Of a stretch of DNA of 56,803 nucleotides, positions 1 through 56,803 are shown one piece after another. Under the pieces are notes generated by a model that was not told the DNA's origin, made no database searches, and worked only from the letters and a program-made list of their open reading frames with translations. The DNA is taken from positions 1 to 56,803 of the forward strand of contig DATJXN010000135.1 in assembly GCA_035500095.1 (NCBI GenBank), given 5' to 3'. The position numbers and the translations under genes were made by a program. The first letter of the stretch is position 1. The number at the start of each line of letters is the position of its first letter. The stretch comes from Candidatus Binataceae bacterium (GTDB lineage: Bacteria; Desulfobacterota; Binatia; Binatales; Binataceae).

Positions 1-460
1 CGCTCGGAGCGAGCGCGAGCGTCGCCTCGGCACGCTCGCGCTCGGCGGGCGGCGGCGTCTTATCCGCAGCTGTCGCCGCCGGCACAGTCGGCGGCGACAG
101 CTGCAGCATGACGGCGTCGGACGCCCGCAGCAGCCCGCGCAGCGACTGCGCGGCCGCGAGCTCGCGGTTGGCCGCCGCAATCCGCGCGCGCTCGGACGCC
201 ACCTGGCTCTCGAGCCGAGCGATCCGCGAAAGCAGCGCGTCGGCATGACGGCGGATGCGGGCGGCGCGATGGTTGGCCTCGCCGGTGAACTTGAGCATCA
301 CGATCAGGCAGGCGAGCGCGAGCGAGATGGCCATCCCGGCGACCGCGCGCCAGAGCGCCGCCGCTTCGCGTTTGCGCCGCGGCGCTTTGGCGCCACCCGC
401 GGGATCGAGATGCGCGGCCGCAGCGTCGATCGGCGCTCCCTTAGCCTCCTTCTGCATCAT
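1..460 (-). CDS. RskA-like membrane protein, partial (C-terminus beyond window)
   Basis: The minus-strand frame is open from the ATG at 460 (or the adjacent ATG at 457) to the window edge, 153 codons. It shows a short basic, Ala-rich cytoplasmic head of about 37 residues ending in PRRKREAAALW, one transmembrane helix (about residues 38-58, AVAGMAISLALACLIVMLKF), then a charged coiled-coil-like segment (about 68-105) leading into SLRGLLRASDAVMLQLSPP. The order TM, coiled coil, then a SLRxLLRAxD-type stretch resembles the outer domain of RskA-type anti-sigma factors. The zinc-binding anti-sigma head expected before the membrane helix is absent, and an in-frame TGA lies five codons upstream of the ATG, so the N-terminus is really short here. 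It may be a regulator that has lost its sigma-binding head, or a plain membrane-anchored protein. It is divergent from the DAHP synthase, 75 bp away. Confidence 0.5.
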   Translation of the reverse strand, partial: MMQKEAKGAPIDAAAAHLDPAGGAKAPRRKREAAALWRAVAGMAISLALACLIVMLKFTGEANHRAARIRRHADALLSRIARLESQVASERARIAAANRELAAAQSLRGLLRASDAVMLQLSPPTVPAATAADKTPPPAERERAEATLALAPS

Positions 461-535
461 CCTCGCGCTGCATCATGCTCGCGCCAGAGCACCTTTATTA
501 TCCCGCCCTTTCCGGTAAAGATATACGGTCGTCCG

Positions 536-1612
536 ATGCAAAAAATTCAAGACCTGCACGTAATTACGACCGAAGCCCTGGTCCCCCCGCGGCTGCTCAA
601 GGAGCAGCTCGCGGCCGACTACCGTATCGCCGCCCACGTGGTCGAGGCGCGCCAGACCGTCCGCCGCATCATCCGCGGCGAGGATCCGCGCCTGATGTGC
701 ATCGTGGGGCCGTGCTCGATTCACGACCCGGCCGCCGCGATGGACTATGCGGAGCGCCTGGCGCGGCTCCGCGTCCAGCTTGCCGAGCGGCTGTTCGTCG
801 TGATGCGAGTGTATTTCGAAAAGCCGCGCACGACCGTCGGCTGGAAGGGCATGATCAACGACCCGCATATGGACGACTCGTGCGACATGCGCGAAGGACT
901 CCGCCGCGCGCGCCGCCTGCTGCTCGACATCAATGCGCTCGGGCTGCCGGCGGGAACCGAGATGCTCGACCCGATCACGCCGCAGTATATCGCGGACCTG
1001 GTTTCGTGGACGGCGATCGGCGCCCGCACCACCGAGTCGCAAACCCATCGCGAGATGGCGAGCGGGCTCTCGATGCCAGTCGGATTCAAGAACAGCACCG
1101 AGGGCAATCTGCAGGTCGCGGTGAACGCGATCGAATCGGCGCGCCGCCCGCACTCGTTCATCGGCATCACGCAGGACGGGATGACTGCGATCGTGCGTAC
1201 GACCGGCAATCCCGACACGCACGTGGTGCTGCGCGGCGGACGCACGCCGAACTTCGACGCAGCAAGCATCGAAGAATGCTGCCGCATGCTGCGCAAGGCG
1301 GGACTCGAGCCGCGCGTGATGGTCGATTGCTCGCACGCGCAGACCAACAAAGACTATCGCAAGCAGCCCGAGGTGTTTGCCGCGCTCTGCGAGCAGGTGC
1401 GCGCGGGCAGCCGCGCGGTCCTGGGCGCGATGCTCGAAAGCTTCATCAACGCCGGCAATCAGCCGCCCGCGGCCGACCGCTCAAGGCTCAAGTATGGTGT
1501 CTCGATAACCGATCCCTGCATCGACTGGCCAACCACCGAGCGATGCCTGCTCGAAGCGGCCGCGGCGCTGACGCCCGCGGGCCGCGCGCACGCCGCAGCG
1601 TCCGACCACTAA
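536..1612 (+). CDS. aroG: 3-deoxy-7-phosphoheptulonate (DAHP) synthase, class I AroF/G/H type
   Basis: The product condenses phosphoenolpyruvate and erythrose 4-phosphate to DAHP, the first step of the shikimate pathway, in the cytoplasm. The 358-residue protein matches the usual ~350 of the AroFGH type. Visible marks are GPCSIHDP at about residues 58-65 (Cys60 is the metal ligand position), KPRTTVGWKG, the GTEMLDPITPQY block, GARTTESQTHREMASG, VGFKNSTEG and VDCSHAQTNKDY (metal His). The open frame extends upstream to 245, but the family N-terminus (MQKIQDLHVIT) begins at the ATG at 536, and the extra upstream residues are low-complexity Arg/Ala antisense to the neighbouring gene. No good Shine-Dalgarno sequence is visible. 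The N-terminal ~40 residues, which hold the feedback site in this family, are present, so aromatic amino acid inhibition is likely, but the specificity cannot be read. Confidence 0.95.
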   Translation: MQKIQDLHVITTEALVPPRLLKEQLAADYRIAAHVVEARQTVRRIIRGEDPRLMCIVGPCSIHDPAAAMDYAERLARLRVQLAERLFVVMRVYFEKPRTTVGWKGMINDPHMDDSCDMREGLRRARRLLLDINALGLPAGTEMLDPITPQYIADLVSWTAIGARTTESQTHREMASGLSMPVGFKNSTEGNLQVAVNAIESARRPHSFIGITQDGMTAIVRTTGNPDTHVVLRGGRTPNFDAASIEECCRMLRKAGLEPRVMVDCSHAQTNKDYRKQPEVFAALCEQVRAGSRAVLGAMLESFINAGNQPPAADRSRLKYGVSITDPCIDWPTTERCLLEAAAALTPAGRAHAAASDH

Positions 1613-1980
1613 AGCTGCGGCGGCGCGGCCGCGCACGCTCAGTGCCTGCGGACTCGATTCCCATGCGGCGCCGCGCGAAAACCTACGAATCGCAGGCGCG
1701 CATCCGGGGCGCGTGCGCGGCGCAAAGAATTCCGCGATCGGGAATAATCAGCATCGCGCCGGGCACAAAACGCGCGGCGGTTCCCTGCCGGTCCTGCACC
1801 CTGGCAAGGCCGGATTGAGTACGGCACGCGGGACTCGCGCGACAAATCCCGCTTTTAGGGATCGACCTTGACGCGGCGGCTCGTGGGCGGCTTGTTTATA
1901 GCGAAAAGCGGCCGCGCGTCGGAACGGCAAGCCAATCCCGTTCGACCCGCCAAGGCGCAGCATCTGAGCAGCATGCGAAC
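1613..1980. other. Intergenic region, 368 bp, no gene seen
   Basis: No reading frame here has protein-like composition. A weak inverted repeat (GCGGG at 1828-1832 with CCCGC at 1848-1852, then four T at 1853-1856) could act as a poor plus-strand terminator after the DAHP synthase, but the stem is short and the loop is long. No promoter is convincing. Confidence 0.4.
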
Positions 1981-4200
1981 GTGAACCCCACATCGGAGCG
2001 CCAAACAGTATGGGGCCGCGTCGCGCGCCATCCGTATCGCGCGGCGCTGCTCATCTACCTGGGCCTCTCGGCGGCGCTCTTCCTGCGTCCCGCCCTGCCT
2101 CACTTCACCACGATCTATCTCGGACGCGGAATCGATCAGTCCTTTTTCATCTGGTGCCTGGTATGGTGGCCGTTCGCGATCGCGCATCATCTGAATCCGT
2201 TCATCACCAGGCTTATCTTCGCGCCCGCCGGCTTCAACCTGACCTGGTCGACGTCGATTCCGCTGCTGAGCCTGATCGCGTTCCCCCTGACCGCGACCGT
2301 GGGGCCGATTACGGCGTTCAACCTGCTCTGCGTCGCCTGTCCTGCGCTTTCGGCGTGGACCGCGTTCGTGCTTTGCCACAGTCTTACGCGGCGCTTCGGC
2401 CCGTCGCTGTTGGGTGGCTACATCTTCGGCTTCTCCTCGTACATGCTGGCGCAGGCCTACGGCGGGCATCTCAATCTGCTCGCGGCGTTTCTTCTCCCGC
2501 TTGCCGTGTACCTGGTGCTGGCGCGCCTTCGCGGGAATATCGGGGAGCGGCGCTTCACGCTCGGACTGCTGATGCTGGCGACGGCGCAGTTTCTGATCGC
2601 GGCCGAGGTCGTTGCCACGATGGCGTTGTTCGGCGCGCTTGCGCTGGCGGCGGCCTGGATGCTGGGCGACGCCGATCTCCGCCGGCGCATCGTGGGGCTG
2701 GCCGCGCCGATTTTCTTCGCCGGCCTGGGCATGACGATCCTGATGAGCCCATACCTCTGGTACATGTTCGCCGGCTTTCGTGCGCTCCCGATCTATTCGA
2801 CGAGTTGGCATTCGACCGACCTCCTAAATTTCGTGATCCCCACCCCGACGGTCGCTCTCGGAGGCGCCGTGGGGCCGTTTCGCCGGGTCTCGGGCGATTT
2901 CACAAGCAACATTTCGGAGCAGGCCGGTTATGTCGGCGTGCCCCTGCTGGCGCTGGCACTCTGGTTTGTGCTCGAACGATGGCGCACCTTCGAAGCGAGG
3001 CTGTTCGGCGCGACCATAGCGATTGTCGCGGCGGCGGCGATGGGGCCGCGACTGCACGTGGCGGGCAACAGCTACTTCAAGCTCCCGTGGTCGCTGCTGC
3101 ATCGCGCCCCGTTTATCGACCAGGCGCTGCCGCTGCGCTTCAACGTTTACCTGTTTCTGACCTTTGCCCTGCTCGCCGCCGTATGGCTGTCGGCGCCGCG
3201 GCACAGCCTTACCACGCGCGCGATCGCCGGCACGCTGGTGTTCGTATCGCTTTTTCCGAATCCGTCTGCCCGGGTCTGGGCCGAGAACGGCAGCGTCGCG
3301 CCGGCCCCATCTTTTTTTACCACCGGGATGTACCGCCGCTATCTTGCGCCGGGCGAGATCGTGGCGACGCTGCCGTACGCATGGGGCGAAGCCGACGCTT
3401 GCATGATGTGGCAAGCGCTGAGCGGGATGTATTTTCGGCTCGCCGGCGGATACCCGGCGCTGAGTCCGACTTCCTATCAACGATGGCCGATCGTCCGTTC
3501 CGCCAATCAACTCGCGACGATTCCGGACCCGGCCGCTCAATGGAAAGCCTTCGCCGCGAGCCACGAAGTGACCGCGGTGCTGATGGGCAACAACTCGATG
3601 CCGGCCGCCTTCCCGTCGGTCGAGCCGATCATTGCGGCGCTGGGCGAGCCGGCGCTCACGGCGGGCGGAGTCACGCTCTATCGCGTGCCGTCGGCGATGC
3701 TCGCGCCCTATCGCGGAGTTGACTGGCTGCGGATGGAAACGCTCGTGGATACGCAGCGGTTCGGCGCCTTGCTGATCGCCGCCCAGTGCTATATCGCGTC
3801 GGGTGCAGATCCTGCGCGTCTCGCTCCGGCAAGCGCGACCAGGCTGGGATACCTGCCGGCCGCGTGGCTGCCGCTCAGAAATCGGACGACTGACTATCGA
3901 CTGTATATGCGCACCGAGTCCGACGGATTGGTCACGGTCGGCCTCTTGGGAAGCAGGGGCGCTCTGCGCCCGCTTATCGATCGCTATGGCACATATGCAC
4001 GGCGCGTCTCGTTCGCCGGAGGTGCACGGCTCGATGAGAGCGAGCCAGCGCGGGCCGCCGATACATATTACTATCCGCTGCTGATGTCGTTCGATCGAAC
4101 GGGACTCGAGCGTGCTGCCGTATTGGCGCTCTCGGAGCGGCCAAGACTCGATCTCGAATCCGAACTACCTCAATCGAGAGCAATCCATACCGCGCATTGA
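1981..4200 (+). CDS. Polytopic membrane protein, GT-C-like, array copy 1
   Basis: This is the first of four related genes (copies at 1981, 4328, 7485 and 9710). The 739-residue product has a membrane part of about ten helices (roughly residues 20-425) and a hydrophilic C-terminal part (about 430-739). The first extracytoplasmic loop carries a conserved Asp (Asp52 in YLGRGIDQSFFIW) followed by WW and NPF. An acidic residue in loop 1 of a multi-helix protein is typical of GT-C glycosyltransferases, which use lipid-linked sugar donors, so a transfer to a surface polymer or lipid is a reasonable inference. No named family was recognised. The C-terminal part shares YLAPGEIVATLPYAWG, a WPIV segment and a closing FDRTGLERAA motif with its paralogues. 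The start is GTG at 1981; the nearby ATG at 1973 runs into a stop. Confidence 0.8.
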   Translation: MNPTSERQTVWGRVARHPYRAALLIYLGLSAALFLRPALPHFTTIYLGRGIDQSFFIWCLVWWPFAIAHHLNPFITRLIFAPAGFNLTWSTSIPLLSLIAFPLTATVGPITAFNLLCVACPALSAWTAFVLCHSLTRRFGPSLLGGYIFGFSSYMLAQAYGGHLNLLAAFLLPLAVYLVLARLRGNIGERRFTLGLLMLATAQFLIAAEVVATMALFGALALAAAWMLGDADLRRRIVGLAAPIFFAGLGMTILMSPYLWYMFAGFRALPIYSTSWHSTDLLNFVIPTPTVALGGAVGPFRRVSGDFTSNISEQAGYVGVPLLALALWFVLERWRTFEARLFGATIAIVAAAAMGPRLHVAGNSYFKLPWSLLHRAPFIDQALPLRFNVYLFLTFALLAAVWLSAPRHSLTTRAIAGTLVFVSLFPNPSARVWAENGSVAPAPSFFTTGMYRRYLAPGEIVATLPYAWGEADACMMWQALSGMYFRLAGGYPALSPTSYQRWPIVRSANQLATIPDPAAQWKAFAASHEVTAVLMGNNSMPAAFPSVEPIIAALGEPALTAGGVTLYRVPSAMLAPYRGVDWLRMETLVDTQRFGALLIAAQCYIASGADPARLAPASATRLGYLPAAWLPLRNRTTDYRLYMRTESDGLVTVGLLGSRGALRPLIDRYGTYARRVSFAGGARLDESEPARAADTYYYPLLMSFDRTGLERAAVLALSERPRLDLESELPQSRAIHTAH

Positions 4201-4270
4201 CGCGAATGGTTTGGCTGCGACGATCTGAATAGCGAAATGGGCTGAATCCGTAGCAATACCGTGGCAGCGG

Positions 4271-4306
4271 CGAGCACCGATTGTTAGTATCTAATTCGGT
4301 CGCTCG
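4271..4306. repeat. Imperfect inverted repeat before array copy 2
   Basis: CGAGCACCGA (4271-4280) pairs with TCGGT (4296-4300) and GCTCG (4302-4306), with one bulged base at 4301 and a 15-base AT-rich loop. It lies in the 127-bp gap between copies 1 and 2 and ends 21 bp before the ATG at 4328. There is no T run, so it is a better candidate for an RNA structure or a protein-binding site than for an intrinsic terminator. Confidence 0.3.
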
Positions 4307-4327
4307 GATATCGCTATCGGCGGTCAG

Positions 4328-6547
4328 ATGCCTGACGCAAAACGCGCTCCCCGCCTCTTTGATCGTAAGGCGGCGGGTGCATTTCTCGCCTGCCTGACAC
4401 TGTCAGCGCTCGTTTTCGGACGCATCGTGCTTGCGCACCCGGTGAGTGTCTACGTCGGCCGCGGACCCGATCCGCAACTGTATATCTGGTTCATGGCCTG
4501 GTGGGCGCATGCGATCTCGCACTCAGTCAATCCATTCCTGACCAAAGTCATCTGGGCGCCCTCGGGCGTCAATCTCGCCTGGACCGCGAACATGCCGCTT
4601 GCTGCATGGGCGGTTTATCCCGTGACGCGGGCCTTCGGGCCGATCGTCTCGTACAACCTGGTCTGCCTGCTGTCGCCGGCGCTCGCGGGATGGAGCGCCT
4701 TCATCCTTTGCCGCTACGCCGCCGGCTGCTATTGGCCGGCGCTTTTCGGCGGATTGTTCTTTGCGTTCTCGCCGTACGTGTTGAGCCGGATGCTGGGCAA
4801 CGTGGATCTGACGTTGATGTGGCCGATACCGCTATGCGCATACGCGGCCCTGCGGCGAATCGACGGGAGCCTTGGCGCGCGCGGCTTCGTTACCGCGCTC
4901 GCGATTCTCATCGCCGCGCAATTCCTGCTGTTCGCGGAGATCGTCGCGAGCGCGACGCTGTTCGGGGCGCTCGCGCTTGTCCTGGCGGCCCCGGCGATGG
5001 GTCCCCCGGAGCGCCGCCGCCTCTTCTCGGCGGCAGCGCTTGCCGCTGTCGCATATGTGGCGGCGGCGATTCTCGTGGCGCCCTACCTCTACTACATGTT
5101 CATCCATCCGACTGCGCCGGAACAGATTTTTTCGCCCTGGCACTTCGCGATTGACCTTGCGAATCTGATGGTCCCGACCGGCGTCAACCAGCTCGGCCTT
5201 GCACCTTTCCTCGCGCCGATCGCATCCCGCTTCCGCGCCGAGCTTTCCGAGAGCGGCGCGTACCTGGCACTGCCGATAATCGCGATCGCGGTTCTCTATG
5301 CGCGCGAACGATGGAACGCGCCCAACGGCAGACTCCTTGTGCATCTGTTGATCGTAATCTGCGTGCTCGCGATGGGACCGCGGCTTGAAATCGGGGGCCG
5401 AATCGTCGTGGGACTCCCCGGCTCCGCGCTTACGCGCCTGCCGCTGCTGGACAAGGCCTTGCCCGCACGCTTCATGCTCTATGCCTACCTGGTGCTCGCC
5501 GTGATGGCCGCGATATGGCTCGCCGGCGCGAACCCGCGAACAACTGCGCGCTGGATTCTTGCCCTCGTAGCCGTGCCCTTCATGCTGCCCAATCTCTGCG
5601 CGGCCTACTGGTCGACCCCGGCCGCGATTCCCGCCTTCTTTGGCGAGGGCCTCTATCGGCAGTACCTCGCACCGGGCGAGACCGTGGTTGTGCTGCCGTA
5701 CGGAATTCTCGGCGAAGGGATGCTGTGGGAGGCCGCCACAAACATCTACTTCAGGATGGCCGAAGGTTATGTGACCTTTACGCCGCCAGTGCCGCCGGAG
5801 CAGAGCCGCTGGCCGATTATCGAAAGCCTCTACGAGCTGAGGGGTGTGCCTGCGGCCGGCGATCAGTTTAAGGCGTACTTGGCCGGCCACGACGTCGGCG
5901 CCGTCATCGTCGGCCCACGCCGGCACTACCGCGTCGGCTCGATCGACGGGCGCCCGACCGCCGCGACCTGGACGCGGGCGCCAACGCTCGCGCCCGAGCG
6001 CGACGCTACTGCCGCGATGCTCGGTTCCCTGGGTGTGCCGGCGATCGCAGCCGGGGACGTCACGATCTATCGCCTGACGCCGCGGGCACTCGCGCAAAGC
6101 CGCGCGGATACGGCGCTCGCGATGGAACAGCGCGCCCAACAGACCCGATTCGAAGCGATGGTGCTCGGTGCCGAGCGTTACCTCGATGGCGGCGGGAACC
6201 TTGCCTCGCTAAGCGTCGAGCGCGCGCAGCAACTCGGACTCTTCCCGCTCGGATGGTTCGGCGGCACGCTCGCCGGCTCCCGCGACACCAACCCGATCTT
6301 TCATTCCACGTTATTGCTGGGTCCGGCCGGCGCGGGGGGAATCGAGGTAGGGTTGGCGGACTCGTACCAGGCGCTCGAACCGATTATTCGGCGCTACGGT
6401 CCCCTCTCTGCTCGAATCTATTTTCCGTATCCCGCGCCGATGACGGCGGGTTCAACGCCGCGTGGGTCTGCTACGCTGGTGATGATTTTCGATCGCACGG
6501 GCCTCGCGCGCACGGCCGCGGCCGCCTCGGTATCGCGGACGCCGTGA
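4328..6547 (+). CDS. Polytopic membrane protein, GT-C-like, array copy 2
   Basis: The product has 739 residues, the same length as copy 1, with the same order of blocks. Loop 1 holds Asp48 in VYVGRGPDPQLYIW, followed by AWWAHAISHSVNPF and a WAPSGVNLAW segment. There are about ten membrane helices up to residue ~425. The soluble tail then shows YLAPGETVVVLPYG (about 446-459), YFRMAEGYV and a late IFDRTGLARTAAAA. The two glycine-proline blocks around the tail's start are among the best conserved stretches of the set and probably mark the fold boundary. The ATG at 4328 is the first plausible start. The 127-bp gap behind copy 1 allows either a separate promoter or read-through. Function is inferred only from topology and the loop 1 acid. 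Confidence 0.8.
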   Translation: MPDAKRAPRLFDRKAAGAFLACLTLSALVFGRIVLAHPVSVYVGRGPDPQLYIWFMAWWAHAISHSVNPFLTKVIWAPSGVNLAWTANMPLAAWAVYPVTRAFGPIVSYNLVCLLSPALAGWSAFILCRYAAGCYWPALFGGLFFAFSPYVLSRMLGNVDLTLMWPIPLCAYAALRRIDGSLGARGFVTALAILIAAQFLLFAEIVASATLFGALALVLAAPAMGPPERRRLFSAAALAAVAYVAAAILVAPYLYYMFIHPTAPEQIFSPWHFAIDLANLMVPTGVNQLGLAPFLAPIASRFRAELSESGAYLALPIIAIAVLYARERWNAPNGRLLVHLLIVICVLAMGPRLEIGGRIVVGLPGSALTRLPLLDKALPARFMLYAYLVLAVMAAIWLAGANPRTTARWILALVAVPFMLPNLCAAYWSTPAAIPAFFGEGLYRQYLAPGETVVVLPYGILGEGMLWEAATNIYFRMAEGYVTFTPPVPPEQSRWPIIESLYELRGVPAAGDQFKAYLAGHDVGAVIVGPRRHYRVGSIDGRPTAATWTRAPTLAPERDATAAMLGSLGVPAIAAGDVTIYRLTPRALAQSRADTALAMEQRAQQTRFEAMVLGAERYLDGGGNLASLSVERAQQLGLFPLGWFGGTLAGSRDTNPIFHSTLLLGPAGAGGIEVGLADSYQALEPIIRRYGPLSARIYFPYPAPMTAGSTPRGSATLVMIFDRTGLARTAAAASVSRTP

Positions 6548-6781
6548 CCTGGACTATTCGAGGGTCGCTCACTGCGCGCCGGCTTCCTTCTTGCGTCGAG
6601 CAGCGCGGCGGCCTCGGCCAGGCGCAAGGCTTGATCGACCGGGCGTACGCCGATTGGCGTTGGTACTTCCAGATAAATGTTGCCGCGAGTATCCGCCTTC
6701 GCTATCTTGCGTCCTCAGCGCTCTCCAAATTGCGCATGATTCCTTACCCACGGCAGAATCGATAAAAGTGAGCGGCGCTTC
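6548..6781 (-). pseudogene. Possible remnant of a small minus-strand gene
   Basis: Between copy 2 and the methyltransferase the minus strand has an ATG at 6737-6735 preceded by a GTAAGGAATC ribosome-binding-like stretch. Its frame stops after 11 codons. In another minus-strand frame the sequence continues as TRGNIYLEVPTPIGVRPVDQ then ALRLAEAAALLDARRK, which has protein-like composition unlike the Arg/Pro/Ala noise of antisense frames nearby. One or two frameshifts would be needed to join the parts into a reading frame of about 55 codons. I do not recognise a family. It could be a decayed gene, sequencing indels or chance. Confidence 0.2.
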
Positions 6782-7453
6782 GTGACGAACGACCAGCCAT
6801 CAGCCGATCTGCAACTGACGCCGCGCCTGCTGGAGGGTCTGGTTACCAACGGCCCGACCGACCCGATCGCCTACTACCGACGTCCGTTTGTCGGATGGTT
6901 TTTTCGCCAACGGATCAACCTTGGGCTGCGAATGATCGCGGATCGCAGTTATCCGAAGGCGCTCGAGGTCGGCTATGGCGCCGGCGCAGTGCTGCTGGCG
7001 ATCGCGTCCAGGGTCGATGAATTGCACGGCATCGATCTCGACGCTGACCCTGCCCCCGTCCAGGCCTGGCTCGCGAAGCACGGGCGCGGCGCGAGGCTCC
7101 TTAAGTGCAGTGTTTACGAACTGCCGTACGAAACCGCCGAGTTCGATCTCGTGGCCTGCTTCTCGGTCTTCGAGCATCTGCATCAGTACGAACAGGGACT
7201 GCGGGAGGTCGCGCGCGTGCTCAAGCCGGGCGGGCGCTTCCTTCTCGGCATGCCGGCGGTGAATACGATGATGGAGCTGGGCTTTCGCGCGATCGGCTTC
7301 AAAGGCATCGACGACCGTCATGTCACCCCGCCGCGAGCCGTGGCGAGCGCGTTCGAGCGCAACGGCTTGCGGGTCGCCCGGGAGGCGCGCCTGAACCTGC
7401 TTCCGGGCCTGCCGCTCTACTACAACTGGCTCCTCGAGAAAGCCGCCCGGTGA
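6782..7453 (+). CDS. Class I SAM-dependent methyltransferase
   Basis: The product has 223 residues and a class I methyltransferase fold. The glycine-rich SAM loop is LEVGYGAGAVL (about residues 61-71), the acidic end of strand beta2 is GIDLDAD (83-89), motif IV is FDLVACFSVFEHL (121-133) and the post-II block is VLKPGGRFLLGMP (146-158). This is the Methyltransf_11-like pattern used on small molecules and lipids or sugars. It begins at GTG 6782 and ends 31 bp before array copy 3, so it is probably transcribed with copies 3 and 4. By context it may methylate a glycan or lipid intermediate handled by the neighbouring membrane enzymes; the substrate cannot be read from the sequence. Confidence 0.85.
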   Translation: MTNDQPSADLQLTPRLLEGLVTNGPTDPIAYYRRPFVGWFFRQRINLGLRMIADRSYPKALEVGYGAGAVLLAIASRVDELHGIDLDADPAPVQAWLAKHGRGARLLKCSVYELPYETAEFDLVACFSVFEHLHQYEQGLREVARVLKPGGRFLLGMPAVNTMMELGFRAIGFKGIDDRHVTPPRAVASAFERNGLRVAREARLNLLPGLPLYYNWLLEKAAR

Positions 7454-7484
7454 GCGCGCTGACCTGATTCGACTATTCCATCTG

Positions 7485-9713
7485 ATGGCAGCGATGGAAG
7501 AAACGATTCACCGGCCGCCCTACGCGTTCGACCTTCGAGGAATCTTCGCATTCGCTATCTACCTGGCGCTGGCGGCGATGTTCTTCGCTAGGGGCCTTGA
7601 CGGTCGCTTCTCCACCGCATACGTCGGCAAGGGCGTCGATCCACCGCAGTTGATGTGGCTGATGGCATGGTGGCCGCACGCCATCGCCCACGGACTCAAT
7701 CCGTTGTTTACCGACGCGATCTGGGCACCGCGCGGACTCAACCTCGCGTGGGCCACTACGATGCCGCTCCTGAGCCTGGTAGCGGCCGTACCGGTTGCCT
7801 TCCTGGGGCCCGTCGCGATTTACAACCTTTGCTGCCTGCTCGCGCTCGCGCTCGCTGCCTGGAGCGCGTTCGTGCTGTGCCGCTATCTGACCAGCGCCTA
7901 TTGCGCGTCGCTGGCCGGCGGCTACGTCTTTGGCTTTTGCGCCTACACGCTCGGTCAGACTCTCGCGCATCTCAATCTGCTCCTTGTGTTTCCGATTCCG
8001 CTCTTCTGGCTCCTGATGATTCGCGGCTTTCGGGTGGATATCGCGTGGCGTCCGCTCCTCGCCGGACTGACGCTCGTGCTGGCCGCGCTGTTTTTGATGT
8101 TCATCGAGTTGTTCGCCACGATGACGTTGTTTGCGGGCATCGCTTTCATCGTCGTGCTGGGGATGGGGACGCGCGCGGAGAAGACGCGCGCCGTCAATCT
8201 TCTCCCAACCGTCGCGCTCGCCTATGCGATCGCGCTCGGGGCGCTGAGCCCGTTCTTCTATTACATGGTCGCGCTGGGCTACGACCCCGGCGCGACCCAT
8301 CCGGCGCTGCTGTACTCGACCGACCTGTTGAACCTCGCGATCCCGACCTCGACGATGGAGCTTGGACGCGCGGCGCCGTTCCGCGCCATCACGGAACGCT
8401 TCCTCGGCTTTATCTTCGAGGACGGCGGCTATATCGGTGTTCCGCTGATGCTGATCTCGGTAGCGTTCGCTCGTCGGAACTGGACTGAGGGTTGGGCGCG
8501 CGCGCTGGTGACCGTGCTGATTGTCGCGGTCATCCTCTCGCTCGGACCCTTCCTCGTGGTCGGCGGGCGGCCGATCATTCCGCTGCCCGGACTGCTTCTT
8601 GGCGCCATGCCGCTCATCGGCAAGGCGTTGCCCGTGCGCCTGATGCTGTATGCCTTTCTCGCGCTCGCCGTTATTACGGCACTATGGCTTGGCGACAGCG
8701 CTTTTCCGCGATGGGTCCGCGTGGCGGCAGCGCTAGCGGTAATCGTTTCGATCGCACCGAATCTTTCCGCGAGCTTCTGGACTTCCGCGCTCTACGTACC
8801 GCCCTTCTTCTCCGACGGGCTCTATGCGAAATATCTCTCGCCCGGCGAGACCGTGGTCGTCCTGCCGTACGGAATCAACGGCAACAGCATGGCGTGGCAA
8901 CTGCAGAGCGGATGGTATTTCAAGATGGCAGGCGGCTATGCGGGCAATCCGCCGGTTGAGTTTCGCCAGTGGCCGATAGTGCGCGCCTTCTATCGCGTCG
9001 GTACGGTTGCGCTTCCCGATGCCGGCGATCAGCTGAAGGCCTTCCTCGCGACGCATCGCGCGACCGCCGTCCTGGTCGACGATCGCGAAGCCGATATCTG
9101 GCGTCCGCTGATGGCGACCTTGAATACGGCGCCAGTCGAGGCCGGCGCAATGACCATATATCGCGCGGTGCCGGCTGAGCTCGCTCCCTGGCGGAGCGCG
9201 AGCGCGCTCGAGATGGAGACGCGGCTCGACAAGGCACGCTTCGCAGCGCTCGTGCTCGCGGCAGAGCGATACCTGCACGCCGGCCGTCCGGCGGACGGAC
9301 TGACTCCCGCCGCAGTCAGCGCGCTCGGGTTGATGCCGGCCGGATGGATCGTAATACCGGAAAAGGTAGAGCCGCCATGGAACGACGGCGGGCTCAACCT
9401 GCCGCGCCATCCGAGCGATACCCATCAACTCGACGATCTGTGGCTTCGCGTGGACGAACAGGGCCGGATCGAGGCCGGCGTAAACGGCTGGTACCCGTCG
9501 CTGCGTGCGGTGCTCAGCGACTATCGCGCCGATGCGGTCGGCTTCTTGCCGCGCGACCTGGATCGGCCGGCGCCCGCTGCCGAGGCTGATCTTCGAGGAC
9601 GGCTCGTCGTGGTCTTCAGCCGCGAGGGGCTCGAGCGTGCCGCGGCGCGGGTGCGCAGCGAGGGTAACAACGCTTCAGCGGCGCCCAACGGCAAAGACGG
9701 CGTATCACGATGA
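7485..9713 (+). CDS. Polytopic membrane protein, GT-C-like, array copy 3
   Basis: The 742-residue paralogue has loop 1 acid Asp52 in YVGKGVDPPQLMW, then AWWPHAIAHGLNPLF and APRGLNLAW. The membrane part runs to about residue 430 and is followed by YLSPGETVVVLPYGINGNSM, YFKMAGGYAG, QWPIVRAF and a terminal VFSREGLERAAARV. The C-terminal half is clearly closest to copies 2 and 4 in its PGETVVVLPYG block. The start used is ATG 7485; a second ATG four codons later is also possible. The stop overlaps the start of copy 4 by four bases (ATGA at 9710-9713), a strong sign of translational coupling. It follows the methyltransferase by 31 bp. Confidence 0.8.
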   Translation: MAAMEETIHRPPYAFDLRGIFAFAIYLALAAMFFARGLDGRFSTAYVGKGVDPPQLMWLMAWWPHAIAHGLNPLFTDAIWAPRGLNLAWATTMPLLSLVAAVPVAFLGPVAIYNLCCLLALALAAWSAFVLCRYLTSAYCASLAGGYVFGFCAYTLGQTLAHLNLLLVFPIPLFWLLMIRGFRVDIAWRPLLAGLTLVLAALFLMFIELFATMTLFAGIAFIVVLGMGTRAEKTRAVNLLPTVALAYAIALGALSPFFYYMVALGYDPGATHPALLYSTDLLNLAIPTSTMELGRAAPFRAITERFLGFIFEDGGYIGVPLMLISVAFARRNWTEGWARALVTVLIVAVILSLGPFLVVGGRPIIPLPGLLLGAMPLIGKALPVRLMLYAFLALAVITALWLGDSAFPRWVRVAAALAVIVSIAPNLSASFWTSALYVPPFFSDGLYAKYLSPGETVVVLPYGINGNSMAWQLQSGWYFKMAGGYAGNPPVEFRQWPIVRAFYRVGTVALPDAGDQLKAFLATHRATAVLVDDREADIWRPLMATLNTAPVEAGAMTIYRAVPAELAPWRSASALEMETRLDKARFAALVLAAERYLHAGRPADGLTPAAVSALGLMPAGWIVIPEKVEPPWNDGGLNLPRHPSDTHQLDDLWLRVDEQGRIEAGVNGWYPSLRAVLSDYRADAVGFLPRDLDRPAPAAEADLRGRLVVVFSREGLERAAARVRSEGNNASAAPNGKDGVSR

Positions 9714-12016
9714 GCGAGCGCGAAGGGGCGAGGGCCGCATCAGCCGACGCACCGGGATGGCGCTGCGGAACAGCGGCGCTGCTAGCTTACCTGGGACTCT
9801 CGCTACTGCTGTTCGGCCGCGCCCTCGGCGGCAGCCTGTCTTCGTTTTATGTCGGCAACGGCCCCGACCCGCCGCAATCGATCTGGTTCCTGGCCTGGTG
9901 GGCCCACGCGCTGACGGCGCGCATCGATCCCTTGTTCACGCACGCCCTGTGGGCGCCTGCGGGCTTCAACCTCGCATGGACGACCAATATCCCGCTCGCG
10001 GCGCTGCTGATGCTGCCGGTGACGCGCACGCTGGGGGCGGTCGCCGCCTACAACATTCTCTGCCTGCTCTGCCCGGTCGCCGCCGGATCGGTCGCTTACA
10101 TGCTGTGCCGGCAAATCGTGCGCGAGTTCGTTCCAGCCCTTCTCGGCGGTTTCGTCTTCGGCTTCTCGCCGTATCTGGCCTGCAAGCTGCTGGGCGATAT
10201 CGACCTTGCCTTGGTGCCCATGCTGCCGCTCGTGGCCTATCTGACTCTGCGTGCGCTGAACGAAACGATGCGCCGGCGAACGTTTGTCGTCCTGCTGGCG
10301 CTGGTGCTGGACGCGCAATTTCTGATCTTCATCGAGACCTTCGCGACGATGACGATGAGCGCCGCGATCGCGCTCGCGATCGCACTGCTGGTAACGGAGG
10401 GGAGCGATCGCGCGCGCGTGCGCGCTTTAATCCGGCCGATCGCGTTAAGCTACGCGCTCGCGATGCTCCTGCTCGCGCCGTATCTCTACTACCTGTTCGC
10501 CTATGGTTTTCCGCACGGGGCTATCTGGTCGACCAACACGGGTTCGATCGATTTGCTCAACTTCCTCGTGCCCGTACCGACGAGCGCGCTCGGCCGGTTC
10601 GACGCGATACGCGCCATATCGCGGAGTTTCCGCGCCGGAATCTACGACACGGACGCCTATCTCGGGCTTACGGTAGTGGCCGCGGCCGCAATGACGCGGC
10701 AGCGATGGAACGAGCCGGCCGTGCGGCTGCTGATCCTGTTTGCCGGGGCGATTGGCGTCCTCTCGATGGGGTCGTGGATGCAGGTGAGCGGCCGGTTTAT
10801 CGTGCCGATGCCCTGGATGATCGTTGCGGCACTGCCGCTCATCGGCAAGGCGGTGCCCGCGCGGCTGACCGTCTACATGTTCCTTGCAATCTCGATTCTG
10901 TGCGCGATGTGGATGAGCGCGAAGCCGCGGGCGGGCGCGCCGCGCCGGCCGGCTCTCAAATGGTTCGCGGGAGCTTTGATCGCGCTCTCGCTCCTGCCCA
11001 GCCTGGACGCGTCCTTCTGGGCCACGAAGCTCGCCACGCCCGAATTCTTCGCCGCCAAGCTATTTCGCCAGTATCTGCAGCCGGATGAGACGGTGGTGAT
11101 CCTGCCGTACGGCTTTGAAGGCGACGGGATGCTCTGGCAGGCCCTCTCCGCGTTCGAATTCCGGATGGCGGGCGGGTATACGGGTTTTGCGCCGCCGATC
11201 CCCGTCGAGTACGAACGCTGGCCGATTGTCGACGCACTGTACGACGTTGCGCCGATTCCCGATGCGGGCGGCCAGTTCAAGGCTTTTCTTAAGAGCCACA
11301 GCGTTGGCGCCGTGATCTTTGCGAGCGAAGGCGAGCATGCGATCGAGGTCAGCCATGCCGCGGGCCCCGGCATCTGGCAACGCGGAGCGATCGCGCCACG
11401 CGATCGCGAGGTGTGGAACGCGCTCCTGGGAGGACTCGGCGTCGCGCCGCAGAACGTCGGCGGAATGACGCTCTATCAATTGCCGGCAGAACTGCGCGCG
11501 CAGTGGCCCAGCGAGACGCCGGCCACGCTTCAGGCGCGCGCGGCGGCCCCTCGCTTCGACACGATCCTGGCGGCGGCTTACGCTTATGTCGCCAGCGGCC
11601 GCCGCCTATCCGACCTGTCCCCGCTCACAGCCCAGCAGGCGGGCCTGTTGCCGCGCGACTGGATCGGAGGTCCGCTGCTGCGCAGCGCGCAGCGACCGGG
11701 CCTGATGTTCGACGGCGTGATGCTCGCGCCGGCGAAGGCGTATCGCGTGGCGCTGGGCGTCCAGGGATCGTACGCGGCGGTCAGGCCGATTATCGACAAG
11801 TACCGCGCTTACGCTGCGGCGATCTATTTTCCCTATCCGCGCAAGCTCTCGGCGACGCCGCCGGTGGGCGACAACCCGGCGCTGATGGCGATCGTATTCG
11901 ATGCCGACCAGCTTGCGCGCGCGGCCCATACGGCACCGCTCGAACTCCAGGGCGCAGCGCCGGCGGCGAATCCATCCGCTACTCCGGCCGCGGCTTCGAC
12001 CCCTTCGGGTCCTTGA
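9710..12016 (+). CDS. Polytopic membrane protein, GT-C-like, array copy 4
   Basis: This is the longest copy, 768 residues; the extra length is an Ala/Pro/Thr-rich tail of about 25 residues after the shared closing motif. Loop 1 carries Asp53 in YVGNGPDPPQSIW, then AWWAHALTARIDPLF and WAPAGFNLAW. The soluble part shows YLQPDETVVILPYGFEG, FRMAGGYTGF and RWPIVDALYD. Its ATG overlaps the stop of copy 3. Only 48 bp separate its stop from the stop of the convergent GT39-like gene, and no hairpin terminator is evident between them. As with the other copies, a glycan or lipid transfer role is inferred from topology and neighbours, not from a recognised family. Confidence 0.8.
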   Translation: MSEREGARAASADAPGWRCGTAALLAYLGLSLLLFGRALGGSLSSFYVGNGPDPPQSIWFLAWWAHALTARIDPLFTHALWAPAGFNLAWTTNIPLAALLMLPVTRTLGAVAAYNILCLLCPVAAGSVAYMLCRQIVREFVPALLGGFVFGFSPYLACKLLGDIDLALVPMLPLVAYLTLRALNETMRRRTFVVLLALVLDAQFLIFIETFATMTMSAAIALAIALLVTEGSDRARVRALIRPIALSYALAMLLLAPYLYYLFAYGFPHGAIWSTNTGSIDLLNFLVPVPTSALGRFDAIRAISRSFRAGIYDTDAYLGLTVVAAAAMTRQRWNEPAVRLLILFAGAIGVLSMGSWMQVSGRFIVPMPWMIVAALPLIGKAVPARLTVYMFLAISILCAMWMSAKPRAGAPRRPALKWFAGALIALSLLPSLDASFWATKLATPEFFAAKLFRQYLQPDETVVILPYGFEGDGMLWQALSAFEFRMAGGYTGFAPPIPVEYERWPIVDALYDVAPIPDAGGQFKAFLKSHSVGAVIFASEGEHAIEVSHAAGPGIWQRGAIAPRDREVWNALLGGLGVAPQNVGGMTLYQLPAELRAQWPSETPATLQARAAAPRFDTILAAAYAYVASGRRLSDLSPLTAQQAGLLPRDWIGGPLLRSAQRPGLMFDGVMLAPAKAYRVALGVQGSYAAVRPIIDKYRAYAAAIYFPYPRKLSATPPVGDNPALMAIVFDADQLARAAHTAPLELQGAAPAANPSATPAAASTPSGP

Positions 12017-12064
12017 GAGATCGCGGTTCGCAATGCCCTCGGTCGAAGCTCGCGCAGGGTGCAA

Positions 12065-13498
12065 TCAGCGTCTGCGGACTTCGACCAGTTTGAAACGCCC
12101 GACGACCACCGGATCGCAATCGCGAAGCGCCGCGAGTTGCGCGGGCGCAAGCAGATCGTCGCGGCCCAGCAGCAGCACGTGCGGATGCGGATCGCAGCGG
12201 TCCTCCGCGCTTTCGACGCTCGCCCTGAGCTTCGGCGGCAGGTAGTAGCGAACCGCGTTTACCGCATAACCGGGGATGACGGCGAATGCGCCGCCGGGCG
12301 GCGACGCCGCGAGCGCAAGCGCCGTCGCCTCGCGCCACTGAACGTATTCGGGCTTGATGAAGTCGCGGCGCACGTGATCGAGCGACAGCGCGATCACCAG
12401 GATCAGCAGTCCGATGCGCAGCCGCGCCGAATCGATCGCGGCAAGCCCGATTGCCGCGAGGGTCAGAAATGCGGCGACGCTCGAAATCACGTAGCGCGTT
12501 TCCTCGAACGGAGTGAACGCGTAAGAGATAGCCATCACCGCCGCTACGGGCGCGAGCATCCACCACAGCAGGAAGCCGAGCGCCAGGGCGCTATTGTCGC
12601 GCTGCAACCGCCATCCTCCGTATATGGCGAGTGGCAGCAACGGCAGGAAGGGCGCCTTGCCCGTAGCGTCGCGCAGCATCTCGAGCGGCCACCACGGCGG
12701 CCGCAGATGCGACCAGCCAAGTATGCCGGCGTGCACGACGGCGATCGAAGTGCGTCCGGCCATCGGCGCGCTCGGCCCCAGCAACGCGACCCCGGCGCAA
12801 AGCGCCAGCGACGGAAGCAGCAGACGGAGTTCGGCGGCCGCCCTCGAGCCGCGGCCGACGCGTCGGCAGAGCGCCGTCCATGCGAGCCACATCGCCTCTG
12901 CGGCAACGAGCAGAGCGCCGGTAAAGTTGCACGCGATTGCGAGCGCGCTGAAAGCCGTAACGCCTACGAGACTCCCGATACGGCCCGCACGGCGCGTCCG
13001 CCCGGATACCGCGCGCAGCAAACAGATGACCTGCAGGAGTTCCAGGACCAGCAGCAGCGGATACATCCGCACCGTGCGCGCCTGGCCTATGAGTACGGGA
13101 TTGACCGCGGTCAATAAGGCCGCGAACGCCGCCGCACCGAATTCCGCATTGTGGATTTCGGCCAGACCGCAAAGACCTGATCCCAGCTCCAGCGTTGCGA
13201 GGAAAACCAGCGCGATCGCGATCGTGCCCAGGACGGCCGAAAGCGCGCGCATCGATCCTGCGCTGTCGCCCCAAAGCCCCATCCATACATGAAGCGCGGC
13301 GTCATAGAGCGCGAGTTTGCCCGGATCGAGCTTGCGTTCCAGCGCGACGACCGTACGCAGGTCAGGTGCTGCCGCACCGGCCCACGACGCGGCCTCGTCG
13401 GCGCTGAGGTCGGCCGTCTTCAGACGGTAAAAGCGCAGCCCGGCGCCGAGCATCAGGGCCAAAGCGAGCAGCGCCAACGCCGCCGTACGCGCTGTCAA
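12065..13498 (-). CDS. GT39-like (ArnT/PMT-type) membrane glycosyltransferase, tandem copy B
   Basis: The 477-residue polytopic protein belongs to the GT39/PMT-like group. The first loop has FYRLKTADLSADEAASW with the Asp34-Glu35 pair that marks the catalytic loop of ArnT/PMT-type enzymes, which take sugars from polyprenyl-phosphate donors. The frame is open further upstream, but those residues overlap the end of the upstream gene by 130 bp and look like noise. The TTG at 13498 overlaps that gene's TGA (TTGA) and begins right before the first membrane helix, so I chose it as a coupled start. It is a clear paralogue of the upstream gene: both share the ADEAASW-type loop, LDPGKLxLYD, GDSxxxMRAxSAxLGT and the closing LVEVR. 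Confidence 0.8.
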   Translation of the reverse strand: MTARTAALALLALALMLGAGLRFYRLKTADLSADEAASWAGAAAPDLRTVVALERKLDPGKLALYDAALHVWMGLWGDSAGSMRALSAVLGTIAIALVFLATLELGSGLCGLAEIHNAEFGAAAFAALLTAVNPVLIGQARTVRMYPLLLVLELLQVICLLRAVSGRTRRAGRIGSLVGVTAFSALAIACNFTGALLVAAEAMWLAWTALCRRVGRGSRAAAELRLLLPSLALCAGVALLGPSAPMAGRTSIAVVHAGILGWSHLRPPWWPLEMLRDATGKAPFLPLLPLAIYGGWRLQRDNSALALGFLLWWMLAPVAAVMAISYAFTPFEETRYVISSVAAFLTLAAIGLAAIDSARLRIGLLILVIALSLDHVRRDFIKPEYVQWREATALALAASPPGGAFAVIPGYAVNAVRYYLPPKLRASVESAEDRCDPHPHVLLLGRDDLLAPAQLAALRDCDPVVVGRFKLVEVRRR

Positions 13499-14955
13499 CG
13501 CGCGCGAACCTCCACCAGCTTCAAACGCTTGACCACGCGCGGATAGCACTTTTCCATCGCGGCGATTCGGTCCGCAGGCAGAATATAGCGCCCGCTCAGA
13601 ATCAGAACCCGCTGCGGTCCGCACTCTTCAACTCCCCGGACGGCGCCGCGGCGCTCGGGATTGAGGTAGTAACGCACTACGTTGTGACAGTACTCCGGGA
13701 ATACGGCTATAGATTCGCCGGGCGCCGCCTCGGCCGCCGCGATCTCCGTGGCCTCCCGCCATGCCGCTTCATATGGGTGTTCGATCACGTGACGGGTTCG
13801 GCCGAGCGAAAGACCAACCAGCGCCGCGGCCAGCGCGAGGTGAACAGCGGCGGGCCGCAGCGTAGCGGCGCCGAACGCAGCCAGCCCGAACATCCCGACG
13901 AAGGCAATCAGCACGTAGCGAGGAAATTCGAGCGGGTGGATCAGATAACTCACCGCCGTCAGTCCCATGATCGGCGCCAGAGTCCAGACCAGAAAAAAGC
14001 CCGGGGCGAGCGGCGCCGCGTGCCAGTGCCGCCAAATTCCGAAAGCGGCCAGCATCACGAAGCTGCAGAAGAGGATCCGTCCGCCGGCCGCGGTCAGCAG
14101 CACCTGGAAGGGCCAGGCGATTGACCCCATCTTGATCCAGCTGATCGCGCCCATCGCTACGGCCTGATTCGAGGATACGAATACCCAGGGCAGCAGGGGC
14201 CCCAGCAGTGCGACTCCCGCGGCAATCGCGAGGCCGGGGCGGAAGATCGCAAGACCTTCCAACGGTGAGCGCCACGCTTTTGCTATCAGCAGGCATCCAA
14301 ACCAGAAACCCTCGGCGAGCAGCAGAAAGGAGGTGGTGAAGTTGGCCGCGACCAGGGCAGCAGTGAAAATCGCCGCGCCGGCATAGTTGAGCCAGCCGCC
14401 GCGGCGCTGCGCGCGGACCAGGAAGAAAATCTGCGCCAGCTCCGCGTTCATCGCCACCGGATACATTCGCGCGGTCCGATCTGACGCCACCATCATAAAG
14501 TTGACGGCGTAGGCAAGCGCGGCCAAAGCGCCCGCCAGGTCGCCGATCGCGGCGCCCGATTGCCCGCCCAGGGAACGGCAGACCTCACGCACGGCGGCGA
14601 ACACGAGCAGGATCGCGATCGTGCCGAGAGCGGCCGACATCGCGCGCATCGCGAACACGCTGTCGCCGAAGATGCGCACCCATCCGTGCAGCATGACGTC
14701 GTAGAGCGGCAGCTTGCCTGGATCGAGCTGATGCTCCGTCGCGACCGCCGCGCTAACGTCCGCGGCGGAAGCCGCCGCCCATGAGGCACCCTCATCCGCG
14801 CTGAGATCCGTAATCCCCAGGTGCTGAAAACGCAGGGTCGCGCCGAGCACGAGCGCGAGCGCGAGAAATCCGAGGGCGAGAGCGCGTGGACGCACCGCGG
14901 TCTGCCCGGCGCCCGAGGCCGCGATCCGATCGAAGACGGCCACGTCCTGGCTCAT
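13495..14955 (-). CDS. GT39-like (ArnT/PMT-type) membrane glycosyltransferase, tandem copy A
   Basis: The 486-residue paralogue of the downstream gene has Asp54-Glu55 in GITDLSADEGASW (loop 1), LDPGKLPLYDVMLHGW, FGDSVFAMRAMSAALGT and a run of about ten further helices. A short soluble C-terminal end includes YYLNPERRGAV and ILSGRYILP. The family transfers sugars from polyprenyl phosphate to lipid or protein acceptors on the outer face of the inner membrane; which sugar is unknown. It begins at ATG 14955, 49 bp after the stop of the nicotinate phosphoribosyltransferase on the same strand, and is coupled to copy B by overlapping stop and start codons. Confidence 0.82.
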   Translation of the reverse strand: MSQDVAVFDRIAASGAGQTAVRPRALALGFLALALVLGATLRFQHLGITDLSADEGASWAAASAADVSAAVATEHQLDPGKLPLYDVMLHGWVRIFGDSVFAMRAMSAALGTIAILLVFAAVREVCRSLGGQSGAAIGDLAGALAALAYAVNFMMVASDRTARMYPVAMNAELAQIFFLVRAQRRGGWLNYAGAAIFTAALVAANFTTSFLLLAEGFWFGCLLIAKAWRSPLEGLAIFRPGLAIAAGVALLGPLLPWVFVSSNQAVAMGAISWIKMGSIAWPFQVLLTAAGGRILFCSFVMLAAFGIWRHWHAAPLAPGFFLVWTLAPIMGLTAVSYLIHPLEFPRYVLIAFVGMFGLAAFGAATLRPAAVHLALAAALVGLSLGRTRHVIEHPYEAAWREATEIAAAEAAPGESIAVFPEYCHNVVRYYLNPERRGAVRGVEECGPQRVLILSGRYILPADRIAAMEKCYPRVVKRLKLVEVRAR

Positions 14956-15004
14956 CCGCTCCGATGTGCGTGCGCGCCGAGACCGCGATACCCGGGCATG
15001 GCGA

Positions 15005-16417
15005 TCACTCCTGGCGGCGCCCGACGCGCAGCTTCTCGCTGATCAGAAGCGCATTGAGCGCGGCACTGAGGCGCACCGGGTAGGCGTCGGGACGATCGAT
15101 GTCTTTGTAGCGAGGGTCCAGCTTGGCGAAGGATTCCAGCAAGCGCTCGCGCGCCTCGCCGAGCTGCGGCCGCGTGCCGATTCGACGGCCGTCGGCGAAC
15201 ACGCGCTCGAGTACCGGACGCACCGATGCGGGCGCGGGACGAAACTCGCGCTGCAGATTGTCCGGACTTTCCTCGAACAATCCGACGAGGTCGGCGAAAA
15301 AACCGTCGGCGGCGTTGCGCGCGCGGAAAACCTGTTTGCGGCCGGGCAGCGTGGCTTTTTCGCTCGAGGTTTTCAGGCGCGGTTCACCCCGGTATTCGAC
15401 CAGCTTGTAAGCCACGTCGAGCGCGGGCGCATCGGCGCTCACGGCCATCTCGGTGCCCACGCCAAATGCGTCGATCGGCGCGCCGGCCTTGACCAGCTCG
15501 GCGATACGATATTCATCGAGATTGCCGCTGGCGAAGATCGGAACCTCGGCAAGATCGCGCCGATCGAGCACGCGCCGCGCGCGCTTGCTCAGTTCCAGCA
15601 GATCGCCGCTGTCGAGCCGGATGCCCTGGAGCTTGGCGCCCCTCTCGCGCAACTCGAGCGCCACCGTGGCCGCGTTCTCGACCCCGCGCAGCGTGTCATA
15701 GGTGTCGACGAGAAGTGTGCTCAGCCGCGGAAAAACCTTGACGTAGCTCTCGAAGGCCTCGCGCTCCTGCTCGTGCGCCATCACGTAGCTGTGCGCCATC
15801 GTCCCGTACAGCGGAATCCCGTACCGCAGTCCGGCGAGCACGTTGGAGGTGCCGGCGAAGCCGGCGATATAGCTCGAGCGCGCCGCCACGAGGCCCGCGT
15901 CGGCGCCCTGGCTGCGGCGCAGCCCGAAATCGATCAGCCGCCGCCCACCGGCCACCACGAGGCTGCGCGCCGCCTTGCTCGCCACGAGCGACCCCATCCC
16001 GATCTGGTTGAGAACCAGCGTTTCGATCAGCTGCGCCTCGATGAGCGGCGCCCGTACTTCCAGGATCGGTTCGGTGGCGAAAAAGATCGTGCCCTCGGGC
16101 ATCGCCCAGACCTCGCCGCTGAAGCGCAGAGTGGCGAGGAAATTCAGGAAGTCGGAGGTGAACAGTCGCAGCGATTCGAGGTATTCGAGCGCCCGCGGGG
16201 CGAAATCAAACTGCTCGAGCGCCTCGAGCAGCCGCTCCAGCCCGGCCGCCACCAGGAAGCCGCGGCGCGCCGGTAGCCGGCGCGTGAACATGCTGAAGCA
16301 GGCTGTGTCGTTGTTGCCGGAGGCGAAATACGCCGCAGCCATCGTGAGCAGATAGAAGTCGCAAAGCAGCGGGACTTCGTCGGCATCGAGGCGCAGATCG
16401 ATCGGCATCTCAGGCAA
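15005..16417 (-). CDS. pncB: Nicotinate phosphoribosyltransferase
   Basis: The product salvages nicotinate to nicotinate mononucleotide with PRPP and ATP in the NAD pathway. The 470 residues fit the family. It opens with LLCDFYLLTMAAAYF (substrate-binding Tyr and Asp region), then FSMFTRRLPARRGFLVAAGL, IDFGLRRSQG, GTMAHSYVMAHEQE (the family's phosphorylatable active-site His region), GIRLDSGDLLELSK and DAFGVGTEMAVS (phosphate-binding loop). The start used is ATG 16417; the ATG three codons later is equally possible. It follows the Lon-like protease by 41 bp on the same strand and may be its downstream operon partner. Confidence 0.93.
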   Translation of the reverse strand: MPEMPIDLRLDADEVPLLCDFYLLTMAAAYFASGNNDTACFSMFTRRLPARRGFLVAAGLERLLEALEQFDFAPRALEYLESLRLFTSDFLNFLATLRFSGEVWAMPEGTIFFATEPILEVRAPLIEAQLIETLVLNQIGMGSLVASKAARSLVVAGGRRLIDFGLRRSQGADAGLVAARSSYIAGFAGTSNVLAGLRYGIPLYGTMAHSYVMAHEQEREAFESYVKVFPRLSTLLVDTYDTLRGVENAATVALELRERGAKLQGIRLDSGDLLELSKRARRVLDRRDLAEVPIFASGNLDEYRIAELVKAGAPIDAFGVGTEMAVSADAPALDVAYKLVEYRGEPRLKTSSEKATLPGRKQVFRARNAADGFFADLVGLFEESPDNLQREFRPAPASVRPVLERVFADGRRIGTRPQLGEARERLLESFAKLDPRYKDIDRPDAYPVRLSAALNALLISEKLRVGRRQE

Positions 16418-16458
16418 TCCGAAGTTCGGTCCGGAAATGTGCGGCCATGGCTCCGCGC

Positions 16459-19008
16459 TCAGCGTGGCGGGACCGGGGGCGTCGGCGGCGGCGGCACCGG
16501 CGCGGGCGACGGACCGGCCTGCAAGCCGCGAGTCTCCTCGGGCGGACGGCGCTCGCGCAGGATGTCCGACATGCGATGCAGGCGAGCGCTGACGAGATGA
16601 TTGACCGTGCCTGGCTCCTCGAGCGCGCCCGCGCGAACGCCGGTCAGGATCTCGATCCCCTCATCGATCGTGCTTACCGGATAAATGTGGAAGCGCCCGC
16701 TCGCGACCGCCTCGACCGTCTCCGGTTCGAGCATCAGGTTGGTGACGTTGGCGCGCGGCAGCAGGACGCCTTGCGTGCCGCTCAGCCCGACCGCCTTGCA
16801 CACGCGGTAAAAGCCTTCGATCTTCTCGTTGGCGCCCCCTATCGCCTGCACCGCGCCGTACTGGTCGACCGAACCGGTGACGGCCAGGTCCTGGCGGAGC
16901 GGCACGCCGCTCAGCGTCGAGAGCAGCACGTAGAGTTCGGTCGAACTCGCGCTGTCGCCATCGATCCCGGAGTAGGATTGTTCGAAGGCGATGCTCGCGG
17001 TCATCGAGGCGGGCAAATCCTGTCCGAAGCGCTGGCGAAAGAAACCGCTCAGGATCATGACGCCCTTGTCGTGAGTCGATCCCGACAGCCGCGCCTCGCG
17101 CTCGATGTTGATGACGCCGGCCTGGCCGAGCGCGACGGTCGCGGTGATGCGCGCGGGACGGCCGAAGCTGTAGCCGCCGGCGTCGAGCACCGCCAGCCCG
17201 TTGACCTGGCCGACCTCGCCGCCCCGCAGATGGACGACGATCGTGCCTTCGGCGATCAGACGGCGGATCTCCTCTTCGATAAAGTTGAGGCGCAACACGC
17301 GTTCATTGAGCGCGCGATCGACGTGGCGCGCGCCGACCACCCGGTCGTTGGCCGCACGCGCGTAGTACGCCGCTTCGTGCGCGAGATCGTCGATCGGCTC
17401 CATCACGCTCGATAGCCGCTGACGGTCGCCCGCCTCGCGCATCCCGAACTCCACGATCCGCGCGAGCGCCGCGCCGTCGAAATCGGGCAGCCCCTCGTCC
17501 TTGGCCAGCGCTGACACGCGCATGGCATAATGGCGCGCGGCCTCCGCGTCGGCATCAACCACCGGACGCAGTTCGGCCTTGACCTTGAACAGCTCTGCGA
17601 ACTCGGGGTCGTAAAAGTACAGCAGGTTGTAAAGATAGGGGCTGCCGGTGACGATCACCTTGGCCGCCAACTCGATCGGCTCGGGCTTGAGCCCGCTCAC
17701 CATGAAAAACGGAAACGGTTCCAGCGTCTCGAGCGTCATACGGCCCGTCTTGAGCGTCCGCTTGAGCGCCTTCCACACGCCCGGCTCGACGATCGCGTCG
17801 TCGAGGTCGAAGAGCAGAAATCCGCCGTGCGCCTTCACCAGGGAGCCGCCGATAATGCGCGTGAAGTTGGTTGCGCTGCGGCCGCTCGGGTCGATCCAGC
17901 GCTCGATCGTGCCGAATAGGTTGCGATAGGTCGGCGCGTCCTCGGCGATCACGGGAGCGCCGCTTCGCCCCGCGTTATCGACCACCACGTTGACCTGGTA
18001 CTCGAAGAATCGGCTCTCCTCCGGTCCGTCGGCGCGCTGCAGAGGCAGCGGACGCGGCGAGGCCTCAGGGCCCGTCTCGGCGGCTTCGCGGAAGCGATCC
18101 AAATGGTCGAGCATGTGCTCGGCAACCTGATCGAGATAGTTCGTTACGGCTTCGCTCTCGAAGCGCGTCTTGAGCGCGGCGATAGCCGGCGCAATCAGAC
18201 GGGCGGCGAAAGTGCGCTCGATCTGGCGGATTTCTCCGACCAGCTCGCGCATCAGCTCCTGCTGACGCATCGCCATCGTGGCGAACGAGTCGGCAAGCTC
18301 GCCCTGAGCCTTGGCCAGCCGGTCGCGTTCCGCCTCGGGAAGCTCCTGCATCACGCGGCTGAGCTCCTCGGGCGATTCGGGCGCTTTGCCGTTGATGAGC
18401 GGAATGAAAATGACCTGGCCGGAAGCGGTCCCTTGGATCGCGAAGCCGCGCTCGCGCGCCGCGTTCTCGAGCTGGGCAAACAGCTCCTGGGCGCGGCGGT
18501 TGTACTTTTCGCGCAGCGCCTTGCGCTCCTGGTCAAAGTCCTCGCGGCGAAAGGCCTTGGGCAGCTGCTCGATGAGGAAGCTGACGAGATCGCGCATCCC
18601 GTCACGCAATTCCGCGCCCTGCCCGGCGTGCAGGTAGATCGCCACCGGCGACTCCGGGCTCTTGTAGTTGTTGACGTAGACCCAGTCCCCCGGCGTCGGC
18701 GTCGCCGCCGCCTGCTGCTGCAGGATGCGAACGATCGACTCGCGCTCGCGGCGGGACCGCACCCGGCTCACGAAGACGTTGTAGCCGGGCGCGCCGATCC
18801 CAATCGCCATCCGTATCGCGTCGAGCGCCCGCTGCTGCCCGAGCAGCTCGTGGGCGCCGTCGCGCGCCGCGTTCACGAGCTCGTCGGGGCTAAGCGGAGA
18901 GCGGCCGCGCAACTCGTCCACGCGGAGCTCCACCGGCGAGGCCGCAGGCTTAAGCGCCTGCTCGTGCGGCGCCGGCGCGGGCTTCTTGTCGTCCCCCTCG
19001 ACCATCAT
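16459..19008 (-). CDS. Lon-like protease with degenerate Walker A (LonC-like)
   Basis: The product has 849 residues. The C-terminal Lon peptidase domain (about 590-800) has the Ser-Lys dyad: Ser686 in YSGIDGDSASSTELYVLLS and Lys729 in IGGANEKIEGF. The ATPase-like part starts with LLGQQRALDAIRMAIGIGAPGYNVFV (about 55-80). In relatives this leads straight into a GPPGTGR/K-type P-loop; here residues 81-90 read SRVRSRRERE, so no P-loop remains. The DNA gives no simple frameshift that restores one. A long helical insertion (about 150-310) follows, then GGFLLFDLDDAIVEPGVWKALKR. Lon-like proteins with an inserted coiled coil and lost Walker motifs (LonC of Thermus and Meiothermus) degrade unfolded substrates without ATP, so an ATP-independent protease is likely. 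It lies 24 bp behind hsp20 on the same strand. Confidence 0.85.
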   Translation of the reverse strand: MMVEGDDKKPAPAPHEQALKPAASPVELRVDELRGRSPLSPDELVNAARDGAHELLGQQRALDAIRMAIGIGAPGYNVFVSRVRSRRERESIVRILQQQAAATPTPGDWVYVNNYKSPESPVAIYLHAGQGAELRDGMRDLVSFLIEQLPKAFRREDFDQERKALREKYNRRAQELFAQLENAARERGFAIQGTASGQVIFIPLINGKAPESPEELSRVMQELPEAERDRLAKAQGELADSFATMAMRQQELMRELVGEIRQIERTFAARLIAPAIAALKTRFESEAVTNYLDQVAEHMLDHLDRFREAAETGPEASPRPLPLQRADGPEESRFFEYQVNVVVDNAGRSGAPVIAEDAPTYRNLFGTIERWIDPSGRSATNFTRIIGGSLVKAHGGFLLFDLDDAIVEPGVWKALKRTLKTGRMTLETLEPFPFFMVSGLKPEPIELAAKVIVTGSPYLYNLLYFYDPEFAELFKVKAELRPVVDADAEAARHYAMRVSALAKDEGLPDFDGAALARIVEFGMREAGDRQRLSSVMEPIDDLAHEAAYYARAANDRVVGARHVDRALNERVLRLNFIEEEIRRLIAEGTIVVHLRGGEVGQVNGLAVLDAGGYSFGRPARITATVALGQAGVINIEREARLSGSTHDKGVMILSGFFRQRFGQDLPASMTASIAFEQSYSGIDGDSASSTELYVLLSTLSGVPLRQDLAVTGSVDQYGAVQAIGGANEKIEGFYRVCKAVGLSGTQGVLLPRANVTNLMLEPETVEAVASGRFHIYPVSTIDEGIEILTGVRAGALEEPGTVNHLVSARLHRMSDILRERRPPEETRGLQAGPSPAPVPPPPTPPVPPR

Positions 19009-19032
19009 CGCTTCCCTTGTCCGGGTTGCTCT

Positions 19033-19401
19033 CTATACTACTTTGATGCGCCGACCGCGCAGCTTGGGCAGTACGATGGTCAGTACGCCGTCGGCCCATT
19101 GCGCCGTAGTGCTCTCTCGATCGACCGCATGCGTCAAGCTCATCCTGCGTTCTACCTCTGGATGAGTCCCGGCGGGGATTCGCACGGTCAAGCTCACCTC
19201 GGTGACCTCGACGTGAATCACTTCCGGATCCTCGACGGCGGCCTCGATGCGCACTTCGTACCGATCGCCGCGGTCAACTATGACTGCGCTCGGCGAAACG
19301 GCCGCGGCGGCTCCGCCGTGCCATCGCCCCAGCCACTCATCAAAAAGCTCGTCGCAAGCGCGCTCGAAGTCGCGCAACCTCGTAATGTCCGAACCTTTCA
19401 T
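19033..19401 (-). CDS. Small heat shock protein, Hsp20/alpha-crystallin family
   Basis: The 122-residue chaperone has a short N-terminal arm (1-35, DFERACDELFDEWLGRW) and an alpha-crystallin domain (about 38-122). Visible marks are a start strand PSAVIVDRGDRYEVRIE, the middle VTEVSLTVRIPAG and the signature GVLTIVLPKLRG near the end. The usual C-terminal IxI extension is reduced to RRIKVV. The protein would hold unfolding proteins in a soluble state. It heads a minus-strand pair with the Lon-like protease (24 bp gap), a chaperone-protease pairing. It is divergent from a universal stress protein gene; the 104 bp between them should hold promoters for both, but I see no clear heat-shock element. 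Confidence 0.92.
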   Translation of the reverse strand: MKGSDITRLRDFERACDELFDEWLGRWHGGAAAAVSPSAVIVDRGDRYEVRIEAAVEDPEVIHVEVTEVSLTVRIPAGTHPEVERRMSLTHAVDRESTTAQWADGVLTIVLPKLRGRRIKVV

Positions 19402-19505
19402 CTGTCGTAATATCCGAAGGCCGATTCTAATGCGCCACGATACTCGGAATCCACCCCGCCGAGCACTTGCCCAGGGCTGCGTGACAAGCGTATGGTCTGT
19501 CAGCC

Positions 19506-19991
19506 GTGCCTGAACTCAAGAAGATTCTGCTGGCCACCGATTTTTCCGACGACTCGCTCAACGCGCAGCGGTTTGCCGAGGAACTCGCGCGCAAGTTCGG
19601 CTCCGAAGTGATCATCCTGCACGTCGACCAACCGCTGCCGCCGGTGATGGTGAGCGAACTGGGACCTGCTTTCGACGTGAGCGCGATGAACCAGATAGCC
19701 GAGGAGCAGCGGCTGGGCGCGCAGCGCGAGATCGACCGGATCGTCGCCCAATTTCGCGACGCTCAAATCAAGGCGCGGAGCCTTCTGCGCGTCGGCGCTC
19801 CGTTTCTCGAAATCATCCACGCCGCACAAACCGAAGGCGTCGACCTGATCGTGCTCGGCACGCACGGCCGCTCCGGCCTTGCGCACGTGCTGCTGGGCAG
19901 CGTGGCCGAGCGCGTGGTGCAGAAGGCCGGATGTGCGGTGCTGACCGTGCGCCATCCCGACCGCCGCTTCAAGCATCCGCTCGAGAAGTAA
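19506..19991 (+). CDS. Universal stress protein, UspA family
   Basis: The 161-residue single-domain Usp begins MPELKKILLATDFSDDS (the nucleotide-binding start strand and Asp). It carries the ATP-binding signature G-2x-G-9x-G-S near the C-terminus (GTHGRSGLAHVLLGS), followed by ERVVQKAGCAVLTVR. The presence of the full signature argues for an ATP-binding Usp rather than the non-binding UspA subtype. Members are cytoplasmic and modulate survival under stress. The start is GTG at 19506 without a visible Shine-Dalgarno sequence. Its divergent partner is hsp20, which supports shared stress control. The stop codon lies inside a short tandem repeat. Confidence 0.93.
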   Translation: MPELKKILLATDFSDDSLNAQRFAEELARKFGSEVIILHVDQPLPPVMVSELGPAFDVSAMNQIAEEQRLGAQREIDRIVAQFRDAQIKARSLLRVGAPFLEIIHAAQTEGVDLIVLGTHGRSGLAHVLLGSVAERVVQKAGCAVLTVRHPDRRFKHPLEK

Positions 19992-20021
19992 TCCGCGAGA
20001 AGTGACCCGCGAGAGGTGACC
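19980..20021. repeat. Three tandem 14-bp units at the 3' end of the usp gene
   Basis: Three consecutive 14-base units begin at 19980, 19994 and 20008, with the core CGAGA[A/G]GT followed by AATC or GACC. Units 2 and 3 differ by one base. The first unit contains the TAA stop (19989-19991), so the repeat has grown outward from the coding end into the 97-bp convergent gap before the crotonase gene. It looks like recent replication slippage. Confidence 0.6.
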
Positions 20022-20088
20022 CGATCGACCGAGGCTGGTCGCGGACCGGCGCGCGAAGCGACCGTTCGAGATCCCCGCCCGCCCCGCC

Positions 20089-20910
20089 CTAGCGGCCGAT
20101 GAAGCGCGGCGCGCGCTTTTCCTGAAAAGCGCGGATCCCCTCCTTGAAATCCTCCGAGCGCGTCATCACCGCGATCGATTCGTTCTCCTCGGCTAGCGCC
20201 GCGCCGAGGTCGGACGACAGATGGTGATAGATAAGGCGCTTGGCGTGCGCGACTCCGAGCGGCGAGCAGTTGGTCGCTATCTCGCCCGCCATCTCCAGCG
20301 CCGTCGGCATCAGCTGCTCGTGCGCAACGACCCGGCTCACCAGGCCGATTCGAAGCGCCTCCTCGGCGTCGAGGATTCGCCCGCTCAGCGCGATTTCCAG
20401 GGCGTTGGACAAACCCACGATCCGCGGCAGCAGCCAGCTCGCACCATGCTCGATTGCCAGGCCGCGGCGGACGAAAATGAGACCCATCCGCGCGCGTTCC
20501 GAGGCAATCCGGATGTCGTGATAGAGCGCGGTGGTGAATCCCATCCCGACGCACGCGCCGTTAATTGCGCCAATCACCGGCTTGCTGAGCCCGGCGATCC
20601 ATGAGAAGCGCTGGCGAAAGTCCGCCCGCGGCTCGCTGGTGCCAGTGACCTCGCCCGACACCGCCTGCACCGCCGAGGTCGTGCCGTCGGCGACGCGATT
20701 GAGCGTGCCCATGTCGGCGCCGGCGCAATAGGCCTTGCCGGCGCCCGTAATCACGATCGCGCCCACCTTGTCGTCGTGTTCGGAATCGAGCAGAGCCTCG
20801 CGCAGCTCGGATTCCATTTTCGAGGTCCAGGCGTTGAGGCGCGCGGGGCGGTTTAGCGTGATTACGGCGACGCGGTTGGCCTTCTCGTAGATGATCTCAT
20901 CGAAACCCAT
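20089..20910 (-). CDS. Enoyl-CoA hydratase/isomerase (crotonase) family protein
   Basis: The 273-residue crotonase has AYCAGADMGTLN (oxyanion-hole strand) and INGACVGMGFTTALYHDIRIAS. Aligned by eye to rat mitochondrial hydratase, the two catalytic Glu positions are occupied by Thr and Phe. A Glu sits instead in RRGLAIEHGASWLLPRIVG, close to the acidic residue used by isomerase-type crotonases. Strict 2-enoyl-CoA hydratase activity is therefore doubtful, and an isomerase-like or other acyl-CoA reaction is more likely. The open frame starts at 20955, but the ATG at 20910 (MGFDEIIYEK) has a good GAGAGGG ribosome site and matches the family start. The next gene upstream, ggt, is divergent with 190 bp between. 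Confidence 0.88.
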   Translation of the reverse strand: MGFDEIIYEKANRVAVITLNRPARLNAWTSKMESELREALLDSEHDDKVGAIVITGAGKAYCAGADMGTLNRVADGTTSAVQAVSGEVTGTSEPRADFRQRFSWIAGLSKPVIGAINGACVGMGFTTALYHDIRIASERARMGLIFVRRGLAIEHGASWLLPRIVGLSNALEIALSGRILDAEEALRIGLVSRVVAHEQLMPTALEMAGEIATNCSPLGVAHAKRLIYHHLSSDLGAALAEENESIAVMTRSEDFKEGIRAFQEKRAPRFIGR

Positions 20911-21100
20911 CGGAGTGCCCTCTCGATTTGGATTGGCGCCGCTGGGCGCTTGCACGGCAGCGCGTTGAGGTGGATGCGATCAAAGCACTTCGCGCGCGCA
21001 AAATCTAACCGGCCGCGATTCGATCATGAAGCCGACCTTCGGCGCACGCATCACCCGCGCCAGCTTTCCTTGGCCGTACGACGCTGTTAGAAAGGCGGGA

Positions 21101-22810
21101 ATGTTTTCCGCTACAGATCGGTTCGCCTCTGTCGCCCTGACGCGACGCATTCGCGCGTTCTCCGCATGCGCGCGGCTGGCCATACTCGCCCTGGCCGTAT
21201 TCTGCGCGGTGTCCGTGCCGGCCCGTGCCACCGAAGCGCATCACGCGATGGTGGTGGCCGAAAATGCTCTCGCCGCGAGCGCCGGGGTCGAAATCCTGAG
21301 CCGCGGCGGCAATGCGATCGACGCCGCCGTCGCGACCTCGCTCGCGGTCGGCGTGACCAATCCGGCCTCCTGCGGGATCGGCGGGGGCGGCTTCATGCTG
21401 ATCTACCTCGCCCGCACGCACAGCTTTTACGCGCTCGACTATCGCGAGCGTGCGCCGATGGGCGCGAGCGCCACGATGTATGTGCGCGGCGGAAAGACCG
21501 ACGAGGCGCTGGCCCGCGCGGGGCCGCTGGCGGTCGCAGTGCCGGGCGAAATTGCGGGGCTCGACGCGGCGCTCCGCCGCTTCGGCACGATGAAATTTTC
21601 GATTGTTGCCGCGCCCGCGATCCGGCTCGCCGAGCAGGGCTTTCCCGCAACCGAGCACCTGGTTCAAGACATCGAACGTACTACTTCAGCTTTGGCGGCC
21701 GACCCCGGCCTTAAGGCGACGTACCTCACGCCAGCGGGCGCCGCGCCCAAGTCCGGCGACATCCTGCATGAACAGGCGCTTGGCGCGACGCTGCGCTCGC
21801 TCGGCGACGATCCGGTGACGCGCTTTTACCACGAACAGATCGCGCACACGCTGGCCGAGTGGATGAAGGCGCACGGCGGATTGATCAGCGCCGAAGATCT
21901 CGCGCAATACCGGCCGGTGTGGCGCGCGCCGCTTCATCGCGGCTATCGCGGCTACGAGGTCTGGACGATGCCGCCGCCGTCGTCGGGCGGCGTGGTGCTG
22001 GAAATCCTCGGGATGCTCGGGAGCGCGCCGGTCGCCGGACTGGGCGCCGACTCGCCGCCCTACCTCGCGCGGCTTATCGAGATCATGCGCCAGGGTTTTA
22101 TCGACCGCGATCGGTATGCCGACCCGGATTTCGTAAACGTGCCAATCGATAAGCTGCTTTCGCAGGGCCATATCGATGAGGCGCTCCAGCGCGCGCTCCA
22201 TCGCGGCGCGCCTGCCCATCTCGCGCCGGCTGCGGACCACGGAACCTCCAACCTGCTGGTGGTGGACAAGGACGGCAACGTCGTCGCGGTCACCACCACC
22301 ATCAACACGATCTTCGGCGCCAAGATGATGGTCGCGGGCCTCGGCCTCGTACTCAACGACGAGATGGACGACTTCGCCGCCGGCCCGGGCGTGCCCAACG
22401 CATTCAAGCTCGAAGGCGCGGCCGCCAACGCGATTGCGCCCGGCAAGCGTCCGCTCTCGAGCATGTCGCCGGTAATCGTGATGCGCCGCGGCAATCCGGT
22501 GCTGACGGCCGGCGGCTCGGGCGGCCCGACGATCATCAGCGGCGTAGTGCAGGTCACGGTCAACGTGCTGGACTTCCATCTCGACCCCGGGGCGGCGGTC
22601 GATGAACCGCGGGTGCATGAGCAGGCCGCGCCCGGCGTGGTGTTCGTTGAGGCCGCGATGCCGGCGGCCACGCGCAGCGCGCTCGAGCAGATGGGCTATC
22701 GGCTGAAGGAAGTACCGTCGCTGGGCGCGGTCGGCGCGATCGCGATCGCGCCGGGCGATCTGAACGGCGCTTTCGATCCGCGCAAAGGCGGCGGAGCCGC
22801 CGGCCTGTAG
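21101..22810 (+). CDS. ggt: Gamma-glutamyltransferase (glutathione hydrolase)
   Basis: The enzyme cleaves or transfers the gamma-glutamyl group of glutathione and related peptides in the periplasm. The 569-residue precursor starts at ATG 21101 with AAAGGCGGGA upstream; the frame is open from 21026 but lacks a ribosome site there. An export signal is present (hydrophobic LAILALAVFCAVSVPARA, about residues 25-42). The proenzyme splits before the nucleophile Thr382 (GTSNLLVVDKDGN), where Ser-Asn replace the more common Thr-His after the nucleophile. Other marks are NAIDAAVA, GIGGGGFML, DYRERAP, LNDEMDDF, PLSSMSP and GGSGGPTIISGV. A small GCGCCA/TGGCGC hairpin spans the stop (22810-22826) without a T run. 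Confidence 0.94.
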   Translation: MFSATDRFASVALTRRIRAFSACARLAILALAVFCAVSVPARATEAHHAMVVAENALAASAGVEILSRGGNAIDAAVATSLAVGVTNPASCGIGGGGFMLIYLARTHSFYALDYRERAPMGASATMYVRGGKTDEALARAGPLAVAVPGEIAGLDAALRRFGTMKFSIVAAPAIRLAEQGFPATEHLVQDIERTTSALAADPGLKATYLTPAGAAPKSGDILHEQALGATLRSLGDDPVTRFYHEQIAHTLAEWMKAHGGLISAEDLAQYRPVWRAPLHRGYRGYEVWTMPPPSSGGVVLEILGMLGSAPVAGLGADSPPYLARLIEIMRQGFIDRDRYADPDFVNVPIDKLLSQGHIDEALQRALHRGAPAHLAPAADHGTSNLLVVDKDGNVVAVTTTINTIFGAKMMVAGLGLVLNDEMDDFAAGPGVPNAFKLEGAAANAIAPGKRPLSSMSPVIVMRRGNPVLTAGGSGGPTIISGVVQVTVNVLDFHLDPGAAVDEPRVHEQAAPGVVFVEAAMPAATRSALEQMGYRLKEVPSLGAVGAIAIAPGDLNGAFDPRKGGGAAGL

Positions 22811-22875
22811 CGCCAACGTGTGGCGCGCTCGCGCATAGCTGCACCGGCGCGCTGCGCACGATACACTTGGGCGTC

Positions 22876-24606
22876 GTGTCCGAGCCCGTGCCTATCGAAT
22901 CGACCTTCGCCTCGGCCGCCGCTGCCGCGCCCGCGCCGCGAAGCGTACCGGGGTCCGCGCTCGACGCGCTCGCGCTCATCGGCCTGGCCTCGGCTATCTT
23001 CTTCTTTCATCTCGGCAGCTACGGCCTGTGGGAGCCCGACGAGGCGCGCTACGCCGAGATCGCGCGCGAGATGTTCGCGACGCGCAACTTCATCGTCCCG
23101 CATCTCAACTACGTCGCTTACGTCGAGAAGCCGCCCTTGCTGTATTGGCTCGGCGCTCTCTGGATGGCGATCTTCGGCGTCAACGAATTCGCCGCGCGGT
23201 TGACGCCGGCGCTCGCGGCACTCGCAGGCGTGCTGATGACATGGATTTTCGTGCGCCGGACGATGGGCCGCGGCCGAGCGCTGCTGGCCGGCGCGATTCT
23301 CGCGACCTCGACGCTCTATGCCGTGATGGCACAGGTGCTGACCACCGACATGCTGCTCGCGGCCTCGGTCACGGTGGCGCTGTTCGCGCTTTTTCTCCAC
23401 TGGAGCGAGGGCGGCCGATGGTGCTGGCTCGGCTACGCAGCGATCGCAATGGGCCTGCTGGCCAAAGGGCCGGTAGCCGCGGCGATTCCAATCGTCACCC
23501 TCGCAATTTTTCTCTGGTGGCAGGGTGAGCTGTCCGGCGCGACCGGCCGCTTCCATGCGCTGGCAGGCGGCGCGATGGTGGCGCTCATCGCCGCGCCGTG
23601 GTTTATCGCGATCGCGATCCGCGAGCCCGGCTTCGTGGACTTCTATTTCGTCGGCGAGCATCTCCGCCGCTTCTTCGAGTCAGGCTACAGCCACGGCCAG
23701 CCGTTCTACTACTACGTGCCGGTGCTGGCCGCCGGGATGATGCCCTGGACGCTGATGGCCCCGTTCATCGCCTGGCGGGAACTCTCGCGCACGCCGGCGG
23801 GCCGCTTCTGTATCGTCGCCGCGGCGGTTGTAATCGTGATGTTCTCGGCGGCCAGCGCCAAGCTTATCCCGTATATCCTGCCCGCCGCTGCGCCGATCGC
23901 GGTGCTGCTCGCCGACGGAATTTTCTCGCGCGCATTCGCGGCCGGCGTGCGCGCCGGCGATGAACCGCTTGGCCTGCGCATCCGCTTCGCCGCGGTCGGC
24001 GTCGTACTCGCCCTGATGGGGGTAGCGATGCTGGTGGCGGCGATGACGGCGCCGCTCTTCAGCAGCCCCTACGTCGTAGCGGCGCGGCCCGCGCTTTACG
24101 CGCTCGGTCTGATCGGCGCGGCCGGCGGTGCGCTGGTGGCTGAAATCTTTCGCCACTGGCGGTTCGATGCAGGGCTCGCGGCAATGGTGCTCGTGGCCGC
24201 AACCGCGCTGGGCGCGGGCAGTTACGTTCGCCTGCAGGCGGAACCGCTGCGTTCCTACGCAGCGCTGGCTCGCGAAGTCCAGGCGCGTGCGCCCGACGCG
24301 ACGCTCATCTGTTACCCGCGCTACGTCCAGGCGCTCCCGTTTTATACGCGCCGGCGCGTGATACTCGTGGGCGCACCGACCGAACTCGCCTTCGGAGAGG
24401 CGCACGCCGCCGACGGCAGCCGTTATTTCTTCCGCTCCGAGGATGATGTGCTGCGGCTGTGGAACGCGCCGGGACCCGTGGTCCTGGTTATCGACCAGCG
24501 CGAACTCGAACAGCTGCACGCGCGGCTGGGAGAATTTACCGTGATCGGATCGGAATGGCACAAGCGAGCGATCCTCAAGGCAAGTGAGCCGAGATATGCA
24601 AGCTGA
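22876..24606 (+). CDS. ArnT-like GT39 membrane glycosyltransferase
   Basis: The product has about 576 residues and roughly a dozen helices. Loop 1 has the classic ArnT/PMT acid block GLWEPDEARYAEIAREM followed by YVEKPPLLYWLGALW, much closer to canonical ArnT than the two GT39-like genes at 12065-14955. The family moves a sugar such as aminoarabinose or mannose from undecaprenyl phosphate to a lipid acceptor on the periplasmic side. The start is uncertain: TTG at 22867 and GTG at 22876 are in the same frame, with no clear ribosome site for either. The stop overlaps the next gene's start (24596-24606), so the two are co-translated. The hopanoid genes downstream hint that the acceptor could be a membrane lipid. 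Confidence 0.88.
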   Translation: MSEPVPIESTFASAAAAAPAPRSVPGSALDALALIGLASAIFFFHLGSYGLWEPDEARYAEIAREMFATRNFIVPHLNYVAYVEKPPLLYWLGALWMAIFGVNEFAARLTPALAALAGVLMTWIFVRRTMGRGRALLAGAILATSTLYAVMAQVLTTDMLLAASVTVALFALFLHWSEGGRWCWLGYAAIAMGLLAKGPVAAAIPIVTLAIFLWWQGELSGATGRFHALAGGAMVALIAAPWFIAIAIREPGFVDFYFVGEHLRRFFESGYSHGQPFYYYVPVLAAGMMPWTLMAPFIAWRELSRTPAGRFCIVAAAVVIVMFSAASAKLIPYILPAAAPIAVLLADGIFSRAFAAGVRAGDEPLGLRIRFAAVGVVLALMGVAMLVAAMTAPLFSSPYVVAARPALYALGLIGAAGGALVAEIFRHWRFDAGLAAMVLVAATALGAGSYVRLQAEPLRSYAALAREVQARAPDATLICYPRYVQALPFYTRRRVILVGAPTELAFGEAHAADGSRYFFRSEDDVLRLWNAPGPVVLVIDQRELEQLHARLGEFTVIGSEWHKRAILKASEPRYAS

Positions 24607-25597
24607 ACCTGCCGCGGACGCCATGGCGCCGCCCTCTGAACCGCCTTCATCGGCCGCCGCCGGCAGGGGGCGCGCGCTTTTTGGCTTCGCGCTGCGCGCG
24701 GGCGCCGGATTGGTCATCGTCACGCTTCTGCTCTGGCACTACAATCTTCGGCCGGTGCTCCATCAGCTCGCGCGCGAGCGGATCGGCCTCTTCTTCATCG
24801 CTGTGGGATTGTTTGTAGCCGGACAGGTGGTGTCGGCGTATCGCTGGAGCCTGCTGGGCGCGATCCTGAAAATCCCCGCGCCGTTCTTCGACTACCTGAG
24901 CTACGCCTTCATCGGGATGTTCACCAACGTTTTCGTGCCGGGGTTGGTCGGCGGCGACGCCCTGCGCGCGGTCTATCTCGGCCGTCGCCATCAGCGGCTC
25001 GCCGACGCGATCGCTTCGGTCGCCGCCGACCGTATCGTCGGGTTGATCGGACTGTTCTGGCTCGCCGCCGCTGCCGCGGCGGCCATGAGCGCCAAATTGC
25101 CGCGGTCGCTCATCCTGCCGACGATCGCGGTCGGGGCGATTTCTGTGGCCGGCTTTGCGGCCCTGCCGCTCATCGGCAAGCTGGCGGCGCGGATGCCGGG
25201 GCGAATTGTCGTCTTGGCGGCGACGATCGCCCCCTACCTTAGTCGGCCGCTCGCGATGATGCCGGCGATCGCGCTCTCGATCGCGCTGCAGGTGTCGCTC
25301 GCGATCTGTCAGTGGATATTAGCGCGCGGACTTGGGCTCTCCACGCCTCTTACGCTCTTCGTGCTGTGCGTCCCCATCGCCAACGTGTTTGCGAGCCTAC
25401 CGGTTACGCTCAACGGGCTGGGCGTACGCGAGACCGCCTACCTGATGCTGTTCGGGATGGCCGGAATGCCGAAGTCCGACGCGATCGCGCTCGGGCTCTT
25501 GTGGTTCGCGGCAACCGTGATCGGCAATCTGACCGGCGTAGTGGCCTTCGTGCTCACCGAGACGCCGCCCCTGCGCGCAGCCTCGGAAGAGGTCTGA
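24596..25597 (+). CDS. HpnL-like / LPG-synthase transmembrane domain protein
   Basis: The 333-residue integral membrane protein of the UPF0104 (LPG_synthase_TM) family has about eight helices. It shows the family blocks QVVSAYRWSLLG, FIGMFTNVFVPGLVGGDALRAVYL and FASLPVTLNGLGVRETAYL (glycine-arginine-glutamate near the C-terminus). HpnL, named from hopanoid clusters, belongs to this superfamily, and hpnJ and hpnI lie just downstream, so an hpnL role is plausible; a general lipid flippase-like protein is the alternative. A GTG at 24584 is an alternative start. It overlaps the ArnT-like gene and is separated from hpnJ by 237 bp containing a promoter-like sequence. Confidence 0.75.
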   Translation: MQAEPAADAMAPPSEPPSSAAAGRGRALFGFALRAGAGLVIVTLLLWHYNLRPVLHQLARERIGLFFIAVGLFVAGQVVSAYRWSLLGAILKIPAPFFDYLSYAFIGMFTNVFVPGLVGGDALRAVYLGRRHQRLADAIASVAADRIVGLIGLFWLAAAAAAAMSAKLPRSLILPTIAVGAISVAGFAALPLIGKLAARMPGRIVVLAATIAPYLSRPLAMMPAIALSIALQVSLAICQWILARGLGLSTPLTLFVLCVPIANVFASLPVTLNGLGVRETAYLMLFGMAGMPKSDAIALGLLWFAATVIGNLTGVVAFVLTETPPLRAASEEV

Positions 25598-25764
25598 AGC
25601 ATACGCTCTTGCCCGAGCGCTGACCGCGCGTTTGCTGCGAGGCTCCGACCGTCAGCGGGAGATGCGCTCTTTGGTTTCTTCGGGTCCATACGCGCAGTCC
25701 GCCCATCTACCGGGCGCGTATGCCGTAGAGGGTATTTTCGTCAAAAATTCGCTCCCAGACGATA

Positions 25765-25793
25765 TTGCTTGCACCCGCGCCGGTTTGTATATT
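25765..25793 (+). promoter_or_regulatory. Sigma70-type promoter candidate for hpnJ
   Basis: TTGCTT (25765-25770) and TATATT (25788-25793) are separated by exactly 17 bases. The -10 matches consensus at five of six positions and the -35 at three of six. The predicted start of transcription lies about 35 bases before the hpnJ ATG, leaving room for the GGAG ribosome site. The stretch is AT-rich against a GC-rich background. Confidence 0.45.
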
Positions 25794-25834
25794 TCCCCTA
25801 ACCAGTCGGACAGGCCCGTGGAGACGACCAGAAT

Positions 25835-27289
25835 ATGGACGTGATGAAGACGCTTTTCCTGAATCCCCCTTCCTACGAGGACTTTGACGGCGGTGCCGGC
25901 TCGCGTTACCAGGCCACCCGCGAGGTCTGGTCGTTCTGGTATCCGACCTGGCTGGCCTACCCGGCCGGAATGATCCCGGGGGCGCGCCTGCTCGACGCTC
26001 CGCCTCACGGTTACGACCTCAAGCGCACGGTCGAAGAGGCCAGGAATTACGATTTCGTAGTGATCCACACCTCGACGCCGTCGCTGCGGATGGACGCACG
26101 CACGGCCGAGGCTATCAAGACCGCCAATCCCGATTGCATCATCGCCTTCGTCGGCGGCCATCCCACCGCCGAGCCCGAAGGGACGCTCAAGGTCTCATCG
26201 GCGATCGATATCGCCGGACGGCGCGAGTTCGACCACTCGATGGTCGAAGTGGCGCAGGGCTGGGATTGGAGCAAGGTGGGCGGAATCTCGTATCGCAAAA
26301 ACGGTGCGATTCATCACAACCCTGACCGCGCCCAGCTTACCAACGAAGAACTGGACAAGCTGCCGTTCGTCACCGAAATCTATCAAAACAACCTCGACTA
26401 CCTGAAATACAATAGCCCCTACTGCCAGTATCCGTACGTATCGATATACACGGGGCGCGGATGCCCGGCGCGCTGCACTTTCTGCCTGTGGCCGCAGGTC
26501 ACGCAGGGCCATCGCTACCGCGTGCGCAGTCCCGAAAACGTTTACGAAGAAGTCGTCGCGATGAAGAGTAAGTTTCCCAAGATGAAGGAACTGTTCTTCG
26601 ACGACGACACCTTCACCGCCGATCCCGGCCGGGCGCGGAAGATCGCCCAGCTCCTCAAGCCGCTTGGCATCACCTGGTCAACCAATTCGCGCGCCAACGT
26701 CGATTACGAAACCCTCAAGGTGCTCAAGGACGGCGGCCTGCGGCTGTTCGTGGTCGGCTACGAAAGCGGCAACGACCAGATCCTGAGGAACATCAAGAAG
26801 GGCGTCCGGCTCGACCGCGCGCGACGCTTCACCCGCGACTGCCACGAAGTCGGCATCCTGATTCACGGTACCTTCATCCTCGGTCTGCCCGGCGAAACCC
26901 GCGAGACGATCCAGGAGACGATGCGTTTTGCGCGCGAGATGGACTGCGAGACCATCCAGGTCTCGCTGGCGTCGCCCTATCCTGGCACCGAGCTCTACAA
27001 CTATGTGGTCAAGAACGGCTACCTCGCCGTCAACCCGCTGCTCGACGAGTCGGGCTATCAGAAGTGCACGATCAAATATCCGGGGCTGAGCAACGACGAG
27101 ATCTACGGCGCGGTCGAGCGCTTCTACCGCAGCTTCTACTTCCGCCCGCGCTATATCTTCAAAGCGGTGCGCAAGATGGTGAGTTCGCGCGAGGAATGCA
27201 AACGGCTGCTCAAAGAGGGCGGACAGTTCCTTTCAACAATGCGCCAGCGGCGGGCGCAGGCTTCAGTGGCCGAGCAGGCCTCGGCCTAG
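25835..27289 (+). CDS. hpnJ: Hopanoid-associated radical SAM protein HpnJ
   Basis: The 484-residue B12-binding-like plus radical SAM protein carries the HpnJ opening FLNPPSYEDFDGGAGSRYQA and the 4Fe-4S motif C-x3-C-x2-C at Cys210, Cys214 and Cys217 (RGCPARCTFC). Further marks are KELFFDDDTF, the SAM-site strand GYESGNDQILRNIKKG and HGTFILGLPGET. The N-terminal ~130 residues (VVIHTSTPSLRMD, FVGGHPT) have the cobalamin-domain shape but no DxHxxG. In Burkholderia, HpnJ is needed to turn the glucosamine headgroup of bacteriohopanetetrol into the cyclitol ether. It starts at ATG 25835 and is followed 103 bp on by hpnI. A possible promoter lies just upstream. Confidence 0.92.
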   Translation: MDVMKTLFLNPPSYEDFDGGAGSRYQATREVWSFWYPTWLAYPAGMIPGARLLDAPPHGYDLKRTVEEARNYDFVVIHTSTPSLRMDARTAEAIKTANPDCIIAFVGGHPTAEPEGTLKVSSAIDIAGRREFDHSMVEVAQGWDWSKVGGISYRKNGAIHHNPDRAQLTNEELDKLPFVTEIYQNNLDYLKYNSPYCQYPYVSIYTGRGCPARCTFCLWPQVTQGHRYRVRSPENVYEEVVAMKSKFPKMKELFFDDDTFTADPGRARKIAQLLKPLGITWSTNSRANVDYETLKVLKDGGLRLFVVGYESGNDQILRNIKKGVRLDRARRFTRDCHEVGILIHGTFILGLPGETRETIQETMRFAREMDCETIQVSLASPYPGTELYNYVVKNGYLAVNPLLDESGYQKCTIKYPGLSNDEIYGAVERFYRSFYFRPRYIFKAVRKMVSSREECKRLLKEGGQFLSTMRQRRAQASVAEQASA

Positions 27290-27392
27290 CCGCGCAGTCC
27301 GTGCCTGCGACAGCTGTCGCCCGGGAATCTTTGGCGTCAGCCCGTTCGTGGGGCCGCGCGCCGGTGGCCTTGCTCAGGACCCTCAACGTCTC

Positions 27393-28556
27393 GTGACTAC
27401 CGCGTTGTTCTGGCTCGCGGCGCTCGGCCTCGCGAGCTCGTTGATTTATTATGCGGCTTCTACAATCGCTGCGATGCACTTCGCCGCGCACGCCGCCGAT
27501 CCGCCGCCGCCACTGCCCAAGCCGCCGCCGCGCATCGCTGTGCTGAAACCGCTCTCCGGGCTCTCCTCCAATCTGCTCGCCAATCTCACCAGCTACCTTG
27601 AGAGCGGCTACCCGCGCGCCGACTTCTTCTTCGCCGTTCCGAGCTACGAGGATCGCGCCGCCGAGGCGCCGGTCGCGCTCCGCTCCCGCTATCCATACGC
27701 GAGCATCACGCTCATCGTCGGCGACGAGCCCGGCATCGCCAACCGCAAGATCGCCAAAGTCGTCCGCATGGCCGAGCGCGCCGAGCGGGCCGACGCCTTC
27801 GTGCTGAGCGACGCCGACATCTCGGTCGAGCGCGGCCACCTCGAGCGGCTCGTCGCCGAACTCTTCGCCGATGAGCGCGTGGGCATGATGACATGCGCCT
27901 ATCGCGCGCGGCCGACCGGCTCGTTCGCGTCGCGCCTGGCGGCGTCGTTTATCAACACCGACTTCGCGCCGCAAGTGATGCTGGCGGTCGCCGTCGAATC
28001 GTTGCGCTACGCCTTCGGCGCGACCATCGCGGTGCGCCGGGCGGCCCTGGAAGCCGCCGGCGGCATGCGCGCGCTTGGCGAGAAGCTCGCCGACGACTTC
28101 GAGCTGGGCCGCGCAGTGGCCGACAAAGGCTGGGAAATCCGACTCTCGCGCTCGCTCGTCACCTCGGGCTCCGAAGAACGGGATTTCCGCGAGTTCTGGC
28201 AGCGCAAGCTGCGCTGGGCGCGGACCTATCGCATCATGCGCCCGCTGAGCCTCCTGACCATCATGATCAACGGCCCCCTGTGGGGGCTGGTGATGCTGGC
28301 CGCGACCGGCGCGAGCCCCGCCGCGGCAGCCCTTTGCGCCGGCGTGATCTCGGCGCGCCTGGCGAGTTCGGCGCTGATCCTCGCGCGCGCGCTCAAACTG
28401 CCGGAGCTGCTGGGCGATCTCTGGCTGGTGCCGCTGAAGGACCTCGTGATGGCGGCGATCTGGGCCGCGAGCCTCGTCGGCAACGAGGTATCATGGGGCG
28501 GGCGGCGCTTTATCATTTCGGACACCGGCGTGATGCGTGAGATCACCGATGGATAG
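27393..28556 (+). CDS. hpnI: Hopanoid-associated glycosyltransferase HpnI
   Basis: The family 2 glycosyltransferase has an N-terminal membrane helix (about 5-28), the GT2 opening RIAVLKPLSG, the metal site FVLSDADIS (Asp140-Ala-Asp142), an acceptor-side LADDFELGRAV and QRKLRW near residues 269-274. C-terminal helices follow. HpnI adds an N-acetylglucosamine headgroup to bacteriohopanetetrol in Burkholderia; the same step is inferred here. The frame is open from a GTG at 27348, but the GTG at 27393 (MTTALFWLAAL) puts the start next to the membrane helix as in relatives; neither has a strong ribosome site. The 3' end overlaps the transporter gene by eight bases. The usual hpnK deacetylase is not between or next to hpnI and hpnJ. 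Confidence 0.9.
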   Translation: MTTALFWLAALGLASSLIYYAASTIAAMHFAAHAADPPPPLPKPPPRIAVLKPLSGLSSNLLANLTSYLESGYPRADFFFAVPSYEDRAAEAPVALRSRYPYASITLIVGDEPGIANRKIAKVVRMAERAERADAFVLSDADISVERGHLERLVAELFADERVGMMTCAYRARPTGSFASRLAASFINTDFAPQVMLAVAVESLRYAFGATIAVRRAALEAAGGMRALGEKLADDFELGRAVADKGWEIRLSRSLVTSGSEERDFREFWQRKLRWARTYRIMRPLSLLTIMINGPLWGLVMLAATGASPAAAALCAGVISARLASSALILARALKLPELLGDLWLVPLKDLVMAAIWAASLVGNEVSWGGRRFIISDTGVMREITDG

Positions 28557-29436
28557 CGCGTGGGGCGTGCTTGCGCAGAACCTCGCGCTGGGCCTAGTCG
28601 CGAGCATGCTCCTGGCCTTGGGTCTGCTGATGATGAAAATGCGCGCGCACGCCCTGCCGATCGCGGGCGCACGCGGGATCCTGGGCGCGCTCGTCGCCTG
28701 GATTCGCGATCCGATATGGACCGGGGGACTGGTGGTGCAGACGGCCGGCTATGCGTTGTACATGGTCGCGCTCGCCGGCGCGCCCGTCTCGATGATGGCG
28801 GTGGCGATGCAGGGCGGAATCGTGCTGTTCGTCGCGCTTGCGGTCCTCTTCCTTAAAGAGCGCGCGCGAATCTGGGAATGGCTCGGCATTGGCGCCTTCA
28901 TCGTGGCCGCGCTGATGCTTGCCGCGTCGCTCGGCGCGGGCGCCGCGCAGCGCTCGCCCGATGTGCCCGCGCTGGCACTGTCTTCGCTGGCGGCGGTTGC
29001 GATCACGTTGGCGCTACTGCTTCCGCAAGGGCTGCAGCGCAACGCCGCAGCGGCCGCAGCCGCCTCGGGAATCGCGCTCGGGTTTGCGAGCCTCTACACC
29101 AAGCCGCTGGCCGACCGGCTGGCGGGCGCTCCCGACCTTGCCGCCCTCGCGTTCGTGCTCGCCGCGAGTCCTTACACGTACCTGACGATCGCGGCCAACG
29201 TGGCGGGGCTGGTGATGCTGCAGAACTCGTTCGCGATCGGCCGCGGGATTATCGCAATGCCGCTTTCGTCGGCGATCTCCAACGTGATTCCGATCGCAGG
29301 GGGAATTCTCGCCTTCGGCGAACGGCTGCCAGACGATCCTTATGCGGCGGCAATGCGAGCGGGGGCGTTCGTTCTGACTATCGTCGCAAGCGCAGCGCTT
29401 GCCGCAGGCGACCTCGGCGCGACGGTCGCGCGCTAG
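28549..29436 (+). CDS. DMT/EamA-like ten-helix transporter
   Basis: The 295-residue, very hydrophobic protein has two repeats of about five helices, the pattern of the drug/metabolite transporter superfamily. It resembles the NIPA/small-membrane-protein branch in YALYMVALAGAPVSMMAVAMQ and LFVALAVLFLKERARIWEWLG in the first repeat, and PLSSAISNVIPIAGGILAFGE in the second. The ATG at 28549 lies eight bases inside hpnI, so it is translationally coupled to it; a GTG at 28537 is an in-frame alternative. The substrate is unknown. Tight coupling to hpnI makes a lipid or sugar-lipid link worth testing. Confidence 0.75.
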   Translation: MDSAWGVLAQNLALGLVASMLLALGLLMMKMRAHALPIAGARGILGALVAWIRDPIWTGGLVVQTAGYALYMVALAGAPVSMMAVAMQGGIVLFVALAVLFLKERARIWEWLGIGAFIVAALMLAASLGAGAAQRSPDVPALALSSLAAVAITLALLLPQGLQRNAAAAAAASGIALGFASLYTKPLADRLAGAPDLAALAFVLAASPYTYLTIAANVAGLVMLQNSFAIGRGIIAMPLSSAISNVIPIAGGILAFGERLPDDPYAAAMRAGAFVLTIVASAALAAGDLGATVAR

Positions 29437-29442
29437 CCGAAT

Positions 29443-30648
29443 CTAACCGATAGTGCCGGCCTCGCGCAGAGCGGCGATCTCGTCCGCGCTGTAGCCCGCG
29501 CCGTGCAGCACTTCGTCGGTATGTTCGCCGAGCCGCGGCGGCATCGAGCGCAGCGTCGCCTTCTCGCCGTTGACGTTGACCGCGACGTCGACGATCTCGA
29601 AATCAGGGACACGGAAGCCGTCGATCCGCTTGATCATCCCGACGGCGTTGACCTGCGGGTCGTCGTGCACCTGGTCGAGGCGGTTGATCGGGCTGCACGG
29701 CACGCCAACCTCGCGCAGCGCGGCGACCCAGTGTTCTGTCGGACGCCGCCGCGTGCGCTCTTCGATAAGCGCGTGAAGCTCAGCGCGGCGCGGAACGCGC
29801 GCGGCGTTGCTGCTGAAGCGATCGTCGCGGATAAGCTCCGGAATCTCAAGGCGCTCGCACAGGCGGCCGAACAGCCGATCGTTGCCCGCCGCAATCATGA
29901 TCCATCCGTCCCCGGTCTCGAACGCCTCGTAGGGCGCCGCCGCCGGCGACGCCGAGCCGGTGCGCTCGGGCACCTCTCCGGTCGCCACGTAGTTGCTCAT
30001 ATGCAGCGTGGTCCACGCGACCCCGGTTTCGAGCAGGCTCACGCCGACCCGTGCTCCGCGGCCGGTCCTGCCCCGCTCGATAATCGCGGCGAGCACGCCG
30101 GAGAACAGCCACAATCCGGAACCCATGTCGATAATTGGAACGACAACGCGCGCGGGCGGCGCGCCCGGATGGCCCGTGACGCTGATCACGCCCGAGTGCG
30201 CCTGGCCGAGCGGATCGTAGCCGGGCAGCTGACGCATCGGTCCGGTTTCGCCAAAACCGCTGATCGCGGCGTAGATGAGCCGCGGGTTGCGCGCTTTCAG
30301 GTCGTCGTAGCCAAGACCGCGCGCCTCGGCGCTCCCGGGCTTGAGCGAATGGACGAAGATGTCGGCGCGCTCGGCGAGCCGGCGCACGACCGCGAGGCCG
30401 GCGGGATGGTCGAGATCGACGCAGACACTCTTTTTGTTCCGGTTGTAAGCTAAAAACGCGGTCGAATCGCCGGGCTCGGTAGCGCCGCCGCTCCATGCGG
30501 GGGCATAGCGGCGCGAATCATCGCCGATTCCGGGGCGTTCGATCTTGATGACGGTCGCGCCGAAGTCGCCGAGAAGTTGAGTGCAATACGGGCCGGCCAC
30601 GTTTTGCGTAAGGTCGACCGCAACAATTCCGTCGAGAGTATTAGGCAT
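29443..30648 (-). CDS. Family III CoA-transferase (CaiB/BaiF)
   Basis: The 401-residue enzyme moves CoA between carboxylic acids in the cytoplasm. Family marks are VDLTQNVAGPYCTQLLGDFGATVIKIE (N-terminal fold), AYNRNKKSVCVDL, ISGFGETGPMRQLPGYDPLGQAHSG with the catalytic Asp145, and PIIDMGSGLWLFSGVLAAI. The tail has the C-terminal PRRAELHALIEERTRRRP block that closes the interlocked dimer. Its substrates cannot be read; formyl-, carnitine-, bile-acid- and succinyl-CoA users share these motifs. Its stop faces the DMT transporter stop with only six bases between. It lies 72 bp downstream of the peroxiredoxin on the same strand and may be in the same operon. Confidence 0.92.
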   Translation of the reverse strand: MPNTLDGIVAVDLTQNVAGPYCTQLLGDFGATVIKIERPGIGDDSRRYAPAWSGGATEPGDSTAFLAYNRNKKSVCVDLDHPAGLAVVRRLAERADIFVHSLKPGSAEARGLGYDDLKARNPRLIYAAISGFGETGPMRQLPGYDPLGQAHSGVISVTGHPGAPPARVVVPIIDMGSGLWLFSGVLAAIIERGRTGRGARVGVSLLETGVAWTTLHMSNYVATGEVPERTGSASPAAAPYEAFETGDGWIMIAAGNDRLFGRLCERLEIPELIRDDRFSSNAARVPRRAELHALIEERTRRRPTEHWVAALREVGVPCSPINRLDQVHDDPQVNAVGMIKRIDGFRVPDFEIVDVAVNVNGEKATLRSMPPRLGEHTDEVLHGAGYSADEIAALREAGTIG

Positions 30649-30720
30649 CCGCCAGGCGCCGGCTCCGGGTTGGGGCGGGCCGGCGCGGATCGGAATCTGC
30701 GCCGGCGCTCGCGCGAGTTG

Positions 30721-31185
30721 CTATATTTCCTTGAGACACATCTTGATCGCGTCGAGGTCGGGGATCTGACGAGCGTCCTCGAGCACTTCGCGATAGCGGA
30801 CCTTGCCCTGACTGTCGATCACGTAGGCCGAGCGTTTGCATACGCCCTTGAAGCCCAGCAGTTCGGGATACATCGAGTCGTAGGCCGGCGACACTTCCTT
30901 GTTGTAGTCGCTCAGCAGCGGGAACTGATAATTCTGCTCGCGCGCCCATGCGTCGAGCGCGAACGGGCTGTCGGTCGAAATACCAAATACCTTGCATCCG
31001 AGCTGTTCGTACTCTGCCAGCGTGTCCCGCACGCCGCAAAATTCCTTGGTTCAAGTGCCGGTAAACGCAAGCGGCACGAAGAGCAAGAGAACCTTGCTGC
31101 CGCGCAAATCCGAAAGTTTCACGTCCTGCATCTTATTCGACTTCATCGTGAAGTCGGGCGCCTGCTGTCCGACCTGTAAAGCCAT
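30721..31185 (-). CDS. Selenocysteine-containing peroxiredoxin (TGA read as Sec45)
   Basis: From ATG 31185, with AAGGAG six bases upstream, the frame reads 154 codons to TAG at 30721, broken only by TGA at 31053-31051. Around it the protein reads FVPLAFTGT-TGA-TKEFCGVRD. The peroxiredoxin active-site motif P-x3-T-x2-C puts the peroxidatic Cys exactly at the TGA, so codon 45 is best read as selenocysteine. Protein homology continues on both sides (VGQQAPDF before; VFGISTDSPFALDAW, FPLLSDYNKEVSPAY and KRSAYVIDSQGKVRY with the conserved Arg118 after). Cys50 lies five residues on. A SECIS-like hairpin follows the TGA. Sec peroxiredoxins reducing hydroperoxides are known in anaerobes and Deltaproteobacteria. 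A Cys-to-stop mutation or sequencing error is the alternative. SMP-30 lies 36 bp upstream in the same direction. Confidence 0.88.
31018..31036 (-). promoter_or_regulatory. Bacterial SECIS-like hairpin for Sec45
   Basis: In the mRNA, downstream of the TGA, CGGCGTG pairs with CACGCTG (seven pairs, one G-U) around a CGGGA loop. The loop lies 22-26 bases after the TGA, within the usual 16-37 base window, and has G at its second position, as bacterial SECIS loops require. The stem is inside the coding sequence, as in E. coli formate dehydrogenase. Confidence 0.7.
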
Positions 31186-31221
31186 CCGCGTCTCCTTGTG
31201 CGACGGTTTTCTCAGCCATTC

Positions 31222-32067
31222 CTAGAAACGACCTTTCGGCACTTTCAGACCCGGAACGTCCGAGCGCATCCTGAATATCGTGCCCTTGCGATTCGCGTCC
31301 TCCGTATTGTCGGCCGTCACCACGTACAGATCCATCATGTCGGCGCCGCCGAAGCAGAGGCTCGTCACCATCGTTGACGGCATCTTGACTCTGCGCTCGA
31401 GCGTGGCGTCCGCCTTGATGCGCACGACCTCGCCGTAGCGCACGACCGCGACCCACACTCCGCCCTCGACGTCAACCGCCATCCCGTCCGGCCATCCCTC
31501 GGGCAGCTGCGCGAAGACGCGGCGGTCCTTGAGCCTGCGGTCGGCGGTGACGTCATAGACCCACACCGCCCGCGTGGTCGAATCGCAATGATACAGCAGC
31601 TTGGCGTCCGGGCTAAAGCCCATCCCGTTGGTCACCTCGATCCCCTCCCACAGCTTGGTCACGGTGTTGGGCGGGTCGACGCGAAAGACGTTGCCGGGGA
31701 TGGGCGTGTCGGAGGAGAGCGCGTCGAATTCGAGCGAGCCTACGAAGATGCTGCCCTCGCCATCGACGGTAAGGTCGTTCAGGCCGCGCAGCGCTCGCCC
31801 TTCCCATTCGGTGAACAGGTCGCGGCTTTGCCTCGTCGTCTCGTCCCAGCAAATCAGGCTGCGGCCGCTGCATACGATGCCGCCCGGAGCATTGAGCGCG
31901 ATTCCCCCGACGCCGCGCCGGCGCGGGATGAGCGTCTCGACGGCGCCGTCGGGGCTGCGCCGGTAAACGCCGCCGTTGGGAACGTCGCTGAAGTAGAGCC
32001 GGTTGCGTTCGTCGACGCGCGGCCCCTCGATAAGGCCGTAGCCGTAGGCCAGGGTTTCAAGCTGCAT
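31222..32067 (-). CDS. SMP-30/gluconolactonase family protein
   Basis: The 281-residue six-bladed beta-propeller lactonase has its divalent-metal ligands in place: Glu14 in GLIEGPRVD, Asn147 in EVTNGMGFSPD and Asp194 in GWPDGMAVD. Repeating blade strands are visible (YFSDVPNGGVYR, VWVAVVRYGEVVRI). Members hydrolyse sugar lactones or related esters. The frame is open to 32430, but the ATG at 32067 has GGAGGA seven bases upstream and matches the family start. It lies 36 bp before the selenocysteine peroxiredoxin and is probably its operon partner; no signal peptide is seen, so it would be cytoplasmic. Confidence 0.9.
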   Translation of the reverse strand: MQLETLAYGYGLIEGPRVDERNRLYFSDVPNGGVYRRSPDGAVETLIPRRRGVGGIALNAPGGIVCSGRSLICWDETTRQSRDLFTEWEGRALRGLNDLTVDGEGSIFVGSLEFDALSSDTPIPGNVFRVDPPNTVTKLWEGIEVTNGMGFSPDAKLLYHCDSTTRAVWVYDVTADRRLKDRRVFAQLPEGWPDGMAVDVEGGVWVAVVRYGEVVRIKADATLERRVKMPSTMVTSLCFGGADMMDLYVVTADNTEDANRKGTIFRMRSDVPGLKVPKGRF

Positions 32068-32141
32068 CGCGCGATCCTCCGAGGCCGATTTAGCACGGCG
32101 CAAGCCCGGCGGCGAGGAGCCCGCGAACGCCGCCTGTGCGG

Positions 32142-35100
32142 TCAGACGCGCAGCGTTACCGGCCTGGGCGGCGGCGCATCGCTCAGGCGCAGCCGGCGAT
32201 GGCAGAGATAGATTAGCACCGGCTGAAGAATGCGAGTCACCAGCAGGATCGCGAGCGCGCCGCCGATCACCACGATCGCCAGCGGGCGCTGAGTCTGCGC
32301 GCCGATCCGGGTCGAGAGCGCCGCCGGCAGCAATCCGAACGCGTCGACCATGTCGGTCATCATCGTCGCGCGAAGCCGCCGGTCCGAGCCCATAACGATA
32401 GCCTCGCGGAACGGATGGCCCTCCTGCCATAGCTGGCGGATATAGAAGCTCAGCAGAATTCCGTCCATCACGGCGATCCCGAAGATCGAGATGAAGCCGA
32501 CCGCGGCCGAAACGCTGAATGGCGTACGAGTCAGGTAGAGGCCCAGGATGCCGCCCATGCAGGCGACCGGAATCTGCGCCATGATGACAAAGGTATCGAT
32601 GAGCGAGGTCGTCGCCGCGTAGAGCACGCCGGCTATCAGCACGAGCGCAAACGGCACCACGATCATCAGGCGGCGATTAGCCTCCTGCAATTCTCCATAT
32701 TCGCCGGCCCATTCGAGGTGCACCCCTTCGGGCAGGTTTATCTCGCGCGCGACCGTCTGCTTTGCGCTTTCGACCGTACTCTGGAGGTCGCGTCCGCGCA
32801 CGGCGAAGCGCACGGGCACATACCGTTCGAGACCTTCGCGATAGATAAACGACGCGCCTTCTTCGGTGCGCACCTGTGCGATCTGCGCGAGCGGAATATC
32901 GGCGCCGGCGGGCGTGGCGACCCGGATGTTGCGAATCGCGTCGAGGCTCTGGCGGTACTGCGGCTTCCATCGCACGACCAGGTCGAAGCGCTCGTCGCCC
33001 TCGAACACCTGGGTCACGGCCTGACCGCCGATCGCCGCCTGCACGATCGCAGCGACGTCGGAGACGTTCAATCCGTAGCGCGCGGCCGCCGCGCGGTCGG
33101 GCTTGATCACCAAATTGGGCTGACCAAGCGATCGGTACACCGCCATATCAACGGCTCCGGGCACTTTGCCGATCACTTCGACCAACTGATTGGCGATACG
33201 TTCGTCCACTGCGAGGTCGCGCCCAAACACCTTGACCGAGTTCGTGCCTTTTACACCCGAGAGCGCTTCGTCGATATTCGCTTCGATATTCTGCGAGTAG
33301 TCGAAGCTGACTCCCGGCATCTCGCGCCGCAATTTCGTGTCGATCCGTCGGACCATCTCCGGTTTGGTAAGCCCGGCAGGCCACTCAGCGGCCGGCTTGA
33401 GATCGACCGAGAATTCGATACTGAAGAAACCGGTGGTCTCGGTGCCGTCGTCCGGGCGGCCGAGCTGCGACACCACAGTCGTCACTTCGGGGAAGGACAT
33501 CAGCAACTGCCGCATGCGATTGGCGAGCACTGCACCGCGCATGAGCGATATCGTTGGCGGCATCGTGGCCGTCAGCCAGACGTTGCCTTCTTCGAGCTTG
33601 GGCAGGAATTCGCCGCCCAGGCGTGGATAGGTCGAAGCCGCGGCGGCGGCCAGCATCAGGACCACGACCAGGGTCAGCCGCGGCCATCGGAGCACGCGCA
33701 TGAACATGCCGTGATAAAAGCGCGCGATCCCGTTCCACAACGGGTTGTAGACGTCGTGCAGACCGCGCGCGAAAGCGAACGAACCCAGCACCGGCGTGAG
33801 CGTGACCGCGAGCAGGATCGCGCTGCCCAGCGCGTAGGCATAGGTATGCGACATCGGCGAGAAGATCGCGCCCTCGACCCCGCGCATCGTGAACAGCGGC
33901 AAAAAGGCGATCACGAAAATCAGGGTCGAGAAGAGCATCGGCCCTCCGACCTCCTGAGCGGCGCGCAGGATGCGCCCGAACGGAGATTCGTGCTCGAATT
34001 CGTCGGAGCTCAGGTGGCGATGGATGTTCTCCATCACGATCACGGTGGTATCGATGATGATGCCGAAGTCGATCGCGCCGAGCGAAATCAGGTTGGCCGG
34101 CGTGTCGCTTACCTTCATCAGGATGAACGCGCCGCATAGCGCCAGCGGGATATTGATCGCGGCGATAACCGCCGCCTTGAGATTGCTGAGAAAAAAGATC
34201 AGCACCAGGAAGACCAGCGCCATCCCGATCGTGAGATTCTCCAGCACCGTGCGCAGCGTGGTCTCGACCAGCGCCGTGCGATCGTAATACGGCACGACCT
34301 GGTAGCCGCGCGGCAGCATCCCCGAGGTGTTGAGCTGCTTTACTTTGGCCTCCACGCCGCGCAGCGTCTTGAGCGTGTTGCCGTACTTGCGCATCAGGAC
34401 GATGCCCTCGCTCACTTCGTCGCGGTTGTTCATGCCGACGATTCCCAGCCGCGGCGCGTAGCCGACGGAGACCTCGGCCACGTTGTTGACCGTGATCGGC
34501 GTCGCCTTGTTGACCGCGAGCAGGGTGTTGCGGATGTCGTCGAGCGAATCGATAAAGCCCAGCCCGCGCACGTCGAAGGCCTGCTCGCCCACGTCCAGGT
34601 AGTTGCCACCCGAGCTGATATTGGCGTTGGCGAGCGCGCCGGTCAGAGCGGAGAGCGGAACGTGGTAGTAATCGAGCTTCTGCGGGTCAACGTCGACCTG
34701 ATATTCCTTGGTCAGTCCGCCAAAGGTGCTGTCGCCGATAACGCCGGGCACCGTGCTGAGCTGGCGCGAAACAATCCAGTCGTTAACTGTCTTCTGATTG
34801 AGCAGATCGTGGTCGGGGCTCTCGATCGTGTAGCGGTAAATCTCGCCGATCGAGTTCTCAGGCGAGATTGCGGCCGTGATACCCGCCGGGAGGCTGACAA
34901 ACTGGAGCTGGTTGACGGTCTCGGCGTTGTCCCAGTAGTAGTCGCTATCCCAGGAGAAGTAGCAGCGGATGTCGGAGAGGCCGAACAGCGAAATCGAGCG
35001 CATCGCTTCAAGGTTGCGCGTGGTGCTGAGCGTGTATTCGAGCGGCACCGTCACCAGCCGCTCGACCTCCTCGGCGCTGAGCCCGTTGGGCAGCGTCAGA

Positions 35101-35246
35101 AGCTCGACCATCGGCTGCACGGGATCGGGATAAGCCTCGATATCGATCTGCGAGAAGGCGAAGATGCCGGAGAGTAGCAGCGCGATGGCCAGGCCGATGA
35201 TTACGGCGCGGCCCTTCAGCGCGACCTGCATTAACGAGCGAATCAC
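32142..35246 (-). CDS. RND efflux pump inner-membrane transporter, CzcA/heavy-metal-type
   Basis: The 1034-residue protein has the typical RND layout: one helix, large periplasmic loop, six helices, a second large loop and five helices. The proton-relay helix carries Asp393 and Asp399 in GAIDFGIIIDTTVIVMEN, the DFGxxxD arrangement of the heavy-metal (HME) branch rather than the DD pair of drug pumps. Other marks are IDIEAYPDPVQPMVELLT, LGGEFLPKLEEGN and AVGFISIFGIAVMDGILL. It lies nine bases behind the adaptor gene. Metal specificity is not readable; a broad or non-metal substrate is possible, as many CzcA-like pumps are misnamed. Confidence 0.9.
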   Translation of the reverse strand: MIRSLMQVALKGRAVIIGLAIALLLSGIFAFSQIDIEAYPDPVQPMVELLTLPNGLSAEEVERLVTVPLEYTLSTTRNLEAMRSISLFGLSDIRCYFSWDSDYYWDNAETVNQLQFVSLPAGITAAISPENSIGEIYRYTIESPDHDLLNQKTVNDWIVSRQLSTVPGVIGDSTFGGLTKEYQVDVDPQKLDYYHVPLSALTGALANANISSGGNYLDVGEQAFDVRGLGFIDSLDDIRNTLLAVNKATPITVNNVAEVSVGYAPRLGIVGMNNRDEVSEGIVLMRKYGNTLKTLRGVEAKVKQLNTSGMLPRGYQVVPYYDRTALVETTLRTVLENLTIGMALVFLVLIFFLSNLKAAVIAAINIPLALCGAFILMKVSDTPANLISLGAIDFGIIIDTTVIVMENIHRHLSSDEFEHESPFGRILRAAQEVGGPMLFSTLIFVIAFLPLFTMRGVEGAIFSPMSHTYAYALGSAILLAVTLTPVLGSFAFARGLHDVYNPLWNGIARFYHGMFMRVLRWPRLTLVVVLMLAAAAASTYPRLGGEFLPKLEEGNVWLTATMPPTISLMRGAVLANRMRQLLMSFPEVTTVVSQLGRPDDGTETTGFFSIEFSVDLKPAAEWPAGLTKPEMVRRIDTKLRREMPGVSFDYSQNIEANIDEALSGVKGTNSVKVFGRDLAVDERIANQLVEVIGKVPGAVDMAVYRSLGQPNLVIKPDRAAAARYGLNVSDVAAIVQAAIGGQAVTQVFEGDERFDLVVRWKPQYRQSLDAIRNIRVATPAGADIPLAQIAQVRTEEGASFIYREGLERYVPVRFAVRGRDLQSTVESAKQTVAREINLPEGVHLEWAGEYGELQEANRRLMIVVPFALVLIAGVLYAATTSLIDTFVIMAQIPVACMGGILGLYLTRTPFSVSAAVGFISIFGIAVMDGILLSFYIRQLWQEGHPFREAIVMGSDRRLRATMMTDMVDAFGLLPAALSTRIGAQTQRPLAIVVIGGALAILLVTRILQPVLIYLCHRRLRLSDAPPPRPVTLRV

Positions 35247-35255
35247 GGGCGATTC

Positions 35256-36392
35256 CTATCCCTGGCCGTGAGCTTCGCGCCACAGCTCGTCAACCTGGAG
35301 CGAGCCGGCCACGACCACCGTGTCTCCCGCGGCCAGGCCCGAGACTATCCTCGCGTAGCCCTTTTCGTTCCACGACGCGATCACGACCTTGCGCCGCGCA
35401 ACCGTATCGGGCCCCACGCGCACATAGGCGAAATACGAGTCGGTGTCGAACACCAGCGCCTGCTGCGCGATTACGAGCGCCATTCCCGGCCGCGTGACGA
35501 TCCGCACCCGCGCGAGCATCTGCGGCTTCAGCTTGAGGCCGGGGTTGGCGACGGTGCATCGGATCTGCGCGGTGTAGGTGGCGGGATCGATGCCCGGGCT
35601 GACGCGCGAGATCACGCCCTTGAAGACGTCGTTTGGATAAGCGGTGACCACCGCCTCCAGGCTCTGCCCCTCGTGCACGCGCGCGAGGTCGTCCTCGTAG
35701 ATGCTGGCGGTTATCCAGACGTCGTTCAGCGTGCCGACGGTATAAAGAACATCGCCCGGATTGACCGCCGCGCCGCGCGTGGCCTTGTTCTCGATCACCG
35801 TGCCGCCGATCGGCGCGCGCATCCAGACCGTCGGACTCGGAGCGACGATCGCGCGGATGTCCGCCGGCTCCATGCCGAGCAGTTCGAGCTTGCGCTCGGC
35901 CGCGTCCTCCATCGAGGCCGCCATCCCCGCCATCCCGGTAATACCGGGTGCGCCGCTCAAGCGGGCGGTCTGCTTCGCCTGCAGGTATTCAGCCTCGGCG
36001 GTCATGAAATCGGGACTGTAGAGCGCGAGGATCGCCTCGCCGCGCCGCACGTTGTCCCACTGCGAGACCCGGACCTGCTCGATCCTGCCGGCGACGCGCG
36101 AGACGATGCTGGAGACGCTGCGGTCGTCGAAGGTGACCTGGCCGTTGGCCTCGAGCACCGCCGGCAACTCGGCCTCGCGCACCTGGCCCAGCGCGACGCC
36201 CGGGACCCGCGCCGCATCGATCCGCATCAGTTCTTCCCCGCTGCCCTGGCGGACGATCTGAGGAACGGGGGCGGGCGGCGTGTCGACCGCGGCGCGGGTC
36301 GGCGATGAACTCTCGCAGCCGCAAAGCGCGGCGAACACCGTCAGCGCAGCCGGCGCCCACAGGAACATCGCGGCCGTTCTAAACCTGCTCAT
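35256..36392 (-). CDS. RND efflux periplasmic adaptor (membrane fusion protein), lipoprotein
   Basis: The 378-residue HlyD/CusB-like adaptor joins the inner-membrane pump to the outer-membrane channel. The N-terminus ends in a lipobox-like FAALCGC near residues 21-27, so the mature protein is probably anchored by a lipid-modified Cys in the inner membrane. After it come a lipoyl/barrel start (LEANGQVTFDDRSVSSIVSRVAGRIEQV region), a helical hairpin (about 125-170) and VWMRAPIGGTVIENKATRGAAVNPGD, the second half of the lipoyl domain. IVSGLAAGDTVVVAGSLQVDE closes it. It is coupled to the TolC-like gene by a four-base ATGA overlap. Confidence 0.92.
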   Translation of the reverse strand: MSRFRTAAMFLWAPAALTVFAALCGCESSSPTRAAVDTPPAPVPQIVRQGSGEELMRIDAARVPGVALGQVREAELPAVLEANGQVTFDDRSVSSIVSRVAGRIEQVRVSQWDNVRRGEAILALYSPDFMTAEAEYLQAKQTARLSGAPGITGMAGMAASMEDAAERKLELLGMEPADIRAIVAPSPTVWMRAPIGGTVIENKATRGAAVNPGDVLYTVGTLNDVWITASIYEDDLARVHEGQSLEAVVTAYPNDVFKGVISRVSPGIDPATYTAQIRCTVANPGLKLKPQMLARVRIVTRPGMALVIAQQALVFDTDSYFAYVRVGPDTVARRKVVIASWNEKGYARIVSGLAAGDTVVVAGSLQVDELWREAHGQG

Positions 36393-37681
36393 TGCCCCAG
36401 CGGTGCGCCGATCGCCTGTTCGAGAGCCACGCGATTAGCCACGAACTGATTGGCGCTCTGCAGATAGTTTACCCGAGCGTCGTAACCGCGGCGCAAGGCC
36501 GCCACCAGTTCGACAAAGGGAATTTTCCCCGACTGGTACGCGGTAAGCGCAACCTGGAAATCCTCGCCGGCCAGCGGTATGAGCGACTGCCGGTAGAGGA
36601 TCGCGGTCTGGTAACCGTACTGGGCCGAGCGGTAGAGCGAGGTCACGGTCGCCGCAGTCTGATCTTTCACCGACACCAGGTCATAGCGCGAAGCTTCGAG
36701 GCTCTCGCGCGCGCGGGCAACGTCTTCGTTCTGCTTGAGCCAGAAGAAAATCGGCATATTTGCCCCGATGACCCACGAATGATCCTCGGTGCGGTTCGGC
36801 GCCGGCGCCGCGCTGGCGAGCAGATAGTGGTCGAAAAAATAGCTCACGGTGAAATCGGGGAGATATTCCATCTTGGCGAGCTGAAGCGCGGTGTCGGAGT
36901 TGCGCTCGTTGAGCGCGGCCTCGAGGATCTCCTGGCGCAGCGCGAGCGCCCGATCGACCAGGGTATCGAGCGAAATCTTGAGCGCATCGAATCTAAGCCC
37001 GCGCTCGTACTCGAGCGGAGCGCCGGGCGGCCGGCTCAGCAGCTGATTGAGCAGGGTTTCGTCGTTCGCAATGTTCGTCTCGTACTGGAGCTGCGCCTGG
37101 CGGGCGGCGGCGACGTCGAATTCGGCGCTGATGAAGTCGGTCTGCGTGACCTGGTTGGTGGAGTATGCAACCTGCGTCACCTTCAGCACCTGCTCAAGAT
37201 TGCGCACGTTGTCCGAGTTGACGCCCGCGAGCGCGCTGTCGAGCACGAGCTGATAGTACGCCGCCTCGACCGCGGCGCGGGTGTCGCGAACCGTAGCCTG
37301 GTAGGTCAGCCGCGCAATATCGGCAGAGCGGCGAACCTCGCGGCCCTGGAGGATCGCCTTGCCGGGGAACTGGAAAGCCTCGGTGACCAACAGGGTATGA
37401 TACGACGTCCGGTTGAAGCCGTTTCCCGCGCTGTCGCCATTCGTATAGGAGATCTGCGGATCGTTGGGCGCGTAAGCCTGTTTTATCGAATGCTCGGCCG
37501 CTTCCCATCGCGCACGCGCCGCCCGCACCTGCGGATTTACTTCCAGCGCAACCTGCACCAGTTGCGTCACGTCCAGCGCCTGGCTACCCGAAGCGGCCAC
37601 TGATTCGCCCGTGACGAGCATCACCAGCGCCGCTGCCGCCATCACGGCGGCAACAGCCGCCCTGCTCGCGTTAATCCGCAT
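36389..37681 (-). CDS. TolC-family outer membrane efflux channel
   Basis: The 430-residue protein begins with a signal peptide (about 1-30, ending GESVAAS). Two long helical repeats of the OEP type follow, each with the VEAAYYQLVLD or VTSLYRSAQYGYQTAILYRQS pattern, and NPQVRAARARWEAAE near the start. It would form the outer-membrane exit duct for the RND pump. It is first in the channel-adaptor-pump order of the minus-strand operon. Upstream lies a 351-bp gene-free stretch that should contain the operon's promoter. Confidence 0.9.
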   Translation of the reverse strand: MRINASRAAVAAVMAAAALVMLVTGESVAASGSQALDVTQLVQVALEVNPQVRAARARWEAAEHSIKQAYAPNDPQISYTNGDSAGNGFNRTSYHTLLVTEAFQFPGKAILQGREVRRSADIARLTYQATVRDTRAAVEAAYYQLVLDSALAGVNSDNVRNLEQVLKVTQVAYSTNQVTQTDFISAEFDVAAARQAQLQYETNIANDETLLNQLLSRPPGAPLEYERGLRFDALKISLDTLVDRALALRQEILEAALNERNSDTALQLAKMEYLPDFTVSYFFDHYLLASAAPAPNRTEDHSWVIGANMPIFFWLKQNEDVARARESLEASRYDLVSVKDQTAATVTSLYRSAQYGYQTAILYRQSLIPLAGEDFQVALTAYQSGKIPFVELVAALRRGYDARVNYLQSANQFVANRVALEQAIGAPLGQ

Positions 37682-38032
37682 CGCTTTTTCAGCTCCCTTG
37701 CCTTGTGAGGTCGCCGGTTTTGACGCGCGTCCGGCAGCGCCGAACGTCCGGCGGACGATCCGGCCCCAACCCCGCGCGCCCGCCTAATCGTACCGATCGA
37801 TTAGACCGCCTCGGGCGCGCCTACGGAAGAGGCCCTAGGCGCTCTTATGCGCTCTTGCACTCCTGCTTAACCTGTTCGTAACGGATGCGCCGCAGCGGCG
37901 AAGATGCGCGTTGCGGGGAACCGGCGGCAAGTCGCCCGCAAACGCGGAGCGCCGGCTCGCGGATTGCGGGCCGGCGCTCTACGCTTATGCTACCCGCGTC
38001 AGCGGATTTTCGATTCGCTTATTTGGGATCGG
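37682..38032. other. Intergenic region, 351 bp, no gene seen
   Basis: It lies between the start of the efflux operon and the stop of the cytochrome c gene. No protein-like frame was found. It holds the 14-bp hairpin listed separately and, on the minus strand, must carry the efflux promoter; I cannot point to a -35/-10 pair with confidence. CTAATCG..CGATTAG (37794-37804 region) is a short palindrome that might be an operator. Confidence 0.4.
37947..37979 (-). terminator. Strong hairpin downstream of cytochrome c, possible terminator
   Basis: A 14-bp stem (GAGCGCCGGC and CGC arms, one T-G wobble) closes on a five-base GGATT loop. It begins 54 bases after the cytochrome c stop on the minus strand. 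The tail after the stem has only TTT within a GC-rich run, so intrinsic termination would be weak; mRNA 3'-end protection is an alternative. Confidence 0.45.
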
Positions 38033-38638
38033 TTACTTCGCCGCGGTCTTCTGATCGCTCGCCGGGGCCTGCCCCTGCAACTGGCGCACATACATCACCA
38101 CGTCCCAGCGCTCATCGGAGTTCATCGCGTCCGCGTACGACGGCATATGGATCCCGCCATCGCGGATATAGCCGTAGATATAGCCATCGGGAAGGTTCTT
38201 GCTGGTGCCAGTGACCAGATTCTTCGGATCGAAGCCGTGCGAGTGCAGCAGATGGGCCACCGGGCCGTCGCCGTGGCCACTCTCGCCATGACACGGCGTG
38301 CAGGTGTTGGTAAACAGTTCCTTGCCGCGGGCGATATTTTCGGGCGTCGGCTTGAGCGGGTTGTGCGCCTTGATGGTCGCCTGCTCGAGGTCCTGCGGGG
38401 GCGATCCCGTATACACCGGCAGCGTTCCCTCCGGCATCACGCGCGGCGAAACCTCCAGCGGCTGAATCGCCGGGCCGCGAAACATGTCGATACTCCACGG
38501 GAAGCACCAGGCCGCGCCCGCGCCCGCGACGATGAACATCGCCGCCGCGGCCACGCCAAGCGCCGTCCTGAAATTCGCAACACGCGCCGCTACACGGCCA
38601 ATTGCGGCGGCGCCAACAGACTTGCTAGGCACGATCAC
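38033..38638 (-). CDS. Mono-haem cytochrome c, membrane-anchored or secreted
   Basis: The 201-residue protein has one haem c site Cys113-Thr-Pro-Cys-His117 (NTCTPCHGESGHGDG) and the sixth ligand Met165 (GGIHMPSY). DERWDVVMYVRQLQ closes the fold. Before it, residues ~22-47 are hydrophobic (LGVAAAAMFIVAGAGAAWCF), a signal or anchor. The block MFRGPAIQPLEVSPRVMPEGTLPVYTG resembles the lead of cytochrome c subunits such as ActE of alternative complex III. I chose GTG 38638 because AAGGAG lies six bases before it; a TTG 27 bases upstream has no such site. It follows the plastocyanin-like gene by 79 bp, so the two may exchange electrons. Confidence 0.9.
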   Translation of the reverse strand: MIVPSKSVGAAAIGRVAARVANFRTALGVAAAAMFIVAGAGAAWCFPWSIDMFRGPAIQPLEVSPRVMPEGTLPVYTGSPPQDLEQATIKAHNPLKPTPENIARGKELFTNTCTPCHGESGHGDGPVAHLLHSHGFDPKNLVTGTSKNLPDGYIYGYIRDGGIHMPSYADAMNSDERWDVVMYVRQLQGQAPASDQKTAAK

Positions 38639-38717
38639 GATCGACTCCTTTTCGGCTCGGCACAATAGCCTAAGCGCCCCCGTCGCGGCAACGCCCCCGC
38701 GGCGGATTTCGATCGCC

Positions 38718-39122
38718 CTATTTGACCACCACGGTTCCGATCATCTTGTCTTTTTCGTGCGGCAGGCATAGGTACTGGTAGGTGCCGGACACGGTGAACG
38801 TGTAGCTCCACTTCGCTCCCGGCGGCATGAAGCCGGAATCGAAAGGCTTGGCTCCTGCGGGCAAAGAGACGTCCTTGGGGTCCTGCGCCACTGCGGAATT
38901 GGTGGTTACCGAGTGGAGCGACTGGGCATTATTGACCCATTCGACCGTGTCGCCCTTCTGGATCGTGACCGACATTGGGTCAAACTTGGGCGGCGTGTCG
39001 CTCATCTTGATTTCGACCGTCTTTGCCGCGGCCATCGACGGCACAACGCCGCCAAGCATCGCCAGAACGGCGAGCACCGCGCTTGCGCGGAACAAGGACT
39101 TTCGAAGTATCGGTTTGCGCAT
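38718..39122 (-). CDS. Plastocyanin/azurin-like cupredoxin
   Basis: The 134-residue secreted blue copper protein has a signal peptide (1-32, AVLAVLAMLGGVVPSMAAA). The copper site is complete: His70 (QSLHSV), Cys119, His122 (YLCLPHE) and Met127 (DKMIG), the type 1 ligand order. FDPMSVTIQKGDTVEWVNN is the usual N-terminal strand. It would carry single electrons in the periplasm. It lies 79 bp upstream of the mono-haem cytochrome c on the same strand. Confidence 0.92.
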   Translation of the reverse strand: MRKPILRKSLFRASAVLAVLAMLGGVVPSMAAAKTVEIKMSDTPPKFDPMSVTIQKGDTVEWVNNAQSLHSVTTNSAVAQDPKDVSLPAGAKPFDSGFMPPGAKWSYTFTVSGTYQYLCLPHEKDKMIGTVVVK

Positions 39123-39292
39123 CGTTTTGCAGCTCCTCGCAGCGGTTCTCGAGCGTGTCCCGCCGCCTCAGGTGATATCAAGAAGCTAATATCGCGCATC
39201 TGGACAATTTAGTCCAGCTAACATGTAGCGTGACCGACGCCGGCTTCAACCGCCAGCCGGCCCGCTGGTGAGATCCGGTCCGCACGCGAGTT

Positions 39293-40540
39293 CTATCTGG
39301 CTTGGACGAGCAGGCCGATTCGCGACGGCGATGGCGCCACGCAAAGAAAAGACGCTACCGCGCCAATCATCGAGAAGAGCGCGCAGACCTCGAAGGACAA
39401 GGCATAGCTTCCGGTCGCGTCGGCGAGTTTTCCCACTATGGGCGGGCCCATCGTTGCGCCCAGAGTAAATGCGATCCCAAGCAACCCGGCGATCGAGCCA
39501 TACCGTCTGAGCCCCAGCGTCTCGACCTGCACCAGCGGCCCTAGCGCCACCGGCGCCGAACCGGTGATCCCGCCGACGAAGGTAAAAACCACGAGCACCC
39601 AGAAGATCCGCGCGAACAAGAGGCCGGCGGTATTCAGGCCTCCGATAAACAGGCAAAGAGCGAGCGCGTTCTTGCCGCCGATCCGATCGCCCAACAGGCC
39701 CATCGTTGGCTTCCCAATCAACGCCAGTCCCAGCGACAGGCTGATCACCATCGTTCCGGCCGCCTGCGTGTAGCCGATATCGATGAGGTATTTCACCAGA
39801 TGGATAAAGCTGCCACCGACCGAGAAGGTGTAACAGAACTGCAGCACGGCCAGCATCCAGAACGCCTGCGTGTGCAGGGCTTGGTTGACCTCGAGGCCCG
39901 TGATCCCGAAATCCGTCCCCGTTGCGGCGTCCGATTCGCCGGGGCCCGAAACCGGCGCTGTCTGGACGGGACGCGTCCGCACGAAGACCAGGTAAAGCGG
40001 CGCGACGATCACGACCAGCGGAATCGCGAGCACCGCGTAAGCGAAGCGCCATCCGTGGGCCACTATCAGGTAGCCCGCGGCGAGCGTGATCACCATACCA
40101 CCAAGCTCCATCCCGGCGGTCGTAATACCCAGCGCCGTGCCGCGCCGCTCGCCGAACCAGTTCGAGATGACCATCGTGGCCGGCAGGATTGTTGACGCGA
40201 TCATTCCGATTCCGGTCACGACCGACCCGGCGACGAGGCCGTTGAGCGAGGCGGCCCGCGACATCATCACGATTCCCAGCGCCGTCAGGAGGGCGCCGAT
40301 CGCCATCACGATCTGCGCCGGCACGCGATCCAGCAGCCAGCCGATGAAGATGCCGAATACGCCGGCCGAAATGGCCTGAGCCGCGGGCACCATGCCGGCT
40401 TGCAGCCGGGTCAGATGAAACTCCTTCAGCATCGACGGCAGAAAGATCGGAAAACAGTTGTAGCCGGTGCCCCATAGAAAGAAGAGCGAGAAGAAAAGCG
40501 CGACGGCGAGCGTCCAGGCCGTACGGTCTTGCTTGGTCAT
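39293..40540 (-). CDS. MFS transporter, monocarboxylate/OFA-like
   Basis: The 415-residue protein has twelve predicted helices in two halves. The first half has GYNCFPIFLPSMLKEFHLTRLQAG and the intracellular GWLLDRVPAQ loop (the family A motif region), then SNWFGERRGTALGITTAGMELGG, as in OFA and monocarboxylate carriers. The second half has FIHLVKYLIDIGYTQAAGTM and GLLGDRIGGKNAL. It probably moves a small carboxylate; the substrate is unknown. It is transcribed toward the cupredoxin gene (170 bp gap), and a terminator separates it from clpB. Confidence 0.9.
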   Translation of the reverse strand: MTKQDRTAWTLAVALFFSLFFLWGTGYNCFPIFLPSMLKEFHLTRLQAGMVPAAQAISAGVFGIFIGWLLDRVPAQIVMAIGALLTALGIVMMSRAASLNGLVAGSVVTGIGMIASTILPATMVISNWFGERRGTALGITTAGMELGGMVITLAAGYLIVAHGWRFAYAVLAIPLVVIVAPLYLVFVRTRPVQTAPVSGPGESDAATGTDFGITGLEVNQALHTQAFWMLAVLQFCYTFSVGGSFIHLVKYLIDIGYTQAAGTMVISLSLGLALIGKPTMGLLGDRIGGKNALALCLFIGGLNTAGLLFARIFWVLVVFTFVGGITGSAPVALGPLVQVETLGLRRYGSIAGLLGIAFTLGATMGPPIVGKLADATGSYALSFEVCALFSMIGAVASFLCVAPSPSRIGLLVQAR

Positions 40541-40650
40541 CCCGATTCTCCTCGACGCTTCTCAACGGCAGGGCATCCGCGCGCGCCGCGCGGATTGTGG
40601 CGCATCAGAGCATCGTGCGCAAAGCCATGTCTGGCGGGAAAACTGACAGG

Positions 40651-40685
40651 AAAAAAAGGAGATGCGACTGAAAATCGCATCTCCT
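40651..40685 (-). terminator. Intrinsic terminator of clpB
   Basis: On the minus strand GGAGATGCGA pairs perfectly with TCGCATCTCC around a seven-base loop (TTTTCAG) and is followed at once by seven T (40651-40657). It starts about 60 bases after the clpB stop. This is the clearest intrinsic terminator in the window. Confidence 0.92.
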
Positions 40686-40745
40686 CTCAAAGCCCGTGCC
40701 CGGCGGCCTCGGGATGATCCAAGCGGGCGTTACGCCACGCCCGCT

Positions 40746-43367
<2,622 letters not shown>

Positions 43368-43501
43368 TGATAGTTGGCCTTTTTCGGGTCTTTAGCAAAA
43401 GTAACCATTTTCCGCCGGCCGACAACCGCGGCTGCGGCGACCGGCCCGTCCGGCAGATTTCGATCAGCTTTCAGTTTGGCCCCTTTGCACCTCATTTGCT
43501 A

Positions 43502-43514
43502 AGCACAATGTGCT
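43502..43514. promoter_or_regulatory. Perfect 13-bp palindrome before coxS
   Basis: AGCACA and TGTGCT flank one base, 17 bp before the coxS ATG and 135 bp upstream of clpB. It could be a dimeric regulator site near the cox promoter, but no -10/-35 pair could be placed around it and chance is possible. Confidence 0.25.
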
Positions 43515-43530
43515 GCAACGGGAGGTAGCC

Positions 43531-44010
43531 ATGCGCGTGACGCTGACCGTCAACAATCAACGACGTGAAGATGAAATCGAGCCTCGGATGCTGCTGGTCC
43601 ACTACCTTCGCGACGTTGCCGGGCTTACCGGCACTCATGTGGGATGCGAAACGTCGCTGTGTGGCGCCTGCACCGTGCTGCTTGACGGCAACGCCGTGAA
43701 ATCCTGCACCGTGCTCGCGGCCCAGGCGGACGGCGCCAAAGTCACCACGGTCGAAGGACTGGCCCAGGACGGCAAACTCCATCCCTTGCAGGAAGGCTTC
43801 TGGGAGGAGCACGGCCTGCAATGCGGATATTGCACGCCGGGGATGATCATGGCCTCGGTCGACCTGCTAAGCCACAACGCCAATCCGTCGGAGGCTGAGA
43901 TTCGTCATGCGCTGGAGGGCAACCTCTGCCGATGCACCGGCTACCAGCACATCATCAAGGCCGTCCAATACGCGGCCAACAAGATGCGTTCGGGCAAGGC
44001 GGCGGCCTGA
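43531..44010 (+). CDS. coxS: CO dehydrogenase/xanthine oxidase family small (2Fe-2S) subunit
   Basis: The 159-residue iron-sulfur subunit has the plant-type cluster Cys39, Cys44, Cys47, Cys59 ([13 protein letters not shown]) and the second cluster Cys98, Cys101, Cys133, Cys135 (CGYC, CRC), the pattern of the molybdenum hydroxylase family. It relays electrons from the Mo site to FAD. The start is ATG 43531 with GGGAGGTAG upstream; the frame opens at a GTG 21 bases earlier without a ribosome site. It is first of the coxS-coxL-coxM-coxG operon. Confidence 0.95.
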
Positions 44011-44056
44011 CCGCGACCGCGCCAGTGCGAATGCGCGTACCGATAAGGAGAAAGCG

Positions 44057-46390
<2,334 letters not shown>

Positions 46391-46394
46391 AACC

Positions 46395-47264
46395 ATGTAC
46401 CCCTCAGAATTCGAATACCATCGCGCCGCTTCCGTGAAGGAGGCGCTGGGCCTTATCCAGCAGTATGGCGACGAAGCCAAGCTCATCTCGGGCGGCCATA
46501 GCCTGCTGCCGATCCTGAAGTTGCGCCTGGCGCAGCCGCGCCATCTGGTCGACATCGCGCGCATCGCCGAACTCGCCCAAATCGTCGAACAGGGCGGCCG
46601 CATAACCGTCGGCGCGGCCGTGTCTCATCGTGCGGTCCACACCTCGGATCTGTTGCGCGACAAGCTCGGATTGCTGGCCGAATGCGCCGGCAATATCGGC
46701 GACGTTCAAGTGCGCAACCGCGGCACGATCGGCGGCAGCCTCGCCCATTCCGACCCGGCGGCCGATTACCCGGCGGCGGTGCTCGCGCTCGAGGGCGCGG
46801 TGCGGCTCGATAGCGCCGCGGGCGCGCGCGCGGTCAAGGCCGCGGATTACTTTATCGACCTGATGACGACCGCGATTCAGCCGGGCGAGATTCTGACCGC
46901 GGTCAGCTTCGCGCCGCTGCCGGCGGGAGCCGGTTTCGCCTATCTCAAGCATCGCCAGCCCGCTTCGGGGTTCGCGATGGTCGGGGTCGCCGCGTGCCTC
47001 ACGCTCGACAAGAGCGGCAAATGCCAGGGCGCGCACGTCGGGATAACCGGGCTCGGAGCCAAGGCGTTTCGCGCCCATGCGGTCGAAGACGCGATCAACG
47101 GCAGGACGCCTGACACAAAGGCGCTCGCGGATGCCGCGGCGCACGCGGCGGACGGAGTCGATCCGCTGGCCGACATCCACGCTTCTGCGGATTTTCGCGC
47201 GGAACTCGCGCGCGTTTACACCCGCCGCGCGCTCGCGAGCGCAGTCGCGCGCGCCAAACCCTGA
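46395..47264 (+). CDS. coxM: Molybdenum hydroxylase FAD subunit, CoxM
   Basis: The 289-residue FAD-binding subunit has the two flavin loops AKLISGGHSLLPILKLRLAQP (about 30-50) and RGTIGGSLAHSDPAADYP (about 112-129), plus a C-terminal CO_deh_flav_C domain (about 175-285). It passes electrons from the FeS subunit to the respiratory acceptor. It begins four bases after coxL, tight enough for coupling. Confidence 0.94.
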   Translation: MYPSEFEYHRAASVKEALGLIQQYGDEAKLISGGHSLLPILKLRLAQPRHLVDIARIAELAQIVEQGGRITVGAAVSHRAVHTSDLLRDKLGLLAECAGNIGDVQVRNRGTIGGSLAHSDPAADYPAAVLALEGAVRLDSAAGARAVKAADYFIDLMTTAIQPGEILTAVSFAPLPAGAGFAYLKHRQPASGFAMVGVAACLTLDKSGKCQGAHVGITGLGAKAFRAHAVEDAINGRTPDTKALADAAAHAADGVDPLADIHASADFRAELARVYTRRALASAVARAKP

Positions 47265-47300
47265 GGACGTTTCGCAGGAGTTGCGGATCAACAATTCGAC

Positions 47301-47831
47301 ATGAAAATCGCCGGAGAACAAACGCTCTCAGCGCCGCGCGACCGCGTATGGGCGCTGTTCAACGATCCCGAACGGCTCTCGCGCCTGATTCCGGGATGCG
47401 AAAAGCTCGAAGTGATCAGCCCGACCGAGTTCGCCGGCACGCTCAACGTCGGTATCGCTGCGGTCAAGGGCGTCTATGCCGGCAAGCTCAAGCTCGACGA
47501 AGTGCGTCCGCCAGAGCACTACAAAATGAACGTCGACGGCAAAGGCAAGCAGGGTTTCATGCGCGGATCGGGCACGCTCGACCTGGTAGCCAAGGGTCCC
47601 AAAGAAACCGCGGTGACTTATGGCGGCGACGTTCTGATCGGTGGTCCGCTGATGCAGGTTGGCCAGCGCGTTATCGACAGCGCGGCCAAGATGCTGATCG
47701 GACAGTTCTTCGCCGCGGCCGAGGCCGAGTTGAAGGCCGAAGCGGCGGGCACGGTCGCGCGCCAGGGCTTCCTGATCAATTTCTGGCGCTACCTGATGCG
47801 CCTCGTTCGCTCGCTGTTTTCGCGGAGCTAG
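47301..47831 (+). CDS. coxG: CoxG: SRPBCC-domain CO dehydrogenase accessory protein
   Basis: The 176-residue SRPBCC protein opens with MKIAGEQTLSAPRDRVWALFNDPERLSRLIPGCE and has the hydrophobic cavity strands of the START-like fold. The C-terminal 20 residues (FLINFWRYLMRLVRSLF) form an amphipathic membrane-facing helix. CoxG proteins anchor the soluble Cox complex at the membrane and deliver electrons to quinone. It is the last gene of the cox run, 36 bp behind coxM, and its stop faces pmbA, 51 bp away. Confidence 0.92.
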   Translation: MKIAGEQTLSAPRDRVWALFNDPERLSRLIPGCEKLEVISPTEFAGTLNVGIAAVKGVYAGKLKLDEVRPPEHYKMNVDGKGKQGFMRGSGTLDLVAKGPKETAVTYGGDVLIGGPLMQVGQRVIDSAAKMLIGQFFAAAEAELKAEAAGTVARQGFLINFWRYLMRLVRSLFSRS

Positions 47832-47882
47832 GGCGCTCGGATACCTGAGGTGCGCGGGCAGCGCGGCGGCAGAGCGCAGGCC

Positions 47883-49238
47883 CTATTCTCCGGCGATCGT
47901 CATTTCTGAAATCTTCAGCGTCGGGGCGGCCGTCGAAGAGCGCCAGACGAGATCGTTGCCGATCATTTCGATCGACATGAACATGTCCTTCAGATTGCCG
48001 GCAATCGTGATCTCCTGCACCGGGTAGGCAAGCTCGCCGTTCTCGATCCACATCCCGCCCGCGCCGCGCGAGTAATCGCCAGTAACCGCGTTGACGCCGA
48101 ACCCGATGAGTTCCGTCAGGTAGAGCCCGTTCTTGACGGTGCGGATCATCTCCTCGGGCGAATACACGCCGGGCTGCAGGTAGAGATTGGTCGGGCTGAC
48201 CGAAGGCGCGTCGCCCACCGAACGCGCGGCATTGCCGGTCGAGGAGAGGCCGAGCCGCCGCGCCGAGTATGTATCGAGCAGATAGGTCTTGAGCACGCCG
48301 CGATCGACCACGCTCTTGCGCGTGACCGGCAGGCCCTCGCCGTCGAACGGCTTGGAGCCAAGCCCGCCGCGCATCGTGCCGTCGTCGATAATCGTTACGC
48401 CGCCCGCGGCGATTTCCGTATCCAGCCGCCCGACCAGGAACGACGCGCCGCGATAGAGCGACGGCCCCGACGCCGCGCCCGCCAAGGCGCGGATAAGGCT
48501 CGCCGCCATGTCGGGATCGAACACGATCGGCACGCGCGTGGTTTTTATCTTGCGCGCACCGAGCTTTCTGAGCGCCCGTTTGGCCGAGGTCAGCCCCACC
48601 GACTCAGCATCTTCGAGGCCGTCGAAGCGCCGATGCTGCGTGTACCAGTGCCCGGTCTGCATCGCGCCGTTTTCCTCCGCGATAGGCGCGACGGCGAAGC
48701 CGTAGCTGGTGCCCTGGTACTCGCCGGTGAAGCCCTGACTGTTCGCGAAGACCACGCGGTAGCGGCCGGAGTCGAACTCAGCGCCGTCCGAGTTCTTGAT
48801 TCTGCGGTCGGCGCCGAGCGCGGCGCGTTCGGCCTTGCGCGCGATTTCGAGCGCGCGGTCGGCGTCGATAATTCCGCTCGTGAGATCGGAGAGTTCCAGC
48901 TCCGGCAGGACCCGCGGATGCAGCGACGGCTCGGGCAAGCCGGACCACTGGTCGGAAGCGGTCAGGCGCGCAAGGCGCACCGTATCGGCGACGAACTCGC
49001 CGAGCGCCTTGCGCTCGAACTCGGCGGTCGACGCCGTGGCCGACGATTTTCCGACGAACACGCGCACGCCGAGCCGGCGCTCGCGCGAACTCTTGAGCTT
49101 CTCGACCTCGCCCATGCGCACGCCGGCGCTCAGCGATTCGCCGCTCGCAATCAGGACCTCGGCGGCGTCTGCGCCAGCGGCGCGCGCCTGCTCGAGGCTC
49201 CACTCAGCGAGCTCGATCCCGGGTTCAACCGATGACAT
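47883..49238 (-). CDS. pmbA: TldD/PmbA family protein, PmbA (TldE) type
   Basis: The 451-residue protein lacks the HExxxH zinc motif found in TldD and has the PmbA N-terminal EWSLEQARAAGADAAEVLIASGES and VGKSSATAST blocks. It ends with SRGAGGMWIENGELAYPVQEITIAG. With TldD it forms a heterodimeric protease that trims modified peptides and assists in maturation of small peptides. It is 34 bp downstream of tldD on the same strand. Confidence 0.92.
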   Translation of the reverse strand: MSSVEPGIELAEWSLEQARAAGADAAEVLIASGESLSAGVRMGEVEKLKSSRERRLGVRVFVGKSSATASTAEFERKALGEFVADTVRLARLTASDQWSGLPEPSLHPRVLPELELSDLTSGIIDADRALEIARKAERAALGADRRIKNSDGAEFDSGRYRVVFANSQGFTGEYQGTSYGFAVAPIAEENGAMQTGHWYTQHRRFDGLEDAESVGLTSAKRALRKLGARKIKTTRVPIVFDPDMAASLIRALAGAASGPSLYRGASFLVGRLDTEIAAGGVTIIDDGTMRGGLGSKPFDGEGLPVTRKSVVDRGVLKTYLLDTYSARRLGLSSTGNAARSVGDAPSVSPTNLYLQPGVYSPEEMIRTVKNGLYLTELIGFGVNAVTGDYSRGAGGMWIENGELAYPVQEITIAGNLKDMFMSIEMIGNDLVWRSSTAAPTLKISEMTIAGE

Positions 49239-49272
49239 CTGCGATATCTCTCCGTCCGCCGCCGGGTCCGCG

Positions 49273-50721
49273 TCAGGAGCGCGTGCCGCCGACCGTTATC
49301 GAGTCGATGCGGATCGTCGGCAGGCCCACGCCGACCGGCACCGATTGGCCATCCTTGCCGCACACGCCGACGCCCGGATCGAGTTCGAGGTCGTTGCCCA
49401 CCATCGTCACGCGCGTGAGCACGTCGGGGCCGCTGCCGATGAGCGTTGCGCCTTTGACCGGGCGCGTCACCTTGCCGTCCTCGATCAGGTAGGCTTCCGA
49501 GGCCGAGAACACGAACTTGCCGTTGGTGATATCGACCTGTCCGCCGCCGAAACTCACCGCGTAGAGCCCGTTGCGCACCGAACGGAGAATTTCCTCGGGC
49601 GTCGAATCGCCGGGCAGCATGAAGGTATTGGTCATCCGCGGCATCGGGCTGTGCGCGAAACTCTCGCGCCGTCCGTTGCCGGTCGGTTCCATCTTCATCA
49701 GCCGCGCGTTGAGGCGGTCCTGCAGGTAGCCGCGCAGGATCCCCTTCTCGATCAGCACGGTGCGCGAGGTCGGCGTTCCCTCATCGTCGATATTGAGACT
49801 GCCGCGGCGGTTGGGAATCGTGCCGTCGTCGACCACGGTGCAGAACTCGCTCGCCACCCGTTCGCCGATACGGCCCGAGAAGGCCGAGGTGCGCTTGCGG
49901 TTGAAGTCGCCCTCGAGCCCATGCCCGATCGCCTCGTGCAGCAGGATCCCGGGCCATCCCGGGCCCAGCACCACCATCATTTCTCCCGCCGGCGCGTCGA
50001 CGGCGTCGAGATTGACGATCGCCTGGCGCGCCGCCTTGAGCGCATGCTCGCGCCATCGATCGCCCTCGAAGAAAAACTTCCACTCCACCCGTCCGCCGCC
50101 GCCCGAGCTTCCGGACTGGCGGCCCTTGCCGTCCTCAGCGATGACCATCACGTTGAGGCGGCAAAGCGGCTGCACGTCGGCGGCTATCCGTCCCTCGCTG
50201 TTGACCACCATCACGATCTTGCGCTCGGCCGCGAACGAGGCCATCACGCTCTTGACCCGCGGGTCGAATTCGCGCGCTACGCGATCGATCTCGTTGAGCA
50301 GCTTTGCGCGCTCTTCCAGCGGCACCTCGAGCGGCGTGCTCTCGAGCTCGTACAGCGCGTGACGCGCCACCGGGCGGCCGACCTGCACCGCCGCGGGCAC
50401 GTCGCCACCGCCGTGCGCGATCGCGCGCGCGGCCTCGGCCGCAAGACGCATCCGATCGACCGTGACCTCGTCAGAGTAGGCGTAGCCGGTGCGGTCTTCG
50501 GCGCAGACGCGCACACCGACGCCGTGGCTCAAACTCTTGCTCGTGCGGTTGACGATCGAGTCTTCAAGGCTAAGCCCCTCGGCGCTGCGGTACTCGAAAT
50601 AAAGATCGGCGTAGTCCGCCTTGCGCTCCAGCGCGGCGCCGAGCGTGCCTTCGAGCGCGCTCTCGGTCATCCCGAAGCGGCTCAGGAAGAACTTGTCGGG
50701 CTTAATCAATTCGTTGGCCAT
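49273..50721 (-). CDS. tldD: TldD metalloprotease
   Basis: The 482-residue zinc protease subunit has His262-Glu263-x3-His267 (LHEAIGHGLEGDFNRK), followed by a conserved SAFSGRIGERVAS block and GSLNIDDEGTPTSR. The N-terminal half has SLEDSIVNRTSKSLSHGVGVRV. It acts together with PmbA, encoded just downstream. It begins at ATG 50721; the 245 bp behind it, up to rplQ, contain no gene I can support. rplQ is transcribed toward it. Confidence 0.94.
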   Translation of the reverse strand: MANELIKPDKFFLSRFGMTESALEGTLGAALERKADYADLYFEYRSAEGLSLEDSIVNRTSKSLSHGVGVRVCAEDRTGYAYSDEVTVDRMRLAAEAARAIAHGGGDVPAAVQVGRPVARHALYELESTPLEVPLEERAKLLNEIDRVAREFDPRVKSVMASFAAERKIVMVVNSEGRIAADVQPLCRLNVMVIAEDGKGRQSGSSGGGGRVEWKFFFEGDRWREHALKAARQAIVNLDAVDAPAGEMMVVLGPGWPGILLHEAIGHGLEGDFNRKRTSAFSGRIGERVASEFCTVVDDGTIPNRRGSLNIDDEGTPTSRTVLIEKGILRGYLQDRLNARLMKMEPTGNGRRESFAHSPMPRMTNTFMLPGDSTPEEILRSVRNGLYAVSFGGGQVDITNGKFVFSASEAYLIEDGKVTRPVKGATLIGSGPDVLTRVTMVGNDLELDPGVGVCGKDGQSVPVGVGLPTIRIDSITVGGTRS

Positions 50722-50966
50722 TCGCGCACTCCACGGGACGAAACGATCATAACTTCGGGTCGAGTCTAGCAGAGCGAAAGCGCCTTCGGCACGTTGGCGC
50801 CGGAGGTTTGCCGATGGTGGCGGGTTTGCGGCCGCCTTCGGATGATTTTCGACGCTTTGTGACGCGCTGCCTACGGGCGGACGGCGGCGATGTTTGCATG
50901 AAACAGCGGCGAAGCCGGGGCGGCTACGGTGCTGTTTTGTACCGGAATCGGGATATTCGCCCGGTT

Positions 50967-51416
50967 CTAGCCGGCGGCAGCCGCGGCGCGCCGCTCGCCG
51001 CCGTGCTGATGCTCGCGGGTGTCAGGCTTGCGCCGCTTCTTGCGCGGCGCGGCGGCTTCGGAAGCACCGGTAAATTCGATCACCGAGATCGACGCGGCGT
51101 CGCCGCGGCGCACGCCATACTTGATGACGCGGGTGTAGCCGCCCGGACGCTCCTTGAAGCGGGGCGCGATCTCGTCGAACAGCTTCTTGACCGCGCCGTG
51201 GGACCCCAGAAACGCGTAGGCCCGGCGATGCGCCGCGAGGTCGCCACGCTTGCCCAACGTCACCATCCGGTCGGCCCAGCGCCTGAGTTCTTTGGCCTTG
51301 GCGTCCGTGGTCTTGAGCCGCCCGTACTGGATGAGGCTCAGGACGAGGTTGCGCATCAGGGCTTTGCGATGGGCCGAGGTGCGATTGAGCTTGCGGCCCG
51401 AGTTAAGGTGACGCAT
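50967..51416 (-). CDS. rplQ: 50S ribosomal protein L17
   Basis: The 149-residue L17 has the conserved [25 protein letters not shown] start and [18 protein letters not shown] basic/Ala tail of about 30 residues ([14 protein letters not shown] and [11 protein letters not shown]) follows the core, longer than the usual ~120-residue protein. It is last in the alpha-operon order, 48 bp after rpoA. Confidence 0.97.
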
Positions 51417-51464
51417 CTATCGTTGCTCCAGCGTTGCTCCAGAGGTACGCTCGCGCGGCGCTCT

Positions 51465-52490
51465 TCAGGCCGACTCGCGCCGCTCCTGCTCGGCCCACAT
51501 GCGGTCGAGCTCGTTGCGCGGCGGCAGGTTGTCCAGTCGCATCCCGAGCGAGAGACCCATGTCAGTCAGGACCTCCTTGATCTCGTTGAGCGACTTGCGG
51601 CCGAAGTTCTTGATCTTGAGCATGTCCTGCTCGGTGCGCTGGACCAGTTCTCCGATGTATTTGATGTCGGCGTTCTGCAGGCCGTTGAAGGCGCGCACCG
51701 AAATCGGCAGCCCCTCGACCGGGCGGTACAAATACTCGTTGAGCATCGGCCGCGGCTCGCCGCCCTCGACGGCGATCGGCGCCTCGGCCTCTTCCTCGAC
51801 GCCTGCAAAGATCGTCATCTGGTCGCGCGCCACTCGCGCCGCATAGGTCAGCGCGTCGCGCGGCGAGATCGAGCCGTCGGTCCAGATCTCCAGCACCAGG
51901 CGGTCATAGTCGGTGCGCTGACCGACACGCGCGTTGGTAACGGTGAAATTGACCTTCTTGATCGGCGAATAGACGGCGTCGAGCCGAATCGTCCCGATCG
52001 GCTCTTCGTCCTCGGTGCGCTCGGCCGGCGCGTAGCCGCGTCCGCGCCGGATCACCAGCTCCATCTCCAGTTCCGCGCCCTTCTCGAGCGTCGCGATATG
52101 CTGGTCCGGCGTGAGCACTTCGAGGCTGGGGCCGCCAGTGATGTCGCGCGCGGTCACCGTACCCTCGCCGCGCGCCTTGAGCGTGGCGGTCAGATGCTCG
52201 CCTTCGTGAAGGCGCAGGCGCACCTCCTTGAGATTGAGGACAATATCGGTCACGTCCTCCTTGACGCCCGCCACGGTGGAAAATTCGTGCAGCACGTTTT
52301 TGATCCGCACCGCGGTAATCGCGAAGCCAGGCAGCGAGGACAGCAGGATGCGGCGCAGGCCGTTGCCTATCGTGATGCCGTAGCCGCGCTCCAGCGGTTC
52401 GGCGAAGAACCGTCCGTAGGTCGGGGTCAGTTCCTTTTCGTCGAACTCGACAGCCTTCGGCTTAATTAGATCCCGCCAATCATTGTGCAT
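51465..52490 (-). CDS. rpoA: RNA polymerase alpha subunit
   Basis: The 341-residue alpha subunit has the N-terminal dimer domain ([25 protein letters not shown], about 30-55), a linker, and a C-terminal domain with [24 protein letters not shown] and [13 protein letters not shown], which contacts DNA and activators. The open frame runs up to 52559, but the ATG at 52490 (MHNDWRDL) fits the family and has GGAGAAG upstream. It lies 71 bp after rpsD. Confidence 0.97.
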
Positions 52491-52561
52491 ATCCGATCGC
52501 TCTTCTCCGGAATTTTTTTTCGCCCCCACCCCATCGCCGTCCGCCGCGCGGCCGCGCACGC

Positions 52562-53188
52562 TCAGCGCGAGTAGTGCTCGACGATCAATTTCTCGCTTAC
52601 CGGCATCGTCAGGTCGGCGCGCGCCGGCAGCGCGCGCATCGAGCCGCGGAACTGATCCCGCTCAAGCGCGATCCACGGCGGCACGCCGCGGCGCTGCGAC
52701 ATCTCGATTGCCTCAACAATCACCTTTTTCGTGCGGCTGCGGTTGGCCACGCTCACCATCTCGCCCACGTCCAGCAGATAGGAAGGCACCGTAACCGGCT
52801 TGCCGTCCACTTCAATATGGCCGTGGCGCACGACCTGGCGCGCCTGCGCAAGCGAACTGGCAAACCCGAGCCGGTACACCATGCTGTCGAGCCGGCGCTC
52901 CAGCAGCACCAGCAGGTTGTCGCCGGTGACGCCGGGCATCCGCTCGGCCATCTCGAAGTAGTGCTTGAACTGGGTCTCCATTAAACCATAGATCCGCCTG
53001 ACTTTCTGCTTCTCGCGCAGGCGAATCGCAAACTCGGAGAACCGCGTGCGGGCCTGTCCGTGCGCACCGGGCGGATAATTGCGCCGCTCGATCGCGCATT
53101 TGTCCGTGTAGCAGCGCTCGCCCTTCAAAAAGAGCTTGAGCCCCTCGCGCCGGCACAACCGGCATACCGCTCCCAGGTACCTTGCCAC
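52562..53188 (-). CDS. rpsD: 30S ribosomal protein S4, zinc-binding form
   Basis: The 208-residue S4 is the zinc (C+) form with Cys9, Cys12, Cys26 and Cys31 near the N-terminus. It has the S4 RNA-binding domain RRLDSMVYRLGFASSLAQARQVVRHGHI. It is a primary 16S rRNA binder and in many bacteria represses its own operon. It lies ten bases after rpsK. Confidence 0.97.
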   Translation of the reverse strand: MARYLGAVCRLCRREGLKLFLKGERCYTDKCAIERRNYPPGAHGQARTRFSEFAIRLREKQKVRRIYGLMETQFKHYFEMAERMPGVTGDNLLVLLERRLDSMVYRLGFASSLAQARQVVRHGHIEVDGKPVTVPSYLLDVGEMVSVANRSRTKKVIVEAIEMSQRRGVPPWIALERDQFRGSMRALPARADLTMPVSEKLIVEHYSR

Positions 53189-53198
53189 CCTTGTTCTC

Positions 53199-53720
53199 CT
53201 AAACGCGGCGCCGCTTGGGCGGCCGGCATCCGTTGTGCGGGATCGGAGTCACGTCCTTGATCGAAATGACCGAAAGGCCCGCCGCCTGCAGCGCGCGCAC
53301 CGCCGACTCGCGTCCTCCGCCCGGGCCCTTGACGTACACCACCACCGCGCGCATTCCGACGTCGCTGACCTTGCGCGCCGCGGCCTCTGCCGCCATCTGC
53401 GCGGCGAACGGCGTGCCCTTGCGCGATCCCTTGAAGCCGACCGATCCGGCGCTCGCCCATGCCACCACCAGACCCTGCTGGTCCGCGATGGTGACGATCG
53501 TGTTGTTGAAGGTCGCATGCACGTGCGCGACGCCCTCGGGCACCGTGCGCCGCGTGCGCCGCCGCCGCGGCGCAGGCGCCGCCGCAGCCGCAGCGGGTGC
53601 TCCAGGAGCCGCCGCGGGCGCGCCACCCCCTCCGGCGGATTTTTCAGCGCCCCCGGACGGCTCGGCGCCGCTCTGGGTCTTTCCCGCCGCGGGCCTCGTT
53701 TCCTTGTTTTCGTCAGCCAT
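53199..53720 (-). CDS. rpsK: 30S ribosomal protein S11 with long N-terminal extension
   Basis: The S11 core (about residues 55-173) is typical: [44 protein letters not shown] and the end [13 protein letters not shown]. Ahead of it lies an unusual arm of about 50 residues rich in Ala, Gly and Pro, starting [14 protein letters not shown]. The usual S11 has only a short arm and about 130 residues. No internal Met with a ribosome site gives a shorter protein, so the extension appears to be translated. It is 95 bp downstream of rpsM. Confidence 0.95.
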
Positions 53721-53815
53721 CAGGCTTGCTTGCTCTCCTGCGCTTGGACCGATATTTCAGGCCGATAGGTTGTGCCACGAATTTTCAATCGGCGGATATC
53801 CTGTCCGACTCCGCC

Positions 53816-54199
53816 CTAACCCTTGGAGGGCGCCTGTTTTTTGCCCGCCACGACCTTGCGCGGGCCCTTGCGCGTGCGGGCGTTGGTATGTGTCCGCTGG
53901 CCGCGCGCGGGCAAACCGCGCCGATGACGGATACCGCGGTAGCATCCGAGATCCATCAGCCGCTTGATCGATTGCTGCACTTCGCGCCGCAGGTCGCCCT
54001 CGACCTTGTACTTCTCGTCGATAACGTTGCGGATGCGCACTTGCTCGTCGGCGCCCAGGTCGTCGCTGTTGCGCGCCGAATCGACTCTGGCCTCGGCCAG
54101 GATCTTCAGCGCCGCGCTGCGGCCGATTCCATAGATGTAGGTAAGCGCGACTTCCATCCGCTTGTGATGCGGCAATTCAACTCCCGCGATACGTGCCAT
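53816..54199 (-). CDS. rpsM: 30S ribosomal protein S13
   Basis: The 127-residue S13 begins [26 protein letters not shown] and has [31 protein letters not shown], the conserved head-to-mRNA block. A short Lys-rich end, KKQAPSKG, follows. It is the first of the rpsM-rpsK-rpsD-rpoA-rplQ alpha operon genes, 61 bp after rpmJ. Confidence 0.97.
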
Positions 54200-54260
54200 G
54201 CGACGACTCTCCTTGTTCCCTGTTTTCCCCGGTTTCCCCGTAAGATGCGCTCAGCGCGGC

Positions 54261-54377
54261 TCAGCCCTGGCGCTGCTTGTGACGCGGGTTCGAGGAACAC
54301 AGGATGCGCACCACGCCCTGGCGGCGCACAACCTTGCAATTCTTGCAAATCTTCTTAACTGAGGCCCTGACTTTCAT
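54261..54377 (-). CDS. rpmJ: 50S ribosomal protein L36
   Basis: The 38-residue L36 reads [20 protein letters not shown] followed by [18 protein letters not shown]. Its zinc ligands Cys11, Cys14, Cys27 and His33 are all present (zinc-form L36). It is too short for most ORF calls but lies exactly where L36 belongs, between infA and rpsM. Confidence 0.97.
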
Positions 54378-54451
54378 CGCATTTTGTCCGCTTCGCTGTG
54401 CGGCCGTTTCCCTGTTTCAAGCCTTTCTGTCCAGTCGTTGTGCCCGAATTC

Positions 54452-54670
54452 CTAGCGCATCCGATAAGTGATGCGCCCGCGCGTCAGATCGTACGGTGAC
54501 AATTCCACGGTGACCCGGTCGCCCGGCAGGATCTTGATGTAGTGCATGCGCATCTTGCCTGAAATATGGGCCAACACCCGATGTCCGTTCTCGAGCGACA
54601 CCCGAAACATCGCGTTGGGGAGCGCTTCGAGCACCGTGCCCTGTACCTCGATCGCGTCTCCCTTAGACAT
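54452..54670 (-). CDS. infA: Translation initiation factor IF-1
   Basis: The 72-residue OB-fold protein begins [20 protein letters not shown] and has [21 protein letters not shown] and [18 protein letters not shown], the standard IF-1 sequence. It occupies the A site of the 30S subunit during initiation. Its ATG overlaps the map stop by eight bases. Confidence 0.98.
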
Positions 54671-55433
54671 GCGCCACTTCGCTCAAAATCTGCGGCCCGC
54701 GATTCGTTATCGCAATCGAATGCTCGAAATGCGCCGACAGCTTTCCGTCGGCGGTCACTGCCGTCCAGCCGTCGTCCAGGATGCGCAGTTCGGCCGTTCC
54801 CTGGTTGATCATCGGCTCGATCGCAAGCGCCATCCCTTCCTGCAGCCGCGGATTCGGCATTCCGCGCCGCACATAGTTCGGCACCTGCGGCTCCTCGTGG
54901 AGGCTTCGCCCGATACCGTGGCCGGCGAACTCGGTCACGACCGAAAAGCCCGCGCTCTCGGCGGTATGCTGCACGGCGCGCGCGATATCGCTTATCCGGT
55001 TGCCGACCTGCGCCTGCTCGATCCCCGCATACAGCGCCTCGCGCGTGACGCGCAGCAAGTGCTCGGCCTGATTGGAGATCTTGCCGACCGGGACAGTGCG
55101 CGCCGCGTCGCCGTAAAAGCCCTGATAAACCACGCCGAAGTCGAGTCCCACGATATCACCCGGCCGCAGCCGCCGGCCCGACGGGATGCCGTGAACGATC
55201 TCCTCGTTTATCGACACGCAGAGCGTCTTGGGATACACCACGTTGTGCGGCTTGTATCCCTTGAACGCCGGCCGCGCCCCCTTGCGATAGGTCAGCTCCT
55301 CCGCGAGCCGGTCGAGCTCGTCCGTAGTGATCCCGGGTTTGACCGCACCCGCCAGCTCTTCGAGGATTTCGGCCACGATCATGCTCGCCCTATGCATCAG
55401 CGCGATCTCTTCGGAATTCTTGAGATGGATCAC
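54663..55433 (-). CDS. map: Methionine aminopeptidase, type I
   Basis: The 256-residue type I enzyme removes the initiator Met. The metal-site blocks are [18 protein letters not shown] (two Asp), [15 protein letters not shown] (His), LAIEPM (Glu) and [11 protein letters not shown] (Glu). The type I N-terminus lacks the extra zinc extension. It ends inside the infA start and begins 5 bp behind adk. Confidence 0.97.
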
Positions 55434-55438
55434 GCCGT

Positions 55439-56104
55439 TTAACCCTTCGTCGCCGCATCGGCCCGCCCGAGCGCGTTGACAATGCGTTGCTGAATTTCCT
55501 CGGGCCGTCCGATGCCGTCGATCTGCGCGAGCTGGCCCGACCGTTCGTAGTACTCCAGCAGCGGCCGCATCGTGGCGGCGAAAACCTCAAGGCGCATCCG
55601 CACCGTATCTTCGGCATCGTCGTCCCGCTGGTAGAGCTCGCCGTTACAACTGTTGCACAGGCCCTGATTGCGCGGCGGATCGTAAATCAGATGGTACATC
55701 GCGCCGCAGCTCTTGCAGGTGCGCCGCCCCGAGATGCGCTTAACGATTTCGTCATCAGGTACGATTATAGCAATTATTTTGTCGAGCCGGGCGCCGCGCT
55801 CCTGCAGGAACGCGGACAACGTCTCGGCCTGCGCAACCGTGCGTGGAAAACCGTCCAGGATGAAGCCGGACGCCGCGTCGGGCTGCTGCAACCGCTCCTG
55901 GACGAGCTTAAGCACCAGCTCATCGGGGACCAGCGCGCCCTTGTCCATGTGGCGCTTGGCCTCGAGGCCGAGCGCAGTGCGGTTGCGCACCGCCGCCCGC
56001 AGCAGATCGCCGCTTGCCACCTGCGGCACGCCCAGACGCTTCTCGAGCATCCTTGCCTGCGTGCCCTTGCCCGCACCGGGGCCGCCCAGCAATACGATCC
56101 GCAC
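55439..56104 (-). CDS. adk: Adenylate kinase with zinc lid
   Basis: The 221-residue long-form adenylate kinase has P-loop GGPGAGKGTQ (7-16), FILDGFPRT, and a lid that carries a zinc tetrad Cys130, Cys133, Cys150, Cys153, typical of many Gram-positives and some Deltaproteobacteria. It balances ATP, ADP and AMP. It lies between secY and map, as in many bacteria. Confidence 0.97.
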   Translation of the reverse strand: MRIVLLGGPGAGKGTQARMLEKRLGVPQVASGDLLRAAVRNRTALGLEAKRHMDKGALVPDELVLKLVQERLQQPDAASGFILDGFPRTVAQAETLSAFLQERGARLDKIIAIIVPDDEIVKRISGRRTCKSCGAMYHLIYDPPRNQGLCNSCNGELYQRDDDAEDTVRMRLEVFAATMRPLLEYYERSGQLAQIDGIGRPEEIQQRIVNALGRADAATKG

Positions 56105-56109
56105 CGCTC

Positions 56110-56803
56110 CTACCTCCCTCTGGGGGACTTGATGCGGCCGCGGCCCATAAAGCCCTCGTAGTTGCGGGTCAGCAGATGGGTTTGCATCTGGGCTACCGTG
56201 TCGAGCGCCACGCCGACCACGATCAACAGCGCGGTGCCGCCGAAATAGAACGGCACATTGAAGCGCTGGATCAGCAGCGTCGGCAGGACGCAGATGATGC
56301 TGACGTAGATGGCCCCGAAGAGCGTTATCCGCGACAGCACCCGATCGATGTACGCGGCGGTGGTGCGTCCGGGCCGGATGCCGGGGATGAAACCGCCGTA
56401 CTTCTTCAGATTGTCAGCGACGTCGACCGGATTGAAGGTGACTGCCGTATAGAAATAACAGAAGAAGACGATCAGCACCACGTACACGACATCGTAGACC
56501 CATCCCCCCGGCGTGAGCAGCGACGAATAGTTCTTGGCCGCGGGCAGGAACGTCGCCACAGTCGCGGGAAAGACCAGGATCGACGATGCGAAAATCGGCG
56601 GAATGACGCCGGCAGTGTTGATTTTGAGCGGGAGGTGCGAACTCTGGCCGCCATAGACTCGCCGTCCGACGACGCGCCGCGCGTACTGAATCGGAATCCG
56701 CCGCTGGCCGGTTTCGACGTACACGATGAATCCGGTCACCCCGACCACAATCAGAAGGATGAGGATGAGCACGAACAGGCTCATCTCGCCCTCGCGCACG
56801 AAC
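56110..56803 (-). CDS. secY: Protein translocase subunit SecY, partial (5' end beyond window)
   Basis: The last ~230 residues of SecY are visible. They include [13 protein letters not shown]-type [17 protein letters not shown] (central loop), [48 protein letters not shown] and a C-terminal helix pair with [15 protein letters not shown]. It forms the inner-membrane channel for exported proteins. The upstream part lies past 56803; the frame is open at the edge. Five bases separate its stop from the adk start. Confidence 0.97.

Follow-up and report, generated by a model that had tools for sequence, protein, structure and literature searches.

A LonC-type protease of Candidatus Binataceae with a degenerate Walker A loop, encoded beside an Hsp20-like gene

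What kind of enzyme is a Lon-like protease in which charged residues stand at the place of the P-loop, and would it need ATP? The question is raised by an open reading frame in a 56,803-nucleotide stretch of Candidatus Binataceae DNA (hereafter, the window), where SRVRSRRERE is found instead of a Walker A motif. A sequence-only reading had likened the protein to the ATP-independent LonC proteins of Thermus and Meiothermus and taken it for a simplified quality-control protease. The protein, its relatives, its predicted structure and its gene neighbourhood were analysed with this in view.

Domain layout and LonC assignment

The frame is unbroken from ATG to stop, with 0 internal stops (Table 1). 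Within the S16 protease domain the Pfam Lon_C match itself covers residues 683-786; an NCBIfam scan of the protein gave Lon matches below threshold only. Among the Pfam matches there was neither a LON substrate-binding (LonA N-terminal) domain nor a second ATPase domain, and hydropathy gave no transmembrane segment (the maximum 19-residue Kyte-Doolittle mean was 1.07, with no stretch above 1.6). The LonA active-site motif PKDGPSA is absent and IDGDSAS is found instead. Ser686 lies within this motif and Lys729 within GGANEKIEG. Both residues are invariant in a 56-sequence homologue alignment, so the protease dyad is intact, as the sequence-only reading had it.

LonC proteins have been described by an S16 domain with GDSA, an insertion CX3GLX(G/E) that follows the catalytic Lys helix, a phi-X2-A-phi insertion and degenerate AAA+ motifs, together with the lack of the LonA N-terminal domain and of LonB-type transmembrane segments (PMC3391209). 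At the phi-X2-A-phi insertion (helix alpha5) the aligned stretch here is TVEAV, in which the first position is Thr and not hydrophobic. The best PDB sequence match was LonC of Meiothermus taiwanensis (MtaLonC, E 6e-92), followed by Thermococcus LonB (E 8e-23). An AlphaFold2 model built with 56 diverse homologues reached pLDDT 87 and pTM 0.75, an earlier one from 19 close relatives having been weak (pLDDT 70). The model superposed on MtaLonC with Z 41.3 and rmsd 3.1 over 580 residues and on the MtaLonC cryo-EM chain with up to 712 residues aligned (Z 40); the values were Z 22.7 for the LonB of Thermococcus onnurineus and about 19 for LonA. From sequence and model, assignment to LonC fits, because Pfam detects LonC_helical, MtaLonC is the best PDB match in both sequence and fold, and the CX3GLXG insertion is present. 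This insertion also occurs in relatives whose loop reads GxxGxG[R/K] and hence marks the wider family.

Table 1. Features of the window at and around the LonC gene
Feature	Position	Strand	Basis
Predicted LonC-type protease with degenerate AAA module, 849 aa	16459..19008	-	ORF, Pfam, PDB match, fold comparison
Former Walker A, residues 82-90 (RVRSRRERE)	18739..18765	-	alignment to homologues
LonC_helical, residues 108-141	18586..18687	-	Pfam
AAA_32, residues 350-480	17569..17961	-	Pfam
LonB_AAA-LID, residues 510-573	17290..17481	-	Pfam
S16 protease domain, ~residues 595-795	16624..17226	-	Pfam and fold comparison
Catalytic Ser686 (LonB/LonC-type GDSAS)	16951..16953	-	alignment
Catalytic Lys729	16822..16824	-	alignment
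LonC-specific insertion CX3GLX(G/E), C737-K-A-V-G-L-S-G744	16777..16800	-	consensus from PMC3391209
Nicotinate phosphoribosyltransferase, directly downstream	15005..16417	-	Pfam; neighbour in most Binataceae
Hsp20/alpha-crystallin-like protein, 122 aa	19033..19401	-	Pfam, upstream-gene profile
Universal stress protein, divergently transcribed	19506..19991	+	Pfam; neighbour in most Binataceae
ClpB-like protein (Clp_N, AAA domains, ClpB_D2-small)	40746-43367	-	Pfam

Loss of the Walker A loop

SRVRSRRERE spans residues 81-90, S81 ending the first strand, and its alignment to the relatives' P-loop is gap-free: R82 takes the place of Gly1, S85 of Gly4, R87 of Gly6, E88 of the Lys and R89 of the Thr/Ser. 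In the AlphaFold2 model a strand (78-81), a short turn and a helix (86-102) are predicted at this site. The replacement of Walker A proposed from the sequence thus stands, as does the claim of an otherwise aligned frame, with no deletion or frameshift. The loss is common to every Binataceae homologue; Walker A is absent from all 34 distinct proteins, and in each of them the Lys is replaced by Glu88 and the Ser/Thr by Arg89. Arg84 is likewise invariant (34/34). The Gly1 position holds G in 31 of these proteins and R in 3, the latter being the window's genus; T, S, G or A occupies the Gly4 position and the Gly6 position is variable. R84, E88 and R89 are accordingly fixed across the family while the neighbouring positions 85 and 87 vary. 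The close relatives compared include Candidatus Binataceae, Candidatus Binatus soli and Candidatus Binatia MAGs.

In the other Binatia (n = 11) the same loop positions read G, G, E/D, K/R and L. Among 41 relatives outside Binatia, counted with the odd-loop rows L002, L087, L102, L123 and three others set aside, G is found in 41, 39 and 40 and is followed by R in 33 or K in 7; Arg is thus at the Walker A Lys position in 33/41 of this wider AAA_32 family (loci L071-L129). More degenerate P-loops are also seen elsewhere in the family (L123, GLTGANRID; L087, GLNGAESLS), which suggests repeated erosion. A second AAA_32/LonC-like protein of the same genome (L002, G000 contig C43:1942-4218), 39% identical to the window LonC, has Met at the Walker Lys position (GGTGVGMRD) and falls near Chloroflexota proteins in the tree; its gene was possibly acquired horizontally.

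The remaining ATPase motifs were compared in the same alignment. The Walker B Glu is missing family-wide, the typical stretch being YLIxNA or YLVxDA, and the window LonC has GGFLLFDLDD, with no catalytic Glu after Asp401 (FDL where DE is expected). Position 535, which may correspond to sensor 2 (sensor names are assigned from alignment alone), is Arg in 27/41 relatives and Ser in the Binatia outside Binataceae; most Binataceae have Met, Val or Leu there, the window LonC having Val535. As judged from these alignments, its AAA+ motifs (Walker A, Walker B Glu and sensors) are degenerate. Loss of Walker A may count for less than appears, since loss of the Walker B Glu extends to the whole family, including members annotated 'ATP-binding protein'.

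That a sequencing or assembly error, or paired frameshifts, scrambled a normal P-loop could be argued from the fragmented source assembly (a 3.6-Mb genome in 156 contigs, the window being contig C135), and carries next to no probability. The reading is ruled out by the 34 distinct proteins of Binataceae, which come from separate assemblies and share the loss at equal loop length. The window loop is also one member of a graded series seen on the tree, and dN/dS stays below 1 throughout the region. Two LonA proteins of the same genome, with PKDGPSAG active sites, keep GPPGVGKTS and GPPGTGKTS, so the assembly reads P-loops normally.

Between pairs of Binataceae, dN/dS was about 0.02-0.3 for the former P-loop and AAA parts and similar, 0.03-0.25, for the protease part, values which are approximate given the simple counting method and the short P-loop segment. 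By this estimate purifying selection acts on the pseudo-ATPase domain. The low dN/dS, together with three invariant charged loop residues among varying neighbours, points to a former loop and AAA part that has been retained in a changed role and is not a dying domain.

A tree was built from residues 336-795 only, leaving the loop columns out. All Binatia proteins form one clade (100/99), within which the Binataceae clade is supported at 100/100. Binataceae are sister to L102, with loop GLTGNRKE (98/95), and the GLTGSEKL group lies beside both (98/92). Along the tree the loop passes from GxxGxG[R/K] in the wider family to GLTGSEKL in other Binatia, GLTGNRKE in L102 and GLRTRxER in Binataceae, the last step being R[VIL]R[ST]RRER in the window's genus. 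When the tree is rooted among P-loop-bearing relatives, Gly6 is the first to be lost, followed by Gly4 together with the change of Lys to Glu; Gly1 turns into Arg last, and in the window's genus alone. A single protease family thus provides a natural series that starts at relatives with a P-loop and ends at a complete pseudo-ATPase, and the tree shows in which order the losses came.

A loop loss independent of that in Thermus LonC was favoured by the first tree and gains no support from the AU test. Constraining Binatia and MtaLonC together was not worse (p-AU 0.665), MtaLonC being a single very long branch whose sequence was taken from the PDB alignment with residues 183-248 missing; close kinship is neither supported nor rejected. 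E. coli YcbZ, with a branch of about 4, was too divergent for safe placement.

Linkage to an Hsp20-like gene

The hsp20-like gene ends 24 bp before the start of the LonC gene, on the same strand. Searches with a profile of the Hsp20-like genes, among relatives with enough upstream sequence, found an Hsp20 gene directly upstream in 57/57 Binataceae loci, which include genomes present in both collections (the distinct LonC proteins number 34), in 9/10 other Binatia and in 2/38 other relatives. The upstream protein of non-Binataceae Binatia is a clear Pfam HSP20 (E 8e-19 to 6e-22). That of the window is divergent (21.2 bits against a Pfam cut-off of 20.8), and the L014 piece falls below the cut-off. 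Because the Binataceae Hsp20 is so highly diverged, its sequence does not assure chaperone activity. The gene linkage is newly noticed here; a literature search on proteases of Binatota and on a pairing of Hsp20 and LonC genes gave nothing relevant among the papers listed.

In the spacer between the universal stress protein and hsp20-like genes (19402-19505), two short blocks are conserved across Binataceae, around GATACGCC and TTAxAATC, and are perhaps a conserved divergent promoter. No heat-shock motif (CIRCE, sigma-32) was consistent across Binataceae in this spacer, and a scan for sigma-70 promoters and terminators gave chance-level results. Elsewhere in the window, an array of four large ORFs of 739-793 aa (1819-12016, plus strand) matched nothing in Pfam, even at E 1. 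These ORFs are 37% identical within each of two pairs (1819-4200 and 4328-6547; 7485-9713 and 9710-12016) and, from their sequences, look like polytopic membrane proteins, perhaps glycosyltransferase-like. ORFs 48763-50769 (plus strand, 668 aa) and 12065-13453 (minus strand, 462 aa) likewise had no Pfam match at E 1.

Proposed function and comparison with known Lon proteins

MtaLonC has no ATPase activity, assembles its ring without nucleotide and, without ATP, cuts unfolded but not well-folded proteins; it retains a Walker-A-like GPPSLGKHE, and each hexamer binds six nucleotides (PMC3391209). Its ring is a hexamer in solution and a heptamer in cryo-EM entries. By analogy with this enzyme, ATP-independence of the window LonC is most likely. 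We consider it probable, at about three chances in four, that the window protein is an ATP-independent LonC ring protease in which the AAA ring forms a fixed gate free of nucleotide, and that it acts on clients probably held by Hsp20. The subunits would form a closed LonC-like ring, in which the AAA-like layer, having no nucleotide chemistry, would serve as a fixed gate and a scaffold leading to the protease chamber. R84, E88 and R89, at the phosphate positions of an ATPase, may hold the shape of this layer, and since Glu replaces the phosphate-binding Lys, the ring would be even less ATP-capable than that of MtaLonC. Unfolded chains would enter without a power stroke and be cut by Ser686-Lys729. 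The upstream protein, of an ATP-independent chaperone family, would probably hold unfolded clients and pass them to LonC, a hand-over that gene order suggests. Together the two would make a holdase-protease pair that needs no ATP, for use under stress or when energy is low. We infer the lack of ATPase activity, the ring assembly, the role of the charged motif and the client hand-over from these comparisons. That Binatia evolved an entirely ATP-free proteostasis module, with the LonC ring locked by R84, E88 and R89 as a charged latch and co-evolving with a dedicated client-delivering Hsp20, is put forward only tentatively.

Other readings of the protein were weighed against the ATP-independent gate. 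It could be an ordinary LonC that holds nucleotide as a structural ligand through non-P-loop residues, its Walker A having changed by neutral drift after loss of ATPase activity. MtaLonC, without ATPase activity, yet binds ATP-gamma-S with a Kd of 7.8 µM (PMC3391209), and the AAA fold of the window protein is predicted to be intact. We regard this as unlikely, as MtaLonC has Gly1, Gly6 and Lys, whereas here a conserved Glu stands for the Lys and Gly6 is gone, and drift is at odds with invariant R84, E88 and R89 beside variable 85 and 87. The fixed gene pair and the strong divergence of the Binataceae Hsp20 would suit a dedicated regulatory protease, driven by the Hsp20-like protein as an adaptor towards specific substrates and not towards general quality control, which two LonA and a ClpB-like protein already cover. 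This too has a low probability, the closest studied enzyme being a general degrader of unfolded proteins (PMC3391209). An ATP-dependent protease with an alternative ATP site might be supposed from the label 'ATP-binding protein' given to relatives in plasmid records, and is most improbable: the protein lacks the Lys of Walker A, the Glu of Walker B and an Arg at the sensor-2-like position, and Pfam shows no other ATPase domain. This routine annotation of related genes is misleading here.

The term simplified, applied to the protease in the sequence-only reading, is itself misleading. The protein is 130 aa longer than MtaLonC (849 against 719 aa), its pseudo-ATPase part appears to be under purifying selection, and the genome keeps two intact LonA and, within the window, the ClpB-like protein. 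The locus also makes it possible to test whether a chaperone and a protease that both work without ATP are encoded as a fixed pair.

Among known systems, archaeal LonB (Thermococcus onnurineus, 3K1J) has related AAA and protease folds (Z 22.7), but it carries functional Walker motifs as well as membrane segments (PMC3391209), neither of which the window LonC has. E. coli YcbZ shares the DGDSAS protease type and the missing Walker B Glu, with no recognisable Walker A in its 586 aa; it differs in a much shorter N-terminal part and a very long tree branch. The wider AAA_32/LonB-like family (Chloroflexota, Acidobacteriota, Gammaproteobacteria, Thermomicrobium), at ~33-43% identity and with the same four Pfam domains in those scanned, mostly keeps GxxGxGR or GxxGxGK, unlike Binataceae. 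The fit to Thermus and Meiothermus LonC holds for the kind of enzyme: the LonC of M. taiwanensis (PDB 4FW9, 8K8V) and Thermus TTC1975 share the domain order, the GDSA Ser-Lys dyad and CX3GLXG, and MtaLonC also a Walker B without Glu and the fold (Z 41). It does not extend to the loop, as MtaLonC keeps Gly1, Gly6 and Lys and binds nucleotide, whereas the window LonC has Glu for the Lys, has lost Gly6 and has an Hsp20 gene upstream. The window LonC thus represents an advanced and conserved pseudo-ATPase state of a known kind of enzyme.
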